The notes below the pieces were generated by a model that had not been told where the DNA came from, searched no databases, and saw nothing but the letters and a program-made list of their open reading frames with translations. A program made the position numbers and the translations under genes. Shown here piece by piece: positions 1-64,000 of a DNA stretch of 64,000 nucleotides; the first letter of the stretch is position 1, and the number at the start of each line of letters is the position of its first letter. This stretch comes from Owenia fusiformis (taxonomy: Eukaryota; Annelida; Polychaeta; Sabellida; Oweniidae), in contig CAIIXF020000002.1 in assembly GCA_903813345.2 (NCBI GenBank), positions 13,970,150-14,034,149 on the forward strand. Direction: 5' to 3'.

Positions 1-2090
1 TGAAATGTACACATACGATTACATGTAGAAATGCTTTCAATTCATTTTTAATTATCAGATTCACTTGCACTGTTGATGAAGATTTTGATGATCAATCATC
101 TTCAGCCGATATATGATCGATTTTTTGCGTAAATAAGAATCCTAAATTCACTAATTGTCTTTAAATGCCTCTGACTATTGAAATTAATAGGTGACAATTG
201 ATAATGCACGGGATGGTAAGACAATATTTGTAACTTGCTCTTTTCCTTTGTATGTTCACATTAATTGATAAGAATTGTTCTCTCTAGAATGATATTTGCA
301 ATGGTCATGTTCAATAATGCAAAACTGTGTACGTTTGACCACACCCGGGGACAACACACATACGTGTAACACTTTAGAAACATGTCCATAGCCAGAGATA
401 CCTCTCCAATATACCAGCTTTGGCTTTTTCACAATTTTGGCTAAAAATCATACGGAAGTGCTCAGAATGGTGAAAACTGCATGGTTTTTTAAAAATTGGG
501 AACATCATGATATTGTTGTGTATGCGTAATAACATCTTTGGCGCTTCCCCCTCCCCTATTACAATAGTAGCATTTGTATTTGGGAGATCCATGACTCTCT
601 GATATAGTTTAACCATACATACGAAATTGTTACCAAGTATACGCAAATGTTAAAATGGTTCGTCAGTGTTGCAACAGCTCCAAATCAAAGATTCGTCAGT
701 GTGATATTGGTCGTTCGTCAGTGTAACAAAAGCGAGGGACTAAATACGTTAATTGTGTCTTTGTTAACATATAAAACCTTAAACCATCGACACTTTCTCA
801 AACTAGACTATCTTCCTTAACTTCGAGCCAAATTATTATCCACAACGTGACTTATAAGTAGGTGTAAATCGGGAAATAAAAAAATCTTACCGAAACCTAG
901 TCCCGGAAGTAGTTCCGCCATGATACACTGACGATACGTCTGTGTAACTAGGTGGGTAGCAGTGACAGACCACCAAATTAATTACACCTCCCTACTTTCG
1001 AACGAAAATACGTTTACGTAAATTTTTTATTTTACATGTGCACACCAGCAGCCAATTTTAAACTTAGGCGGTGCGGAACAGTTAATAGAGAGGTTTCGCA
1101 AAACGAATTAGCTAAAACGTATCCGCATCCGTATCTCGTTACGTTTACGGATACGTATATCGATAATTTTCGTTTCGCAGTTCGTTTTTTGAAGTACGTA
1201 ATTATAAACGCATCTCAATCCGTGTTTAATAGTAGTGAAAACTAGGGTCAAATAAAAGGCTTCATCTGCACTTAGATTTCAAAACACCATTGGGAGTGTC
1301 AGCTTGCAGAATCACAACTCCAAAAGTAATTTTGGTGAGTGCAAAAATACATATTAACCCTTTCATCCCTAAGGTGTCATTTATTAATTTCATGACATCA
1401 ATTTCAAAATGAAGAATATCCTTTAGGCCAGAAAAGATTATTTCTCGGTTTACAATAATAACCAATTCAGTGTCAAATTATTCTTTTGGGAATATTTAAG
1501 GGTTTGAAAACAAATAGGCTGAATAGTGGTCATTAAGTGACGTGCAGTGACTGCATTATGCCACAAAATGCGTAAACATTTCTAAAATCACTTGCCATAC
1601 TGCACATGGACCTTTAATTTCATGTTTTTGCAGCTGTATATTTTGGTAATAATTCAAGATAATAAAAAAAAAAAAAATAGCGACTTGGGCAAGGCCAAGG
1701 CATTCGGAAACCATACGTTTTCACATAAGCCACCCCCCCCCCCTTTCCTCATACATGGGCTTTAGTTGAAAACCCATGCCTCATATAAACTAAGGAGGGG
1801 AACAAAGTAACATATTTGATCATAGAAAGCGACACAAATATATCAGTCATGCAATAAAAGTATGTTTTGTATGAGAAATCAACAAAAAATATATTATGTA
1901 AAAAGATAAATTAGCATTGTTTTTCTTGAATTCATTGAACAACACGGGACCAGCTCATCAGAGAACGACGCGAAGCTAACGCCTAACATGCCAGTTGAAT
2001 ATCTCACCATCATAATACCCTATATCTCCTTTGGGGTCTACATAGAATCAACTGATAAACCAACAACAAATTACCCTAAACCGGCCATTT
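1..2090. other. Gene-free AT-rich flank
   Basis: I see no supportable gene here. The stretch is AT-rich and has a few short direct repeats: 'TTCGTCAGTGT' recurs near 659, 692 and 714. Around 1,080-1,190 there is a run of 'CGTATCCG/CGGATACGTAT' words resembling words in the element near 52,480. The open frames at 1,036-1,245 and on the minus strand at 374-646 have no recognisable protein content. Confidence 0.5.
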
Positions 2091-3080
2091 GTTTCTTATC
2101 CCAATAAACACCACAGCCTGATCGGACACAGCCCACAACTCGACATATATAACCGATTACAACCAAACACAACCTAGATCACCAATCATGCAACAGTACA
2201 ATAGAACATAACCCAGTGTCAATATACTCAGAACGCAATATAGCATAACCCGGCACCAAAGCCAGCATGGCGCAACCTGACTTACAACCTCCAAAACACA
2301 ACCAACTGTCAGATTAACACAATATGTCACAACCCAATAATAAGACAACAAAGACAAACACAACCAAGTGTTGAATTAACTCAACACCATTGTGCACAAT
2401 CCAACACTAAACAATAAAAAGATAATCAGGCACAACCAATAAAACACAACTAAACTAACAACCATGAAAACACATCGAACTGTGAAATTATCACCACACA
2501 ATTTGGCACAACCCAATGTTAAACCAACAAAAGCAAACACAGCCCATTGTTCAAGTAACACAACACAATTTTTCAAAACCCAAAACAAAACAATCAAAGC
2601 AAAATCAGGCACAGGCAAAAAAACACATTAAAATTGTAATACCGAGATACACAACTAACTTAACCCAATTGGAGACAACGCCAATCACACAACACAATCA
2701 GACAAAACAAGATACCTCACCCGACTAGCCACAACCAGCTAGCCAACCAACAGAACATATTCACAAGAGAAAACAACCCATTATAAGATTAACATAACAC
2801 AATGGGACACAACCCGATACTAAATCACCAGACTAACAACCATCAAAAGAGAACCTAGTCTCAAACGTACACAACACATTTCGGCAAAACCTATACCTAC
2901 TTGACACTAACCCACCATTACACAACCAGGCTTAGTCAAATACTCAATCGATTTACTCAACCCATCAAAACACAATCAGGCACAACCAATAAACCACAAC
3001 GAAACGTTGATACCGATTTACTCAACTAAGTTATTCCAACTGGAGACAACCGCACAAAACAATCGGGGACAACCCGATAT
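2090..3080. repeat. Degenerate C/A-rich minisatellite-like tract
   Basis: About 1 kb is built of diverged words such as 'CACAACCCAAT', 'AACACAACC', 'GGCACAACCAATAAA' and 'GGGACAACCCGATA'. G is scarce on the plus strand, giving a strong strand asymmetry. The words recur at roughly 70-100-base intervals but are too diverged for me to set a period. The open frames here (2,157-2,618 minus, 2,516-2,728 plus) are by-products of the biased composition. Confidence 0.6.
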
Positions 3081-4199
3081 CTACTAAATATGTACTTGAA
3101 TTACAACCTCCCCCCCTTCCCTATCATCACAAAGCTGCTAATGAAGAACACATCATGGACCACTAACCAAGAGTTAGGAACATCTGGGGCCCCTACCGTG
3201 ACTCATATGTAAGAGAGAAGATCCGTTACAGGATCTGGATGTCAGGCCTGTCTTTACAAAAATGAAAATAGGAAATGATACGGTGGTTCGGGGAAGCTTG
3301 GACACTAAACTTTAGGGCACTAGTCTCCCTGGACCCCCAAACGAGGCCGCTTACTATTTGACATAGATCGCATGACTTGATGCGTGTTCAAGTCATACCA
3401 CGGGAAGAAGCTACCTGAAAATCATTCAGTTTTTCATCATACTGAGCACTTCTCGGGAGTTTTAAGCCAAAAAAGCCCCCCCCCCTTGCCACAAGCTGGA
3501 TACGGGCAAGATTGATTCGGGGCGCCATCTTTAGACCCAATATCACATTCATTGTCGAGGTCAGGAACAAGCTACTATACTCAAACTAAGCCCAAGACCC
3601 TGCTCTATATGAATTCGGAGCGTGACTTAAGGCACAAAATATATATTCAGGTGGCCTAGCTGCTAACCATTGGTTTGATGTCCCTAAGAAATTGACTACG
3701 GTATTTACTATCGACCCCAGAAACGATAGACCTTACATCTGCCTATTAGCAAATGTGACTAAAGCTTTATTTGTAAAAATTGCAGGCCCATCGCTTATGA
3801 TCAAATTTATCGGCAGATAAGGTTATTACTTCATCAAAATTAGCACGACACACATGATAACATATGTGTGTTACTAAAATTATACATTTAGGGGAAAATT
3901 TATCAAGATTTGAAGGACAAAATAGATACGGAGACAACTACGCACAGAAAGTGTTAGTTTACGTACTTTCGGTATTGCTGTTGGTATCACAAACGTATTG
4001 AATACACTTTTACTCCATCGATGCGTTACGGATTTTGATACGGGTAGCTAAAACGTTGTGCGAAACATGTACACTGTAATTATTGCAATACCACTCCATA
4101 CAGTGTAAAATGAATTGAACATACTATTTGAAAAACTCAATTTATTTCAAACAATAAACAAATTCATTCACCAAATTTTAGTCAAATTATACACATTTA
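3081..4199. other. Gene-free intergenic stretch
   Basis: Unique-looking AT-rich sequence with isolated C- and G-runs (for example at about 3,106 and 3,477). No open frame resembles a protein, and I see no RNA gene or clear inverted repeat. Confidence 0.45.
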
Positions 4200-4660
4200 T
4201 GGCCCGTTTTTGAAAATTTAGCCTTAAATTGAAAAAATAAAGCCCAAACAGGTCAATTGATGCCCAAAGAGGCCTACTAAAGAGGCCCTACAATATTTTT
4301 GGGCCAACATTTTTCCGGGGCCCATCCTATGGCCGCGCGTAAAACCTTTTAGGGCCTTTAAACTAAAATTTGGACCTAAATTTTGAATATTTAAGGCCCG
4401 TATTTTGAAAATTTGAAAATAAGGCCCAAAAAGGTCAAGTAAAGGCCAACTAAAGAGGCCCTACAATAGTTTTGGCCCAACATTTTTTCTGGGCCCATCC
4501 TGGGGCCGTGCGTTAAGTTTTTTAGGGCCCTAAAACCAAAATCCGGGCTAAAATTTTGAAAATTTATAGCCCGTTTTTTTGAAAATTTGGCCTGAAATTG
4601 AAAAAAATAAGGCCGAAAAGGTCAAGTAATGCCCAAAAAGGCCAAATTTTGAAAATTAAA
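4200..4660. repeat. GGCC-rich tandem repeat, about 2.5 copies
   Basis: A unit starting 'GGCCCGTTTTTGAAAATTT' recurs at 4,201, 4,395 and 4,567 (spacing about 194 and 172). It includes the shared phrases 'AAAGAGGCCCTACAATA' and 'GGGCCCATCCT'. A related single copy lies at about 53,260-53,390, so this is a dispersed family. Confidence 0.7.
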
Positions 4661-4783
4661 AATAATGCCCAAATTCGAAAAACAATGCACAGTAATGCCA
4701 GTTTTTTAATCTTAATTGCCCAGTGAATGTGGGGAAGAGCAAGTTTTTCTTCAAGGAAGCAAAAAGGTAACTAAACCCATCTG

Positions 4784-4844
4784 CTGGCCCAGTTATCTAC
4801 TCCCGACATCGTAGATCTACGTCAGGAGTAGATAACTGGGCCAG
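4784..4844. repeat. Palindrome with 20-bp perfect arms
   Basis: Arms 4,784-4,803 and 4,825-4,844 are exact reverse complements (CTGGCCCAGTTATCTACTCC). The 21-base centre contains the self-complementary core CGTAGATCTACG, so nearly all 61 bases can fold. Weaker complementarity extends outward to about 4,765 and 4,865. It could be the core of a small foldback element. No transposase is nearby. Confidence 0.85.
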
Positions 4845-4865
4845 ACTAGTTTGGTTAGCAAAAAG

Positions 4866-5580
4866 GTAGCTAGGTCCACATTTTTTAGGTGATATCTGGG
4901 GGGGGGGGGCTCGGACGAGCCCCAAGAGCCCCCCCCCGGCTACGGGCCTGCAATAGTATTAATAACTATGAACCCTTCAATATAGGCAATAAAATCAAGG
5001 CTAGAAAACTGTCCAAAGTAACCATAACCCTATTTCATCATCAACCCCTAATTTATCGACGATATCGTCGGATCTCAACAGATTTTATTCAAGTAATGTT
5101 CGGATTCTGAGATCCTTTACTCAAGATATTTTTGGATCTTTATAATAATGGTGTTATTTTCATACACGCCATTGAGTACTCTCGTAATATTACATCAAAT
5201 TTACTGGAAGTTATCACTAAAGTAACAAAATACAATCTTAAAAACCTTCATTGATCCGAAGAAACCTTGGTATGTCATTCAACAAAAAATCTGAGACTTT
5301 TCAAAAAATCGCATCCACACAACCCGAATCTTCATTTTGCAGACAAAAATATGGCAGTTTTGTTTTGATTTTCACGCTATTTCGACAAAAATGCCGCGAT
5401 AAAAAGCAAAATTTCACATTTTGGCTTAGAGAATTTTGACTTTTTGTTGCAGAATTTGCATTTTGTAGTGCAAAACTCTAGTAGCTGTGATAGAGACTCC
5501 AAAGATATGGATATCGAAAAAGTTATCGAAAAATTACTAACATAACATATTTTCCCATGCACTGCGCCTATTCGTTTGGC
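4866..5580. other. Gene-free stretch with G/C homopolymer block
   Basis: Contains a G-run and C-run near 4,899-4,939 followed by 'GGCTACGGGCC', a composition often seen at hAT-like element ends. The rest is AT-rich with no supportable gene. Confidence 0.35.
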
Positions 5581-5589
5581 AATTCAGTT

Positions 5590-5700
5590 GTAAAGGATAG
5601 GTATTGATATGGTTAACTGAACTCAACAATGTTTTTCTCTTAAACCAATTATTGAAAACATTCTGTAAAAAACTCGGTCCTTTGTGTTACTTTATGTAAT
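5590..5700 (+). repeat. Dispersed repeat copy 1
   Basis: About 100 bases match 63,560-63,655: both carry 'TCAACAATGTTTTTCT', 'TTAAACCAAT' and 'TTGAAAACATTCTGTAAAAA'. The family is unidentified. The 63.6-kb copy is cut by a Tc1/mariner-type end. Confidence 0.65.
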
Positions 5701-5999
5701 GTTGACTGATTATTTACATCTATTTTATATAACTGTTAATTTTTTTTGTTTTTAGTGCAATTGTTTTATGTGCCTTTCTACCAATTCTTGAGAATGAAAT
5801 AAAAGGCTTTGGGATCATTTGGTTGCTATTTAGCAATCCTCATATGGATTGCATGATTGGGTCTTTTTGGGTTCTTTTTGAAACTATTGAGCTGCTTTTG
5901 GGTTTCACTTCAAGCCCCTGGATTAGCTAGATGAGCAAGAGGTCCTCAGTATTGCTTTAGATGTAACAAAGATTGACATGTATCGTATTTTCATAGAAA

Positions 6000-6080
6000 A
6001 TCAACATACAGTGAAACCTGTTATTAAAGTGGAACACCTCTAGAAGTAGAACACCTCTGTTAGTGGAGAACCATAAGTGG
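6000..6080 (+). repeat. Pogo-like terminal sequence fragment
   Basis: 'TACAGTGAAACCTGTTATTA' followed by repeated 'GAACACCTCT' words resembles the ends of the element at 36,695-37,155 and the tandem repeat at 36,322-36,670. It looks like a lone degenerate end. Confidence 0.35.
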
Positions 6081-6465
6081 TTTGAATTTAATGTAAATAA
6101 AGGAAGTAGTGCGCTCACCATAATGATTTCCCTGGTCATGAAAAAATACCATATCTAGTAATTCATCTGATATTTCAAAATGACTGTATTCCCAGGGACT
6201 GTACTTCTTTTATTATTACATTAACATGCACACTAATATCTTGTTGACCTATATTCAGCACTGTATCGAATATTGATGTATAGGTAAAATTCAATTATGA
6301 AGTGCAGAGGCCTACAATCACAACCAGGAAGTATTATGTGTCTACTAAAATTCATTTGTATCCTACACATCCCTACATCTTATCCAAATACAAGTTGTAT
6401 GTTACTAAATAATGAAATATAATAGTAAAATCTTTGGTTTTACAAAGTTGTGTGATATTTGATAA

Positions 6466-6908
6466 GGCCATAAGAAGTAGATTCTTTGTTTTGCGTCCCC
6501 TTGCTTGCACGATTTTGAGTAAATCAGAAAAAACAAACACATCCAAATAGCAATCACAAGGGTCTGAAAGTACCATCGCTTTTCGTTCAATCAGAATCAG
6601 ACAAAATGGCGGATAATTTAATGTGCGTCAAAATTGACAGTGTTATAATTACTAAGGCATACATTGAGTATTTTCTTATTTTTTACCCTTGAATAATAGC
6701 TATGTTTAAATATATCGTATAAAATGTATAGATATGTATTTGTAATCACTGCAAATTGGTATGTCATCCCCTTTTATGCCCATAAAATGTATACATTTCT
6801 CAGCAAACAAGTTTGTGTTTTTTCTTGAGTTTGTGTTTGTTTTCCTTGTACCCTTGCATGATTTGGATTTTGCCAGGACGCAAAACAAAGAATCTACTTC
6901 TTATGGCC
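6466..6908. mobile_element. PIF/Harbinger-type MITE, copy 1
   Basis: A 443-bp element whose ends are inverted repeats beginning GGCCATAAGAAGTAGATTCT and continuing for over 30 bp through 'TTGTTTTGCGTCC'. It is flanked on both sides by TAA (6,463-6,465 and 6,909-6,911), the 3-bp target duplication typical of PIF/Harbinger elements. It carries no transposase, so it would depend on an autonomous relative. A second copy with the same ends and the same TAA flanks is at 56,043-56,480. Short open frames inside (6,373-6,888) are not genes. Confidence 0.85.
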
Positions 6909-7004
6909 TAAGTGTAAAATACGTTTTTGGAGCATTTTTCTATAGCCATTTTATAGGAGGGAAAGGATAGAAAAATGTACATCTTTAAATATTTAAATTT
7001 AAAG

Positions 7005-7136
7005 TATGACCTGAATCGATTGCAAACGTCATATTTGCACATTTTCATGAGATAAACCATTTGTGTCATATTCACGTTGTCGATGGTTAGGCATGACATT
7101 GTGAAATTATAAAGTTTGCAATCGATTCAGGTCATA
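7005..7136. repeat. Small inverted repeat, 23-bp perfect arms
   Basis: Arms 7,005-7,027 and 7,114-7,136 are reverse complements around 'GACCTGAATCGATTGCAAAC', with an 86-base loop. It is a miniature foldback. No target duplication is evident. Confidence 0.8.
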
Positions 7137-7139
7137 GTG

Positions 7140-8380
7140 TATTTTTGATATTTTTGTAATAATCAATGGAAACCAATGGCCTCTATGAGATAGTCAATAG
7201 TGCACAGTCACACGTAAGTCAATACAACCTTGCTGAAGTAAATGACCCCTATCTCAGACAGTGTGTGACCATCACTTTAATATTTTCCAAAGAAGTATAT
7301 GACATCCTATTCATCATGTTACACCTAAGAATGATTAATTTTGACCATGGGGGTATTTGCCAATTATCGCACCTCTTCCTTTGATTATCAAGAGCGTGGA
7401 GTATTAATCATATGTAATTTATATTGACCACTAATCAGAAATTTCACAGTCACTCACTTCGTACTAGCGTTCGATTACAGCAGCTGCAATTACTCGGCGG
7501 TTTTCATTGGTTAATCTCCGGGGTCAGTCAACAGGCCATATGTCGTCTAATCACGTGATTAGACCCCTATGAGTATTCACCATACAAAAAAAGAACAAAG
7601 GAATTCTGGAATTTCAAAATGTCGATACGTAAAAACGAAAAAATGCTGTTATTTGCAGCTGTTGTAGACAAAATGAATGTAGAGCACGAACTATAATGCG
7701 TATGCTCAATCTAGATAATTTATTGACTGGATAGCCAGCTTGGAGAAGTGAAAAAACAAAGTATGAGTGAAAAGTACCAGTGATAAAGTTGAACAACAGA
7801 AATAAACTGCAACACGTGTGTAAAACCATTACAGTGACAGTGGTTCCAAACACAAAAACTATGTAAGAAAATACAAACAACCATGCAGCACAAGACTACT
7901 GGCACGGATATTTTTCTATGGTTCGTATGGGTATTATGTTATTGGAGACTGCGTACAGTTTGGAATAAAATAAATGACAGGTGGAATTCTAGTATGTATC
8001 CAACAGACTGACTAGAAGTCAGTCTGTAATGATGTACTACTTTCCTGTGGAAATTGCAGCGAAATTTTTTGCACAAAATTATCAATTGGAGGAAACATTT
8101 TTTCAATAAAAAAACATTACGAAATTTCAATTAAATAGTAAGGTACAATTAAATGCAATAAAAAGTAACACAGCATATTGTCTAGTGGAAATAAAGCTAG
8201 TTGAAGTAAAAATGTGCAAATTAATTTTACCCAATCGGCCATTTTGAATAGCACTTCCTTTGTAAACAAATATTTGCAATTACCAAACTTTAACATAGGT
8301 GCCTTATAGTCTGAATATAATTCAGACTAAATAGGATATAGTCTAGGTGGAATTCTATCACCATATCAAAACCATGTTGC
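7140..8380. other. Gene-free stretch
   Basis: AT-rich DNA. The frames at 7,166-7,384 and on the minus strand at 7,614-8,130 are low-complexity or hydrophobic by composition and have no recognisable domains. I see no RNA gene. Confidence 0.4.
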
Positions 8381-8382
8381 TT

Positions 8383-9378
8383 TAAGGTGCTATGGAAGTT
8401 ACAGGAAATGACAAAACAGGAAGTGACAATTTTTTTTGCATTCTTAGACATTTTTTGAACAAAGATAACAGAGGTCTGGTTTGACCTCCAGTCAATTAAC
8501 TATTTCCACATATCATTTACATGACCAGGATCACAATGTGCATGGTCAGAATGACCCTAAACATGATGAAATAACCTTTTTAGCCCTTTGAAAGTGTGAC
8601 TGAAAAAAAACTAAAGGTAGGAGCTAGGGAAAGTCACTGAACAGAATCTTTTGAATTTTTCAAAAATGTGCCCAATATAATGCTCTAACTGATACAATCT
8701 TTGAAATTTTAGAAAATTGTCTTAAACAAAAATGGCGGTCATAAAAAGGAAAATAGATCGCTTTTCAAATCAGTTTTTTCATAATTTTTCTTTTTCTATG
8801 AATGATATCAAATTTTCTAAGATAGTATCATTTAGAGCAATAAATTTGGCACATTTTCTGAAAAATTCGAAAGATTCTGTTCAGTGACCTTTCCTACAGT
8901 TGGGGACAAAAATAAATGACAGGTCGATTTTCGATCACCATTTCCTAATTATGGTGGTCTGAAAGCCCATAATTTCCAATATTGTCTAGATACATATCCC
9001 TTAAAATTTGTATATTTTACATTTTGTATAATCTCATCCACTGACTCATGGCCTCTTGTAAATTCTCTTATTTTTAACATGGGAAATCCTCACTTCAGCA
9101 AATCCACCTGTCATTTATTTATGTCCCCAACTGTACCTCCTTCTTTTAGCTGTTTTTCAGTCACATTTTCAGAGGGCTGAAAAGGTTATTTCATCATGTT
9201 TAGGGTCATTCAGACCATGAACATTGTGATCCTGGACCTGTAAATGGTATTTGGAACTAGTTAAATTGACTGAAGGGCAAAACAGAACTTTGTTATCTTT
9301 GTTCAAAAACTGTCTAAAAATGCAAAAAAATTGTCGCTTCCTGTTTTGTCATTTCCTGTTAACTTCCATAGCACCTTA
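8383..9378. mobile_element. Foldback element with about 230-bp inverted arms
   Basis: The left arm begins 'AAGGTGCTATGGAAGTT' at 8,383. Its inverted partner ends '...AACTTCCATAGCACCTT' at about 9,378. The arms are similar for roughly 230 bases (8,383-8,620 and 9,147-9,378), including 'AGGAAATGACAAAACAGGAAG'. A nested inverted repeat starting 'GTCACTGAACAGAATCTTTT' spans about 8,634-8,887. No transposase frame is present. Confidence 0.75.
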
Positions 9379-9497
9379 AAAGCCATATAGTCTTAAATAT
9401 TGTCTAGATACAAATCCCTTTAAGATTTGTATATTTTCCATTTTGTATACTCTCATCAACTGATGTATGACATCTTCAGTGAAATATGATATTATTC

Positions 9498-10060
9498 TTA
9501 AGGTGCTATGGAAGTTAACAGGAAATGACAAAACAAAAAATGTCAAAACCATGATGGATTTTGAAAAAATTTTGAATCAAGATAACAGAGTTCTGTTTGG
9601 ACCTCCAGTCAGTTTAACTAGAGTCCATTTCACTGCTTCAGATCATTTCGTCAGTAGAACGGCAAAAATAAGAAATTGGGAGACCATTGTGCAATAATAT
9701 ATGGAAAAGTATATTCATAATGTACATGAATGACATTTGTATATCTTGGATTGCTTCTAGTTTGGCTTATAAAGTGTGTGGCCTTTTATATTTGGATGTT
9801 TCTCTGCCATGTTATTTTCAATAAGATTAACATGGCTGAAATTCTTCAAATTACAGGACGGCACAGGCTTATTGCACAAAAAACTAAAAAATCTGAAATA
9901 TACAAATGTCATTCATGTACATTATGAATATACTTTTCCATATATTATTGCACAATGGCTTCCAATTTCTTATTTTTGCCGTTCTACTGACGAAATGAAG
10001 CAGTGAAATGGACTCTAGTTCCACATATCATTTAATTAAAAAAAATTTCATATCATTCTT
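9498..10060. mobile_element. Second, rearranged copy of the 8.4-kb foldback family
   Basis: The same 'AAGGTGCTATGGAAGTTAAC' end recurs near 9,500. Inside lies a second inverted repeat with arms of about 125 bases (9,616-9,745 and 9,893-10,020), sharing 'AACTAGAGTCCATTTCACTG' and 'AATATATGGAAAAGTATATT'. Right of it, 'CCACATATCATTT' matches the interior of the first copy. The frames at 9,467-10,006 are products of these repeats. Confidence 0.65.
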
Positions 10061-11002
10061 AGAAAAAGAAAAAAATGAATTTGAAGTCGAAGTTTTCCTT
10101 TTAAGGTAACTTATAACTTAATCAAAAAACTATTCCATTCTTCCTACAGAGTTACATCTGCTCAAGCAGTTAGTTGACTTGATGATATAAATCTTGAGCC
10201 AGGAGGGGTACAAGGCTATAACAAATTTACCAGAGTCAATGAAAGGAATGTCTTGGCATTCCTTCCTCCGCTTGTATTGGAAGTGACTCGACCAAGTTGC
10301 ATCATTTTCTTATCTTGTATCTTTCAGGTACAACTATGAGAGAGATGCAGCAAACACACCAAGTTAGGGCGATAGCTGGATCAGTCTTTCGACAACTTTG
10401 AGCCATCAGGTCCGGTCCACGTAAACAGTATCATGGGCGAGAGGTGTTCGTGTTCCTGTCACCAAAGCACCAAAGTAAGTACATTTTATTTTCTATTCAA
10501 TTATTACAACAGGTTAGTTCCTCTGTTTTCAGGTTCCCTTTCAGCTTGGAGATGAGGAGCCCGATGACCAACGACACAACCGAGACAACAGCTGCGTTCC
10601 TGCGTTCCTGCTACCTAAGTTAAGTATTCCTTCCTGGTTTTGCATAGGGATGGGGGGCGCCTCCCAGTTTGATATTTACTTGTGGACTTTTGTTGGCCGA
10701 CCCATATTTTTGGTGGAGAAACTTGGACTCTAAGGTAAAGTGGGAGGGGGGTGGTTGGGTTTCCGGGGGGATATAGTTCATGTTTCAAAATCAAAAATAT
10801 GGAAGTCTACTGGTTTATATCAAATTGGGAGAAATAAATTTTATCTTTTGTAATATTCTGTAAATTTTTAGTAGTGTAGTGTAAAGTATAGTGTAAAGTT
10901 TTATTTAAAGTTTTTATGTAAAGTTTTATGTAAAATAACAACTACTACAACATGTTTTATCTATTTGTAGCACAGATGGTGAAGTCCCTGCAAAAAGACG
11001 GT

Positions 11003-12125
11003 CCTGTTGGAATCACATTTTTTCCACGAGGGGACTAGGTCAAGTTTCCAGGACTTACAGTAGATGTCGCATTTTGACCAGTTTTATCTCTTGCAATCAG
11101 TTGCATCCCATTAGAAGGGGGGGGGGGGACTCCCAGTACTATTCCAGTTTTCCTGCGGAATGACAGTCCTGTTGAAATCACATTTGTCTCCATTAGGGGA
11201 CTAGGTTGAGTTTCAAGGACCTACCGTACATGTCGCTCTGACCAGTTTTTATCTCTTGCAATCAATTGCATCCCATTAGCAGGGGGGGGACTCCCAGTAC
11301 TCTTCCAGTTTTCCTGCGGAAAGACAATCCTGTTGAAATCACATTTGTTTCCATTAGGGGACTAGGTTGAGTTTCAAGGACTTACCGTAGATGTCGCTTT
11401 TGACCAGTTTTCATCTCTTGCAATCAGTTGCATCCCATTAGCAGGGGGGGGGGACTCCCAGTACTATTCCAGTTTTCGTGCGGAAGGATGGTCCTGTTGA
11501 AATCACATTTGTCTCCATTAGGGGACTAGGTTGAGTTTCAAGGACTTACCGTAGATGTCGCTTATGACCAGTTTTCATCTCTTGCAATCAGTTGCATCCC
11601 ATTAGCAGGGGGGGGGGGAACTCCCAGTACTATTCCAGTTTTCGTGCGGAAGGAAGGTCCTGTTGAAATCACATTTGTCTCCATTAGGGGACTAGGTTGA
11701 GTTTCAAGGACCTACCGTACATGTCGCTGTGACCAGTTTTTATCTCTTGCAATCAATTGCATCCCATTAGCAGGGGGGGGACTCCCAGTACTCTTCCAGT
11801 ACTCTTCCAGTTTTCCTGCGGAAAGACAGTCCTGTTGAAATCACATTTGTCTCATTAGGGGACTAGGTTGAGTTTCAAGGACTTACAGTAGATGTCGCAT
11901 TTTGACCAGTATTATCTCTTGCAATCAGTTGCATCCCATTAGCAGGGGGTGGGGAACTCCCAGTAGTTTTTCAGTTTTCCTGCAGAAAGACAGTCCTGTT
12001 GAAATCACATTTGTCTCCATTAGGGGACTAGGTTGAGTTTCAAGGACTTACTGTAGATGTCGCTTTTGACCAGTTTTTATCTCTTGCAATCAGTTGCTTC
12101 CCATTAGCAGGGGGCTGCTCCCAGT
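11003..12125 (+). repeat. Nested about 165-bp sub-repeat, seven copies (unit 1)
   Basis: Starts at about 11,003, 11,168, 11,326, 11,489, 11,656, 11,828 and 11,993. Each copy has 'CCTGTTGAAATCACATTTG', 'GGGGACTAGGTTGAGTTTC', 'TCTCTTGCAATCAGTTGC' and a G-run of 5-12 before 'ACTCCCAGTA'. The first copy in every unit differs ('CCTGTTGGAATCAC', 'CCACGAGGGGACTAGGTCA') and overlaps the start of block C. The same sub-repeat occurs about five times per unit in units 2-7 and is reduced to one hybrid copy in unit 8. Confidence 0.85.
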
Positions 12126-12149
12126 ACTATTCTAGTTTTTCTTGGGGGG

Positions 12150-12520
12150 AAGTCAAACAACCAGACAACCAACCAGACAACCAACCAACCAACTTACGGA
12201 ACATCCAACCGACCAACCAATGACCCAATAGGCTTAATCTATTAACCAACTTACTTACTAACCAACCAACTAACCAACCAGACAACCACCAGACCACCCA
12301 ATAGGTTAAAACTAACCAACCAACTAACTAATTAATCAACAAACTAATCAACACTCCATCCAACGAACCAAACAACCAACGAACCAGACAAGCAACGAAC
12401 CAGACAAGCAACGAACCAGATGACCAAGATCATGGATCTAGTGCTTAGTATTGTATTGTATTGTATTGTATTGTATAGTTTTGTATTGTTTTGTATTGTA
12501 TTGTATTTCGTTGACCAGTA
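12150..12520 (+). repeat. CAAC-rich tract plus TTGTA microsatellite (unit 1; recurs in every unit)
   Basis: A low-complexity tract of 'CCAACCAAC', 'CCAGACAA' and 'GCAACGAACCAGACAA' words leads into a (TATTG)n run near 12,450-12,510. The microsatellite length varies between units and supplies the one 5-bp difference I see between the two 5,427-bp blocks. Its Val/Leu/Cys-rich translations are not proteins. Confidence 0.85.
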
Positions 12521-12733
12521 CTTACTCAGTAATGATTCAATTTTAAAGTTGACTTCAAGTACTACTCCAGATCTAAATTTTGAAGGTCTGAAGTCTTGTG
12601 TTCATTTTAGCTACAGTTGTAGATTGAAGGGTCTTTTCTTTTGGGTTTTCATGTTAAAATTGTGGGCTTAGTTTCGGGGTTTCTTTCTTTTTAATTGAAC
12701 CATCGCTGATCTTTTCCTTAAATGTACTTTCAG

Positions 12734-12950
12734 GTGCAGTCCTCTTGCCTTGGAGAGAACAGAAAGAACCACAAAGGGAAAACCACAGAGAATCTACAAT
12801 TTGTGCTACCTACATTACCTGCAGCATTTGTGATCTACATACCTCTTGCCTTGGAGAGAACAAAAAGAAACACAAAAGGAAAACCACAGAGAATCTGCAA
12901 TTTGTGCTACCTATCTGCAGCATTTATATCTACATACCATCTTGTTAAAG
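12734..12950 (+). other. Exon-like block D, long form (unit 1)
   Basis: Bounded by GTACTTTCAG and GTACTG. It contains an internal tandem duplication of about 97 bases, each half starting 'CTCTTGCCTTGGAGAGAACA' and ending near 'TGCAGCATTT'. Two frames are open through it, one rich in Lys/Thr and one with Cys, but they encode no family I recognise. The first half resembles terminal block E. Confidence 0.5.
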
Positions 12951-13126
12951 GTACTGTAACACATAATCAGTTCTATCATTTGATGATTTTGCTCTCTGGT
13001 TCAGTACGGTTATTCCACAACGACACATTTTCAATTGTTGGGATTCTAATCCCATTGTTGGCACATGTATGTTTGGCAAACATTTTTTCTAAGAAATACA
13101 CTAAAAGAGGACTGCCTTGATTTCAC

Positions 13127-13377
13127 CATCCTCCGATCACAGGGCTTCAAAATCCAGAATATCTTCTTTCTTTTTACCCCCTGCTATAACCAAGTTGGAC
13201 GCGCCCGATTGAAACTGAATCACGTGATCTAATTATGCGCCGATGACGTATACATGATATCTGTCGCAGTGTTGCGACAGCCAATCAAATTGCGAGTTCT
13301 TAATCGGGGAAATACTAACTGCTTACAGCAGGGGGAAGAAGGAGGTACGGATTCTAGACACCTGCTTAGGAGGATGT
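13127..13377. mobile_element. hAT-type MITE in unit 1, with empty-site controls
   Basis: A 251-bp insertion flanked by the perfect 8-bp duplication GATTTCAC (13,119-13,126 and 13,378-13,385), the hAT target size. Its ends are inverted: CATCCTCCGATCACAGG against ACATCCTCCTAAGCAGG. Units 3-7 show the uninterrupted site 'CTTGATTTCACTTAATGTAC' (for example at 18,609), which directly shows the pre-insertion state. Confidence 0.93.
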
Positions 13378-13677
13378 GATTTCACTTAATGTACAGATGT
13401 ACCATGAAGCCATGTTTCATTATTTTCACATGTGGTCTGTGTTCTTAAAGAATATACATATGCTCAACTATTCCATTCTTCCTACAGAGTTACATCTGCC
13501 CAAGCAGTTAGTTGACTTGATGATATAAATCTTGAGCCAGGAGGGGTATAAGGCTATGACAGATTTACTAGAGTCAATGAAAGGAATGTCTTTGCATTCC
13601 CTCCTCCGCTTGTATTGGAAGTGACTCGACCAAGTTGCATCCTTGTATTTTTCATTTTCTTATCTTGTATCTTTCAG

Positions 13678-13824
13678 GTACAACTATGAGAGAGATGCAG
13701 CAAACACACCAAGTTAGGGCGACAGCTGGATCAGTCTTTCGACAATTTTGAGCCATCAGGTCCGGTCGACGTAAACAGTATCATGGGCGAGAGGTGTTCG
13801 TGTTCCTGTCACCAAAGCACCAAA
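13678..13824 (+). other. Exon-like block A (reference: unit 2)
   Basis: 147 nt between a pyrimidine-rich TATCTTTCAG and the consensus donor AAA|GTAAGT. The last 42 nt, from the ATG at 13,783, are open and encode MGERCSCSCHQSTK, ending in phase 0 at the donor. Upstream in the same frame is a TGA, and a short overlapping frame (MREMQQTHQ...) precedes it. Unit 8 lacks 43 bases of this block. Unit 3 changes one Ser to Leu without breaking the frame. Confidence 0.5.
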
Positions 13825-13878
13825 GTAAGTACTTTTTTCTATTCAATTATTACAACAGGTTAGTTCCTCTGTTTTCAG

Positions 13879-13964
13879 GTTCCCTTTCAGCTTGGAGATG
13901 AGGAGCCCGATGACCAACGACACAACCGAGACAACAGCTGCGTTCCTGCGTTCCTGCTACCTAA
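13879..13964 (+). other. Exon-like block B (reference: unit 2)
   Basis: 86 nt between CTCTGTTTTCAG and GTTAAGT. Joined to block A it stays open, beginning VPFQLGDEEPDDQRHNRD and ending near FLLP. Units 4 and 6 lack 8 nt in a 'GTTCCTGC' duplication, which shifts the frame so that it reaches TAA at the exon end. I do not recognise the peptide. Confidence 0.45.
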
Positions 13965-14322
13965 GTTAAGTATTCCTTCCTGGTTTTGCATAGGGATGGG
14001 GGGCGCCTCCCAGTTTGATATTTACTTGTGGACTTTTGTTGGCCGACCCATATTTTTGGTGGAGAAACTTGGACTCTAAGGTAAAGTGGGAGGGGGGTGG
14101 TTGGGTTTCCGGGGGGATAGAGTTCATGTTTCAAAATCAAAAATATGGAAGTCTACTGGTTTATATCAAATTGGGAGAAATAAATTTTATCTTTTGTAAT
14201 ATTCTGTAAATTTTTAGTAGTGTAGTGTAAAGTATAGTGTAAAGTTTTATTTAAAGTTTTTATGTAAAGTTTTATGTAAAATAACAACTACATGTACTAC
14301 AACATGTTTTATCTATTTGTAG

Positions 14323-14480
14323 CACAGATGGTGAAGTCCCTGCGAAAAGACGGTCCTGTTGGAATCACATTTTTTCCACGAGGGGACTAGGTCAAGTTTC
14401 CAGGACTTACAGTAGATGTCGCATTTTGACCAGTTTTATCTCTTGCAATCAGTTGCATCCCATTAGAAGGGGGGGGGGAC
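14323..14480 (+). other. Exon-like block C, 5' part (reference: unit 2)
   Basis: Begins after ATCTATTTGTAG. Continuing the A-B frame gives TDGEVPAKRRSCWNH and then an open stretch to the first G-run, where the frame depends on the number of Gs. No convincing donor was found, so the 3' limit is arbitrary. The block runs into the first, divergent 165-bp sub-repeat. Confidence 0.35.
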
Positions 14481-16040
14481 TCCCAGTACTATTCCAGTTT
14501 TCCTGCGGAATGACAGTCCTGTTGAAATCACATTTGTCTCCATTAGGGGACTAGGTTGAGTTTCAAGGACCTACCGTACATGTCGCTCTGACCAGTTTTT
14601 ATCTCTTGCAATCAATTGCATCCCATTAGCAGGGGGGACTCCCAGTACTCTTCCAGTTTTCCTGCGGAAAGACAATCCTGTTGAAATCACATTTGTTTCC
14701 ATTAGGGGACTAGGTTGAGTTTCAAGGACCTACCGTACATGTCGCTCTGACCAGTTTTTATCTCTTGCAATCAGTTGCATCCCATTAGCAGGGGGGGAAC
14801 TCCCAGTAGTTTTTCAGTTTTCCTGCCAAAAGACAGTCCTGTTGAAATCACATTTGTCTCCATCAGGGGACTAGGTTGAGTTTAAAGGACCTACCGTACA
14901 TGTCGCTCTGACCAGTTTTATCTCTTGCAATCAGTTGCATCCCATTAGCAGGGGGGGAACTCCCAGTAGTTTTTCAGTTTTCCTGCCAAAAGACAGTCCT
15001 GTTGAAATCACATTTGTCTCCATCAGGGGACTAGGTTGAGTTTCAAGGACTTACTGTAGATGTCGCTTTTGACGAGTTTTTATCTCTTGCAATCAGTTGC
15101 ATCCCATTAGCAGGGGGCTGCTCCCAGTACTATTCTAGTTTTTCTTGGGGGGAAGTCAAACAACCAGACAACCAACCAGACAACCAACCAACCAACTTAC
15201 CGAACATCCAACCGACCAACCAATGACCCAATAGGCTTAATCTATTAACTAACTTACTTACTAACCAACCAACTAACCAACCAGACAACCACCAGACCAC
15301 CCAATAGGTTAAAACTAACCAACCAACTAACTAATTAATCAACAAACTAATCAACACTCCATCCAACGAACCAAACAACCAACGAACCAGACAAGCAACG
15401 AACCAGACAAGCAACGAACCAGATGACCAAGATCATGGATCTAGTGCTTAGTATTGTATTGTATTGTATTGTATATTTTTGTATTGTTTTGTATTGTATT
15501 GTATTGTATTGTATTTCGTTGACCAGTACTTACTCAGTAATGATTCAATTTTAAAGTTGACTTCAAGTACTACTCCAGATCTAAATTTTGAAGGTCTGAA
15601 GTCTTGTGTTCATTTTAGCTACAGTTGTAGATTGAAGGGTCTTTTCTTTTGGGTTTTCATGTTAAAATTGTGGGCTTAGTTTCGGGGTTTCTTTCTTTTT
15701 AATTGAATCATCGCTGATCTTTTCCTTAAATGTACTTTCAGGTGCAGTCCTCTTGCCTTGGAGAGAACAAAAAGAACCACAAAGGGAAAACCACAGAGAA
15801 TCTACAATTTGTGCTACCTACCTGCAGCATTTGTGATCTACATACCTCTTGCCTTGGAGAGAACAAAAAGAAACACAAAAGGAAAACCACAGAGAATCTG
15901 CAATTTGTGCTACCTATCTGCAGCATTTATATCTACATACCATCTTGTTAAAGGTACTGTAACACATAATTAGTTCTATCATTTGATGATTTTGCTCTCT
16001 GGTTCAGTACGGTTATTCCACAACGACACATTTTTCAATT

Positions 16041-18712
16041 GTAACATCTGCCCAAGCAGTTAGTTGACTTGATGATATAAATCTTGAGCCAGGAGGGGTA
16101 TAAGGCTATGACAGATTTACTAGAGTCAATGAAAGGAATGTCTTTGCATTCCCTCCTCCGCTTGTATTGGAAGTGACTCGACCAAGTTGCATCCTTGTAT
16201 TTTTCATTTTCTTATCTTGTATCTTTCAGGTACAACTATGAGAGAGATGCAGCAAACACACCAAGTTAGGGCGACAGCTGGATCAGTCTTTCGACAACTT
16301 TGAGCCATCAGGTCCGGTCCACGTAAAGAGTATCATGGGCGAGAGGTGTCTGTGTTCCTGTCACCAAAGCACCAAAGTAAGTACTTTTTTCTATTCAATT
16401 ACTACAACAGGTTAGTTCCTCTGTTTTCAGGTTCCCTTTCAGCTTGGAGATGAGGAGCCCGATGACCAACGACACAACCTAGACAACAGCTGCGTTCCTG
16501 CGTTCCTGTTACCTAAGTTAAGTATTCCTTCCTGGTTTTGCATAGGGATGGGGGGCGCCTCCCAGTTTGATATTTACTTGTGGACTTTTGTTGGCCGACC
16601 CATATTTTTGGTGGAGAAACTTGGACTCTAAGGTAAAGTGGGAGGGGGGTGGTTGGGTTTCCGGGGGATAGAGTTCATGTTTCAAAATCAAAAATATGGA
16701 AGTCTACTGGTTTATATCAAATTGGGAGAAATAAATTTTATCTTTTGTAATATTCTGTAAATTTTTAGTAGTGTAGTGTAAAGTATAGTGTAAAGTTTTA
16801 TGTAAAATAACAACAACTACAACATGTTTTATCTATTTGTAGCACAGATGGTGAAGTCCCTGCGAAAAGACGGTCCCGTTGGAATCACATTTTTTCCACG
16901 AGGGGACTAGGTCACGTTTCCAGAACTTACAGTAGATGTCGCATTTTGACCAGTTTTATCTCTTGCAATCAGTTGCATCCCATTAGAAGGGGGGGGGGAA
17001 CTCCCAGTACTATTCCAGTTTTCCTGCGGAATGACAGTCCTGTTGAAATCACATTTATCTCCATTAGGGGACTAGGTTGAGTTTCAAGGACTTACCGTAG
17101 ATGTCGCTTTTGACCAGTTTTCATCTCTTGCAATCAGTTGCATCCCATTAGCAGGGGGGGACTCCCAGTACTATTCCGGTTTTCGTGCGGAAGGACAGTC
17201 CTGTTGAAATCACATTTGTCTCCATTAGGGGACTAGGTTGAGTTTCAAGGACCTACCGTACATGTCGCTCTGACCAGTTTTTATCTCTTGCAATCAATTG
17301 CATCCCATTAGCAGGGGGGGGGGACTCCCAGTACTCTTTCAGGTTTCCTGCGGAAAGACAGTCCTGTTGAAATCACATTTGTCTCCATTAGGGGACTAGG
17401 TTGAGTTTCAAGGACTTACAGTAGATGTCGCATTTTGACCAGTTTTATCTCTTGCAATCAGTTGCATCCCATAAGCAGGGGGGGGGGAACTCCCAGTAAT
17501 TTTTCAGTTTTCCTGCAGAAAGACAGTCCTGTTGAAATCACATTTGTCTCCATTAGGGGACTAGGTTGAGTTTCAAGGACTAACTGTAGATGTCGCTTTT
17601 GACCAGTTTTTATCTCTTGCAATCAGTTGCATCCCATTAGCAGGGGGCTGCTCCCAGTACTATTCCAGTTTTTCTTCGGGGGAAGTTAAACAACCAGACA
17701 ACCAACCAACCAACTTACCGAACATCCAACCGACCAACCAATGACCCAATATGCTTAATCTATTAACTAACTTACTTACTAACCAACCAACTAACCAACC
17801 AGACAACCACCAGACCACCCAATAGGTTAAAACTAACCAACCAACTAACTAATTAATCAACAAACTAATCAACACTCCATCCAACGAACCAAACAACCAA
17901 CGAACCAGACAAGCAACGAACCAGACAAGCAACGAACCAGATGACCAAGATCATGGATCTAGTGCTTAGTATTGTATTGTATTGTATTGTATTGTATAGT
18001 TTTGTATTGTTTTGTTTTGTATTGTATTGTATTTCGTTGACCAGTACTTACTCAGTAATGATTCAATTTTAAAGTTGACTTCAAGTACTACTCCAGATCT
18101 AAATTTTGAAGGTCTTGAGTCTTGTGTTCATTTTAGCTACAGTTGTAGATTGAAGGGTCTTTTCTTTTGGGTTTTCATGTTAAAATTGTGGGCTTAGTTT
18201 CGGGGTTTCTTTCTTTTTAATTGAACCATCGCTGATCTTTTCCTTAAATGTACTTTCAGGTGCAGTCCTCTTGCCTTGGAGAGAACAAAAAGAAACACAA
18301 AAGGAAAACCACAGAGAATCTGCAATTTGTGCTACCTATCTGCAGCATTTATATCTACATACCATCTTGTTAAAGGTACTGTACTTTACATAAAATCTTT
18401 AAATAAAACTTTACACTATACTTTACACTACACTACTAAAAATTTAAGTAGTAATAATTAGTTCTATCATGTGATGATTTTGCTCTCTGGTTCAGTACGG
18501 TTATTCCACAACGACACATTTTTCAATTGTTGGGATTGTAATCCTATTGTTGGCACATGTATGTTTGGCAAACATTTTTTCTAAGAAATACACTAAAAGA
18601 GGACTGCCTTGATTTCACTTAATGTACAGATGTACCATGAAGCCATGTTTCATTATTTTCACATGTGGTCTGTGTTCTTAAAGAATATACATATGCTCAA
18701 CTATTCCATTCT
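16041..18712 (+). repeat. Array unit 3 (about 2.68 kb)
   Basis: Blocks: A 16,230-16,376; B 16,431-16,516; C from 16,843; D 18,260-18,375 (short form, one half only). From about 16,513 onward it is nearly identical to unit 5, sharing 'GACGGTCCCGTTGG' and 'GGTCACGTTTCCAGAAC'. Its 5' portion differs from unit 5 ('GGTGTCTGTG', 'CCTAGACAAC'), which places the duplication boundary there. Confidence 0.9.
18379..18456. repeat. Inverted, locally templated insertion (units 3 and 5)
   Basis: After block D in unit 3, 'CTTTACATAAAATCTTTAAA...' through 'CACTACTAAAAATTTAAG' is the reverse complement of the intron segment found in each unit after block B (in unit 4 'TTTTTAGTAGTGTAGTG' at about 19,435). It is absent after D in the other units. 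The copy in unit 5 (from 23,806) comes with the 5.4-kb duplication. Confidence 0.8.
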
Positions 18713-21453
18713 TCCTACAGAGTTACATCTGCCCAAGCAGTTAGTTGACTTGATGATATAAATCTTGAGCCAGGAGGGGTATAAGGCTATGACAGATTTA
18801 CTAGAGTCAATGAAAGGAATGTCTTTGCATTCCCTCCTCCGCTTGTATTGGAAGTGACTCGACCAAGTTGCATCCTTGTATTTTTCATTTTCTTATCTTG
18901 TATCTTTCAGGTACAACTATGAGAGAGATGCAGCAAACACACCAAGTTAGGGCGACAGCTGGATCAGTCTTTCGACAATTTTGAGCCATCAGGTCCGGTC
19001 GACGTAAACAGTATCATGGGCGAGAGGTGTTCGTGTTCCTGTCACCAAAGCACCAAAGTAAGTACTTTTTTCTATTCAATTATTACAACAGGTTAGTTCC
19101 TCTGTTTTCAGGTTCCCTTTCAGCTTGGAGATGAGGAGCCCGATGACCAACGACACAACCGAGACAACAGCTGCGTTCCTGCTACCTAAGTTAAGTATTC
19201 CTTCCTGGTTTTGCATAGGGATGGGGGGCGCCTCCCAGTTTGATATTTACTTGTGGACTTTTGTTGGCCGACCCATATTTTTGGTGGAGAAACTTGGACT
19301 CTAAGGTAAAGTGGGAGGGGGGTGGTTGGGTTTCCGGGGGATAGAGTTCATGTTTCAAAATCAAAAATATGGAAGTCTACTGGTTTATATCAAATTGGGA
19401 GAAATAAATTTTATCTTTTGTAATATTCTGTAAATTTTTAGTAGTGTAGTGTAAAGTATAGTGTAAAGTTTTATTTAAAGATTTGATGTAAATTTTTATG
19501 TAAAATAACAACTACTACAACATGTTTTATCTATTTGTAGCACAGATGGTGAAGTCCCTGCGAAAAGACGGTCCTGTTGGAATCACATTTTTTCCACGAG
19601 GGGACTAGGTCAAGTTTCCAGGACTTCCAGTAGATGTCGCATTTTGACCAGTTTTATCTCTTGCAATCAGTTGCATCCCATTAGAAGGGGGGGGGGAACT
19701 CCCAGTACTATTCCAGTTTTCCTGCGGAATGACAGTCCTGTTGAAATCACATTTATCTCCATTAGGGGACTAGGTTGAGTTTCAAGGACTTACCGTTGAT
19801 GTCGCTTTTGACCAGTTTTCATCTCTTGCAATCAGTTGCATCCCATTAGCAGGGGGGGACTCCCAGTACTATTCCAGTTTTCGTGCGGAAGGACGGTCCT
19901 GTTGAAATCACATTTGTCTCCATTAGGGGACTAGGTTGAGTTTCAAGGACCTACCGTACATGTCGCTCTGACCAGTTTTTATCTCTTGCAATCAATTGCA
20001 TCCCATTAGCAGGGGGGGGGACTCCCAGTTCTCTTCCAGTTTTCCTGCGGAAAGACAGTCCTGTTGAAATCACATTTGTCTCCATTAGGGGACTAGGTTG
20101 AGTTTCAAGGACTTACAGTAGATGTCGCATTTTGACCAGTTTTATCTCTTGCAATCAGTTTCATCCCATTAGCAGGGGGGGGACTCCCATTAGTTTTTCA
20201 GTTTTCCTGCAGAAAGACAGTCCTGTTGAAATCACATTTGTCCCCATTAGGGGACTAGGTTGAGTTTCAAGGACTTACTGTAGATGTCGCTTTTGACCAG
20301 TTTTTATCTCTTGCAATCAGTTGCATCCCATTAGCAGGGGGCTGCTCCCAGTACTATTCCAGTTTTTCTTCGGGGGAAGTCAAACAACCAGACAACCAAC
20401 CAACTTACCGACCATCCAACCGACCAACCAATGACCCAATAGGCTTAATCTATTAACTAACTTACTTACTAACCAACCAACTAACCAACCAGACAACCAC
20501 CAGACCACCCAATAGGTTAAAACTAACCAACCAACTAACTAATTAATCAACAAACTAATCAACACTCCATCCAACGAACCAAACAACCAACGAACCAGAC
20601 AAGCAACGAACCAGACAAGCAACGAACCAGACAAGCAACGAACCAGATGACCAAGATCATGGATCTAGTGCTTAGTATTGTATTGTATTGTATTGTTTTG
20701 TTTTGTATTGTTTTGTATTGTATTGTTTTGTATTGTATTGTATTTCGTTGACCAGTACTTACTCAGTAATGATTCAATTTTAAAGTTGATTTCAAGTACT
20801 ACTCCACATCTAAATTTTGAAGGTCTGAAGTCTTGTGTTCATTTTAGCTACAGTTGTAGATTGAAGGGTCTTTTCTTTTTGGTTTTCATGTTAAAATTGT
20901 GGGCTTAGTTTCGGGGTTTCTTTCTTTTTAATTGAACCATCGCTGATCTTTTCCTTAAATGTACTTTCAGGTGCAGTCCTCTTGCCTTGGAGAGAACAAA
21001 AAGAACCACAAAGGGAAAACCACAGAGAATCTACAATTTGTGCTACCTACCTGCAGCATTTGTGATCTACATACCTCTTGCCTTGGAGAGAACAAAAAGA
21101 AACACAAAAGGAAAACCACAGAGAATCTGCAATTTGTGCTACCTATCTGCAGTATTTATATCTACATACCATCTTGTTAAAGGTACTGTAACACATAATT
21201 AGTTCTATCATTTGATGATTTTGCTCTCTGGTTCAGTACGGTTATTCCACAACGACACATTTTTCAATTGTTGGGATTGTAATCCTATTGTTGGCACATG
21301 TATGTTTGGCAAACATTTTTTCTAAGAAATACACTAAAAGAGGACTGCCTTGATTTCACTTAATGTACAGATGTACCATGAAGCCATGTTTCATTATTTT
21401 CACATGTGGTCTGTGTTCTTAAAGAATATACATATGCTCAACTATTCCATTCT
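18713..21453 (+). repeat. Array unit 4 (about 2.74 kb)
   Basis: Blocks: A 18,911-19,057; B 19,112-19,189 (78 nt, 8-nt deletion); C from 19,551; D 20,971-21,182 (long form). It is the partner of unit 6 in the 5.4-kb duplication. The ACAAGCAACGAACCAG word is present three times before the microsatellite, against twice in unit 3. Confidence 0.9.
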
Positions 21454-24139
21454 TCCTACAGAGTTACATCTGCCCAAGCAGTTAGTTGACTTGATGATAT
21501 AAATCTTGAGCCAGGAGGGGTATAAGGCTATGACAGATTTACTAGAGTCAATGAAAGGAATGTCTTTGCATTCCCTCCTCCGCTTGTATTGGAAGTGACT
21601 CGACCAAGTTGCATCCTTGTATTTTTCATTTTCTTATCTTGTATTTTTCAGGTACAACTATGAGAGAGATGCAGCAAACACACCAAGTTAGGGCGACAGC
21701 TGGATCAGTCTTTCGACAATTTTGAGCCATCAGGTCCGGTCGACGTAAACAGTATCATGGGCGAGAGGTGTTCGTGTTCCTGTCACCAAAGCACCAAAGT
21801 AAGTACTTTTTTCTATTCAATTATTACAACAGGTTAGTTCCTCTGTTTTCAGGTTCCCTTTCAGCTTGGAGATGAGGAGCCCGATGACCAACGACACAAC
21901 CGAGACAACAGCTGTGTTCCTGCGTTCCTGCTACCTAAGTTAAGTATTCCTTCCTGGTTTTGCATAGGGATGGGGGGCGCCTCCCAGTTTGATATTTACT
22001 TGTGGACTTTTGTTGGCCGACCCATATTTTTGGTGGAGAAACTTGGACTCTAAGGTAAAGTGGGAGGGGGGTGGTTGGGTTTCCGGGGGATAGAGTTCAT
22101 GTTTCAAAATCAAAAATATGGAAGTCTACTGGTTTATATCAAATTGGGAGAAATAAATTTTATCTTTTGTAATATTCTGTAAATTTTTAGTAGTGTAGTG
22201 TAAAGTATAGTGTAAAGTTTTATGTAAAATAACAACAACTACAACATGTTTTATCTATTTGTAGCACAGATGGTGAAGTCCCTGCGAAAAGACGGTCCCG
22301 TTGGAATCACATTTTTTCCACGAGGGGACTAGGTCACGTTTCCAGAACTTACAGTAGATGTCGCATTTTGACCAGTTTTATCTCTTGCAATCAGTTGCAT
22401 CCCATTAGAAGGGGGGGGGGAACTCCCAGTACTATTCCAGTTTTCCTGCGGAATGACAGTCCTGTTGAAATCACATTTATCTCCATTAGGGGACTAGGTT
22501 GAGTTTCAAGGACTTACCGTAGATGTCGCTTTTGACCAGTTTTCATCTCTTGCAATCAGTTGCATCCCATTAGCAGGGGGGGACTCCCAGTACTATTCCG
22601 GTTTTCGTGCGGAAGGACAGTCCTGTTGAAATCACATTTGTCTCCATTAGGGGACTAGGTTGAGTTTCAAGGACCTACCGTACATGTCGCTCTGACCAGT
22701 TTTTATCTCTTGCAATCAATTGCATCCCATTAGCAGGGGGGGGGGACTCCCAGTACTCTTTCAGGTTTCCTGCGGAAAGACAGTCCTGTTGAAATCACAT
22801 TTGTCTCCATTAGGGGACTAGGTTGAGTTTCAAGGACTTACAGTAGATGTCGCATTTTGACCAGTTTTATCTCTTGCAATCAGTTGCATCCCATAAGCAG
22901 GGGGGGGGGAACTCCCAGTAATTTTTCAGTTTTCCTGCAGAAAGACAGTCCTGTTGAAATCACATTTGTCTCCATTAGGGGACTAGGTTGAGTTTCAAGG
23001 ACTAACTGTAGATGTCGCTTTTGACCAGTTTTTATCTCTTGCAATCAGTTGCATCCCATTAGCAGGGGGCTGCTCCCAGTACTATTCCAGTTTTTCTTCG
23101 GGGGAAGTTAAACAACCAGACAACCAACCAACCAACTTACCGAACATCCAACCGACCAACCAATGACCCAATATGCTTAATCTATTAACTAACTTACTTA
23201 CTAACCAACCAACTAACCAACCAGACAACCACCAGACCACCCAATAGGTTAAAACTAACCAACCAACTAACTAATTAATCAACAAACTAATCAACACTCC
23301 ATCCAACGAACCAAACAACCAACGAACCAGACAAGCAACGAACCAGACAAGCAACGAACCAGATGACCAAGATCATGGATCTAGTGCTTAGTATTGTATT
23401 GTATTGTATTGTATTGTATTGTATAGTTTTGTATTGTTTTGTTTTGTATTGTATTGTATTTCGTTGACCAGTACTTACTCAGTAATGATTCAATTTTAAA
23501 GTTGACTTCAAGTACTACTCCAGATCTAAATTTTGAAGGTCTTGAGTCTTGTGTTCATTTTAGCTACAGTTGTAGATTGAAGGGTCTTTTCTTTTGGGTT
23601 TTCATGTTAAAATTGTGGGCTTAGTTTCGGGGTTTCTTTCTTTTTAATTGAACCATCGCTGATCTTTTCCTTAAATGTACTTTCAGGTGCAGTCCTCTTG
23701 CCTTGGAGAGAACAAAAAGAAACACAAAAGGAAAACCACAGAGAATCTGCAATTTGTGCTACCTATCTGCAGCATTTATATCTACATACCATCTTGTTAA
23801 AGGTACTGTACTTTACATAAAATCTTTAAATAAAACTTTACACTATACTTTACACTACACTACTAAAAATTTAAGTAGTAATAATTAGTTCTATCATGTG
23901 ATGATTTTGCTCTCTGGTTCAGTACGGTTATTCCACAACGACACATTTTTCAATTGTTGGGATTGTAATCCTATTGTTGGCACATGTATGTTTGGCAAAC
24001 ATTTTTTCTAAGAAATACACTAAAAGAGGACTGCCTTGATTTCACTTAATGTACAGATGTACCATGAAGCCATGTTTCATTATTTTCACATGTGGTCTGT
24101 GTTCTTAAAGAATATACATATGCTCAACTATTCCATTCT
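21454..24139 (+). repeat. Array unit 5 (about 2.69 kb)
   Basis: Blocks: A 21,652-21,798; B 21,853-21,938; C from 22,265; D 23,687-23,802 (short form). From block C onward it copies unit 3, while blocks A and B resemble unit 7 (shared 'CTGTGTTCCTGCG'). It is therefore a junction unit created by the 5.4-kb duplication. Confidence 0.9.
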
Positions 24140-26880
24140 TCCTACAGAGTTACATCTGCCCAAGCAGTTAGTTGACTTGATGATATAAATCTTGAGCCAG
24201 GAGGGGTATAAGGCTATGACAGATTTACTAGAGTCAATGAAAGGAATGTCTTTGCATTCCCTCCTCCGCTTGTATTGGAAGTGACTCGACCAAGTTGCAT
24301 CCTTGTATTTTTCATTTTCTTATCTTGTATCTTTCAGGTACAACTATGAGAGAGATGCAGCAAACACACCAAGTTAGGGCGACAGCTGGATCAGTCTTTC
24401 GACAATTTTGAGCCATCAGGTCCGGTCGACGTAAACAGTATCATGGGCGAGAGGTGTTCGTGTTCCTGTCACCAAAGCACCAAAGTAAGTACTTTTTTCT
24501 ATTCAATTATTACAACAGGTTAGTTCCTCTGTTTTCAGGTTCCCTTTCAGCTTGGAGATGAGGAGCCCGATGACCAACGACACAACCGAGACAACAGCTG
24601 CGTTCCTGCTACCTAAGTTAAGTATTCCTTCCTGGTTTTGCATAGGGATGGGGGGCGCCTCCCAGTTTGATATTTACTTGTGGACTTTTGTTGGCCGACC
24701 CATATTTTTGGTGGAGAAACTTGGACTCTAAGGTAAAGTGGGAGGGGGGTGGTTGGGTTTCCGGGGGATAGAGTTCATGTTTCAAAATCAAAAATATGGA
24801 AGTCTACTGGTTTATATCAAATTGGGAGAAATAAATTTTATCTTTTGTAATATTCTGTAAATTTTTAGTAGTGTAGTGTAAAGTATAGTGTAAAGTTTTA
24901 TTTAAAGATTTGATGTAAATTTTTATGTAAAATAACAACTACTACAACATGTTTTATCTATTTGTAGCACAGATGGTGAAGTCCCTGCGAAAAGACGGTC
25001 CTGTTGGAATCACATTTTTTCCACGAGGGGACTAGGTCAAGTTTCCAGGACTTCCAGTAGATGTCGCATTTTGACCAGTTTTATCTCTTGCAATCAGTTG
25101 CATCCCATTAGAAGGGGGGGGGGAACTCCCAGTACTATTCCAGTTTTCCTGCGGAATGACAGTCCTGTTGAAATCACATTTATCTCCATTAGGGGACTAG
25201 GTTGAGTTTCAAGGACTTACCGTTGATGTCGCTTTTGACCAGTTTTCATCTCTTGCAATCAGTTGCATCCCATTAGCAGGGGGGGACTCCCAGTACTATT
25301 CCAGTTTTCGTGCGGAAGGACGGTCCTGTTGAAATCACATTTGTCTCCATTAGGGGACTAGGTTGAGTTTCAAGGACCTACCGTACATGTCGCTCTGACC
25401 AGTTTTTATCTCTTGCAATCAATTGCATCCCATTAGCAGGGGGGGGGACTCCCAGTTCTCTTCCAGTTTTCCTGCGGAAAGACAGTCCTGTTGAAATCAC
25501 ATTTGTCTCCATTAGGGGACTAGGTTGAGTTTCAAGGACTTACAGTAGATGTCGCATTTTGACCAGTTTTATCTCTTGCAATCAGTTTCATCCCATTAGC
25601 AGGGGGGGGACTCCCATTAGTTTTTCAGTTTTCCTGCAGAAAGACAGTCCTGTTGAAATCACATTTGTCCCCATTAGGGGACTAGGTTGAGTTTCAAGGA
25701 CTTACTGTAGATGTCGCTTTTGACCAGTTTTTATCTCTTGCAATCAGTTGCATCCCATTAGCAGGGGGCTGCTCCCAGTACTATTCCAGTTTTTCTTCGG
25801 GGGAAGTCAAACAACCAGACAACCAACCAACTTACCGACCATCCAACCGACCAACCAATGACCCAATAGGCTTAATCTATTAACTAACTTACTTACTAAC
25901 CAACCAACTAACCAACCAGACAACCACCAGACCACCCAATAGGTTAAAACTAACCAACCAACTAACTAATTAATCAACAAACTAATCAACACTCCATCCA
26001 ACGAACCAAACAACCAACGAACCAGACAAGCAACGAACCAGACAAGCAACGAACCAGACAAGCAACGAACCAGATGACCAAGATCATGGATCTAGTGCTT
26101 AGTATTGTATTGTATTGTATTGTTTTGTTTTGTATTGTTTTGTATTGTATTGTTTTGTATTGTATTGTATTTCGTTGACCAGTACTTACTCAGTAATGAT
26201 TCAATTTTAAAGTTGATTTCAAGTACTACTCCACATCTAAATTTTGAAGGTCTGAAGTCTTGTGTTCATTTTAGCTACAGTTGTAGATTGAAGGGTCTTT
26301 TCTTTTTGGTTTTCATGTTAAAATTGTGGGCTTAGTTTCGGGGTTTCTTTCTTTTTAATTGAACCATCGCTGATCTTTTCCTTAAATGTACTTTCAGGTG
26401 CAGTCCTCTTGCCTTGGAGAGAACAAAAAGAACCACAAAGGGAAAACCACAGAGAATCTACAATTTGTGCTACCTACCTGCAGCATTTGTGATCTACATA
26501 CCTCTTGCCTTGGAGAGAACAAAAAGAAACACAAAAGGAAAACCACAGAGAATCTGCAATTTGTGCTACCTATCTGCAGTATTTATATCTACATACCATC
26601 TTGTTAAAGGTACTGTAACACATAATTAGTTCTATCATTTGATGATTTTGCTCTCTGGTTCAGTACGGTTATTCCACAACGACACATTTTTCAATTGTTG
26701 GGATTGTAATCCTATTGTTGGCACATGTATGTTTGGCAAACATTTTTTCTAAGAAATACACTAAAAGAGGACTGCCTTGATTTCACTTAATGTACAGATG
26801 TACCATGAAGCCATGTTTCATTATTTTCACATGTGGTCTGTGTTCTTAAAGAATATACATATGCTCAACTATTCCATTCT
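24140..26880 (+). repeat. Array unit 6 (about 2.74 kb)
   Basis: Blocks: A 24,338-24,484; B 24,539-24,616 (8-nt deletion as in unit 4); C from 24,978; D 26,398-26,609. I found no difference from unit 4 at a constant offset of 5,427. Confidence 0.9.
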
Positions 26881-29606
26881 TCCTACAGAGTTACATCTGC
26901 CCAAGCAGTTAGTTGACTTGATGATATAAATCTTGAGCCAGGAGGGGTATAAGGCTATGACAGATTTACTAGAGTCAATGAAAGGAATGTCTTTGCATTC
27001 CCTCCTCCGCTTGTATTGGAAGTGACTCGACCAAGTTGCATCCTTGTATTTTTCATTTTCTTATCTTGTATTTTTCAGGTACAACTATGAGAGAGATGCA
27101 GCAAACACACCAAGTTAGGGCGACAGCTGGATCAGTCTTTCGACAATTTTGAGCCATCAGGTCCGGTCGACGTAAACAGTATCATGGGCGAGAGGTGTTC
27201 GTGTTCCTGTCACCAAAGCACCAAAGTAAGTACTTTTTTCTATTCAATTATTACAACAGGTTAGTTCCTCTGTTTTCAGGTTCCCTTTCAGCTTGGAGAT
27301 GAGGAGCCCGATGACCAACGACACAACCGAGACAACAGCTGTGTTCCTGCGTTCCTGCTACCTAAGTTAAGTATTCCTTCCTGGTTTTGCATAGGGATGG
27401 GGGGCGCCTCCCAGTTTGATATTTACTTGTGGACTTTTGTTGGCCGACCCATATTTTTGGTGGAGAAACTTGGACTCTAAGGTAAAGTGGGAGGGGGGTG
27501 GTTGGGTTTCCGGGGGATAGAGTTCATGTTTCAAAATCAAAAATATGGAAGTCTACTGGTTTATATCAAATTGGGAGAAATAAATTTTATCTTTTGTAAT
27601 ATTCTGTAAATTTTTAGTAGTGTAGTGTAAAGTATAGTGTAAAGTTTTATTTAAAGATTTGATGTAAATTTTTATGTAAAATAACAACTACTACAACATG
27701 TTTTATCTATTTGTAGCACAGATGGTGAAGTCCCTGCGAAAAGACGGTCCTGTTGGAATCACATTTTTTCCACGAGGGGACTAGGTCAAGTTTCCAGGAC
27801 TTCCAGTAGATGTCGCATTTTGACCAGTTTTATCTCTTGCAATCAGTTGCATCCCATTAGAAGGGGGGGGGTAACTCCCAGTACTATTCCAGTTTTCCTG
27901 CGGAATGACAGTCCTGTTGAAATCACATTTATCTCCATTAGGGGACTAGGTTGAGTTTCAAGGACTTACCGTTGATGTCGCTTTTGACCAGTTTTCATCT
28001 CTTGAATTCAGTTGCATCCCATTAGCAGGGGGGGGGACTCCCAGTACTATTCCAGTTTTCGTGCGGAAGGACGGTCCTGTTGAAATCACATTTGTCTCCA
28101 TCAGGGGACTAGGTTGAGTTTCAAGGACCTACCGTACATGTCGCTCTGACCAGTTTTTATCTCTTGCAATCAATTGCATCCCATAAGCAGGGGGGGGGGG
28201 ACTCCCAGTACTCTTCCAGTTTTCCTGCGGAAAGACAGTCCTGTTGAAATCACATTTGTCTCCATTAGGGGACTAGGTTGAGTTTCAAGGACTTACAGTA
28301 GATGTCGCATTTTGACCAATTTTATCTCTTGCAATCAGTTTCATCCCATTAGCAGGGGGGGACTCCCATTAGTTTTTCAGTTTTCCTGCAGAAAGACAGT
28401 CCTGTTGAAATCACATTTGTCCCCATTAGGGGACTAGGTTGAGTTTCAAGGACTTACTGTAGATGTCGCTTTTGACCAGTTTTTATCTCTTCCAATCAGT
28501 TGCATCCCATTAGCAGGGGGCTGCTCCCAGTACTATTCCAGTTTTTCTTCGGGGGAAGTCAAACAACCAGACAACCAACCAACTTACCGACCATCCAACC
28601 GACCAACCAATGACCCAATAGGCTTAATCTATTAACTAACTTACTTACTAACCAACCAACTAACCAACCAGACAACCACCAGACCACCCAATAGGTTAAA
28701 ACTAACCAACCAACTAACTAATTAATCAACAAACTAATCAACACTCCATCCAACGAACCAAACAACCAACGAACCAGACAAGCAACGAACCAGACAAGCA
28801 ACGAACCAGATGACCAAGATCATGGATCTAGTGCTTAGTATTGTATTGTATTGTATTGTTTTGTATTGTTTTGTTTTGTTTTGTATTGTATTGTATTTCG
28901 TTGACCAGTACTTACTCAGTAATGATTCAATTTTAAAGTTGATTTCAAGTACTACTCCACATCTAAATTTTGAAGGTCTGAAGTCTTGTGTTCATTTTAG
29001 CTACAGTTGTAGATTGAAGGGTCTTTTCTTTTGGGTTTTCATGTTAAAATTGTGGGCTTAGTTTCGGGGTTTCTTTCTTTTTAATTGAACCATCGCTGAT
29101 CTTTTCCTTAAATGTACTTTCAGGTGCAGTCCTCTTGCCTTGGAGAGAACAAAAAGAACCACAAAGGGAAAACCACAGAGAATCTACAATTTGTGCTACC
29201 TACCTGCAGCATTTGTGATCTACATACCTCTTGCCTTGGAGAGAACAAAAAGAAACACAAAAGGAAAACCACAGAGAATCTGCAATTTGTGCTACCTATC
29301 TGCAGTACTTATATCTACATACCATCTTGTTAAAGGTACCGTAACACATAATTAGTTCTATCATTTGATGATTTTGCTCTCTGGTTCAGTACGGTTATTC
29401 CACAACGACACATTTTTCAATTGTTGGGATTGTAATCCTATTGTTGGCACATGTATGTTTGGCAAACATTTTTTCTAAGAAATACACTAAAAGAGGACTG
29501 CCTTGATTTCACTTAATGTACAGATGTACCATGAAGCCATGTTTCATTATTTTCACATGTGGTCTGTGTTCTTAAAGAATATACATATGCTCAACTATTC
29601 CATTCT
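26881..29606 (+). repeat. Array unit 7 (about 2.73 kb)
   Basis: Blocks: A 27,079-27,225; B 27,280-27,365; C from 27,717; D 29,124-29,335. The first part equals unit 5. From about 27,645 it follows the unit 4/6 type with its own changes ('CTCTTGAATTCAG', 'CCATAAGCAGG'), so it is an older relative rather than part of the recent duplication. Confidence 0.9.
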
Positions 29607-31500
29607 TCCTACAGAGTTACATCTGCCCAAGCAGTTAGTTGACTTGATGATATAAATCTTGAGCCAGGAGGGGTATAAGGCTATGACATATTTACTAGAG
29701 TCAATGAAAGGAATGTCTTTGCATTCCCTCCTCCGCTTGTATTGGAAGTGACTCGACCAAGTTGCATCCTTGTATTTTTCATTTTCTTATCTTGTATCTT
29801 TCAGGTACAACTATGAGAGAGATGCAGCAAACACACCAACTTTGAGCCATCAGGTCCGGTCGACGTAAACAGTATCATGGGCGAGAGGTGTTCGTGTTCC
29901 TGTCACCAAAGCACCAAAGTAAGTACTTTTTTCTATTCAATTATTACAACAGGTTAGTTCCTCTGTTTTCAGGTTCCCTTTCAGCTTGGAGATGAGGAGC
30001 CCGATGACCAACGACACAACCGAGACAACAGCTGCGTTCCTGCGTTCCTGCTACCTAAGTTAAGTATTCCTTCCTGGTTTTGCATAGGGATGGGGGGCGC
30101 CTCCCAGTTTGATATTTACTTGTGGACTTTTGTTGGCCGACCCATATTTTTGGTGGAGAAACTTGGACTCTAAGGTAAAGTGGGAGGGGGGTGGTTGGGT
30201 TTCCGGGGGATAGAGTTCATGTTTCAAAATCAAAAATATGGAAGTCTACTGGTTTATATCAAATTGGGAGAAATAAATTTTATCTTTTGTAATATTCTGT
30301 AAATTTTTAGTAGTGTAGTGTAAAGTATAGTGTAAAGTTTTATTTAAAGTTTTTTATGTAAAGTTTTATGTAAAATAACAACTACTACAACATGTTTTAT
30401 CTATTTGTAGCACAGATGGTGAAGTCCCTGCGAAAAGACGGTCCTGTTGGAATCACATTTTTTCCACGAGGGGACTAGTTTGAGTTTCAAGGAATTACCG
30501 TAGATCTTGCTTTTGACCAGTTTTATCTCTTGCAATCAGTTGCATCCCACTAGCAGGGGGCTGCTCCCAGTACTATTTCAGTTTTTCTTAGAGGGGGGGG
30601 GTGTCAAACAACCAGACAACCAACCAACTGGACATCCAACCGACCATCCAATGACCCAACAGGCTTAATCTATTAACCAACTTACTTACTAACCAACCAA
30701 CTAACCAACCGGACAACCACCAGACCACCCAATAGGTTAAAACTAACCAACCAACTAACTAATTAATCAACCAACTAACCAACACTCCATCCAACGAACC
30801 AAACAACCAACAAACCAGACAACCAACGAACCAGATGACCAAGATCGTGGATCTAGTGCTTAGTATTGTATTGTATAGTTTTGTTTTGAATTGTATTGTA
30901 TTTCATTAACCAATACTTACTCAGTGATGATTCAATTTTAAAATTGACTTCAAACTACTACTCCAGATCTAAATTTTGAAGGTCTGAAGTCTTGTGTTCA
31001 TTTTAGCTACAGTTGTAGATTGAAGGGTCTTTTCTTTTGGGTTTTCATGTTAAAATTGTGGGCTTAATTTCGGGGTTTTCTTTCTTTTTAATTGAACCAT
31101 CGCTGATCTTTTCCTTAAATGTACTTTCAGGTGCAGTCCTCTTGCCTTGGAACAAAAAGAACCACAAAGGGAAAACCACATAGAATCTACAATTTGTGCT
31201 ACCTATCTGCAGCATTTGTATCGACATAGCATCTTGTTCAAGGTACTGTAACAAATAATCAGTTCTATCATTTGATGATTTTGCTCTCTGGTTCAGTACG
31301 GTTATTCCACAACGACACATTTTTCAATTGTTGAGATTCTTATTCCATTGTTAGCACATGTATGTCTGGCAAACATTTTTGTCTAAGACATGAATGATGA
31401 CTTCCTTGATTTCATTTAATGTACGAATGTAGCATGAAGCCATGATTCATTTTTTCACATGTGGTCTTTCATGCTTAGGTGAATAATCATACCTACTGCA
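29607..31500 (+). repeat. Array unit 8, truncated and diverged (about 1.9 kb)
   Basis: Blocks: A 29,815-29,918 (43 bases missing); B 29,973-30,058; C from 30,411; D 31,131-31,242 (short, diverged). The 165-bp repeats have collapsed to one hybrid copy, and the TTGTA tract is short. Its greater divergence fits an edge unit. The minus-strand frame at 31,045-31,320 runs through non-coding parts and is not a gene. Confidence 0.85.
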
Positions 31501-31586
31501 CATTGGGCACTAGGAGTCGGATAGTAATAAAACTAACAAATCAAAATCTAACTGTAAACCTGTCATAATAGTACTCACCAATTCTT

Positions 31587-31764
31587 ATTATTGAAAATGG
31601 ATTCTAGTTATACTCTCCCACGTGAATCTACTCGTTGAGACATGTTGAGTCAATGGCACCCTTGCTGAAATCCTCATTTTCTCAGAAGAACTTAAGTTGA
31701 TCGAGTCTCAACAAGTAGATTCATGTGGGAGAGAATTGCTTGGATCCATTTTCAATAGTAATAA
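31587..31764. mobile_element. Small MITE with about 60-bp inverted ends
   Basis: The left end 'TTATTGAAAATGGATTC' and 'CTCCCACGTGAATCTACT' is mirrored on the right as 'AGTAGATTCATGTGGGAG' and 'GGATCCATTTTCAATAGTAA'. It is about 180 bp with no frame. No target duplication could be fixed, so the superfamily is unknown. Confidence 0.7.
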
Positions 31765-32100
31765 TAGGGGTTCTTCAACAGGACATTAGGCTAGCTTTTT
31801 AGAACTTTATATGTTGGTGCTTTAGGAAAAAATGGACCCTATCACAAAACCATGATCTCACATGAAAAGAAATAATGGCTTACATCCCCCTTCCCCCTCC
31901 AATCAAGAACAAATATCACAATCCAGTACCAAAACACAAAGGGGCATTTCATTTTCATTCATACTGAAATCATTACAATATTTGTTGAAGAAAAAAATTG
32001 AAAACCAATAACATCAAAAACAGTTGTAGACACTAGTACTCATAAAAGATGGAGCAAAAATTAAATCCTAATCCTGATTTCTTTTCCTTTTTATTTTCAG

Positions 32101-32585
32101 GTTCACTCCTCTTACCTTGGAGAGAACATTTGTGCTACATGTCTGCAGCATCTACATTCATATACTGTCTTGTCATGCACTGCTTATATCGACAAATTGA
32201 TTACTGTTTGCATGCAGACCATCTACAATGTAGTCTATGGAATTTAAATTGTATCAATGTTGGACATGCTAAATCCAGTGAACTCTGTGGCAGACGGCAT
32301 AAATCACCCATGGGACTTCACACATAGTGTAGTGTTACACCAGTTGGTAGATTTTGCCTAAGTTACATAACTCATATTTATGCTAGTTTTGGACTATGAA
32401 CTATGTTCATGAATTTTATTTGATGGTATAGCCTTCTTGTGTGCTATTACTCCTTAATGTTTCGCTATAAATGTACAAATGCAATAATTTATATGTGCAA
32501 AATCTATATTGATTATTGAATCAAAAGGGACACTTTATAAATGTATTCCTTAATCATAGATGAATAAAATGAGTAATTTTAAATT
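32101..32585 (+). other. Candidate terminal exon E with poly(A) signal
   Basis: Begins after a strong TTTTATTTTCAG. The first about 60 bases match block D ('CTCCTCTTACCTTGGAGAGA', 'TGTGCTACATGTCTGCAGCA') but without the Lys-rich middle. An open frame runs to TAG at 32,325-32,327 with the sequence SAASTFIYCLVMHCLYRQ followed by a Cys/His-containing tail. It matches no family I know. AATAAA at 32,563-32,568 would end the transcript near 32,585. The sequence is single-copy, unlike the array. Confidence 0.45.
32563..32568 (+). terminator. Poly(A) signal AATAAA
   Basis: A canonical hexamer about 240 bases after the stop in candidate exon E. AATAAA is common in AT-rich DNA, so its weight comes from position. 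Confidence 0.4.
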
Positions 32586-33955
32586 TAAGGCGTTTATTTA
32601 AAATCAATTAAATGAAAAAAATCACATGCCAAACCCATGGAAAGATAGTATTTGAAGATTGAATCTGTCAAAACATGACATGATTGATGAATTTTATTAT
32701 TGTGTACATTAGAAATTGTTCTCTTTTCTTAAAAAATATGCAAACTTGAGCCGATGTTAGAACAGAATGAAGTAATCAGTCATACCATCTCTTGCTTGGA
32801 ATCCAAGTAATTTTTGAAAATATATTCTGCAACAAGAACACAAATGTGTACAGCATGTCCCCACCAATGGGTGATCCTATATACTGCAAATTTTTCATCC
32901 TGAATGTACTAATCAATTGAAAAGACAAGATTTTAAGAGAAAAATTCAATGTGGCCACCTTAAAAGGATGAGTCTGGGAATGAGTCTGGGTATCGACTTA
33001 GAAAATATTGAAAATTGTAATGTCTGAAAAACCAACTCAATCACACATATTATTAAACTTCAATATCTTATCCTTCTTCTGAGAGTACAAAAATATCAAT
33101 TTGTATCACAATTAATGAAGAATATTGGCATCAAAGAGAGTGTCAGAATTGAAAAAAAATCAATGGCAAATATTAAATGAATTATTTATACAAAACGTTT
33201 GAAACATATCCTCCAAAACATTGCTTACTTTCTTTGTATAGACATTGAATGGCATTTCTGGATAAGTGAATTGGTGTTTATCTGGGTAATCAAGGGATTA
33301 TAGTCACTCAAAGTTACTGAGCATCCAGTTTTGAGACTTCAATTGAGTTGGTGAAGTTACACATATTTCAGTCAAATTCATGCTGAGCACAACATTCCGG
33401 TTTCAATTTTATAATCTCTATACATGACCCTGGTGATGAAGAGTCAGAATCAGTCAAAAAACCTAAACCGGAAAACTGTGCTCATTGTGAAAACTAAAAG
33501 TGAAGCAACTTTTTTCTGATATTTCTTACATTAAATGGCAGCCATCTTGTTTTTCCCCCTTCAAATTAAACTGGCGGGAAATTGAAAAATTTGAAAAAAA
33601 ATTTAATCCTTAAATATATTTCAAAAATATGATTTTCTTTTAAATTCTTCATGGGTCTTAAGTTATTTCTTCTTTGCAAGTCATACATGTTGCCATTGAG
33701 GTTTTTATTCTATGATAATGACTTTTTTTTTGGTTAAGATACTTATTCTGACTCTCAGCAGGGGGTTAATTTTGCATCAAAACTCGTGAAAAAGTAAATA
33801 TACTTATCAAATATAACTAGGACAGTAATAAAAAACATATTTAACATACATTTGACTGAGGGACCAAAAGGGCATATACCCGGACACATCCTTTAGCAGG
33901 ACTACCTAAAAACTAAGTAGTTTGAGATTTTCATTCTTTTAAATTGATCTGTAAA
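32586..33955. other. Gene-free stretch
   Basis: AT-rich intergenic DNA with no recognised repeat or gene. Near 33,535 the phrase 'AAATGGCAGCCATCTTG' echoes the AATGGCCGCC repeats further on. Confidence 0.4.
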
Positions 33956-33959
33956 CTGT

Positions 33960-34074
33960 AGACAAGACTTTCAGACTTTACAGAGAGGATTTCAGGGTGG
34001 AAAATCCAAAATGGCCACCTTGAGATTTACCCAGAATGTGGAAAAACTAATCAGTTCAAAGATTTTCATACGGA
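33960..34074 (+). repeat. Left part of a 'GGAAAATCCAAAATGG' tandem repeat
   Basis: One unit of a repeat with 'GGTGGAAAATCCAAAATGGC', 'TTTACCCAGAATG' and 'AAAAACTAATCAG'. It resumes at about 37,974 beyond the inserted 3.9-kb element, so the array was split by insertion. Confidence 0.7.
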
Positions 34075-34189
34075 GAATCATCCAGGGCTTGCATTAACGG
34101 CGTCCCGTACATGTTAAGGACTCAAAAATAATTTGGAGGACGCAAAAATTGAAAATATTTCCGTTTTTTGGACGCAATTGTGGCTTCCT

Positions 34190-35196
34190 GGTCATCTCAG
34201 CCCCAAGTCAACTCAACCCAGTAAAACTCAACCCCAAGTCAACTCAACCCCAAGTTAAGTCAACCCCAGTAAAACTCAACCCTAAGTCAACTCAACCCTG
34301 TAAAACTCAACCCCAGTAAAACTTAATCCCTATATTTCTATATATTGATAAAATTAATTCTGATTATTCAGTTTGTGATTTTCATTCTTAGACCACTTAC
34401 TGCCTTTTTAGATTATACTTAATAATGAGTTTATCTCCAAAATGTCAACATGGTACTAATAGGATTAAAATATGTGTCATGTTATTAATCTTGCTAATAC
34501 ATTTGTTTTGTTGTAATCCCTATGAGGTTGACACTCGTGATTATTTGGAAAATTGGAACATGACCATTGCTTTCCAGGGGCATAGCCAGCTTTCAGTCAG
34601 GAGGGATTCGATCGCCCAAAAAATCAGGTTTTCAGTCAGGGGGTGCTGATCGTGGCATAATTGAGCCAAAAAGATATGTTTTGACAAAAATGATGCAACT
34701 TCCTTCAAAATTGGGGGGAGGGTGTGTGCGCACCCCTCCTGACTACGCCTATATGCTTTCAGTCTATTAATTAGTAAATGTTAATGATTTTGTTAATGCG
34801 TGTTCATATAAATAAAAAGTTAAATTACATTGTTAATTATTTCTAAATTGTCTAAATTTTGATTTCAAAAGATGTCTTAAATCAAATAATATTGACAACT
34901 TGATGAATTATCCTTGAGCCAACCATTTTTTTAATACTTGTACAACTTTCTATTCAAAGTATCATGCAAAATGCTAGATTTTCAAAAATGAATGACTTAA
35001 ATTATTCATCATAGAAAAATTAAATTAGACATTGCACAAATGAAAATGAATAGGGTTGAGTTTTACTGGGGTTGAGTTTTACAGGGTTGAGTTGACTTGG
35101 GGTTGAGTTTTACTGGGGTTGACTTGACTTGGGGTTGAGTTGACTTGGGGTTGAGTTGGACTGGGTTGAGATGACTTGGGGTTGAGATGACCTGTC
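34190..35196. mobile_element. Foldback with CAACCC-minisatellite arms
   Basis: The left arm (34,190-34,330) is made of 'AACTCAACCCCAAGTC' and 'AACCCCAGTAAAACTC' words. The right arm (35,047-35,196) is the reverse complement ('GGGGTTGAGTTTTACTGG'). The outer edges also pair ('GGTCATCTCA' and 'TGAGATGACC'). The about 720-bp interior is AT-rich with no transposase. Confidence 0.8.
34575..34753. mobile_element. 179-bp hAT-like MITE nested in the foldback
   Basis: Starts CAGGGGCATAGCCAG, ends CTGACTACGCCTATA (imperfect inverted ends), and is flanked by TGCTTTC at 34,568-34,574 and 34,754-34,760. The frames overlapping it (34,425-34,770) are not genes. Confidence 0.65.
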
Positions 35197-35699
35197 ACCA
35201 TTTTTTCTAGGTCAATACTACAATATGTTTACAACGATACCTAACAAAAACAAATAATTATGATCTCTCACCTTTATTTGAATCGTAAATAAGGCTCAAC
35301 ATGTTGAATATTTACAAATAATCATGATTCTCTCGATTTTTTCGACTTTATTTATTTTTAGATTTGAAACCATTACACGCCACAGTTTTTCGGTAGTTTA
35401 GAAAATACAACACCAAGAAAATGCATGACGGGGCTCCCAGAGGGTATAGCCATTTTTTACCAAGTGCTTTTTTCGTAGTTTATGCATGTAGACACATATA
35501 CCCAATGGGAGTAGAAGTTCTGCTCGATAGCCGATTTTCAAAATGGCCGCTCGTTTCAAAATTTTAGTGACGATTTTACAGTCATTTAGGTACAGTATAT
35601 AAAACTGTAATAGCAATGAGTTTTAAAAGTAAAAAAGTTATATAGCACATTAATTAAGCTAGACATGTAGATATTTAAGAAACACATGGCAGCCATCTT

Positions 35700-36185
35700 G
35701 AAAAATGGCGGCTTTTTGAAAATGGCCACCATGCTTTTACACGCTATTTTACAATTTTTGCTGTACTTGAAAAGTAGTGGAGCGATTTTGTTCATATTTG
35801 ATATGTGACTACTTATTAGCATGGCACACTGTTTTATGATATTTTGGCAAGAAGGCGGCCATTTTGAAAATGACCACCATGCTTTTACACGCTATTTTAC
35901 AATTTTTGCTGTACTTGAAAACTAGTGGAGCGATTTTGTTCATATTTAATATGGGACTACTTATTAGCATGGCACACTGTTTTATGATATTTTGGCAAGA
36001 AGGCGGCCATTTTGAAAATGGCCACCATGCTTTTACACACTATTTTACAATTTTTGCTGTACTTGAAAAGTAGTGGAGCGATTTTGTTCATATTTGATAT
36101 GTGACTACTTATTAGCATGGCACATTGTTCTATTATGACATTTTGGCTATTAAGGCGGCCATTTTCAAAATGGCCACCATTTAAC
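35700..36185 (+). repeat. 148-bp tandem repeat, three copies and a partial
   Basis: 'ATGCTTTTACACGCTATTTT' starts at 35,731 and 35,879 and, slightly changed, at 36,027: a constant 148-bp period. Each copy ends with 'GGCGGCCATTTTGAAAATGG'. An inverted, more diverged set is at 40,910-41,520. Confidence 0.9.
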
Positions 36186-36321
36186 GTGAGTTATTTTAGG
36201 TTATATATATTTTGCAAGTGGATCCAAGAGACCAAGTGGGCGAGTCAATTATTTTTCAGGGGTGGCATGATACACACATTTCAATTTTGTATATAGTGAA
36301 TTCCCAGTGATTGATATCAGT

Positions 36322-36670
36322 ACAGTAAAACTGACATAGTGGACACCTCTTTAGTGAAGATCTGTGCCCAGTGACATGCCTCTACTCTATTGAACACCTG
36401 TGTATAGTGAACACCGATTCCGTCCCAGCCAGTGATTTCAGTACAGTAAAAATATCCTAATGAACACCTCTGTAGTGAAGATCTGTGCAAAGTGAACACA
36501 TGCGTCTACTCCATTGAACACCTATGTATAGTGAACACCAATTCCCAGTACAGTAAAACTGTCATAATGAACATCTCTTTAGTGACATACTGTGCCCAGC
36601 GAACATATGAGTATACTCTATTGAACACCTGTGTGTAAGCGAACACCAATTCCCAGCCAGTGATTTCAGT
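36322..36670 (+). repeat. About 115-bp tandem repeat, three copies
   Basis: Copies start with 'ACAGTAAAA' at about 36,322, 36,442 and 36,549. Each contains 'GAACACC/AACATCTC', 'TTAGTGAAGATCTGTGCC' and 'GAACACCAATTCCCAG'. The starts resemble the pogo-like ends just downstream. Confidence 0.8.
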
Positions 36671-36694
36671 AACGTTAAGAGGGGATTGTACATA

Positions 36695-37155
36695 CAGTAA
36701 AACCTGTCTAATCCAAGGGACCAGCTAAGAGCGTTCGGATTAGGAGGTGTTCACATTTTGAGGTTTTGCATTTGCAAGATTTGGAATTTTGAAGAAATAG
36801 AAACAAATTCTCAATAAATATTATATTCTTTTGACTACTTAGCTTTATGGCATTACAGTGACATGAAAATGTGATTCAAATGAATTTAGTCATCCTAGAA
36901 AGCCCCACCATGAGTGAGATCGTTCAAGTTTTTTTCAAATATTTGATCAATTTTGTATGGAACATGTGATATTTTATGTGTTCAGATTAGATAGGTTAAT
37001 TTTTCAAATATGACTGTTCACTGTCCAAATTGAGAGGTGTTCATATTTCAAGTTTTTTTAACATTTGAGTCAATGGGAGGAAAAACGGGACCAAAAAATG
37101 TTCAAATTGGGAGGTGTTCGGATTAGCCAAGTGTTCAGATATACAGGTTTTACTG
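36695..37155. mobile_element. Pogo/Tigger-like MITE
   Basis: A 461-bp element with 15-bp perfect ends CAGTAAAACCTGT... inverted at 37,143-37,155, flanked by TA on both sides (36,693-36,694 and 37,156-37,157). Pogo-type Tc1/mariner elements use TA targets and often begin CAGT. Inner copies of 'GGTGTTC' motifs recur near both ends. No transposase. Confidence 0.8.
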
Positions 37156-37973
37156 TACTACAATTGTTTTCAATCTTTTGGAGGAAAGTGTACATCATTC
37201 CAGAGAAATGACAGGTGACACACTGTCATGGGAACTGGTCATATCAGATGTTCCCACGCTTTTCGTCCAGAAGAGGTAATTTCCCAGGATTATAGATGAG
37301 CCCTTGGCCAATCAATGATATAGTTTACATAAGAGAAGTATGACTGTATGAATTCTGGGATATTCCTGTTTTGTTGAGACAGGTAAGAATAAAATTAACC
37401 CTTTGCAAATTTGATCAAAACTGCCTCCAATCATCCAATACTTGGCTCAGTTAAAATAGTTGATTTATATTTGAATTCGATAATAACATTTAAAAATTAA
37501 ATGTATAGTAGTAATACTTTAGTACCTCTTATTGATTAATGTATAATATTACAACATACATAATGATGTAGGCAATTTGTTTCATAAAAATCTAAAAGTG
37601 AAATTCATAATTTAAATTTACCCTCTGGGAGCCCCAAAATCTTAGAAAATGCATTTTCTTGGTGATGTATTTTCTAAACTACCCAGTTTTTCCTATTCAG
37701 AAACAAATATTAGGTTATTCATGAAATAAAATGTATTCATTGTCGAATGAACGAACATGCATTTATTCAGTCCGTACTTAACGTTTACTTCCGTTTTAAA
37801 TTCACGGCAAGAAATCAAAAACTGAAAGGTGTTTTGGTAAAAAATGCTTTTAAAATAAAGTTATACCTCAAAACAGGCTAGAAATAGGGGACACACTTTT
37901 TTCAAAGGACACACTTTTTAAAAAAAATTGCGTCCTTGGGACTCACAAATTTTCTAACCTAATGAAAGTGCTG

Positions 37974-38975
37974 AATTCATCCCTGAAAATTTGAAGTTGA
38001 TCCCTCAAACGGTTAACCTGGAAATGCAAAGACAAGACTACAGACAAGATTTCAGGACAGAAAATCCAAAATGGGTGCCTTAACATTTACCCGGAATGTC
38101 GAAAAACTAGTCAGATCTAGAATATTTGCATACTAAAAACCATCCCTGTAAATTTGAAATTCATCCGTCAAATGGTTATCCTGAAAATGAGTAGAAAAAA
38201 CTTTACTGTCACAATTTTAGGACGGAAAATCCAAAATGGCCACCTTAAAAGGACGATTCTCGGTTTGGAGAACAGCCTCCTGGGCTAAAAAAATTTCATG
38301 AAAAATATAGAAATATTACCCAAATTAAACTATGAATATTCAAAAGAGGACATTTAAATCTACAAGATGTAAAAATAACAAATTGGTCTGAAGCAGGGAT
38401 AATGCTCAATTTGACTGATTCAATAAAATACAAGTCTCGATTTGGGGAAAGAAGTTCATCAGTGTACTGCGCTAATATTTTTTTGCGAAAAATCTAGAAA
38501 TATTACCCAAATTAAATTAGAACTATTCAAAAGAAGACATTCAAATCTATATTATGTAAAAAAAATCAAATTTGTCCGAAGCAGGGATAATGCTCATTTA
38601 GATTGATGAACTTCGTTCTCCAAACCGAGAATCGTCCTTTACCCAGAATGCCAAATCAGTCAGTTCTAGATTTCCATACTAAGAACCAGCCCTGAAAATT
38701 TGAAATTGATCTACCAAACTGTTCACCTGAAAACACGTAGACAATAAGACTTTACAGACAAGATTTTAGGATGGAAAACCCGAAATGGCTGCCTTGAAAT
38801 TTACCCAGAATTCCAAAAAACTAATCCGATCTAGATATTCAGTACTAAGAATCATCCCTGAAAATTTGAAATTGATCTACCAAACAGCCAACCTGAAAAA
38901 GCGTAGACAAGATTTAAGGATGGAAAATCCAAAATGGCTGCCTTGACATTTACCCAGAATGCCAAAAAACTAACC
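37974..38975 (+). repeat. 'GGAAAATCCAAAATGG' tandem repeat, right part
   Basis: About five diverged units (near 38,000, 38,130, 38,690, 38,820 and 38,900) with 'CCTGAAAATTTGAAATTGAT', 'CAAGATTT(T/C)AGGA' and 'TTTACCCAGAATGCC'. It continues the block at 33,960. A MITE interrupts it at 38,248-38,640. Confidence 0.75.
38248..38640. mobile_element. MITE with 26-bp perfect inverted ends
   Basis: Ends AAAGGACGATTCTCGGTTTG... and its exact complement at 38,615-38,640. Internally two copies of about 175 bp share 'TAGAAATATTACCCAAATTA' and 'GCAGGGATAATGCTCA'. The target duplication is unresolved. Starts with AAAGGA, like the element at 44,099. Confidence 0.85.
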
Positions 38976-40433
38976 AGGCGTGACAGTTTCACATGTCCAC
39001 GCTAAATTATGTCCGATGGACTTATTTTCCTAGGAATGCAGGTCCGTCGGACACTAAGTCCTAGGAAAATTAGTCCAGGGACTTGCATACCTAGGAAAAT
39101 AAGTCCGTCGGACATATTTTCCTTAGGACTGTATGTCCTATGCCTAGGATGAGTAGTCCGAGGCGGACTTGTATTCCTGGATGCCTGTCAGAAATTTAAG
39201 TCCATGTAAACTGTTTTACCTTAATATGTCAACCTTTTAATTCACGTTTTCATAAAATTAACAATAAAACATCCAACACATAAATATTGCATGTCATTTT
39301 TTATTCACGGGCAAAATATGACAGTGCAATTTGAATTGGTTAACTGCATGTACAAAAACAGTACACTTTAGATGAACTGTGTCACTATTACTGATTTGAA
39401 ACAAAAACTACAGGTTTGTTGTATGTCTTAAAAATCTAATCTGAGGAATAAATAAAGGATTTCATTTTTAATTTCTTGCGTATTCGCTTTGAAAGACTTT
39501 TAATTAAACATTCTGATTACGTTAAAAATTCTCTTTTTTCGCAGTAAATCTACCCACAAAATTTCTCGGTTGAAAATTTATAATTTTTCCCCTGACGCCC
39601 AAAAGTGTCGATTATTTTTATGAGAATATGTTTCTCTAAACTACACAATTTAGGTCGATTGAATATTTAACAAGAATTTACTTTTTTTGCTACAATCTAA
39701 AAAAATTAACAAGTGTACGTTGTCAAATCAATGTTCGTTGTCCCATTGAACTTACACATCTTAATTCACAGACAACTCTATTGCAGACAACCTATTTTTT
39801 ATAACACTAATCGGCAGGGGGTCAAATGCTTTTAAAACTGAAACTGAACAATTACAGTATTACTTTTGCCTGATTGCACTATTGAACCTCTGCACTTTCA
39901 AGATATACAAACGCATAAACGGGATTTTAAAAGTTACCTTCGACTAGTTGGGTAGCTAGTATTGCAATCTCTCTATCAACTTCTTAAGACTATAAAAATT
40001 CATAAAATTATAATCTTAACAGAACGCAAACGAAAAAAACGCCAAATGATCAAGATGTTGAATCTAAGACCCATTGGTCACATTTTGACCAACGCACCAA
40101 CAATTTCATAAAATAAAATAGCACTCAACAAGAGGTCAGAAATTACATTTACCTTATCTTTATCAACACCTGTATTTGGGATACTTGAATATGTTCGTTG
40201 AACATGTTCAATTACAACTTGTTACTGATTAAAAACCTGAATGGATCGGAAACAAGACATGCAACAGCAACGCCAAAGCGCAGCAAATCCAATCGAACAG
40301 CAAATCGTAAAATAACACACAAAATTGCCACAATTTTCAACATGGTTACTCATTATTGCCAAATTATCATCAGAAAGTGTAATGTGCTTCTAAGAAAGCA
40401 CATATAAACTTTCAACAAAATTGCACACACGTA

Positions 40434-40907
40434 CGAGGGGTGATCAGGAATTTCTGTACCATTGGCTCTATTTTTTAAATTTCTTTTCCTTTCTAAGTGA
40501 TTTTTTCACACAATGGCAAAGACGTTATTATATCTTTCAGGACTGGGTGAAAAGGCATGACAAATGCTTACAAAAAGCTGGTAACTACCTCGAAGGATTA
40601 AAATTGATGGGAGAATAGTGACAGCTACTATGAACATTAATGAATACACTTAATGAAATAATACACCCTATTACATGTCACATATTCAGCAATGAATACA
40701 ATGTCCCGTATTTTTCTGAGCTACACCTTGTTGGGTTAGCGGTTGTCATGGTAACAAATATAATAGGATAATAATGTCATAGAACAATGAAATCTTCATG
40801 GTGTGTTCCTATTTTAGGTTATTTTGGTGAAACATCACTAGGAAAGGATATAACTTGCAAAAATAGATAATAGAGCCAACAGTCCAGAAATTCATACTCA
40901 CCCTTCG
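40434..40907. mobile_element. Internally deleted mariner element
   Basis: The left end CGAGGGGTGATCAGGAATTT and the inverted right end (complement CGAAGGGTGAGTATGAATTT) continue in parallel through 'TTGGCTCTATT' for about 40 bp. The left end is preceded by TA. The 'CGAGGGGTG' start is typical of mariner. Only the last part of the transposase gene remains. Confidence 0.75.
40538..40618 (+). pseudogene. Mariner transposase C-terminal remnant
   Basis: The frame ends DWVKRHDKCLQKAGNYLEG, matching the mariner transposase C-terminal pattern (aromatic-x-x-Arg-x-x-x-Cys, then Gly-x-Tyr-x-Glu). In intact mariners this follows a DD34D catalytic core, which is absent here. The frame runs back into the left inverted end without core sequence, so the middle of the gene was deleted. 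It cannot encode an active enzyme. Confidence 0.7.
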
Positions 40908-41560
40908 CAAACGTCAATGGCAGCCATTTTTCAAAGTGGCCGTCTACTTGCCAAAATGTCATAAGACAGTGTGCTATGCTTATAAGTAATCACGTATCAA
41001 ATATGAACAAAATCGCCTCATTACTTCTTGAGTTATAGTGAAAAAGGTAAAATAACACACGTAAAATGGTGGCCATTTTTCAAAATGGCCGCCTACTCCC
41101 CAAAGTGTTATTAGACAGTGTGCCATACTTATAGTATTCACATATCAAATATGAAAAGATTGCTCCACCACCTTTCGAGTTATAGTAAAAAACGTTTAAA
41201 TGGCGGCCTTTTACGAAATGGCCGCCTTCTACCAAAATTGTCTTTAGAAAATGTACCATGCTTATAGTATTCACATACCAAATATGAAAAGAAATCGCTC
41301 AACTACTTTGTAAGTTACATTAAGAATAATAAAATAGCGTGTAAAGGCCGCCATTTTCCAAGATGGCTGCAATGTGCTTCTTCGATATCTACATTTCTAT
41401 CTTTATTAATATCCTATATATTTTCTAAATCTAAAACATATTGCTATTACAGTTTTACCTAAATTACTGTAAAACCGGCACTAAAATGGCCGCCTTTTTT
41501 AAATGAGCGGCCATTTTTAAAATTGGCTTTCTAGCAGAATTTCTACCCCCATAGGGTATA
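40908..41560 (-). repeat. Inverted copies of the AATGGCCGCC repeat
   Basis: About four diverged units with 'GACAGTGTGCCATACTTATA', 'CATATCAAATATGAA' and 'CAAAATGGCCGCC', the reverse complement of the 148-bp repeat at 35.7-36.2 kb. Flanking sequence also matches in inverse ('CCCATAGGGTATATGTGTAC' against 35,490-35,510). About 700 bases are shared overall. Confidence 0.75.
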
Positions 41561-42062
41561 TGTGTACAAAATATCAACAAAATCGGGCCAACGGTATTTG
41601 AGTTATTGCACTTTAGATGTACGGTGTCACTATTAACTGCTTTGAAGCAAAACCCGACGGACGGACGGATGGATGAAAGGACGTACGGAGGCGTTCCCTA
41701 TATCCCTCCGAAAAAAACGTTTTCTAACCGATAAATTTTGTGGGTAGATTTACTATGAAAAAAATCAAGCACTGCTCGAAAATCTTTCAACGTATAGATC
41801 AGAGAGCTAATAGTCTATCGAAGCGATTACGCACGAAATTAGAAATAAAAACCTTTTGTTTCCTCAGATTAAATTTTCTTTAAACGTACATCAAACCTAT
41901 CATAGATTTTATTTCAAATCAGTTAATAGTGACACCGTACATCTAAAGTGCACGACGGTATATTTTGTCACTATACGTTATCAATGTGGTTAATGTCAAA
42001 GCTTAAAATAAGTCCGACCTTCCCAAAATAAAATTAAATGAAAAAAAAGAAAAAAGAAATAG

Positions 42063-42155
42063 GAAGCCAAGGGGAGTCGAACAAGGGTTCTTCTTCTTAC
42101 TAGGTCACAAATATCTGTTAGTACCTAACGCTCTACTTAGTGAGCTATCATGGAT
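42063..42155 (-). pseudogene. tRNA-like sequence (minus strand)
   Basis: On the minus strand 'TAGCTCACTAAGTAGAGCG' fits a Pol III A box / D arm, and 'GTTCGACTCCCC' fits a B box / T arm about 60 bases later. The D stem (GCTC/GAGC) pairs. The anticodon arm does not form a normal 7-base loop, so this is a tRNA-derived remnant rather than a gene. It lies between the arms of the foldback. Confidence 0.5.
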
Positions 42156-42571
42156 GGCTGGTCAAGTGCGTTTTTCTTGGTATATTTATGTACAGATTAA
42201 TTATATGATCAATATTGAGTTTCATGGACCTAAATTTCTGTCACTGCTGTAGCAGGAATCCAAGTCCGTCAGGAAAATACGTCCGTAGTAATTTTTCATA
42301 TATATCATAGCTTGGAATATACGTCCGACTAGGACAACGTATACTAGGACCGGAGGTCCTACGGACCTCCGGTTCCTAGAAATACAAGTCCTACGGACTT
42401 ATTCTCCAAGGGGACTTATACTCCTGTTACACCGTACACCCAAGATGTATTGATCACCTTCACTGTTGATTAAAATACAATACAATAACCAAGATGTACG
42501 TACAGATCAACAGTTTGAAATTACTTCTTAAATTATAGTTGTCCCAAATGTTTTGTAAAAGAATTACTTAA

Positions 42572-43077
42572 AGAGGCTCTATGCCATAGGGTAGCACAAT
42601 CAAGACCCCTCTGGTTTTTTGCATATTGAGTTTCACCACATATATACCCATCTACTTACCAAAGAAGAAGTCCCAAAATCCCCCTCTCTCAGTGTTAATT
42701 TTGCGATTGTGCTGGCCGATCTAATTATTTTCGAAGAAATAAATTCAATCTAAAGTTTGAATATTCCGGGAAAGTCCTCTTGTTATCTGATTGGTCGCTG
42801 AATTTGTTTATCATAAACCTGATTGGCTCCCTGGTTCAAGACCCTTGTGGGCGCTGTGTGTGACTCAATGGGGATTCCCCTCATAGCCGAGGAATCGATT
42901 GTGTTTAATTTTGGAGTTTGGTTGTTCTTTTGATTATTTCCGATAATTCGACAAAAATATACCCAAAAGTTATTCTCAAGATATATCCATGGTATCTCGT
43001 ATGTGAGATATTATATGAGCAATAACAATAGGACATCATTGATTGTCTGGGGGAGAAACCTGTGGCATAATGCATCT
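42572..43077. mobile_element. piggyBac-like MITE (TTAA flanks)
   Basis: Flanked by TTAA at 42,568-42,571 and 43,078-43,081. The ends AGAGGCTCTATGCCATAGG and (complement) AGATGCATTATGCCACAGG match imperfectly. TTAA is the piggyBac target. The 506-bp interior has no transposase. The ends are short and mismatched, so the assignment is tentative. Confidence 0.5.
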
Positions 43078-43081
43078 TTAA

Positions 43082-44098
43082 GGGTATAACAAAATATAGA
43101 CAAATAATTTTAAAGGTGCAACAATTAGTTCAGAGTGGCCATTCAACGATCATGAACCAGTGTCAAAATATGTTCAAGGTTGGATATTTCATCAAGACAA
43201 ACATATATTTTTAATTTCTCCCAAGAAACCCCTGGATGAACATTATTTCAGCTGATATTCCTTTTGAAACGTGATGGATCTTAAAAATCTATAAGTGGGA
43301 CTCCCTATAGAAGCTTTGAACTGAATTTACACTTCTTAATGCTGACAATGAAGATGTTAAGCCAAATGTTGCCCTGATAGCTCAGAAAAAGTAAAAATGT
43401 TGATTTTTTTTTCTCTACAGACCTTGTTGCCCCTTTAATTAACGGTAGATTTATGTATTTTGATCATTACATCGAATATGATGATGTTAAAATGCAATCA
43501 AGTAATGCAGTAATTATAATCAAAGTAATAAACTCTCTGTATCAGCATATATTTGTGCAATATTTAAAAAATGTAGTAATCGGGTCATTCATGAAAGCAT
43601 TTTCTGACTTAACTTCTTATTTCTTGACTTTGATAATCAATTTTAGGAAATTAGTATGGTATTCTTTTGTGTCATACCGTATAGTCAAAGCAGTATCAGG
43701 TATGTAACAGCAAATGATAAATCACATATTTGGGACCACGACTGATATTGGGATGATAAGCGGGATGATATGGGGTTGATATCCATATCATCCCATTAGT
43801 GCGAATTTATTATTGAGAAGAGTATTCTCAAAGGTAAAGGAACAGCAACAGTGACTCCCAAAATGACTTCCAGTGTTATTTTTAGTTCTGTTCCAATGTT
43901 ATTTCTCTTGGGTGATATGAATATCATCCCTGTGATATTCCCAGTCTTAAATCCCTACTACATGCGTAAATAAATACTGACAACCCACCCCCTTCATCAA
44001 TTTGTATTTGTACTAAAATGTGTCTTATTGCTATTGAAAAAATGGTGTGATATTGTTTCTTGCAAAATTGGGAAAACACACTTAACTCCATGTTAGGT
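43082..44098. other. Gene-free stretch
   Basis: AT-rich. The frame at 43,453-43,707 has no recognised domain. Near 43,745-43,930 'GGGATGATAT' and 'ATATCATCCC' recur in both orientations and could form small hairpins. Confidence 0.35.
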
Positions 44099-44815
44099 AA
44101 AGGAGCACGTAGGTTATCGCAAACAATTTCAGAAGGTTATATCTTGGATTATGACTATTTTCTGACAATGAAGAGAGGTTTATCTTTTAGATAAATTCAT
44201 TATCTCAAAGAAAATTATATACAGTAATAATAAGGTCAAACAAACTCGGAGATATTTAACTAGCAATCAACCCATCAACACACTTTTTCAAAGATGTTGA
44301 CCCCATTTTCACCAAAAATGCAATCAGTTTTTACAATGTTTAATGCATTACTATTCTTTATTTTGATGTATCAAATAGTTCTTGAAAGAAAAACTTAATT
44401 GCTTTAAGATAAGTGTTCCCCATGTTATTTTTCCATTGAAAAATCTCATGCTATCCATTGGTTTCAGTTCATTTTGGTCATCCAAATTCAGTATCTTTAA
44501 AGTCCCTGGAGCAATCAACTTTTCCTTTTAGGAAATAGAACATGTCTCAAAGCACATTCTAATTATGCATTCAACAATATAATAAAAGGTTGCATTTTTG
44601 GTGAAAATTAGGTCAACATTCTTGAAAAAGTATGTTGATTGGTCCATTGCCCCTTCAATATCACTTAGGTCCGATTAACTAAATGGTCATTATATATACT
44701 TTTCTTGAAGATAATGAATGTTTCTAAAAGATATACCCATGTTCATGATCAGAAAATATTCATAATTCAAGTTAGAATGGTTTGAAATTGTTTGCGATAA
44801 CCTACGTGCTCCTTT
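44099..44815. mobile_element. 717-bp foldback with 33-bp perfect ends
   Basis: Ends AAAGGAGCACGTAGGTTATC... and exact complement to 44,815. Similarity of the arms continues inward: 'CACCAAAAATGCAA' near 44,311 pairs with 'TTGCATTTTTGGTG' near 44,590. No frame and no clear target duplication. Confidence 0.85.
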
Positions 44816-45039
44816 GAATTTAATTATAAAAGAGCTAAATACACGAATAATGACTGAAAGGCTCTTATTCAATCACAGTTCACAATGTATTAAAGTTATG
44901 TACTAGATGTTTTTGATATATATTTTAAAAAAGAATGCATGACAAGCATACAGATGGTACTTTAATCATTAAGATCCGATAGAAAGTAACAAGTCTATAC
45001 CTTTTAACATAAATGAGATAGATTTGACTTCTCTGACAT

Positions 45040-45605
45040 ATTTGTGTCAATTATGTCAGTAATGACGTCACAATTGAAACGTTAATGAGCTATTTTGCAT
45101 AAAGTATACTTCATAAAAAAGGAAAAAGCATTACCTTTCATTTGATACCAAACATTAAATTATCTGACGAAAATGAAAGCGATAATCCAAGATAAAACAT
45201 ACCTTGAGCCTTCTTTTCGACATTTCTTTCAAAGGGGATCAGTTTCAAAACAATTTTTTGATTGTGCATGTTACCCTTTTGGAGCTCAATAAAGAAATTT
45301 ATTATACGGAAATGGAATATTTTATACATTATTTTGAAGCTGGTATCGTACTCTTTCAAATGGATATGAAAAACGGAAAAAATACATCGTAATTTTAAAT
45401 AACGGGACCTCTATACAGGTACAAAGCTAAGTTTAATGTTAAAATCTTTTAAATTTTGTCAGTTATGACGTCACAATGGTTATGTTAATGAGCTAATTTG
45501 CATAATTCATACCTCATTGTAAAGATGTCATCATGAACTTTCATTTGATACACATATTATAAATATCTGATAGAAAATAAAAAAGATATCTGGGAATACA
45601 TATTT
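45040..45605 (+). repeat. Direct repeat pair, each with TGACGTCA
   Basis: Segments 45,040-45,205 and 45,455-45,605 share 'ATGACGTCACAAT', 'GTTAATGAGCTA', 'TTTGCATAA' and 'CTTTCATTTGATAC'. Each has the palindrome TGACGTCA (45,063-45,070 and 45,476-45,483), the full CRE consensus. In repeat DNA this may have no function. Confidence 0.75.
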
Positions 45606-46238
45606 TATCATATTAACACTCGTTAAAAATGGGAGTTATTTGTAGCGTCCGTTTCCATGGTAACGGCCCGAGTCAAAATTCTGTTAAACCTCAAATTGGC
45701 AATGCATAATATCAGAGCTTTCCGATGGTACCCAAATTTCGCTGGGGGTCAGTAAAATATTAAACTCCCTTATTTGAAGGCTTTGGAGGATTTTCCTACT
45801 CGTCTAATAAGCAATCTCCAAAATGCAAACTATTCTCACAAGAAATATGATATCGGTAAAGTGATAGACCTTTCCTTGTAAAATATTTTACAGCAATATA
45901 TAAAAATACATCGCTGTGGTACATGTATCTATCATATTATTCATTTTCGGCAGAGATGAATATGATCTCTCTTACACACTGGCGTTGTGTCATATACGCA
46001 TAAAACCAACGTCATCGCGTACTCTCAAAATTTACAGAAAAGTTACCCTTTGCATTCATTCGACTTCACTTCTTAAAATAGAGCTTCGTCTTACGTATAG
46101 TTTATAACTAGACTCTGCGTGCTGGGTAGAAAAAAGTTGATTTTTATATTGAAACGCACCACACTTTAAAAATGTTTAAAAATGTATTTCAAAACGCCCA
46201 AGAAAGCAAACCCATTTCAAAATTACTCCCGAATCCAA
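45606..46238. other. Gene-free stretch
   Basis: No supportable gene or repeat. The frame at 45,916-46,107 has no recognisable content. Confidence 0.35.
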
Positions 46239-46457
46239 ACTACCTTCCATATGAATCCTGCACGAATCCTGAAAGTTGGATTCATTTGTAAACTACATTA
46301 CATATAAATCCTGCTTGAATCCTGGCTACAGGATTCATTTGTAAAGTACCTTCTATATGAATCCTGCACGAATCCTGAAGGTTGGATTCATTTGTAAACT
46401 ACCTTGCATATGAATCCTGCTTGAATCCTGGCTACAGGATTCATTTGTAAAGTACCT
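46239..46457 (+). repeat. Two-unit minisatellite of alternating half-units
   Basis: Two copies of a roughly 107-bp dimer. Each dimer has one half with 'GAATCCTGCACGAATCCTGA' and one with 'GAATCCTGGCTACAGGATTC'. The latter contains an inverted repeat (GAATCCTG/CAGGATTC) and so forms a short hairpin. Confidence 0.85.
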
Positions 46458-46465
46458 ACCTTCCC

Positions 46466-47630
46466 AGGCCCGTAAGACACTTTTCTCCAAGGGGGGTGCG
46501 GTTTTTAATAAAGAGAAAATAAATTGTCATTTTTGCCGCGTAAATCAGATTGCACAAGTCAGGGTGGGGGGGGGGTCAGTTACTCTCTATATTAAGGCCA
46601 GTCAGTCTATTTTGTAGTTTTCATATTGATTTTAGACTAAATATTGTATGAGCAATTTGGAGAAACATTGGAATGGGGAGGGTGTGATAGAAGGCATTAG
46701 AATCAATTCAAAGAAATTCTGATTTTTCAATCATTTTCTTCTTTTTTTTCAAGGACCATTTCAAGGTGCTATTTGATGATGTCAGGGCACTTTAAAAGTG
46801 ACTCTGAGATAATACATGAAATTCATATTTTTTCAATTGTTTTGTGGGGTGACCATCTCTCCTAGAAAATTTTACAATTTTAAGATGATATTTGGTGATT
46901 TTTGGGCACTTTTAAAGTGTATAATATTAGTCAATAAAATATGAACAACAATCACATTTTTTTCAAATTTTTGGGGTGTCAAGGCGGGGGGGGTGCCAAA
47001 GGGGAGGTAGGGTTTGGGTTCCAGAGGGGAAGCAAGTGTTTGTCCCCCATAACTGTACCTAGAAACATTGACAATATAAAAGTGCTATTTGATGAAGTCT
47101 GGGCACCTACAATGTGTCTGAGACAATACATGAAAAAAATTCAGAATTTTTGTCAATTGTTTTGTGGAGATGTGAGGGGTGGCCTACTTCCTTATAAAAT
47201 TTTACAATTTTAAGATGCTATTTGGTGCTTTCAGGGCATTTTTAAAGTGTATGAGTCAATAAAAAAGATTAACCATTTTTTCCCGAGGGGAAGGTGGGTT
47301 GAGGATGCCAGAGCTAGAGGGGGAGCAAGTGTTAGTCCCCATAAAACATTGACTATATCAAGGAGCTATTTGATGATGTCTGGGCAATACAATACATAAA
47401 ATAAATTCAGAACTTTTCAATTGTTTTGTGGGGGTGTGAGGGGTGGCCCACTTCCCCTAGAAAACTTTACAATTTAAGATGCTATTTGGTGCTTTCTGGG
47501 CACTTTCAAAGTGTATGAGTCAATGGGAAAAAAATTTGAAAAAAAATTAAAAAACAAAAAATTCCCAAATCTTTTTTTGTCAGAGGGGGGTGCGGCCGCA
47601 CCCATCGCACCTCCCCCCATCTGACGGCCA
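46466..47630. mobile_element. Non-autonomous element with G-rich ends and about 300-bp internal repeats
   Basis: The left 'AGGCCCGTAAGACA...GGGGGGTGCGG' and right '...GCACCTCCCCCCATCTGACGGCC' are imperfect inverted ends. Inside, 'GTGCTATTTGATGATGTC' recurs near 46,765, 47,080 and 47,361 together with 'TTTTGTGGGG(T)GTGAGGGGTGG'. No transposase. The frame at 46,941-47,213 is repeat-derived. Confidence 0.5.
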
Positions 47631-47704
47631 TGAGAACAAAGCTGTTGAAGTCATTTATTTAGAAGTATTCTTCATTACTGAGAGAATCGTTTCATTTATA
47701 AGTG

Positions 47705-47874
47705 TTTCCATTAGCCTGGACGCACACGCGTTGTTGACAAACCTAGTCCATAAAGACGCTTTCCAGTCCTCCTCCCATGAAGATTGGCTCAAGCTGTTGA
47801 AATCAGCCCCTCATCCGAATCAAACTTATGACTTCTCATATGATGCTTCAACATCTAAATCTTGTGAAGCCTAA
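47705..47874 (+). other. Possible exon or chance open frame, unidentified
   Basis: After TTTCCATTAG at about 47,714 a frame stays open to TAA at 47,872. It reads SLDAHALLTNLVHKDAFQSS and then DWLKLLKSAPHPNQTYDFSY. The composition looks more protein-like than other frames here and the sequence seems single-copy. I do not recognise a family, and there is no partner exon in view. It could be a terminal exon or chance. Confidence 0.2.
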
Positions 47875-48347
47875 TGATGCTTCGTGTGGTGAATATTATA
47901 TGGTTAATATGGGGTGTGAACAACTTGTGTGAACCCCAATTCTTCAAGAGTGTAGTAAGGGCAGATTGAGGATTCAGAAGGAGCATACCCATAATGGAAG
48001 ATAAATCCCCGCTATTTTGAGTCATGATTTTGACGTTGAGAGTCTGACGAATGATAAGAAAATAGAGTAAAGTACACTATTATATTACAACACAGGTGTT
48101 ACATTAGAAACTTAAGTTAGAAATATTTGAAAACATAAAAAAACACAGAAATATGTCCTCCAAATAGGTATTAATTAACCATACTTTTGGATCGAGTAAA
48201 ATAAAAACGAATTTAAATTTTGCTTGACCCGCATTTGTCATGTTGCTATAGTAACAATAATTGTCCACTGTGATATCATAGGACAACGAGACTTAAAACT
48301 TAGTGATCACCCTGTAAGTCCCCTCTACAGCCAAGACCGAGATATAT

Positions 48348-48394
48348 GGTACCATGGGCTTTCAGTTAGAGAGTTGAAAGCCCATGATGGTACC
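48348..48394. repeat. Short hairpin
   Basis: 'GGTACCATGGGCTTTCA' and 'TGAAAGCCCATGATGGTACC' are reverse complements apart from a small bulge, around a 10-base loop. Confidence 0.8.
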
Positions 48395-48454
48395 AAGTAT
48401 GAAGTACACGTATCATTGGGAAGATTGTTCAAAGTTACGTTGATTGGCATATTA

Positions 48455-48650
48455 TATCTGATGCCGGTCACGAATTGCTCTGTTATATCAATAAAGAAGT
48501 TTGATAATATTGGGAAATCTCCATCCCTTGAAACTCAAAATGTTAGCAATTTGCTATTTGCAGACGATTTAGTTATATTTGATACTACTCAAGTACTCAA
48601 GTAGCAAAGAAGAAATGCAACTTATACAGGCAGAATCGAGAATGATTTTG
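48455..48650 (+). pseudogene. LINE reverse-transcriptase fragment
   Basis: The frame contains NLLFADDLVIFD, the catalytic F/Y-x-D-D motif and its context in non-LTR retrotransposon reverse transcriptases. After a frameshift near 48,598 the neighbouring frame continues YSSSKEEMQLIQAES, typical of the next segment. About 50-60 residues survive out of a domain of roughly 250. It is a dead fragment, at the left edge of the 180-bp satellite. Confidence 0.75.
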
Positions 48651-49533
48651 GTAAAATTCATCAATCGACCTTGAGAGAAATATTGAGATCTATACAAGGT
48701 ACGACTGCTCGTCTAGACATTTCGTCTAGAGTGAAATGTAAAGCAGAGCTTTATGACAAATTAGATACTCAATATCTCACGAAAAGAATTACCACTCAAC
48801 AAGTTCTTCGTAGAGCAATTGCAAGAATGTATCTTTTAACGTCTCTCAAATTAACAAGCAACACGCTGCTACCAGCGTGACGTTAGATCGATTCGAAAAT
48901 TGACATTTCGTCTAGAGCGCAATTTAAATCAGAGCTTGACGACAAATCCTACAAATCAGATACTCTATATCTGACGAATAGAATGACCAATCAATAAGTC
49001 CTTGGTAGGGCAAATGTAAAAATGTATCCTTAAACATCTCACTAATTCGCAAATATCTTGCTGCCACCAGCGTTACGTACGACTGGTCCGAAAATTGACA
49101 TTTCGTCCAGAGCACAAACTGCATCAGAGATTTAAGACGAAATAGATATAAGATATATCACCAACAGGAACATCATTCATTAAATCCATTTAAAAGCATA
49201 CTTTAAAATATTCACTTAAACGTCTCACAAAATAGCAAAGGACTGGCTAATAGCAGTGTGACTAACATCTGGTCGGAAAATTGACATTTCGTCTAGAGCG
49301 CAAACTGCATAAGCGATTTAATACGAATTGGATATTATATATCTCCCAACAGAAAAGTCAACCAAGACATCCATCCTATAACAAACGTAAAAAATATACA
49401 TAAACGTCTTACAAAATATTAAACTAGTCACTGCTACCAGCGCGATGTACAACTGGTCCGAAAATTGACATTCCGTACAGAGGGCAATTGCAAAAAAATA
49501 TAATGAAACGTCAAATCAGCAAAGGACTAACTA

Positions 49534-50101
49534 CAGGGTGGTCAAAAAAGGAAACCCTGCATTTTCCTTATATCTTTGTCACTTTAAGAACTACTCCCTG
49601 ATATTTCATACATTTGTACATCATTCAATTTCCTACCACCCTACCACATTTCATGACCATCAGACTGATATTCACAATTGTACAGCACTTTGAATAACAT
49701 GCTTCAGATTTGGCCATTATCGCGCTGTAGGCAAAACAGCACAGTTGTCAATGACCCGAATGCATTCCTCAGCAGGTATGGCCTGAATGACACAAATGAT
49801 CTCACTTTTGAGGTTTGCAATTGTACTGAGGTCATTCTCATATACTCTATCTCTGCCATATCCCCACAGGTAGGGACATTTTAGACGATGAGTACAGGTT
49901 TCCCCACAACGCAACAGTGGCCACTGGGCATGTTCTTTAAAGTACTGTAACATTGTGACTATCAATCTGATGGTCATGAAATAAAGTAGGCTGGTAGCAA
50001 ATTGAATGATCTACACAGGTGTAAAATATCAAGGAGTTATTTCATAAAACGACAAAGATATGAGGAAAATGGTATTAGGGTTTCCATTTTTTACCACCCT
50101 G
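49534..50101. mobile_element. Tc1/mariner-type element with about 150-bp inverted ends
   Basis: 568 bp, flanked by TA (49,532-49,533 and 50,102-50,103). Both ends begin CAGGGTGGT and match in inverse for about 150 bases ('CATGACCATCAGA', 'ATTCAATTTCCTACC'). It sits inside a satellite monomer, which reads on correctly if the element and one TA are removed. Confidence 0.9.
49717..49977 (-). pseudogene. Tc1/IS630-type transposase C-terminal remnant
   Basis: The minus-strand frame holds LWGYGRDRVYENDLSTIANL followed by AIPAEECIRVIDN. This matches the segment after the last catalytic Asp/Glu in Tc1/mariner-IS630 transposases (pattern LWGYLK-x-x-VY, then L-x-x-I, then IP-x-x-x-x-x-RV-x-x-N). The catalytic core and DNA-binding part are missing, and the frame runs directly into the inverted end. 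It is inactive. Confidence 0.75.
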
Positions 50102-50426
50102 TAGTACCAGCATGGTGTACGAGTGCTCAGACTTTTCGTCTAGAGTGAAATGTAAATCAGATGTTTATGACAAATTAGATACTCAATATCTCACGAATAG
50201 AATTACCACTCAACAAGTCATTAGTAGAGCAGCGTGGCGTTACACCAGTCCGAAAATTGACATTTCGTCTAGAGTAAAATGCAAATCAGAGCTTTTTGTG
50301 AAAATTGACATTTCGTTTAGAGCGCAAAACTGCATAAGCGATTTAAGACAAATTGGATGTTATATATCTCCCTAACAGAAAAGTCAATCGACACATCCAT
50401 CCCATGGCAAACGTAAAAATATATAT

Positions 50427-51730
50427 GTTTACCTTTAAACTTTCCAATAATAAAAACAAACGACCTAACTACTTTGTGTATTAATTTCATGGAAAATGAT
50501 ATATTTTATGTAGTTTTCTATATAGTTTTTTATATAGGGACCTTGCCACCCGGAACGGTATTCGCACATGGCAACTTTCAGCCTTAAATGTTGCCGCCAT
50601 TTCACTTGTTCTGCAAGTCTTGATCACTATCTTTCTTTGAATTTTGAATGTTAAACCATGTTAGTTTACTTCCTTTGTTACTAGGCAACCAATTAATTGT
50701 GTTTTAGTACCCCAGACAGGTTGTATGATGCAGTCATGTTTTTACTCTATATTTGCAATAGAACAACCATTCTTTTGAAATTTTCATGTTTTATTCAGGA
50801 GACAATTTCCAACATTGAAAAAAAACATTTTAAAGAAATTCCTAATTTTATGATTTTGATAAGCTTTTTTCAAAAATACTGCACTGTTAATAAAATACAG
50901 GTTTTTGTTTGAACAATTGATTATTTAACGTCATTTCAAAGATGGTCTAGCTTTTGAATTTTTGGCCGCCTAAAGTCTTTCAAGATGTGTTTGATGCCAT
51001 ATTAATTATGGCTGATTAGTGTTGTTAATTTTTGTCATATTCAATAATATTATTACAGTGCATTTGGCCGATGAAAAACTTGTCACTCTAGGTCATGTTT
51101 TCTCTGATAAAGCATTCTTTCGCCAATGGGCTTTTCCGCCACCATCACTCAGCATGCAACCTCGTGGCATGTAAATTGTACAATGCTTTGAATATGTCAG
51201 GTTTCCCTGACAATTTCATGATAGAATTTGACACAGCTATATTAATATCTCTGAAGGATCTAATGCTGGGAATGCTTGGAGATTCGTGATGTTTTACCTC
51301 ATTTTGGACAGTATTGAACAGTTTGATCGGGTCGGACTTGTGTCCGTTGACAAGAAGATTGACCTCCTCTATCTGGGCAATCTAGGGGACACTTCTCAAA
51401 ATGAGACCCAGAGCAACAAGTATTTTATTGGCCTAATGCTCTGAAATAGTATTGAATATGACTAAAGTGAAAAACAATAATCAGCCATAATTGTTAATAT
51501 TGCAACAAATATATCTGGAAAGACTTTAGGCGGTTGAAACAATATTTGAAATAACGTTTCAAAAGGTTCAATTGTTCAAGCAAAACCTGCATTTTATTAA
51601 CAGTGAAGTGTTTTTGAAAAAAGCCTGTCAAAATCATAAAATTGGAAATTTTGGTTAGATATTAATTTTCCATGTTGGAAATTGTCTCTAGATTAAATCC
51701 TGAAAATTCCAATAAGAATGGTTGTTCAAG
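50427..51730. mobile_element. Insertion in the satellite with about 260-bp inverted arms
   Basis: The arms 50,797-51,068 and 51,428-51,686 are reverse complements with scattered changes ('AGACAATTTCCAACAT', 'CACTGTTAATAAAAT', 'GGCCGCCTAAAGTCTTTC', 'ATTATGGCTGATTA'). The 360-base centre contains a roughly 50-residue open frame (FDRVGLVSVDKKIDLLYLGN) that I cannot identify. Outer edges are set only by where the satellite stops and resumes. Confidence 0.65.
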
Positions 51731-52055
51731 AACGGGAACATCATTCATTAGATTCATTCAAAAGCATACTTCAAATGTATACTTAAACGTCTCACAAAAC
51801 AGCAAGGGACTGGCTAGTAGCAGTGTGTTGACGTACGACTGGTTGGAAATTGACATTACGTCTAGATTAATGCAAACTGCATTTAAGCGATTTAGATGAA
51901 TGTGATCTTTTATATCTCCCTAGCAGAAAAGTCAATGAACACATCCATCCTATGGCAAACGTAAAAATATATACATAAACGTCTCACAAAATATCAAATA
52001 GTCACTGCTACAAGCGCGATTTACAACTGCTCAGGAAATTGACATTTCGTCTGGA

Positions 52056-52400
52056 GTGAAATGTAAATCAGAGCTTCATGACATATTAAATACTCAATAT
52101 CTCACGAATAGAATTACCACTCAACAACTCCTTGGTAAACCAAATGCAAAAATATATCCTTTGACGTCGCTCAAATTAACAAACAACATGCTGCTACCAG
52201 CGTGGCGTTACACCAGTCCGAAAATTGACATTTCATCTAGAGCGCAATTTAAATCAGAGCTTTACAACAAATCCTACATATCAGATACTCTATATCTGAC
52301 GAATAGAATGACCAATCAACAAGTCCTTGGTAGAGCAAATACTAAACAAATACTGGATGATCAGGAGCTGGATATGGCAGAATACCTATTCGAGAAAAAA
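52056..52400 (+). other. Open frame through two satellite A monomers
   Basis: The frame stays open for about 110 codons of satellite and then runs on into the adjacent insertion (198 codons in all). Its repeated peptide includes KIDISSRAQFKSELYNKS and NRMTNQQVLGRAN. Similar frames appear in other A monomers (48,671-48,880 and 50,112-50,375). No known family. The rest of the satellite has stops, so I read this as chance or a decayed repeat protein. Confidence 0.25.
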
Positions 52401-52436
52401 TATTGGGCGAGGCGGCAGCCGAGCCCAATATTTTTT
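52393..52436. repeat. Hairpin with 15-bp perfect stem
   Basis: GAAAAAATATTGGGC and GCCCAATATTTTTTC flank a 14-base GC-rich loop (GAGGCGGCAGCCGA), which itself has a GGC/GCC pair. It lies just outside the 16-bp inverted end of the Harbinger-containing insertion. Confidence 0.85.
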
Positions 52437-52694
52437 CGTTTTATTATGCACCTCCCAATCAAAAGAGAATTTTCGTTATACGTATTGATTCTACTTATAC
52501 GGATACGTATACGTATGTTTATAAGTATAAGTATAAGTTACAGATTAAAATCATGTTTCGTTATAAGTATAACATTAGAAACTTATATCAGGTTTGACCT
52601 ACCGTTGAACCTTTGTACACCTTTTTATACAGTGACATACACCACTTGTTGAGAGTGAAACACGTGTGCTATAGTACTGTATTTAGTATCAAAT

Positions 52695-53099
52695 TTGCTC
52701 TACATTGAACACTTTTTAGTAGAAATTGATATATTTTGGCTGAAGGACATTATAATTCTTCTTCATGAGTTAGATCGTAATATGAATAGGAGACACAGGG
52801 AGTCTATGTTTAGGCTAAATTTGGAAACAATGTCAAATGATGAATGTAAACTATCATTTCGTTTTGAGAAAGATGATATTTATACACTTAGAGATACAAT
52901 GCAATTTCCACCTTATTTTGTTGGCTACAACAATTGTAAATGTACTGGATTAGAGGGACTTTGCCTAATGCTCCGTAGATTGGTGTACCCAAACAGGCTT
53001 TACGATATTTCTTCAGAGTTCGGCATGAACATTACAGAGGCGTCTATTTTATTCAATGAAACTGTAAATTTTGATGGGTGGATTAAACGCAGATTATGA
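52695..53099 (+). pseudogene. PIF/Harbinger transposase, N-terminal fragment
   Basis: A 134-codon frame. From about residue 48 it reads ECKLSFRFEKDDIYTLRD, then GLEGLCLMLRRLVYPNRLYD, then SSEFGMNITEASILFN. This is the segment preceding the DDE core in HARBI1-like transposases (FRF-x-x-x-DI, G-E-x-LC-x-x-L-x-R-x-x-YP-x-R, FG). The DDE catalytic region is absent after the stop at 53,097; that space holds unrelated GGCC-rich repeat DNA. The fragment is uninterrupted, suggesting a fairly recent copy or a first exon. It cannot catalyse transposition alone. A Myb-like partner gene, usual for the family, is not seen. Confidence 0.75.
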
Positions 53100-53254
53100 G
53101 ATAATCCAATTGTTCTTGGAACCATTCTTTGAACTATTCTTGAAGATTATACATTGGCCTTTCATATGCATTTATTTTTTACAGTCAGAAACTATCCGCA
53201 AAAAATGAAGGAGTCTCAAAAATCTGTTGCGATACTTTCCGTGGTCCTTTTTAA

Positions 53255-53450
53255 AATTTGAGGCCCATTTTCGATAATTTGGCCTAAAAAGGCCAAGTTA
53301 TTCCCAAAAGGCCTATTTTTAAGGCTTTACACATTTTTGGGCCCAAACATTTTTTGGGACCCTAAAAATTTCTGGGGCCAACTTAGGTGGGGGGGGGGTC
53401 GATGACCCCTCCCCCCCCCTCCCTGGATCCGCCACTGGCTGCCACACCCC
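53255..53450. repeat. GGCC-rich dispersed repeat copy with G/C-run end
   Basis: 'TTTGGCCTAAAAAGGCCAAG' and 'TTTTTGGGCCCAAACATTTT' match the tandem family at 4,200-4,660. It ends in long G- and C-runs and 'GGATCCGCCACTGG', a phrase common at ends of hAT-like elements in invertebrates. Confidence 0.6.
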
Positions 53451-53554
53451 TTGAATTATTTTGCAATCATGTTTTCCGCCCTCCTTCAAAATGTTTACCC
53501 TCCGTACATTTTAACAATGGGGTGACGCATTTTGACTGTCTAGGTCTAGCTGCT

Positions 53555-54177
53555 GTAGCACACTTTTTTCTACTCTTGGTTCTGTATTCTGGTTAATCAC
53601 GTAAGTAAAGGCCAACATTATGAACTCAAGTTCAAAAAGTATGTCACTTCATGTAAGATAATGCCAATTGTGTATATAATACGAAGAAAAAAGGATAAGG
53701 ATAGTACTAACTTATAAACGCTGTTCTATACGTGAAAACTTATTACCTTACGAATAGAAAGCGCAAGATGTTGTGACGTATTAAAACGCAATACGTATAA
53801 GTATAAGGAATCGTATAAGGGAGCCAATTACGTATAACGAAAACGGTTAATTTATAACCAACGTGCAAATGTATTTTTAAAAATACTAGCACACATTATT
53901 TTACTCGTGGTTCTGTATTCCGATTAAATTACATCAACAACGGCCGGTATAATGGACATAAAGTTCTAACACTATGTCACTGGGTGTTATGAAGATCAAT
54001 AATGTATGCAAGACAATGAAAAAAGATAAGGTAACTTCTTACTTATAAACCCTGTTCTAACTGTAAAAAACGTATAGCCTAACGAATAGAGAGCGCAAGT
54101 TGTGATGACGTATTACACAAAAGCCATACGTATAAGTATAAGTATAGGGGGGCCAATTACGTATAACGAAAATTCTC
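53555..54177 (+). repeat. About 330-bp direct repeat, two copies
   Basis: 'AGCACAC(T/A)T...TTCTACTC(T/G)TGGTTCTGTATTC' starts at 53,555 and 53,888. Both copies run through 'TTATAAAC(G/C)CTGTTCTA', 'GCGCAAG', 'ATACGTATAAGTATAAG' and end 'CCAATTACGTATAACGAAAA'. They lie at the right end of the Harbinger-containing element and may be duplicated terminal sequence. Confidence 0.75.
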
Positions 54178-55467
54178 TAAAGTTAAGTGGAGTACTTACT
54201 GGAGTACAGGCTTAAACTGTCGTTAAGTTGACATTATTTTGACATTTATTTATTTTTTCTTTCAAAACTCAGACGACTTCCGGCCAGTTTATTCGCTACA
54301 CTGGACGAAAATATTTGCCCGGGGAATTTAATTTTTATTTATTCGAGACGTTCTTGCAGAATTATATGTAACTTTTGAATGATAAGGGTAATTGTGATTA
54401 AGTGCATTTTTTTCTTCTATTTTCCGCCAGTTTTAGATGTAAGCTTTAAGTAGTACTCCAGTTATTAAGAAATAAAACTCTGAAGTGGGAATGTTGCAAA
54501 AACATTGAAAAAAATATCCGACCCTTTTTCTCGAAAGGGTCAGATATTAAAAAAATATCCGGCAGTTTTCAGAAAAGAGCAAAGTATTGCCAAATTACAA
54601 GCAACTAAGAACCAATCAGATTTGAGTATTTTAATGAGGTGCATAATAAAAAAAATATATCCTTTGACGTCTCTAAAATTAACAACCAATATGCTGCTAC
54701 CAGCGTGACGTTAGATCGGTCCGAAAATGGACATGCCATCTAGAGCGCAATTTAAATCAGAGCTTTACGACAAATCCTACAAATTAGATACTATATATCT
54801 GTCGAATAGAGTGACCAATCAACCAGTCCTTAATAGGGCAAATGTAAAAATGTTTCCTTATACATCTCAATAATTAGCAAATATCATACCGCCACCAGCG
54901 TTACGTACGAAAATTGACATTTCGTCCAGAGCACTAACTGCATCAGAGATTTAAGAGGAATTAGATATAAAATATATCACGAACAGGAACATCATTCATT
55001 AAATCCATTCAAGAGCATACTCCAAAATATATATTTAAACGTCTCACAAAATTGCAAAAGACTGGCTAGTAGCAGTGAGACGTACGACTGGTCGGAAACT
55101 GACGTTTCGTCTAGAGCGCAAACTGCATAAGTGATTTAACAGAAAATATAAAACTAGTCGCTGCTACCAGTGCGAAAATTGACATTCCGTACATAGCCCA
55201 AAGTAAATCAGACTTTTATGACAAATAAGATACTCAATATCTCACGAATAGAATGACCAATCAACAAGTCCACGGTAAGGCAAACGTAAAAATGTATCCT
55301 TAAACATCTCAATAATTAGCAAATATCATGCTGCTACCAGCGCTACGTACGACTGGTCCGAAAATTGACATTTCGTCCATGCCAGTGCACAAACTGCATC
55401 AGAGATTTTAGACGAATTAGATATAAAATATATCACGAACGGGAACATCATTCATTAAATCCATTTA

Positions 55468-56640
55468 AAGATTCTCGCAATCTTTATCCAATCAGCGTTT
55501 GCGAGTGTGTCGGCTCACGTATAAAAGGCGAATCCAACTCAAATCCATGCAGGGGTGTATGAGGTACTCGAATAGGAAAGAGCTCGTGAAATCTGAATTT
55601 ATATGCACATGGTCAATGTTTACACATGTTTGGAGTTATTGAAGAAAATGTGATATGGGTGTGGTTCCGAATTTGAAGTCATTGCTGGAAAATATGATTT
55701 TAATACGTGAAATTATATCTATAAATACAGCACTAAAAATAACAGTACACATGAAGTACATGTATGATTGTGTTCAGAAATGTTTGAAACCCTTAGGGAA
55801 AATTCTGTCTGCATTTTGTCACCATTGCTCTTTCTTCCCGCATTCTAGTGCTGTTTGAATGAATATATTAATTAATGTATTTCTAACTTAAATATATCAC
55901 ATTTTTTTATAAACCACAAATATTTAGATCATAAAAAACTATCCAATACTTGAGTGAGCACGATATGCAAGGGTTACTAAGTTGACACAGTAAATGACCA
56001 CTGGATATTGTGTTAGTCCATGCACACAGCGTATTCTGCTAAGGCCATAAGAAGTAGATTCTTTGCTTTGCGTCCCCTTGCTTGCATGATTTTGAGTAAA
56101 TCAGAAAAAAAAAAAAAACACATCAAAATAGCAATCACAAGGGTCTGAAAGTACCATTACATTTCGTTCAATCAGAATCAGACGAAATGGGGGATAATTT
56201 GATGTGCGTCAAAATTGACAGTGTTATAATTATTTTGGCATACATTGTGTATTTTCTTATTTTTTACCCTTGAAGTTTAAATATATTGTATAAAATGTAT
56301 AGATACGTGTTTGTAATCACTGCAAATTGGTATGTCATCCCTTTTTATGCCCATAAAATGTATACATTTCTCAGCAAACAAGTTTGTGTTTTTGTCTTGA
56401 GTTTGTGTTTGTTTTCCTTGTACCCTTGCATGATTTGGATTTTGCCAGGACGCAAAACAAAGAATCTACTTCTTATGGCCTAATACACATTTGCTAACAC
56501 CCCCACTTTCAAAGTGAAGTGACTAATTGGTTTATGTTTACGTTTTAATGTGTTTTGGGTTCCTTGTTACAGCAAGGGGGGCCAGTAAAGTAGACTAACA
56601 TGTTTGCATGGCAAGTTTTGATCGAATATGTGAGACACTT
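55468..56640. mobile_element. Insertion in the satellite carrying a Harbinger MITE
   Basis: The satellite breaks at 55,467 inside a B monomer ('AAATCCATTTAA') and resumes at about 56,641 with 'CAGAGCATACTCC'. The inserted DNA includes unique AT-rich sequence (frame 55,655-55,858, not recognised) and the MITE at 56,043-56,480. The edges show no clear duplication. Confidence 0.55.
56043..56480. mobile_element. PIF/Harbinger-type MITE, copy 2
   Basis: 438 bp, with the same ends and interior as 6,466-6,908 and again flanked by TAA (56,040-56,042 and 56,481-56,483). It differs mainly by a poly-A expansion near 56,107 and loss of about 6 bases near 56,275. Confidence 0.88.
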
Positions 56641-56880
56641 TCAGAGCATACTCCAAAATATATAAATAAATAAATATACATAAAATAAAATAAATAAATA
56701 TACATAAACGTCTCACAAAATATAAAACTAGTCGCTGCTACCAGTGCGATGTATAGCTGGTCCGAAAATTGACATTCCGTACATAGCCCAAAGTAAATCA
56801 GACTTTTATGACAAATAAGATACTCAATATCTCACGAATAGAATGACCAATCAACAAGTCCACGGTAAGGCAAACGTAAC

Positions 56881-59009
56881 AAGAAAATCCAGTGAAAAAA
56901 TCACTGAAAAACTACAAAGACCCGAAGTTAGGGTATAAGGGGCGGAAAAGATGGAGTGATAGCGAAATGTTGATTTAACTATTAGTAAATGGTTATATTG
57001 TCACAGAAGCATGTAGCGCCACTTGTACTATAGGCTACTGTTATACTGTTCTGGATGGCTGGATGGGGTAGGGTAACTTAGGTCCCAAGTCTATTGTTAT
57101 TTTAGTAAATGACTTTTTTCACCAAAAACAATATGGATAGCGCTTCGTGCTCTTTAACGTTATGTTGATGCTGTACTGCATTACCAAGAGGAAGTTTAAA
57201 TATACGTATAAATTTTAACAAACTTCATTATGTCACCATCTCTACACGGTGACATAAAACAATCATGTATCTTTAGCAACAGTATATTGTGGCGTCTTAT
57301 AGCCCAAAAATATACATCAAATCTCAAAAAGTCCAATTAAATCCCCAGTAAATGACATCTGGACACTCATTGTCACTCATTGGATCTTGTCGTGATGTCA
57401 TTTGGACTCTGTGGATTGTTCCAATGTACGTCATCCTTCTTGACCTGTGTTATTACCATGCCCTGGAAATATGAGATAAAAGCATATCATATATGTGTGG
57501 CCATAGTCAATACATTTCCTACCTATTCAATATTTGGACACTAAAATGTACGATTTAAAACGTCAGTCACATTATAAACTACAGATGTAACCATAAGATT
57601 ATTAGAAAGGTTAAGCAACAGTGCTTCTTGCGACATAAACCGCGAATGGGAAGGGTCGAAACACTCTCATTAATTTTTCATAAATAAAAAATAAAACAAA
57701 GAGACCACTAGCAAAAAGAAATAAATCAGTTTTAAGTTAAAGACTTACAAATTACGTTTCCTCCGTTTCTAAAGTAGCACTTTTGTTCATAGTTGTTGCC
57801 GATTTCACACCTGATTTATAATGTAGCCTACGTCTTTGTTGACATAACCATTATAAATGTTTGCATTAATTGTTGTTTCACTTGTTGTCGGTGTTGTTGT
57901 ATGTATAGGATCTTGTTGTTAGTGTTGCTGTCTGAAAAAGAATAAAGTGGGGCAGTCTATATTCATTTGAGTTCCGCTTAACCTTCCAGTTTAAAAACGA
58001 TCGTTCGTATGATGGTAATAGCTTATCCCGTTCCCGGACCGGGATAAGTAATAGCCAGTCTCGTGACATAAGTCCCGCGGGAGGCATCTAAGGTTCATTG
58101 TCGAGGCGGATAAGACTAGAAAACTAAATAAATCTAGAAGGGTGGGAGAGGGGGTCAAAGTCATTTCAGTTTTCTATCAGACAAAATTTAACATTTCAAT
58201 TTTTGTGCAATTTTGACTCGGATCAGAATTCCTTGGAATGGTTTTAAAATAAAGAGATTGCCTGATGTTTTCTGCTAATCAGTTGTGCCTACTGTCACAT
58301 GTTTTAATATAATTTATGGTAATCCCCAATGAAAATCACAAATCCACGAAAGTCCTAGGCTAAATCCACACGCGAAAAGTCCGCGATGATCATGTTTTTG
58401 GGGGGAGGGGGGTCAAACTCAAAAGTCAAAACTAGATTTATTTAGTTTCCTATCAGACGTTGAACTTCTGATGCCTCTCCTTGTGACCAGCATCATAATA
58501 GTCATTTACAGAACATTAGAAATAGATCAGATCGTGAGTATGTGAAGCATCTGGAAAACTCGTTGGACCATGAGAAACAAAATCTAAATTTCTTGAAGTT
58601 CATAAATTGATATTACACCACTTCTGGCCCGTATAATGATTCAGTACAATAAGAAGTTACAATTCTACTCATTTCTATAATCAAGTTGGAGTGAAATGCG
58701 ATTATAAATACACAAATCAAACTTTAAATTAACAGAAATGTTAGAATACGCTTACCCGTTCAGACAAAATTGAGAGCAATGGCGGACAATGCGTTCTACG
58801 TCACATGACGACATTACTTGGAAACACAATCGATCCGTAATCGCGTCGTATGACGACTTGGTAGTTCCCTTGACAATTTGCCATATAAGGTAATAAAGGC
58901 GGTCTTTAGGTCACGTGACCGATCCACTAGCGATTGCCCGGAATAAGGTACAAAGAATCCCACTTCGTGGGGGGTCTTTGTAAAAAGAATCCCACTTCGT
59001 GGGGGGTCT
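56881..59009. mobile_element. 2.1-kb insertion in the satellite, unidentified
   Basis: The satellite word 'GGCAAACGTAAAAATGTATCC' is split: it stops at 'GGCAAACGTAA' (56,880) and resumes at 'GTAAAAATGTATCC' (59,009 on), compatible with a GTAA duplication. Inside are a hairpin CTTATCCCG/CGGGATAAG (58,022-58,050) and, at the right end, two copies of a roughly 33-bp word containing 'AATCCCACTTCGTGGGGGGT'. No frame here (including minus 57,878-58,087) is recognisable. Confidence 0.55.
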
Positions 59010-61240
59010 TTGTAAAAATGTATCCTTAAACATCTCAATAATTAGCAAATATCATGCTGCTACCAGCGCTACGTACGACTGGTCCGAAAATTGACATTTC
59101 GTCCATGCCAGTGCACAAACTGCATCAGAGATTTTAGACGAATTAGATATAAAATATATCACGAACGGGAACATCATTCATTAAATCCATTTAAGAGCAT
59201 ACTCAAAAATATATATTCAAACGTCTCACAAAATTGCAAAAGACTGGCTAGTACGACTGGTCGGAAATTGACATTTCGTCTAGAGCACAAACTGCATTGC
59301 GATTTAAGAAGAATTGGATATTATATATATCCCTAACAGAAAAGTCAATGAACACATCCATCATATGGCAAACGTAAAAATATACATAAACGTCTCACAA
59401 AATATCAAACTAGTCACTGCTACCAGCGCGATGTACAACTGGTCCGAAAATTGACATTCCGTACAAAGCGCAATTTAAATCAGAGCTTTACAACAAATCC
59501 TTCAAATTAGATACTCTACATCTGACGAATAGAATGACCAATCAACAAGTCCTAGGTAGGACAGATGTAAAATGTGTATCCTAAAACATCTCACTAGTTA
59601 GCAAATATCATGCTGCCACCAGCGATACGTATGACTGGTCTGACAATTGACATTTCGTCCAGAGCACAAAATGCATCAGAGATTTAAACGAATTAGATAT
59701 AAAATATATCACGAACGGGAACATCATTCATTGAATTCACTCAAGAGCATACTCCAAAATATATACTTAAATGTCTCACAAAATTGCATAGGACTAGCTA
59801 GTAGTAGTGTGACGTGCGACTGGTCTAAAATTGACATTTCGTCTAGAGCTCAAACTGCATTAGCGATCTAAGACGAATTGGATATTCTATATCTCCCTAA
59901 CAGAAAACTCAATCGACACATCAATCTAATGGCAAACGTACATAAACGTCTAAGAAAATATAAAACTAGTCGCTGCTACCAGTGCAATGTACAGCTGGTC
60001 CGAAAATTGACATTCCGTACATAGCCAAAAGTAAATCAGACTTGTATGACGAATAAGATACTCAATATCTCACGAATAGAATGACCAGTCAACAAGTCCA
60101 CGGTAGGGCAAACGTAAAAATGTATCCTCAAACATCTCAATAGTTAGCAACGTACGACTGGTCCGAAAATTTACATTCCGTCTAGAGCACAAACTGCTTC
60201 AGAGATTTAAGACGAATTAGATATAAATATATCACGAACGGGAACATCATTCATTAAATCCATTCAATTTCAATAGCATACTCAAAAATATATATTCAAA
60301 TGTCTCACAAAATTGCAAAAGACTGGCTAGTAGCAGTGTGACTTGCGACTGGTCTAAAATTATTTCGTCTAGAGCTCAAACTGCATTAGCGATCTAAGAC
60401 GAATTGGATATTATATATCTCCCTAACAGAAAACTCAATCGACACATCAATCTAATGGCAAACGTACATAAACGTCTAAGAAAATATAAAACTAGTCGCT
60501 GCCATCAGTGCAATGTACAGCTGGTCCGAAAATTGACATTCCGTACATAGCCAAAAGTAAATCAGACTTTTATGACGAATAAGATACTCAATATCTCACG
60601 AATAAAATGACCAATCAACAAGTCCACGGTAGGGCAAACGTAAAAATGTATCCTCAAACATCTCAATAGTTAGCAACGTACGACTGGTCCGAAAATTTAC
60701 ATTCCGTCCAGAGCACAAACTGCATTAGCGAACTAAGACGAATTGAATATTATATATCTCCCTAACAGAAAACTCAATCGACACATCCATTCCATGGCAA
60801 ACGTAAAAATATATACATAAACATCTAACAAAATATAAAACTAGTCGCTGCTTCCAGTGAGATGTACACCTGGTCCAAAAATTGACATTCCGTACAAAGC
60901 CAAAAGTAAATCAGACTTTTATGACAAATAAGATACTCAATATCTCAAGAATAGAATGACCAGTCAACAAGTCCACAGTAGGGCAAACGTAAAGATGTAT
61001 CTTCAAACCTCTCAATAGTTAGCAAATATCATGCTGCTACCAGCGCTACGTACTACTGGTCGGAAAATTGATATTTCGTCCAGAGCACAAATTGCATCAG
61101 AGATTTAAGACGAATTAGATAATATATATCACGAACGGGGACATCATTCATTAAATCCATTCAAGAACATACTCCAAAATATATACTCAAACGTCTCACA
61201 GAATTGCAAAGGACTGGCTAGTAGCAGTGTGACGTACGTA
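59010..61240 (+). repeat. Best-preserved satellite block with B-C-A order
   Basis: Monomer marks at 59,091 (B), 59,268 (C), 59,451 (A), 59,647 (B), 59,831 (C), 60,007 (A), 60,170 (B), 60,358 (C), 60,533 (A), 60,697 (B/C hybrid), 60,882 (A) and 61,069 (B). The 60,697 monomer starts as B ('GTCCAGAGCACAAACTGCAT') and continues as C ('TTATATATCTCCCTAACAGA'), as expected from unequal crossing-over between monomers. Confidence 0.85.
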
Positions 61241-61308
61241 CGTAAATTCAAAAACTATCAAAAGATGAATTTCAATATTCATGAATCATAATTTACTTTG
61301 ACCTGAAG

Positions 61309-61380
61309 GCACTGATGGTTCAGTGGTAGTTTGATCTCCTGTCATGCAGCTGGTTTGTGATTCGATTCCTAGCCAGTGCA
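61309..61380 (+). pseudogene. tRNA-Gly-like copy 1 (isolated)
   Basis: Six of seven acceptor pairs form (GCACTGA with CCAGTGC). 'GATCTCCTGTCATGCAGC' replaces the anticodon arm. B box 'GATTCGATTCC' is one base off GGTTCGATTCC. It is separated from copy 2 by about 510 bases of other DNA. Confidence 0.7.
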
Positions 61381-61893
61381 ATGTTTTTTTTTAAATAGAC
61401 TAGATGCGAGTAGACATAATCTTGATTTACGTCATTAAATATTCAAAATTCAGTCAAAGTAATGTCATATTTGAAATCTACATGTAAAAGTACATCTAGA
61501 AATATGGTTTCGAAAATTGTTTATCAACTTTGAAAATTAAATTTTTTTTGAAAGTTTGACTTCTCGTTCGGGTTGATTCCCCATGCACCCAATGTTACAA
61601 AATCACAAAAAGTGAAATATCTTTTCTTGTATTGGATGGATAACATTTTCTTTTACTGGACATATTTTAATTTGCATAACTATTAGATACATAAGGGTTA
61701 TATGAAAATTGAATCACTAAAACAAATGTAATTTGATTTAAAGGGAACTTTCTGCTATACCCGCCATGCTATCTGACCCGAACGAGCCACCTGGTGGTGA
61801 AACTGGTAAATACCTACTCGCAACTGCGTTATTGAAGAACTACCATGAGATGAATTACAATACTCATGAATCATAATTTACTTTTACCTAAAG
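61381..61893. other. Insertion between tRNA-like copies 1 and 2
   Basis: About 440 bases more than the normal spacer. 'TCTCGTTCGGGTTGATTCC' near 61,561 and 'TGACCCGAACGAG' near 61,773 are partly complementary. No frame or known element. Confidence 0.4.
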
Positions 61894-62776
61894 GCACTGA
61901 TGGTTCAGTGGTAGTATGCTCGCCTGTCATGTAGCTGACTATGATTCGATTCCTGGCCAGCGTAATGTTGTTTTTTTAATTTTAAAACTGATACGAGATG
62001 AATTACAATATTCATGAATCATAACTTAATTTAACCTAAAGGCACTTATGGTTCAGTGGTAGTGTGATCCCCTGTCATGCAGCTGGCTATGATTCGATTC
62101 CTGGCCAGTGCAATGTTTTTTTTAATTCAAAAACGGACATAAGATGAATTACAATATTCAGGAATCATAATTTAGTGTTAACCAGAAGGCACTGATGGTT
62201 CAGTGGTTCTATGCTCGCCTGTCATGCGACTGGCTATGATTCGATACCAGGGCAGTACTATGTTTTTTTAAACTTAAAAACTGATATAAGGTGAATTACA
62301 ATATTCATGAATCATAAATTAGTTTGACCTGAAGGCACTGTTGCTTCAGTGGTAGTATGATCGCCTTTCATGCAGATGGCTATGATTTGATTCCTGGCCA
62401 GTGCAATGTTTTTTTTTTAAATTTAAGAACTACCACAAGATATATTACAATATTCATGAATCATAATTTAGTTTAACCTGAAGGCACTGATGGTTCAGTG
62501 GTAGTTTGCTCGCCTGTCATGCAGCTGGCTATGATTCGATTCCTGGCCAGTGCGATGTTTTTTTTAATTCGAAAACGGACATAAGATGAATAACAATATT
62601 CAGGAATCATAATTTAGTGTTAACCAGAAGGCACTGATGTTTCATCGGTAGAATGCGCGCCTGTCATGCAGCTAGCTATGATTCGATTCCTGGCCAGTGC
62701 TATGCTTTTTTAAATTTAAAAACTAATATAAGATGAATGACTATATTCATGAATCATAATTTGGTTTAACCCGATA

Positions 62777-62826
62777 GGATTGGTGGTTCAGTGTCAGTAT
62801 GCTCGCTTGTCATGCAGCTGGCTATA
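62777..62826 (+). pseudogene. tRNA-Gly-like copy 8, 3'-truncated
   Basis: It begins 'GGATTGGTGGTTCAGTGTCAG' and stops after 'CAGCTGGCTAT', losing the T arm, B box and 3' acceptor strand. This shortens the step to the next copy to 110 bp. Confidence 0.75.
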
Positions 62827-63328
62827 TTTAAACTGACATAAGATGAATTAGATTATTCATGAATCATAATTTTGTTTTATCTGAAGGCACAGGTGGTTCA
62901 GTGGTTCTATGCTCGCCTGTCATGCAGCTGTCTATGATTCGATTCCAGGCCAGTGCAATGTGTTTTTAAATTTGAAAACTGACATAAGATGAATTAGAAT
63001 ATTCATGAATCATAATTTAGTTTTACCTGAAGGCACTGGTGGTTCAGTGGTTCTATGCTCGCCTGTCATGCAGCTGGCTATGATTCGATTTCAGGCCAGT
63101 GCTATGTTTTTTTAAATCTAAAAGCTGTTATAAGATGAATTACAATATTCATGAATCATAATTTAGTTTAACACGAAAGGATTGGTGGTTCAATGTCATT
63201 ATGCTCGCTTGTCATGCAGCTTGTTATGATTCGATTCCTGGCCAGTGCAATGTGTTTTTAATTTGAAAACTGAACATAAGATGAATTAGAATATTCATGA
63301 ATCATAATTTAGTTTTACCTAGCTGAAG

Positions 63329-63399
63329 GCACTGGTGGTTCAGTGGAAGTATGCTCTCCTGTCATGCAGCTGGCTATGATTCGATTCCTGGCCAGTGCA
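63329..63399 (+). pseudogene. tRNA-Gly-like copy 12 (full acceptor stem)
   Basis: GCACTGG pairs perfectly with CCAGTGC (seven pairs) and is followed by discriminator A, as in tRNA-Gly. Copies 9 and 10 have the same 5' strand. The T stem is still mismatched (TATGA against CCTGG), so a functional tRNA is unlikely. Confidence 0.7.
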
Positions 63400-63559
63400 A
63401 TGATTTCTTTTAAATTTAAGAACTACCATGAGATGAATTACAATACTCATGAATCATAATTTACTTTTACCTAAAGGCACTGATGGTTCAGTACTACCGT
63501 ATGCTCAACTGTCATGCAGCTGGCTATGATTCGATTCCTGGCCAGTGCAATGCTTTTTT

Positions 63560-63655
63560 AAAGGAGTTGTATCGATATTGAGAACTGAATTCAACAATGT
63601 TTTTCTATTAAACCAATCATTGAAAACATTCTGTAAAAACACGTTATTTTATGTA
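63560..63655 (+). repeat. Dispersed repeat copy 2
   Basis: Matches 5,590-5,700 up to 'TTTTATGTA', where a Tc1/mariner-type end begins at TA. Confidence 0.65.
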
Positions 63656-64000
63656 CAGGTTGGCCAAAAAAATTGGAACATTTTTTTTTTATTCTATTTT
63701 CTTTATTATTGCAGTTCAGCTCACAAAAAATCAGATAATGGTAAAATTGTTATTTGTGAAAATGTTAAAGATACAAATATGTGTGTATGATTATTTTTGG
63801 CTTGTCATGGTCATGATCTGTATACTGTGTGCGTCATAAAAAAATTCCAAATTTTTCTCTGCTTGAGACATCCTCGCTCAAAATACAGTATCTCATACCA
63901 TACAATATATGCCCTTCAAATGGTCTCAACACAATTTCCATCAATAAAAACATATGTTTTTATCTTTAACATTTTCACAAATAATCATTCTACCATAATC
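63656..64000. mobile_element. Tc1/mariner-type element, cut by window end
   Basis: Starts CAGGTTGGCCAAAAAAATTG after TA (63,654-63,655), a Tc1/mariner-like end. An internal inverted repeat pairs 63,738-63,786 with 63,951-63,996 ('TTTGTGAAAATGTTAAAGAT' and its complement). No transposase frame is in view. The right end is outside the window. Confidence 0.6.

What the first reader, a model, noticed from the sequence alone, without database searches (positions are those of the whole stretch)
61309..63549. tRNA-Gly-like satellite with nucleosome-length period
Thirteen copies at 146-149 bp spacing, each with A- and B-box-like sequence and a T-run after the 3' end. The acceptor stem and D arm are kept, while the anticodon arm (GTC) and T stem have lost pairing. 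This is either a tRNA-derived SINE amplified in tandem or a set of Pol III-competent units, perhaps acting as a TFIIIC-bound boundary. The 147-bp period equals the nucleosome core length, which may be coincidence.
Basis: partly seen in the sequence, partly recalled or inferred. Interest (0 to 1): 0.8.

Follow-up and report, generated by a model that had tools for sequence, protein, structure and literature searches.

The report
Satellite DNA from a tRNA-gene array
The repeat is a satellite DNA that most likely arose when a head-to-tail row of glycine-tRNA genes decayed and multiplied on two large chromosome pieces, and a working array of the parent type and decayed relics survive elsewhere in the same genome.

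Summary
The window holds 13 tRNA-Gly-like units: 9 of 12 intervals are 146-149 bp, the others 150, 110 (a truncated unit) and 585 (an insert). The array is one island of a satellite on contigs C2 and C11: 817 places within 1 mismatch of a 29-nt core, reversed-pattern control 0.

It is most likely not a tandem SINE. The genome has a real tRNA-Gly(GCC) gene array on C7 with a 147-bp unit, and its spacer, beyond the terminator, is homologous to the satellite spacer (0 of 1000 shuffles as good in each of four comparisons). Relic arrays on C1 and C11 branch between parent and satellite in a unit tree. tRNA-model scores are up to 66.7 bits in the parent and at most 22.5 in the window, below the 29-bit cut-off.

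Lost pairing is partly CpG decay: shared substitutions hit 6 of 14 CpG bases against 2 of 56 others (P=0.0005). Evidence for constraint on A and B boxes is mixed; the strict B-box consensus is met in 0 of 13 window units against 17 of 20 parent units. Present Pol III or TFIIIC activity stays possible but unshown. The nucleosome-like period is that of the gene array.

The parts
61243..63560 (+). whole satellite array, from the spacer before unit 1 to the T-run after unit 13, including the insert between units 1 and 2 (ends judged by eye)
61309..61378 (+). unit 1, tRNA-Gly-like part (end set at start + 69, as for the other full units)
61395..61820 (.). extra DNA between units 1 and 2 (approximate bounds); holds 11-nt inverted repeats 61563-61573 / 61776-61786
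61894..61963 (+). unit 2, tRNA-Gly-like part
62042..62111 (+). unit 3, tRNA-Gly-like part
62189..62258 (+). unit 4, tRNA-Gly-like part
62335..62404 (+). unit 5, tRNA-Gly-like part
62484..62553 (+). unit 6, tRNA-Gly-like part
62631..62700 (+). unit 7, tRNA-Gly-like part
62777..62830 (+). unit 8, truncated: most of the T arm, the 3' end and the T-run missing (end approximate)
62887..62956 (+). unit 9, tRNA-Gly-like part
63033..63102 (+). unit 10, tRNA-Gly-like part; best tRNA-model score of the array, 22.5 bits
63179..63248 (+). unit 11, tRNA-Gly-like part
63329..63398 (+). unit 12, tRNA-Gly-like part
63477..63546 (+). unit 13, tRNA-Gly-like part

Best explanation
The array is one island of a satellite DNA that descends from a head-to-tail array of tRNA-Gly(GCC) genes. 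A repeat unit of such an array (gene, T-run terminator, about 66-nt spacer; 147 bp in the surviving C7 array) lost its function. Its CpG-rich anticodon and T stems decayed, in good part by changes at CpG. The dead unit was then multiplied in tandem and carried between sites on C2 and C11, giving a variable C2-type (consensus 145-148 bp, the window's) and a more uniform 145-bp C11-type. Today the window's units are tRNA pseudogenes; A box, B box and T-run are mainly inherited features. Shown: descent from the tRNA-Gly array family through spacer homology and the unit tree; a CpG bias among the early substitutions; multiplication on C2 and C11. Inferred: the recombination mechanism (unequal exchange and segmental duplication), past methylation or silencing, and lack of present function.
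For: Real tRNA-Gly(GCC) arrays exist at C7:34.70 Mb (L017, 147-bp unit; ARAGORN accepts 11 genes, 20 units found) and C2:29.32 Mb (L016, 150-bp unit; 18 genes, 23 units found). L017 spacer against the C2-type (L006), C11-type (L010), L020 and L019 spacers: z 5.9, 5.1, 6.6, 3.7, each 0 of 1000 dinucleotide shuffles as good. Shared spacer beyond the T-run points to copying at the DNA level. Tree of 105 chosen units rooted on L016: L017 a grade, then one branch (100/99) holding the C11:9.10 relic, the C1:34.01 relic, C11-type with L020, and C2-type (100/97); all satellites with L020 94/90. tRNA-model bits: L016 and L017 up to 66.7; L010 up to 44, L009 up to 40.7, nine L020 hits 34.2-42.7, L019 up to 37, window 22.5 or less. 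Eight substitutions from the gene are shared by both subfamilies; 6 of 14 CpG bases hit against 2 of 56 others, P=0.0005, and within bases 34-61 alone 6 of 11 against 2 of 17, P=0.03. Of 7 CpG sites 5 are nearly gone, 4 of them in C2-type as TG or CA. L010 shifted against itself by one unit is 92% identical.
Against: The root rests on L016, whose spacer aligns to L017 only weakly (3 of 1000 shuffles as good), and the bootstrap had not settled; the order of the two relics is weak (94/41) and L020 is not one clade. That the gene form is older rests on the same 70-nt gene standing in unrelated flanks (L018, L021). By tRNA model the C1 relic is no better than the satellites: one hit in L075 (24.1 bits), none in L074, and L020 is no better than the best C11-type units. 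The exact parent may be a lost sister of C7. The CpG bases cluster in the same region as the changes, and the two at 48-49 are not CpG transitions. The negative control L018 rests on one unit; L016 against L020 is at 22 of 1000. No transcription or methylation data; no relative species is held.
Confidence: 0.85

Rival explanations
1. A tRNA-derived SINE that was amplified in tandem.
For: tRNA-like part with A and B boxes and a T-run; SINE-derived satellites are known in squamates (PMC10702118, abstract and passages).
Against: Spacer homology to a tRNA gene array runs beyond the terminator. All 42 exact matches of a 30-nt spacer word lie in the C2 and C11 islands. An isolated-looking copy is a fragment of an array with the spacer. 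The eight dispersed SINE-like elements fetched (L025-L032) have another tRNA-like part and other flanks.
Confidence: 0.04
2. The units are kept because they bind TFIIIC or are transcribed by Pol III, for example as a chromatin boundary or a source of small RNA.
For: T-run in 12 of 13 window units. In C2-type the two boxes together vary 0.67 times as much as the spacer (0.58-0.76), the B box 0.026 against 0.103 per site, rank 4 of 146 windows. In L020 the boxes vary less than the rest (permutation P 0.007, 9 distinct units). In C11-type the A box ranks 19 of 145.
Against: Strict B box in 0 of 13 window, 3 of 327 C2-type and 84 of 216 C11-type units. C2-type A box varies as much as the spacer (0.102 against 0.103); C11-type B box more than its spacer (0.109 against 0.070), both boxes together 0.92 (0.83-1.02). 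Site permutation P 0.064 in C2-type and 0.41 in C11-type. Fixed changes at non-CpG sites do not differ (P=0.45).
Confidence: 0.14
3. The 145-150-bp period was selected to fit one nucleosome core per unit.
For: Consensus lengths of the gene arrays L016 and L017 and of the satellite loci lie at 145-150 bp, although the L016 and satellite spacers are little or not alike.
Against: The period is already present in the C7 gene array; relics run at 142-145 bp (L075) and 138 bp (L074). No 9.5-11-bp AA/TT/TA periodicity in four consensuses (fraction of Markov shuffles as strong: 0.36, 0.18, 0.20, 0.47). Other tRNA genes of the genome repeat at about 365 bp (C8) or 238 bp (C7:7.13 Mb) (positions).
Confidence: 0.06
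4. The array still makes a decoding tRNA, perhaps a recoded tRNA-Asp(GTC).
For: ARAGORN calls tRNA-Asp(GTC) at 5 places in L076 and 1 in L019; some units of L009, L010, L019 and L020 pass Rfam's tRNA cut-off.
Against: 0 ARAGORN calls in the window; window scores of 22.5 bits or less; T stem paired in 672 of 1624 and anticodon stem in 891 of 1620 cells of C2-type.
Confidence: 0.02

Closest known systems
PcP190 satellite of frogs (derived from 5S rDNA)
   Same: Satellite thought to be born from a tandem Pol III gene family; unit holds a gene-like conserved part and a variable region (PMC11675491, abstract and passages).
   Different: 5S rRNA instead of tRNA; about 190 bp. Here spacer homology to a living gene array and relics are seen in one genome.
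Centromeric satellite of Hoplias malabaricus and B-chromosome satellite of Plantago lagopus (both 5S-derived)
   Same: Gene-derived satellites from a Pol III gene (titles seen in the reference list of PMC12692304).
   Different: 5S rather than tRNA; the papers themselves were not read.
PolIII/TAN of the newt, OAX / satellite I of Xenopus, Rana/polIII, Hy/polIII
   Same: Tandem repeats with a tRNA-related part (questioned there for Hy/polIII) and, for PolIII/TAN, transcription in vitro (as told in PMC10702118).
   Different: Units of about 200-360 bp (OAX longer); discussed there as possible SINE derivatives. None is described in the passage seen as descending from a tandem tRNA-gene array with shared spacer.
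SINE-derived satellites of squamates
   Same: Tandem repeats, some with a tRNA-like part; gecko units of about 143 and 151 nt (PMC10702118, passages).
   Different: Derived from SINE families.
Silenced tandem tRNA cluster (SYY) of Arabidopsis
   Same: Tandem tRNA gene cluster, silent in most tissues and highly methylated (PMC12308677, abstract): a plausible early stage.
   Different: Its genes make tRNA in root-tip cells; no satellite stage described in the abstract.

Membership tests
Satellite DNA | head-to-tail tandem non-coding units | tested here: met
   13 units in the window and 531 more in 12 fetched loci; no tRNA called in the window
Satellite DNA | several arrays in the genome, high uniformity within some | tested here: met
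   islands on C2 and C11; L010 shifted by one unit 92% identical
Satellite DNA | long arrays in heterochromatin | tested here: inconclusive
   39 of 40 300-bp samples around three C11 sites and one C2 site had no unit, so those islands are short; on C11 units run from 8.268 to about 8.292 Mb; chromatin state not testable
tRNA-derived SINE | dispersed solitary copies | tested here: not met
   all 42 exact spacer matches within the C2 and C11 islands; listed matches on C2 and C11 only, but those lists are cut; one isolated-looking place is an array fragment
tRNA-derived SINE | copies bounded by the Pol III transcript, with no shared upstream spacer | tested here: not met
   spacer homology to the C7 gene array
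tRNA-derived SINE | target-site duplications | not tested
   no solitary copy was found to test
Functional tRNA gene cluster | tRNA model score above cut-off and cloverleaf pairing | tested here: not met
   window best 22.5 bits, cut-off 29; T stem 31/65, anticodon stem 34/65 paired
Pol III-gene-derived satellite (PcP190 type) | unit homologous to a tandem gene unit of the same genome, spacer included | tested here: met
TFIIIC boundary element | intact B box | tested here: not met
   strict consensus 0 of 13 in the window; one substitution need not abolish binding
TFIIIC boundary element | TFIIIC occupancy and barrier activity | not testable with these tools
   needs ChIP and reporter assays

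The most novel reading that the evidence does not exclude
A tRNA-gene array turned into a chromosome-restricted satellite in which many dead units still bind TFIIIC through a slightly altered but constrained B box, giving C2 and C11 shared clustering or chromatin-organising sites; parent array, relics and two satellite subfamilies then form an in-genome series from gene family to structural DNA.
Probability: 0.12. Interest if true: 0.75.

Novelty: new variant of a known kind. Interest (0 to 1): 0.5.

Why it matters
The birth of a satellite is rarely caught with its source still present. Here a tRNA-Gly gene array, decayed relics and two amplified satellite subfamilies stand in one genome, tied by their spacer. 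It indicates that a tandem tRNA gene cluster can itself seed a satellite, offers a route to A/B-box-bearing satellites without a SINE step, and gives a direct test of whether Pol III promoters in satellites are kept or merely inherited.

Tried and rejected
Tandem SINE: rejected. Functional tRNA: rejected for the window. Promoter selection: looked for by fixed differences (2 of 25 promoter against 13 of 45 other tRNA sites, P=0.066), which fades once CpG sites are set aside (P=0.45), and by variation within arrays, which disagrees between the two subfamilies; left open, not excluded. Nucleosome signal by dinucleotide periodicity: none. Array length by 40 samples of 300 bp: 39 had no unit, so the islands sampled are short rather than megabase arrays. 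Organism: COX1 search found nothing; an 18S locus was found and partly read but could not be matched to a species; a paper search by assembly size gave no paper with that size among the 20 of 46 listed. Paper searches: (two returned no paper); in those listings I saw no paper describing a satellite derived from a tandem tRNA-gene array. The library covers open-licence papers only.

Rows dropped: units with intervals outside 125-165 bp were left out of the consensus and variation counts; identical units counted once and L076 not yet fetched; units with over 15 unaligned positions left out (1 of 328 C2-type, 1 of 23 L016). L020, L074 and L075 are not in the C2-type or C11-type counts. The tree used 105 units drawn by quota per locus; one row (u_L075_408) has a long branch. 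L001, L002 and L013-L015 overlap other sources and were not counted apart.

Full report
What is there. The array region near the window's right end (about 2.3 kb) holds 13 head-to-tail units, each a 70-nt tRNA-Gly-like part followed by a few bases, a T-run and an AT-rich spacer of about 65 nt. Intervals between the 13 starts are 585, 148, 147, 146, 149, 147, 146, 110, 146, 146, 150 and 148 bp, so the regular period holds except for an insert after unit 1 and a truncated unit 8. ARAGORN sees no tRNA in the window. Rfam's tRNA model reaches at most 22.5 bits, below the 29-bit cut-off.

Where else. The window is C2:13970150-14034149 of a 498-Mb genome. Listed matches lie in islands on C2 (9.98-10.01, 11.23-11.29, 14.03-14.10 Mb) and C11 (8.27-8.29, 9.90-10.08, 11.86, 13.39, 13.51-13.52, 15.29 Mb). 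A 29-nt core is found 817 times within one mismatch, the reversed pattern never. In the 13 sources counted (window and 12 fetched loci) 250 of 544 units meet that test, which scales to roughly 1,800 copies (a crude figure, since the loci were not chosen at random). There are two subfamilies: C2-type (consensus 145-148 bp; window, L003-L008, L019, and by likeness L076) and C11-type (145 bp; L009-L012). The islands sampled are short: 39 of 40 300-bp samples around three C11 sites and one C2 site had no unit.

Origin. The genome's own tRNA-Gly(GCC) gene differs from the window consensus at 12 of 70 sites. It occurs in unrelated flanks (L018, L021) and in two tandem arrays, C2:29.32 Mb (L016, 150-bp unit) and C7:34.70 Mb (L017, 147-bp unit). 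The L017 spacer aligns to the satellite spacers of L006, L010 and L020 at 46 of 64, 44 of 65 and 46 of 65 bases, and to L019 at 42 of 64, with 0 of 1000 dinucleotide shuffles as good in each. The L016 spacer is not like the C2-type spacer (798 of 1000 shuffles as good), weakly like C11-type (103), L020 (22) and L017 (3 of 1000). A control, L018, is like none of the three tested (258, 792 and 787 of 1000), but it rests on a single unit. A search with the L017 spacer found the C7 array and two relics: C1:34.01 Mb (L075, five decayed units at 142-145 bp) and C11:9.10 Mb (L074, two units 138 bp apart). Rooted on L016, a tree of 105 units gives L017 as a grade, then on one strong branch (100/99) the two relics (their order weak, 94/41), then C11-type with the L020 array (93/68), and C2-type as one clade (100/97); the satellites with L020 hold together at 94/90. 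Window units are scattered among C2-type units of other sites, so the window array is not locally homogenised.

tRNA-model bits separate genes from the rest: up to 66.7 for L016 and L017; up to 44 in L010 and 40.7 in L009; nine L020 hits at 34.2-42.7; up to 37 in L019; 22.5 or less in the window. They do not rank the relics as intermediate: one L075 unit scores 24.1 and L074 has no hit. The relics' place between parent and satellite rests on the tree and the spacer.

How it decayed. Both subfamilies share eight substitutions from the gene, all between base 34 and base 61. Six fall on the 14 bases of CpG dinucleotides and two on the other 56 (P=0.0005). CpG and region are partly confounded; within bases 34-61 alone the count is 6 of 11 against 2 of 17 (P=0.03). 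Four of the six are C-to-T or G-to-A, the other two (bases 48, 49) are not. Five of the seven CpG sites of the gene are nearly absent from the satellite, four of them in C2-type as TG or CA. The gene's CpGs lie mostly in the anticodon and T stems, which helps explain why these stems lost pairing while the acceptor stem, without CpG, did less: in C2-type acceptor 1918/2255, D 883/1289, anticodon 891/1620, T 672/1624 cells paired. The D-stem loss in C2-type goes with a non-CpG change (base 22). CpG is depleted in the window (observed/expected 0.58) and in satellite loci (0.38 in L010, 0.48 in L007), less in the gene arrays (0.70, 0.93) and in L075 (0.81). That the arrays were methylated is inference.

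Is the promoter kept? The raw pattern looks like it: in C2-type 0.085 of A-box, 0.117 of B-box, 0.105 of acceptor and 0.378 of other tRNA bases differ from the gene. Much of that contrast goes with CpG: with CpG bases set aside, fixed changes are 2 of 23 in the boxes and 6 of 33 outside (P=0.45). Variation within arrays disagrees: C2-type A box 0.102, B box 0.026, spacer 0.103, both boxes together 0.67 of the spacer (0.58-0.76); C11-type A box 0.029, B box 0.109, spacer 0.070, both boxes 0.92 (0.83-1.02). Site permutation gives P 0.064 (C2-type), 0.41 (C11-type) and 0.007 in the small L020 array (9 distinct units). By rank among windows of the same length: C2-type A 86 of 146, B 4 of 146; C11-type A 19 of 145, B 120 of 145. 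The strict B-box consensus is met in 0 of 13 window, 3 of 327 C2-type, 84 of 216 C11-type, 8 of 13 L020, 4 of 5 L075, 17 of 20 L017 and 19 of 22 L016 units. I read this as mainly inheritance, with the C2-type B box and L020 as the results that keep residual TFIIIC binding open.

The period. 147 bp is the unit of the living C7 gene array, so the satellite need not have acquired it. No 10-bp dinucleotide rhythm was found. Other tRNA genes of this genome repeat at other lengths (positions). Coincidence or history is enough.

Compared with what is known. The nearest kind is the satellite born from a tandem Pol III gene, known for 5S rDNA (PcP190: PMC11675491, abstract and passages; others by title in the references of PMC12692304). 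Tandem repeats with a tRNA-like part are known in newt and frogs, and SINE-derived satellites in squamates (PMC10702118, abstract and passages). tRNA gene and pseudogene clusters, some very large, occur in several animals (PMC2888827, passages), and a tandem tRNA cluster can be silent and methylated (PMC12308677, abstract). Harttia catfish satellites contain tRNA-derived parts (PMC11955569, passages). tRNA clusters are thought to bound chromatin domains at fission-yeast centromeres, but those genes are intact (PMC6538654, passages). In some searches I saw no report of a satellite traced to a tandem tRNA-gene array through its spacer; the library holds open-licence papers only. I therefore call it a new variant of a known kind.

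Limits. Match lists for common repeats are cut, so restriction to C2 and C11 is shown only for the lists seen (complete for the 42 exact spacer matches; searches show only part of their matches). One isolated-looking place (C11:9902000) proved to be an array fragment with spacer and part of the neighbouring unit. The root and the order of the two relics are less sure than the rest of the tree.

Noticed in passing
61395-61820: Insert between units 1 and 2 with 11-nt perfect inverted repeats (61563-61573 / 61776-61786, 202 nt apart), like a small non-autonomous DNA element.
   Followed up: partly
10987-30900: Repeated multi-kilobase blocks, most with about 5-7 tandem copies of a ~160-bp unit followed by CAAC-type and GTATT-type simple repeats; they recall Helentron/pearl-like elements (recalled, not tested).
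   Followed up: no
60362-61025, 59068-59403, 48756-49482: Other tandem repeats (periods 171-349 bp; several share a stretch like CTGGTCCGAAAATTGACATT) lie just before the satellite array and elsewhere in the window.
   Followed up: no
L016, L017: Even the tRNA-Gly gene arrays hold recurrent damaged units: several L016 units share a 3-nt insert after GAAT or an extra GATC in the T loop, and several L017 units share deletions in the anticodon arm.
   Followed up: partly
L025-L032: Eight dispersed elements with a different tRNA-like part share some 50 nt before that part, and most share a tail after it, so the tRNA-like part is internal, unlike a plain SINE head.
   Followed up: no
G000 C11:9.91-10.08 Mb: Listed C11-type matches are on the - strand from 9.912 to 9.976 Mb and on the + strand from about 10.017 to 10.078 Mb (one + fragment at 9.902 Mb), an inverted arrangement around 10.0 Mb.
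   Followed up: no
L076, L019: A few satellite units score as tRNA-Asp(GTC) in ARAGORN (5 in L076, 1 in L019), so automatic annotation may list false tRNA-Asp genes here.
   Followed up: no
L020 (C11:11.859 Mb): A short C11-type-like array in which ARAGORN makes 8 tRNA calls: Gly(GCC) 1, Lys(CTT) 4, Ala(GGC) 1, Asn(GTT) 1, undetermined 1; drift of a dead array rather than recoding, most likely.
   Followed up: partly
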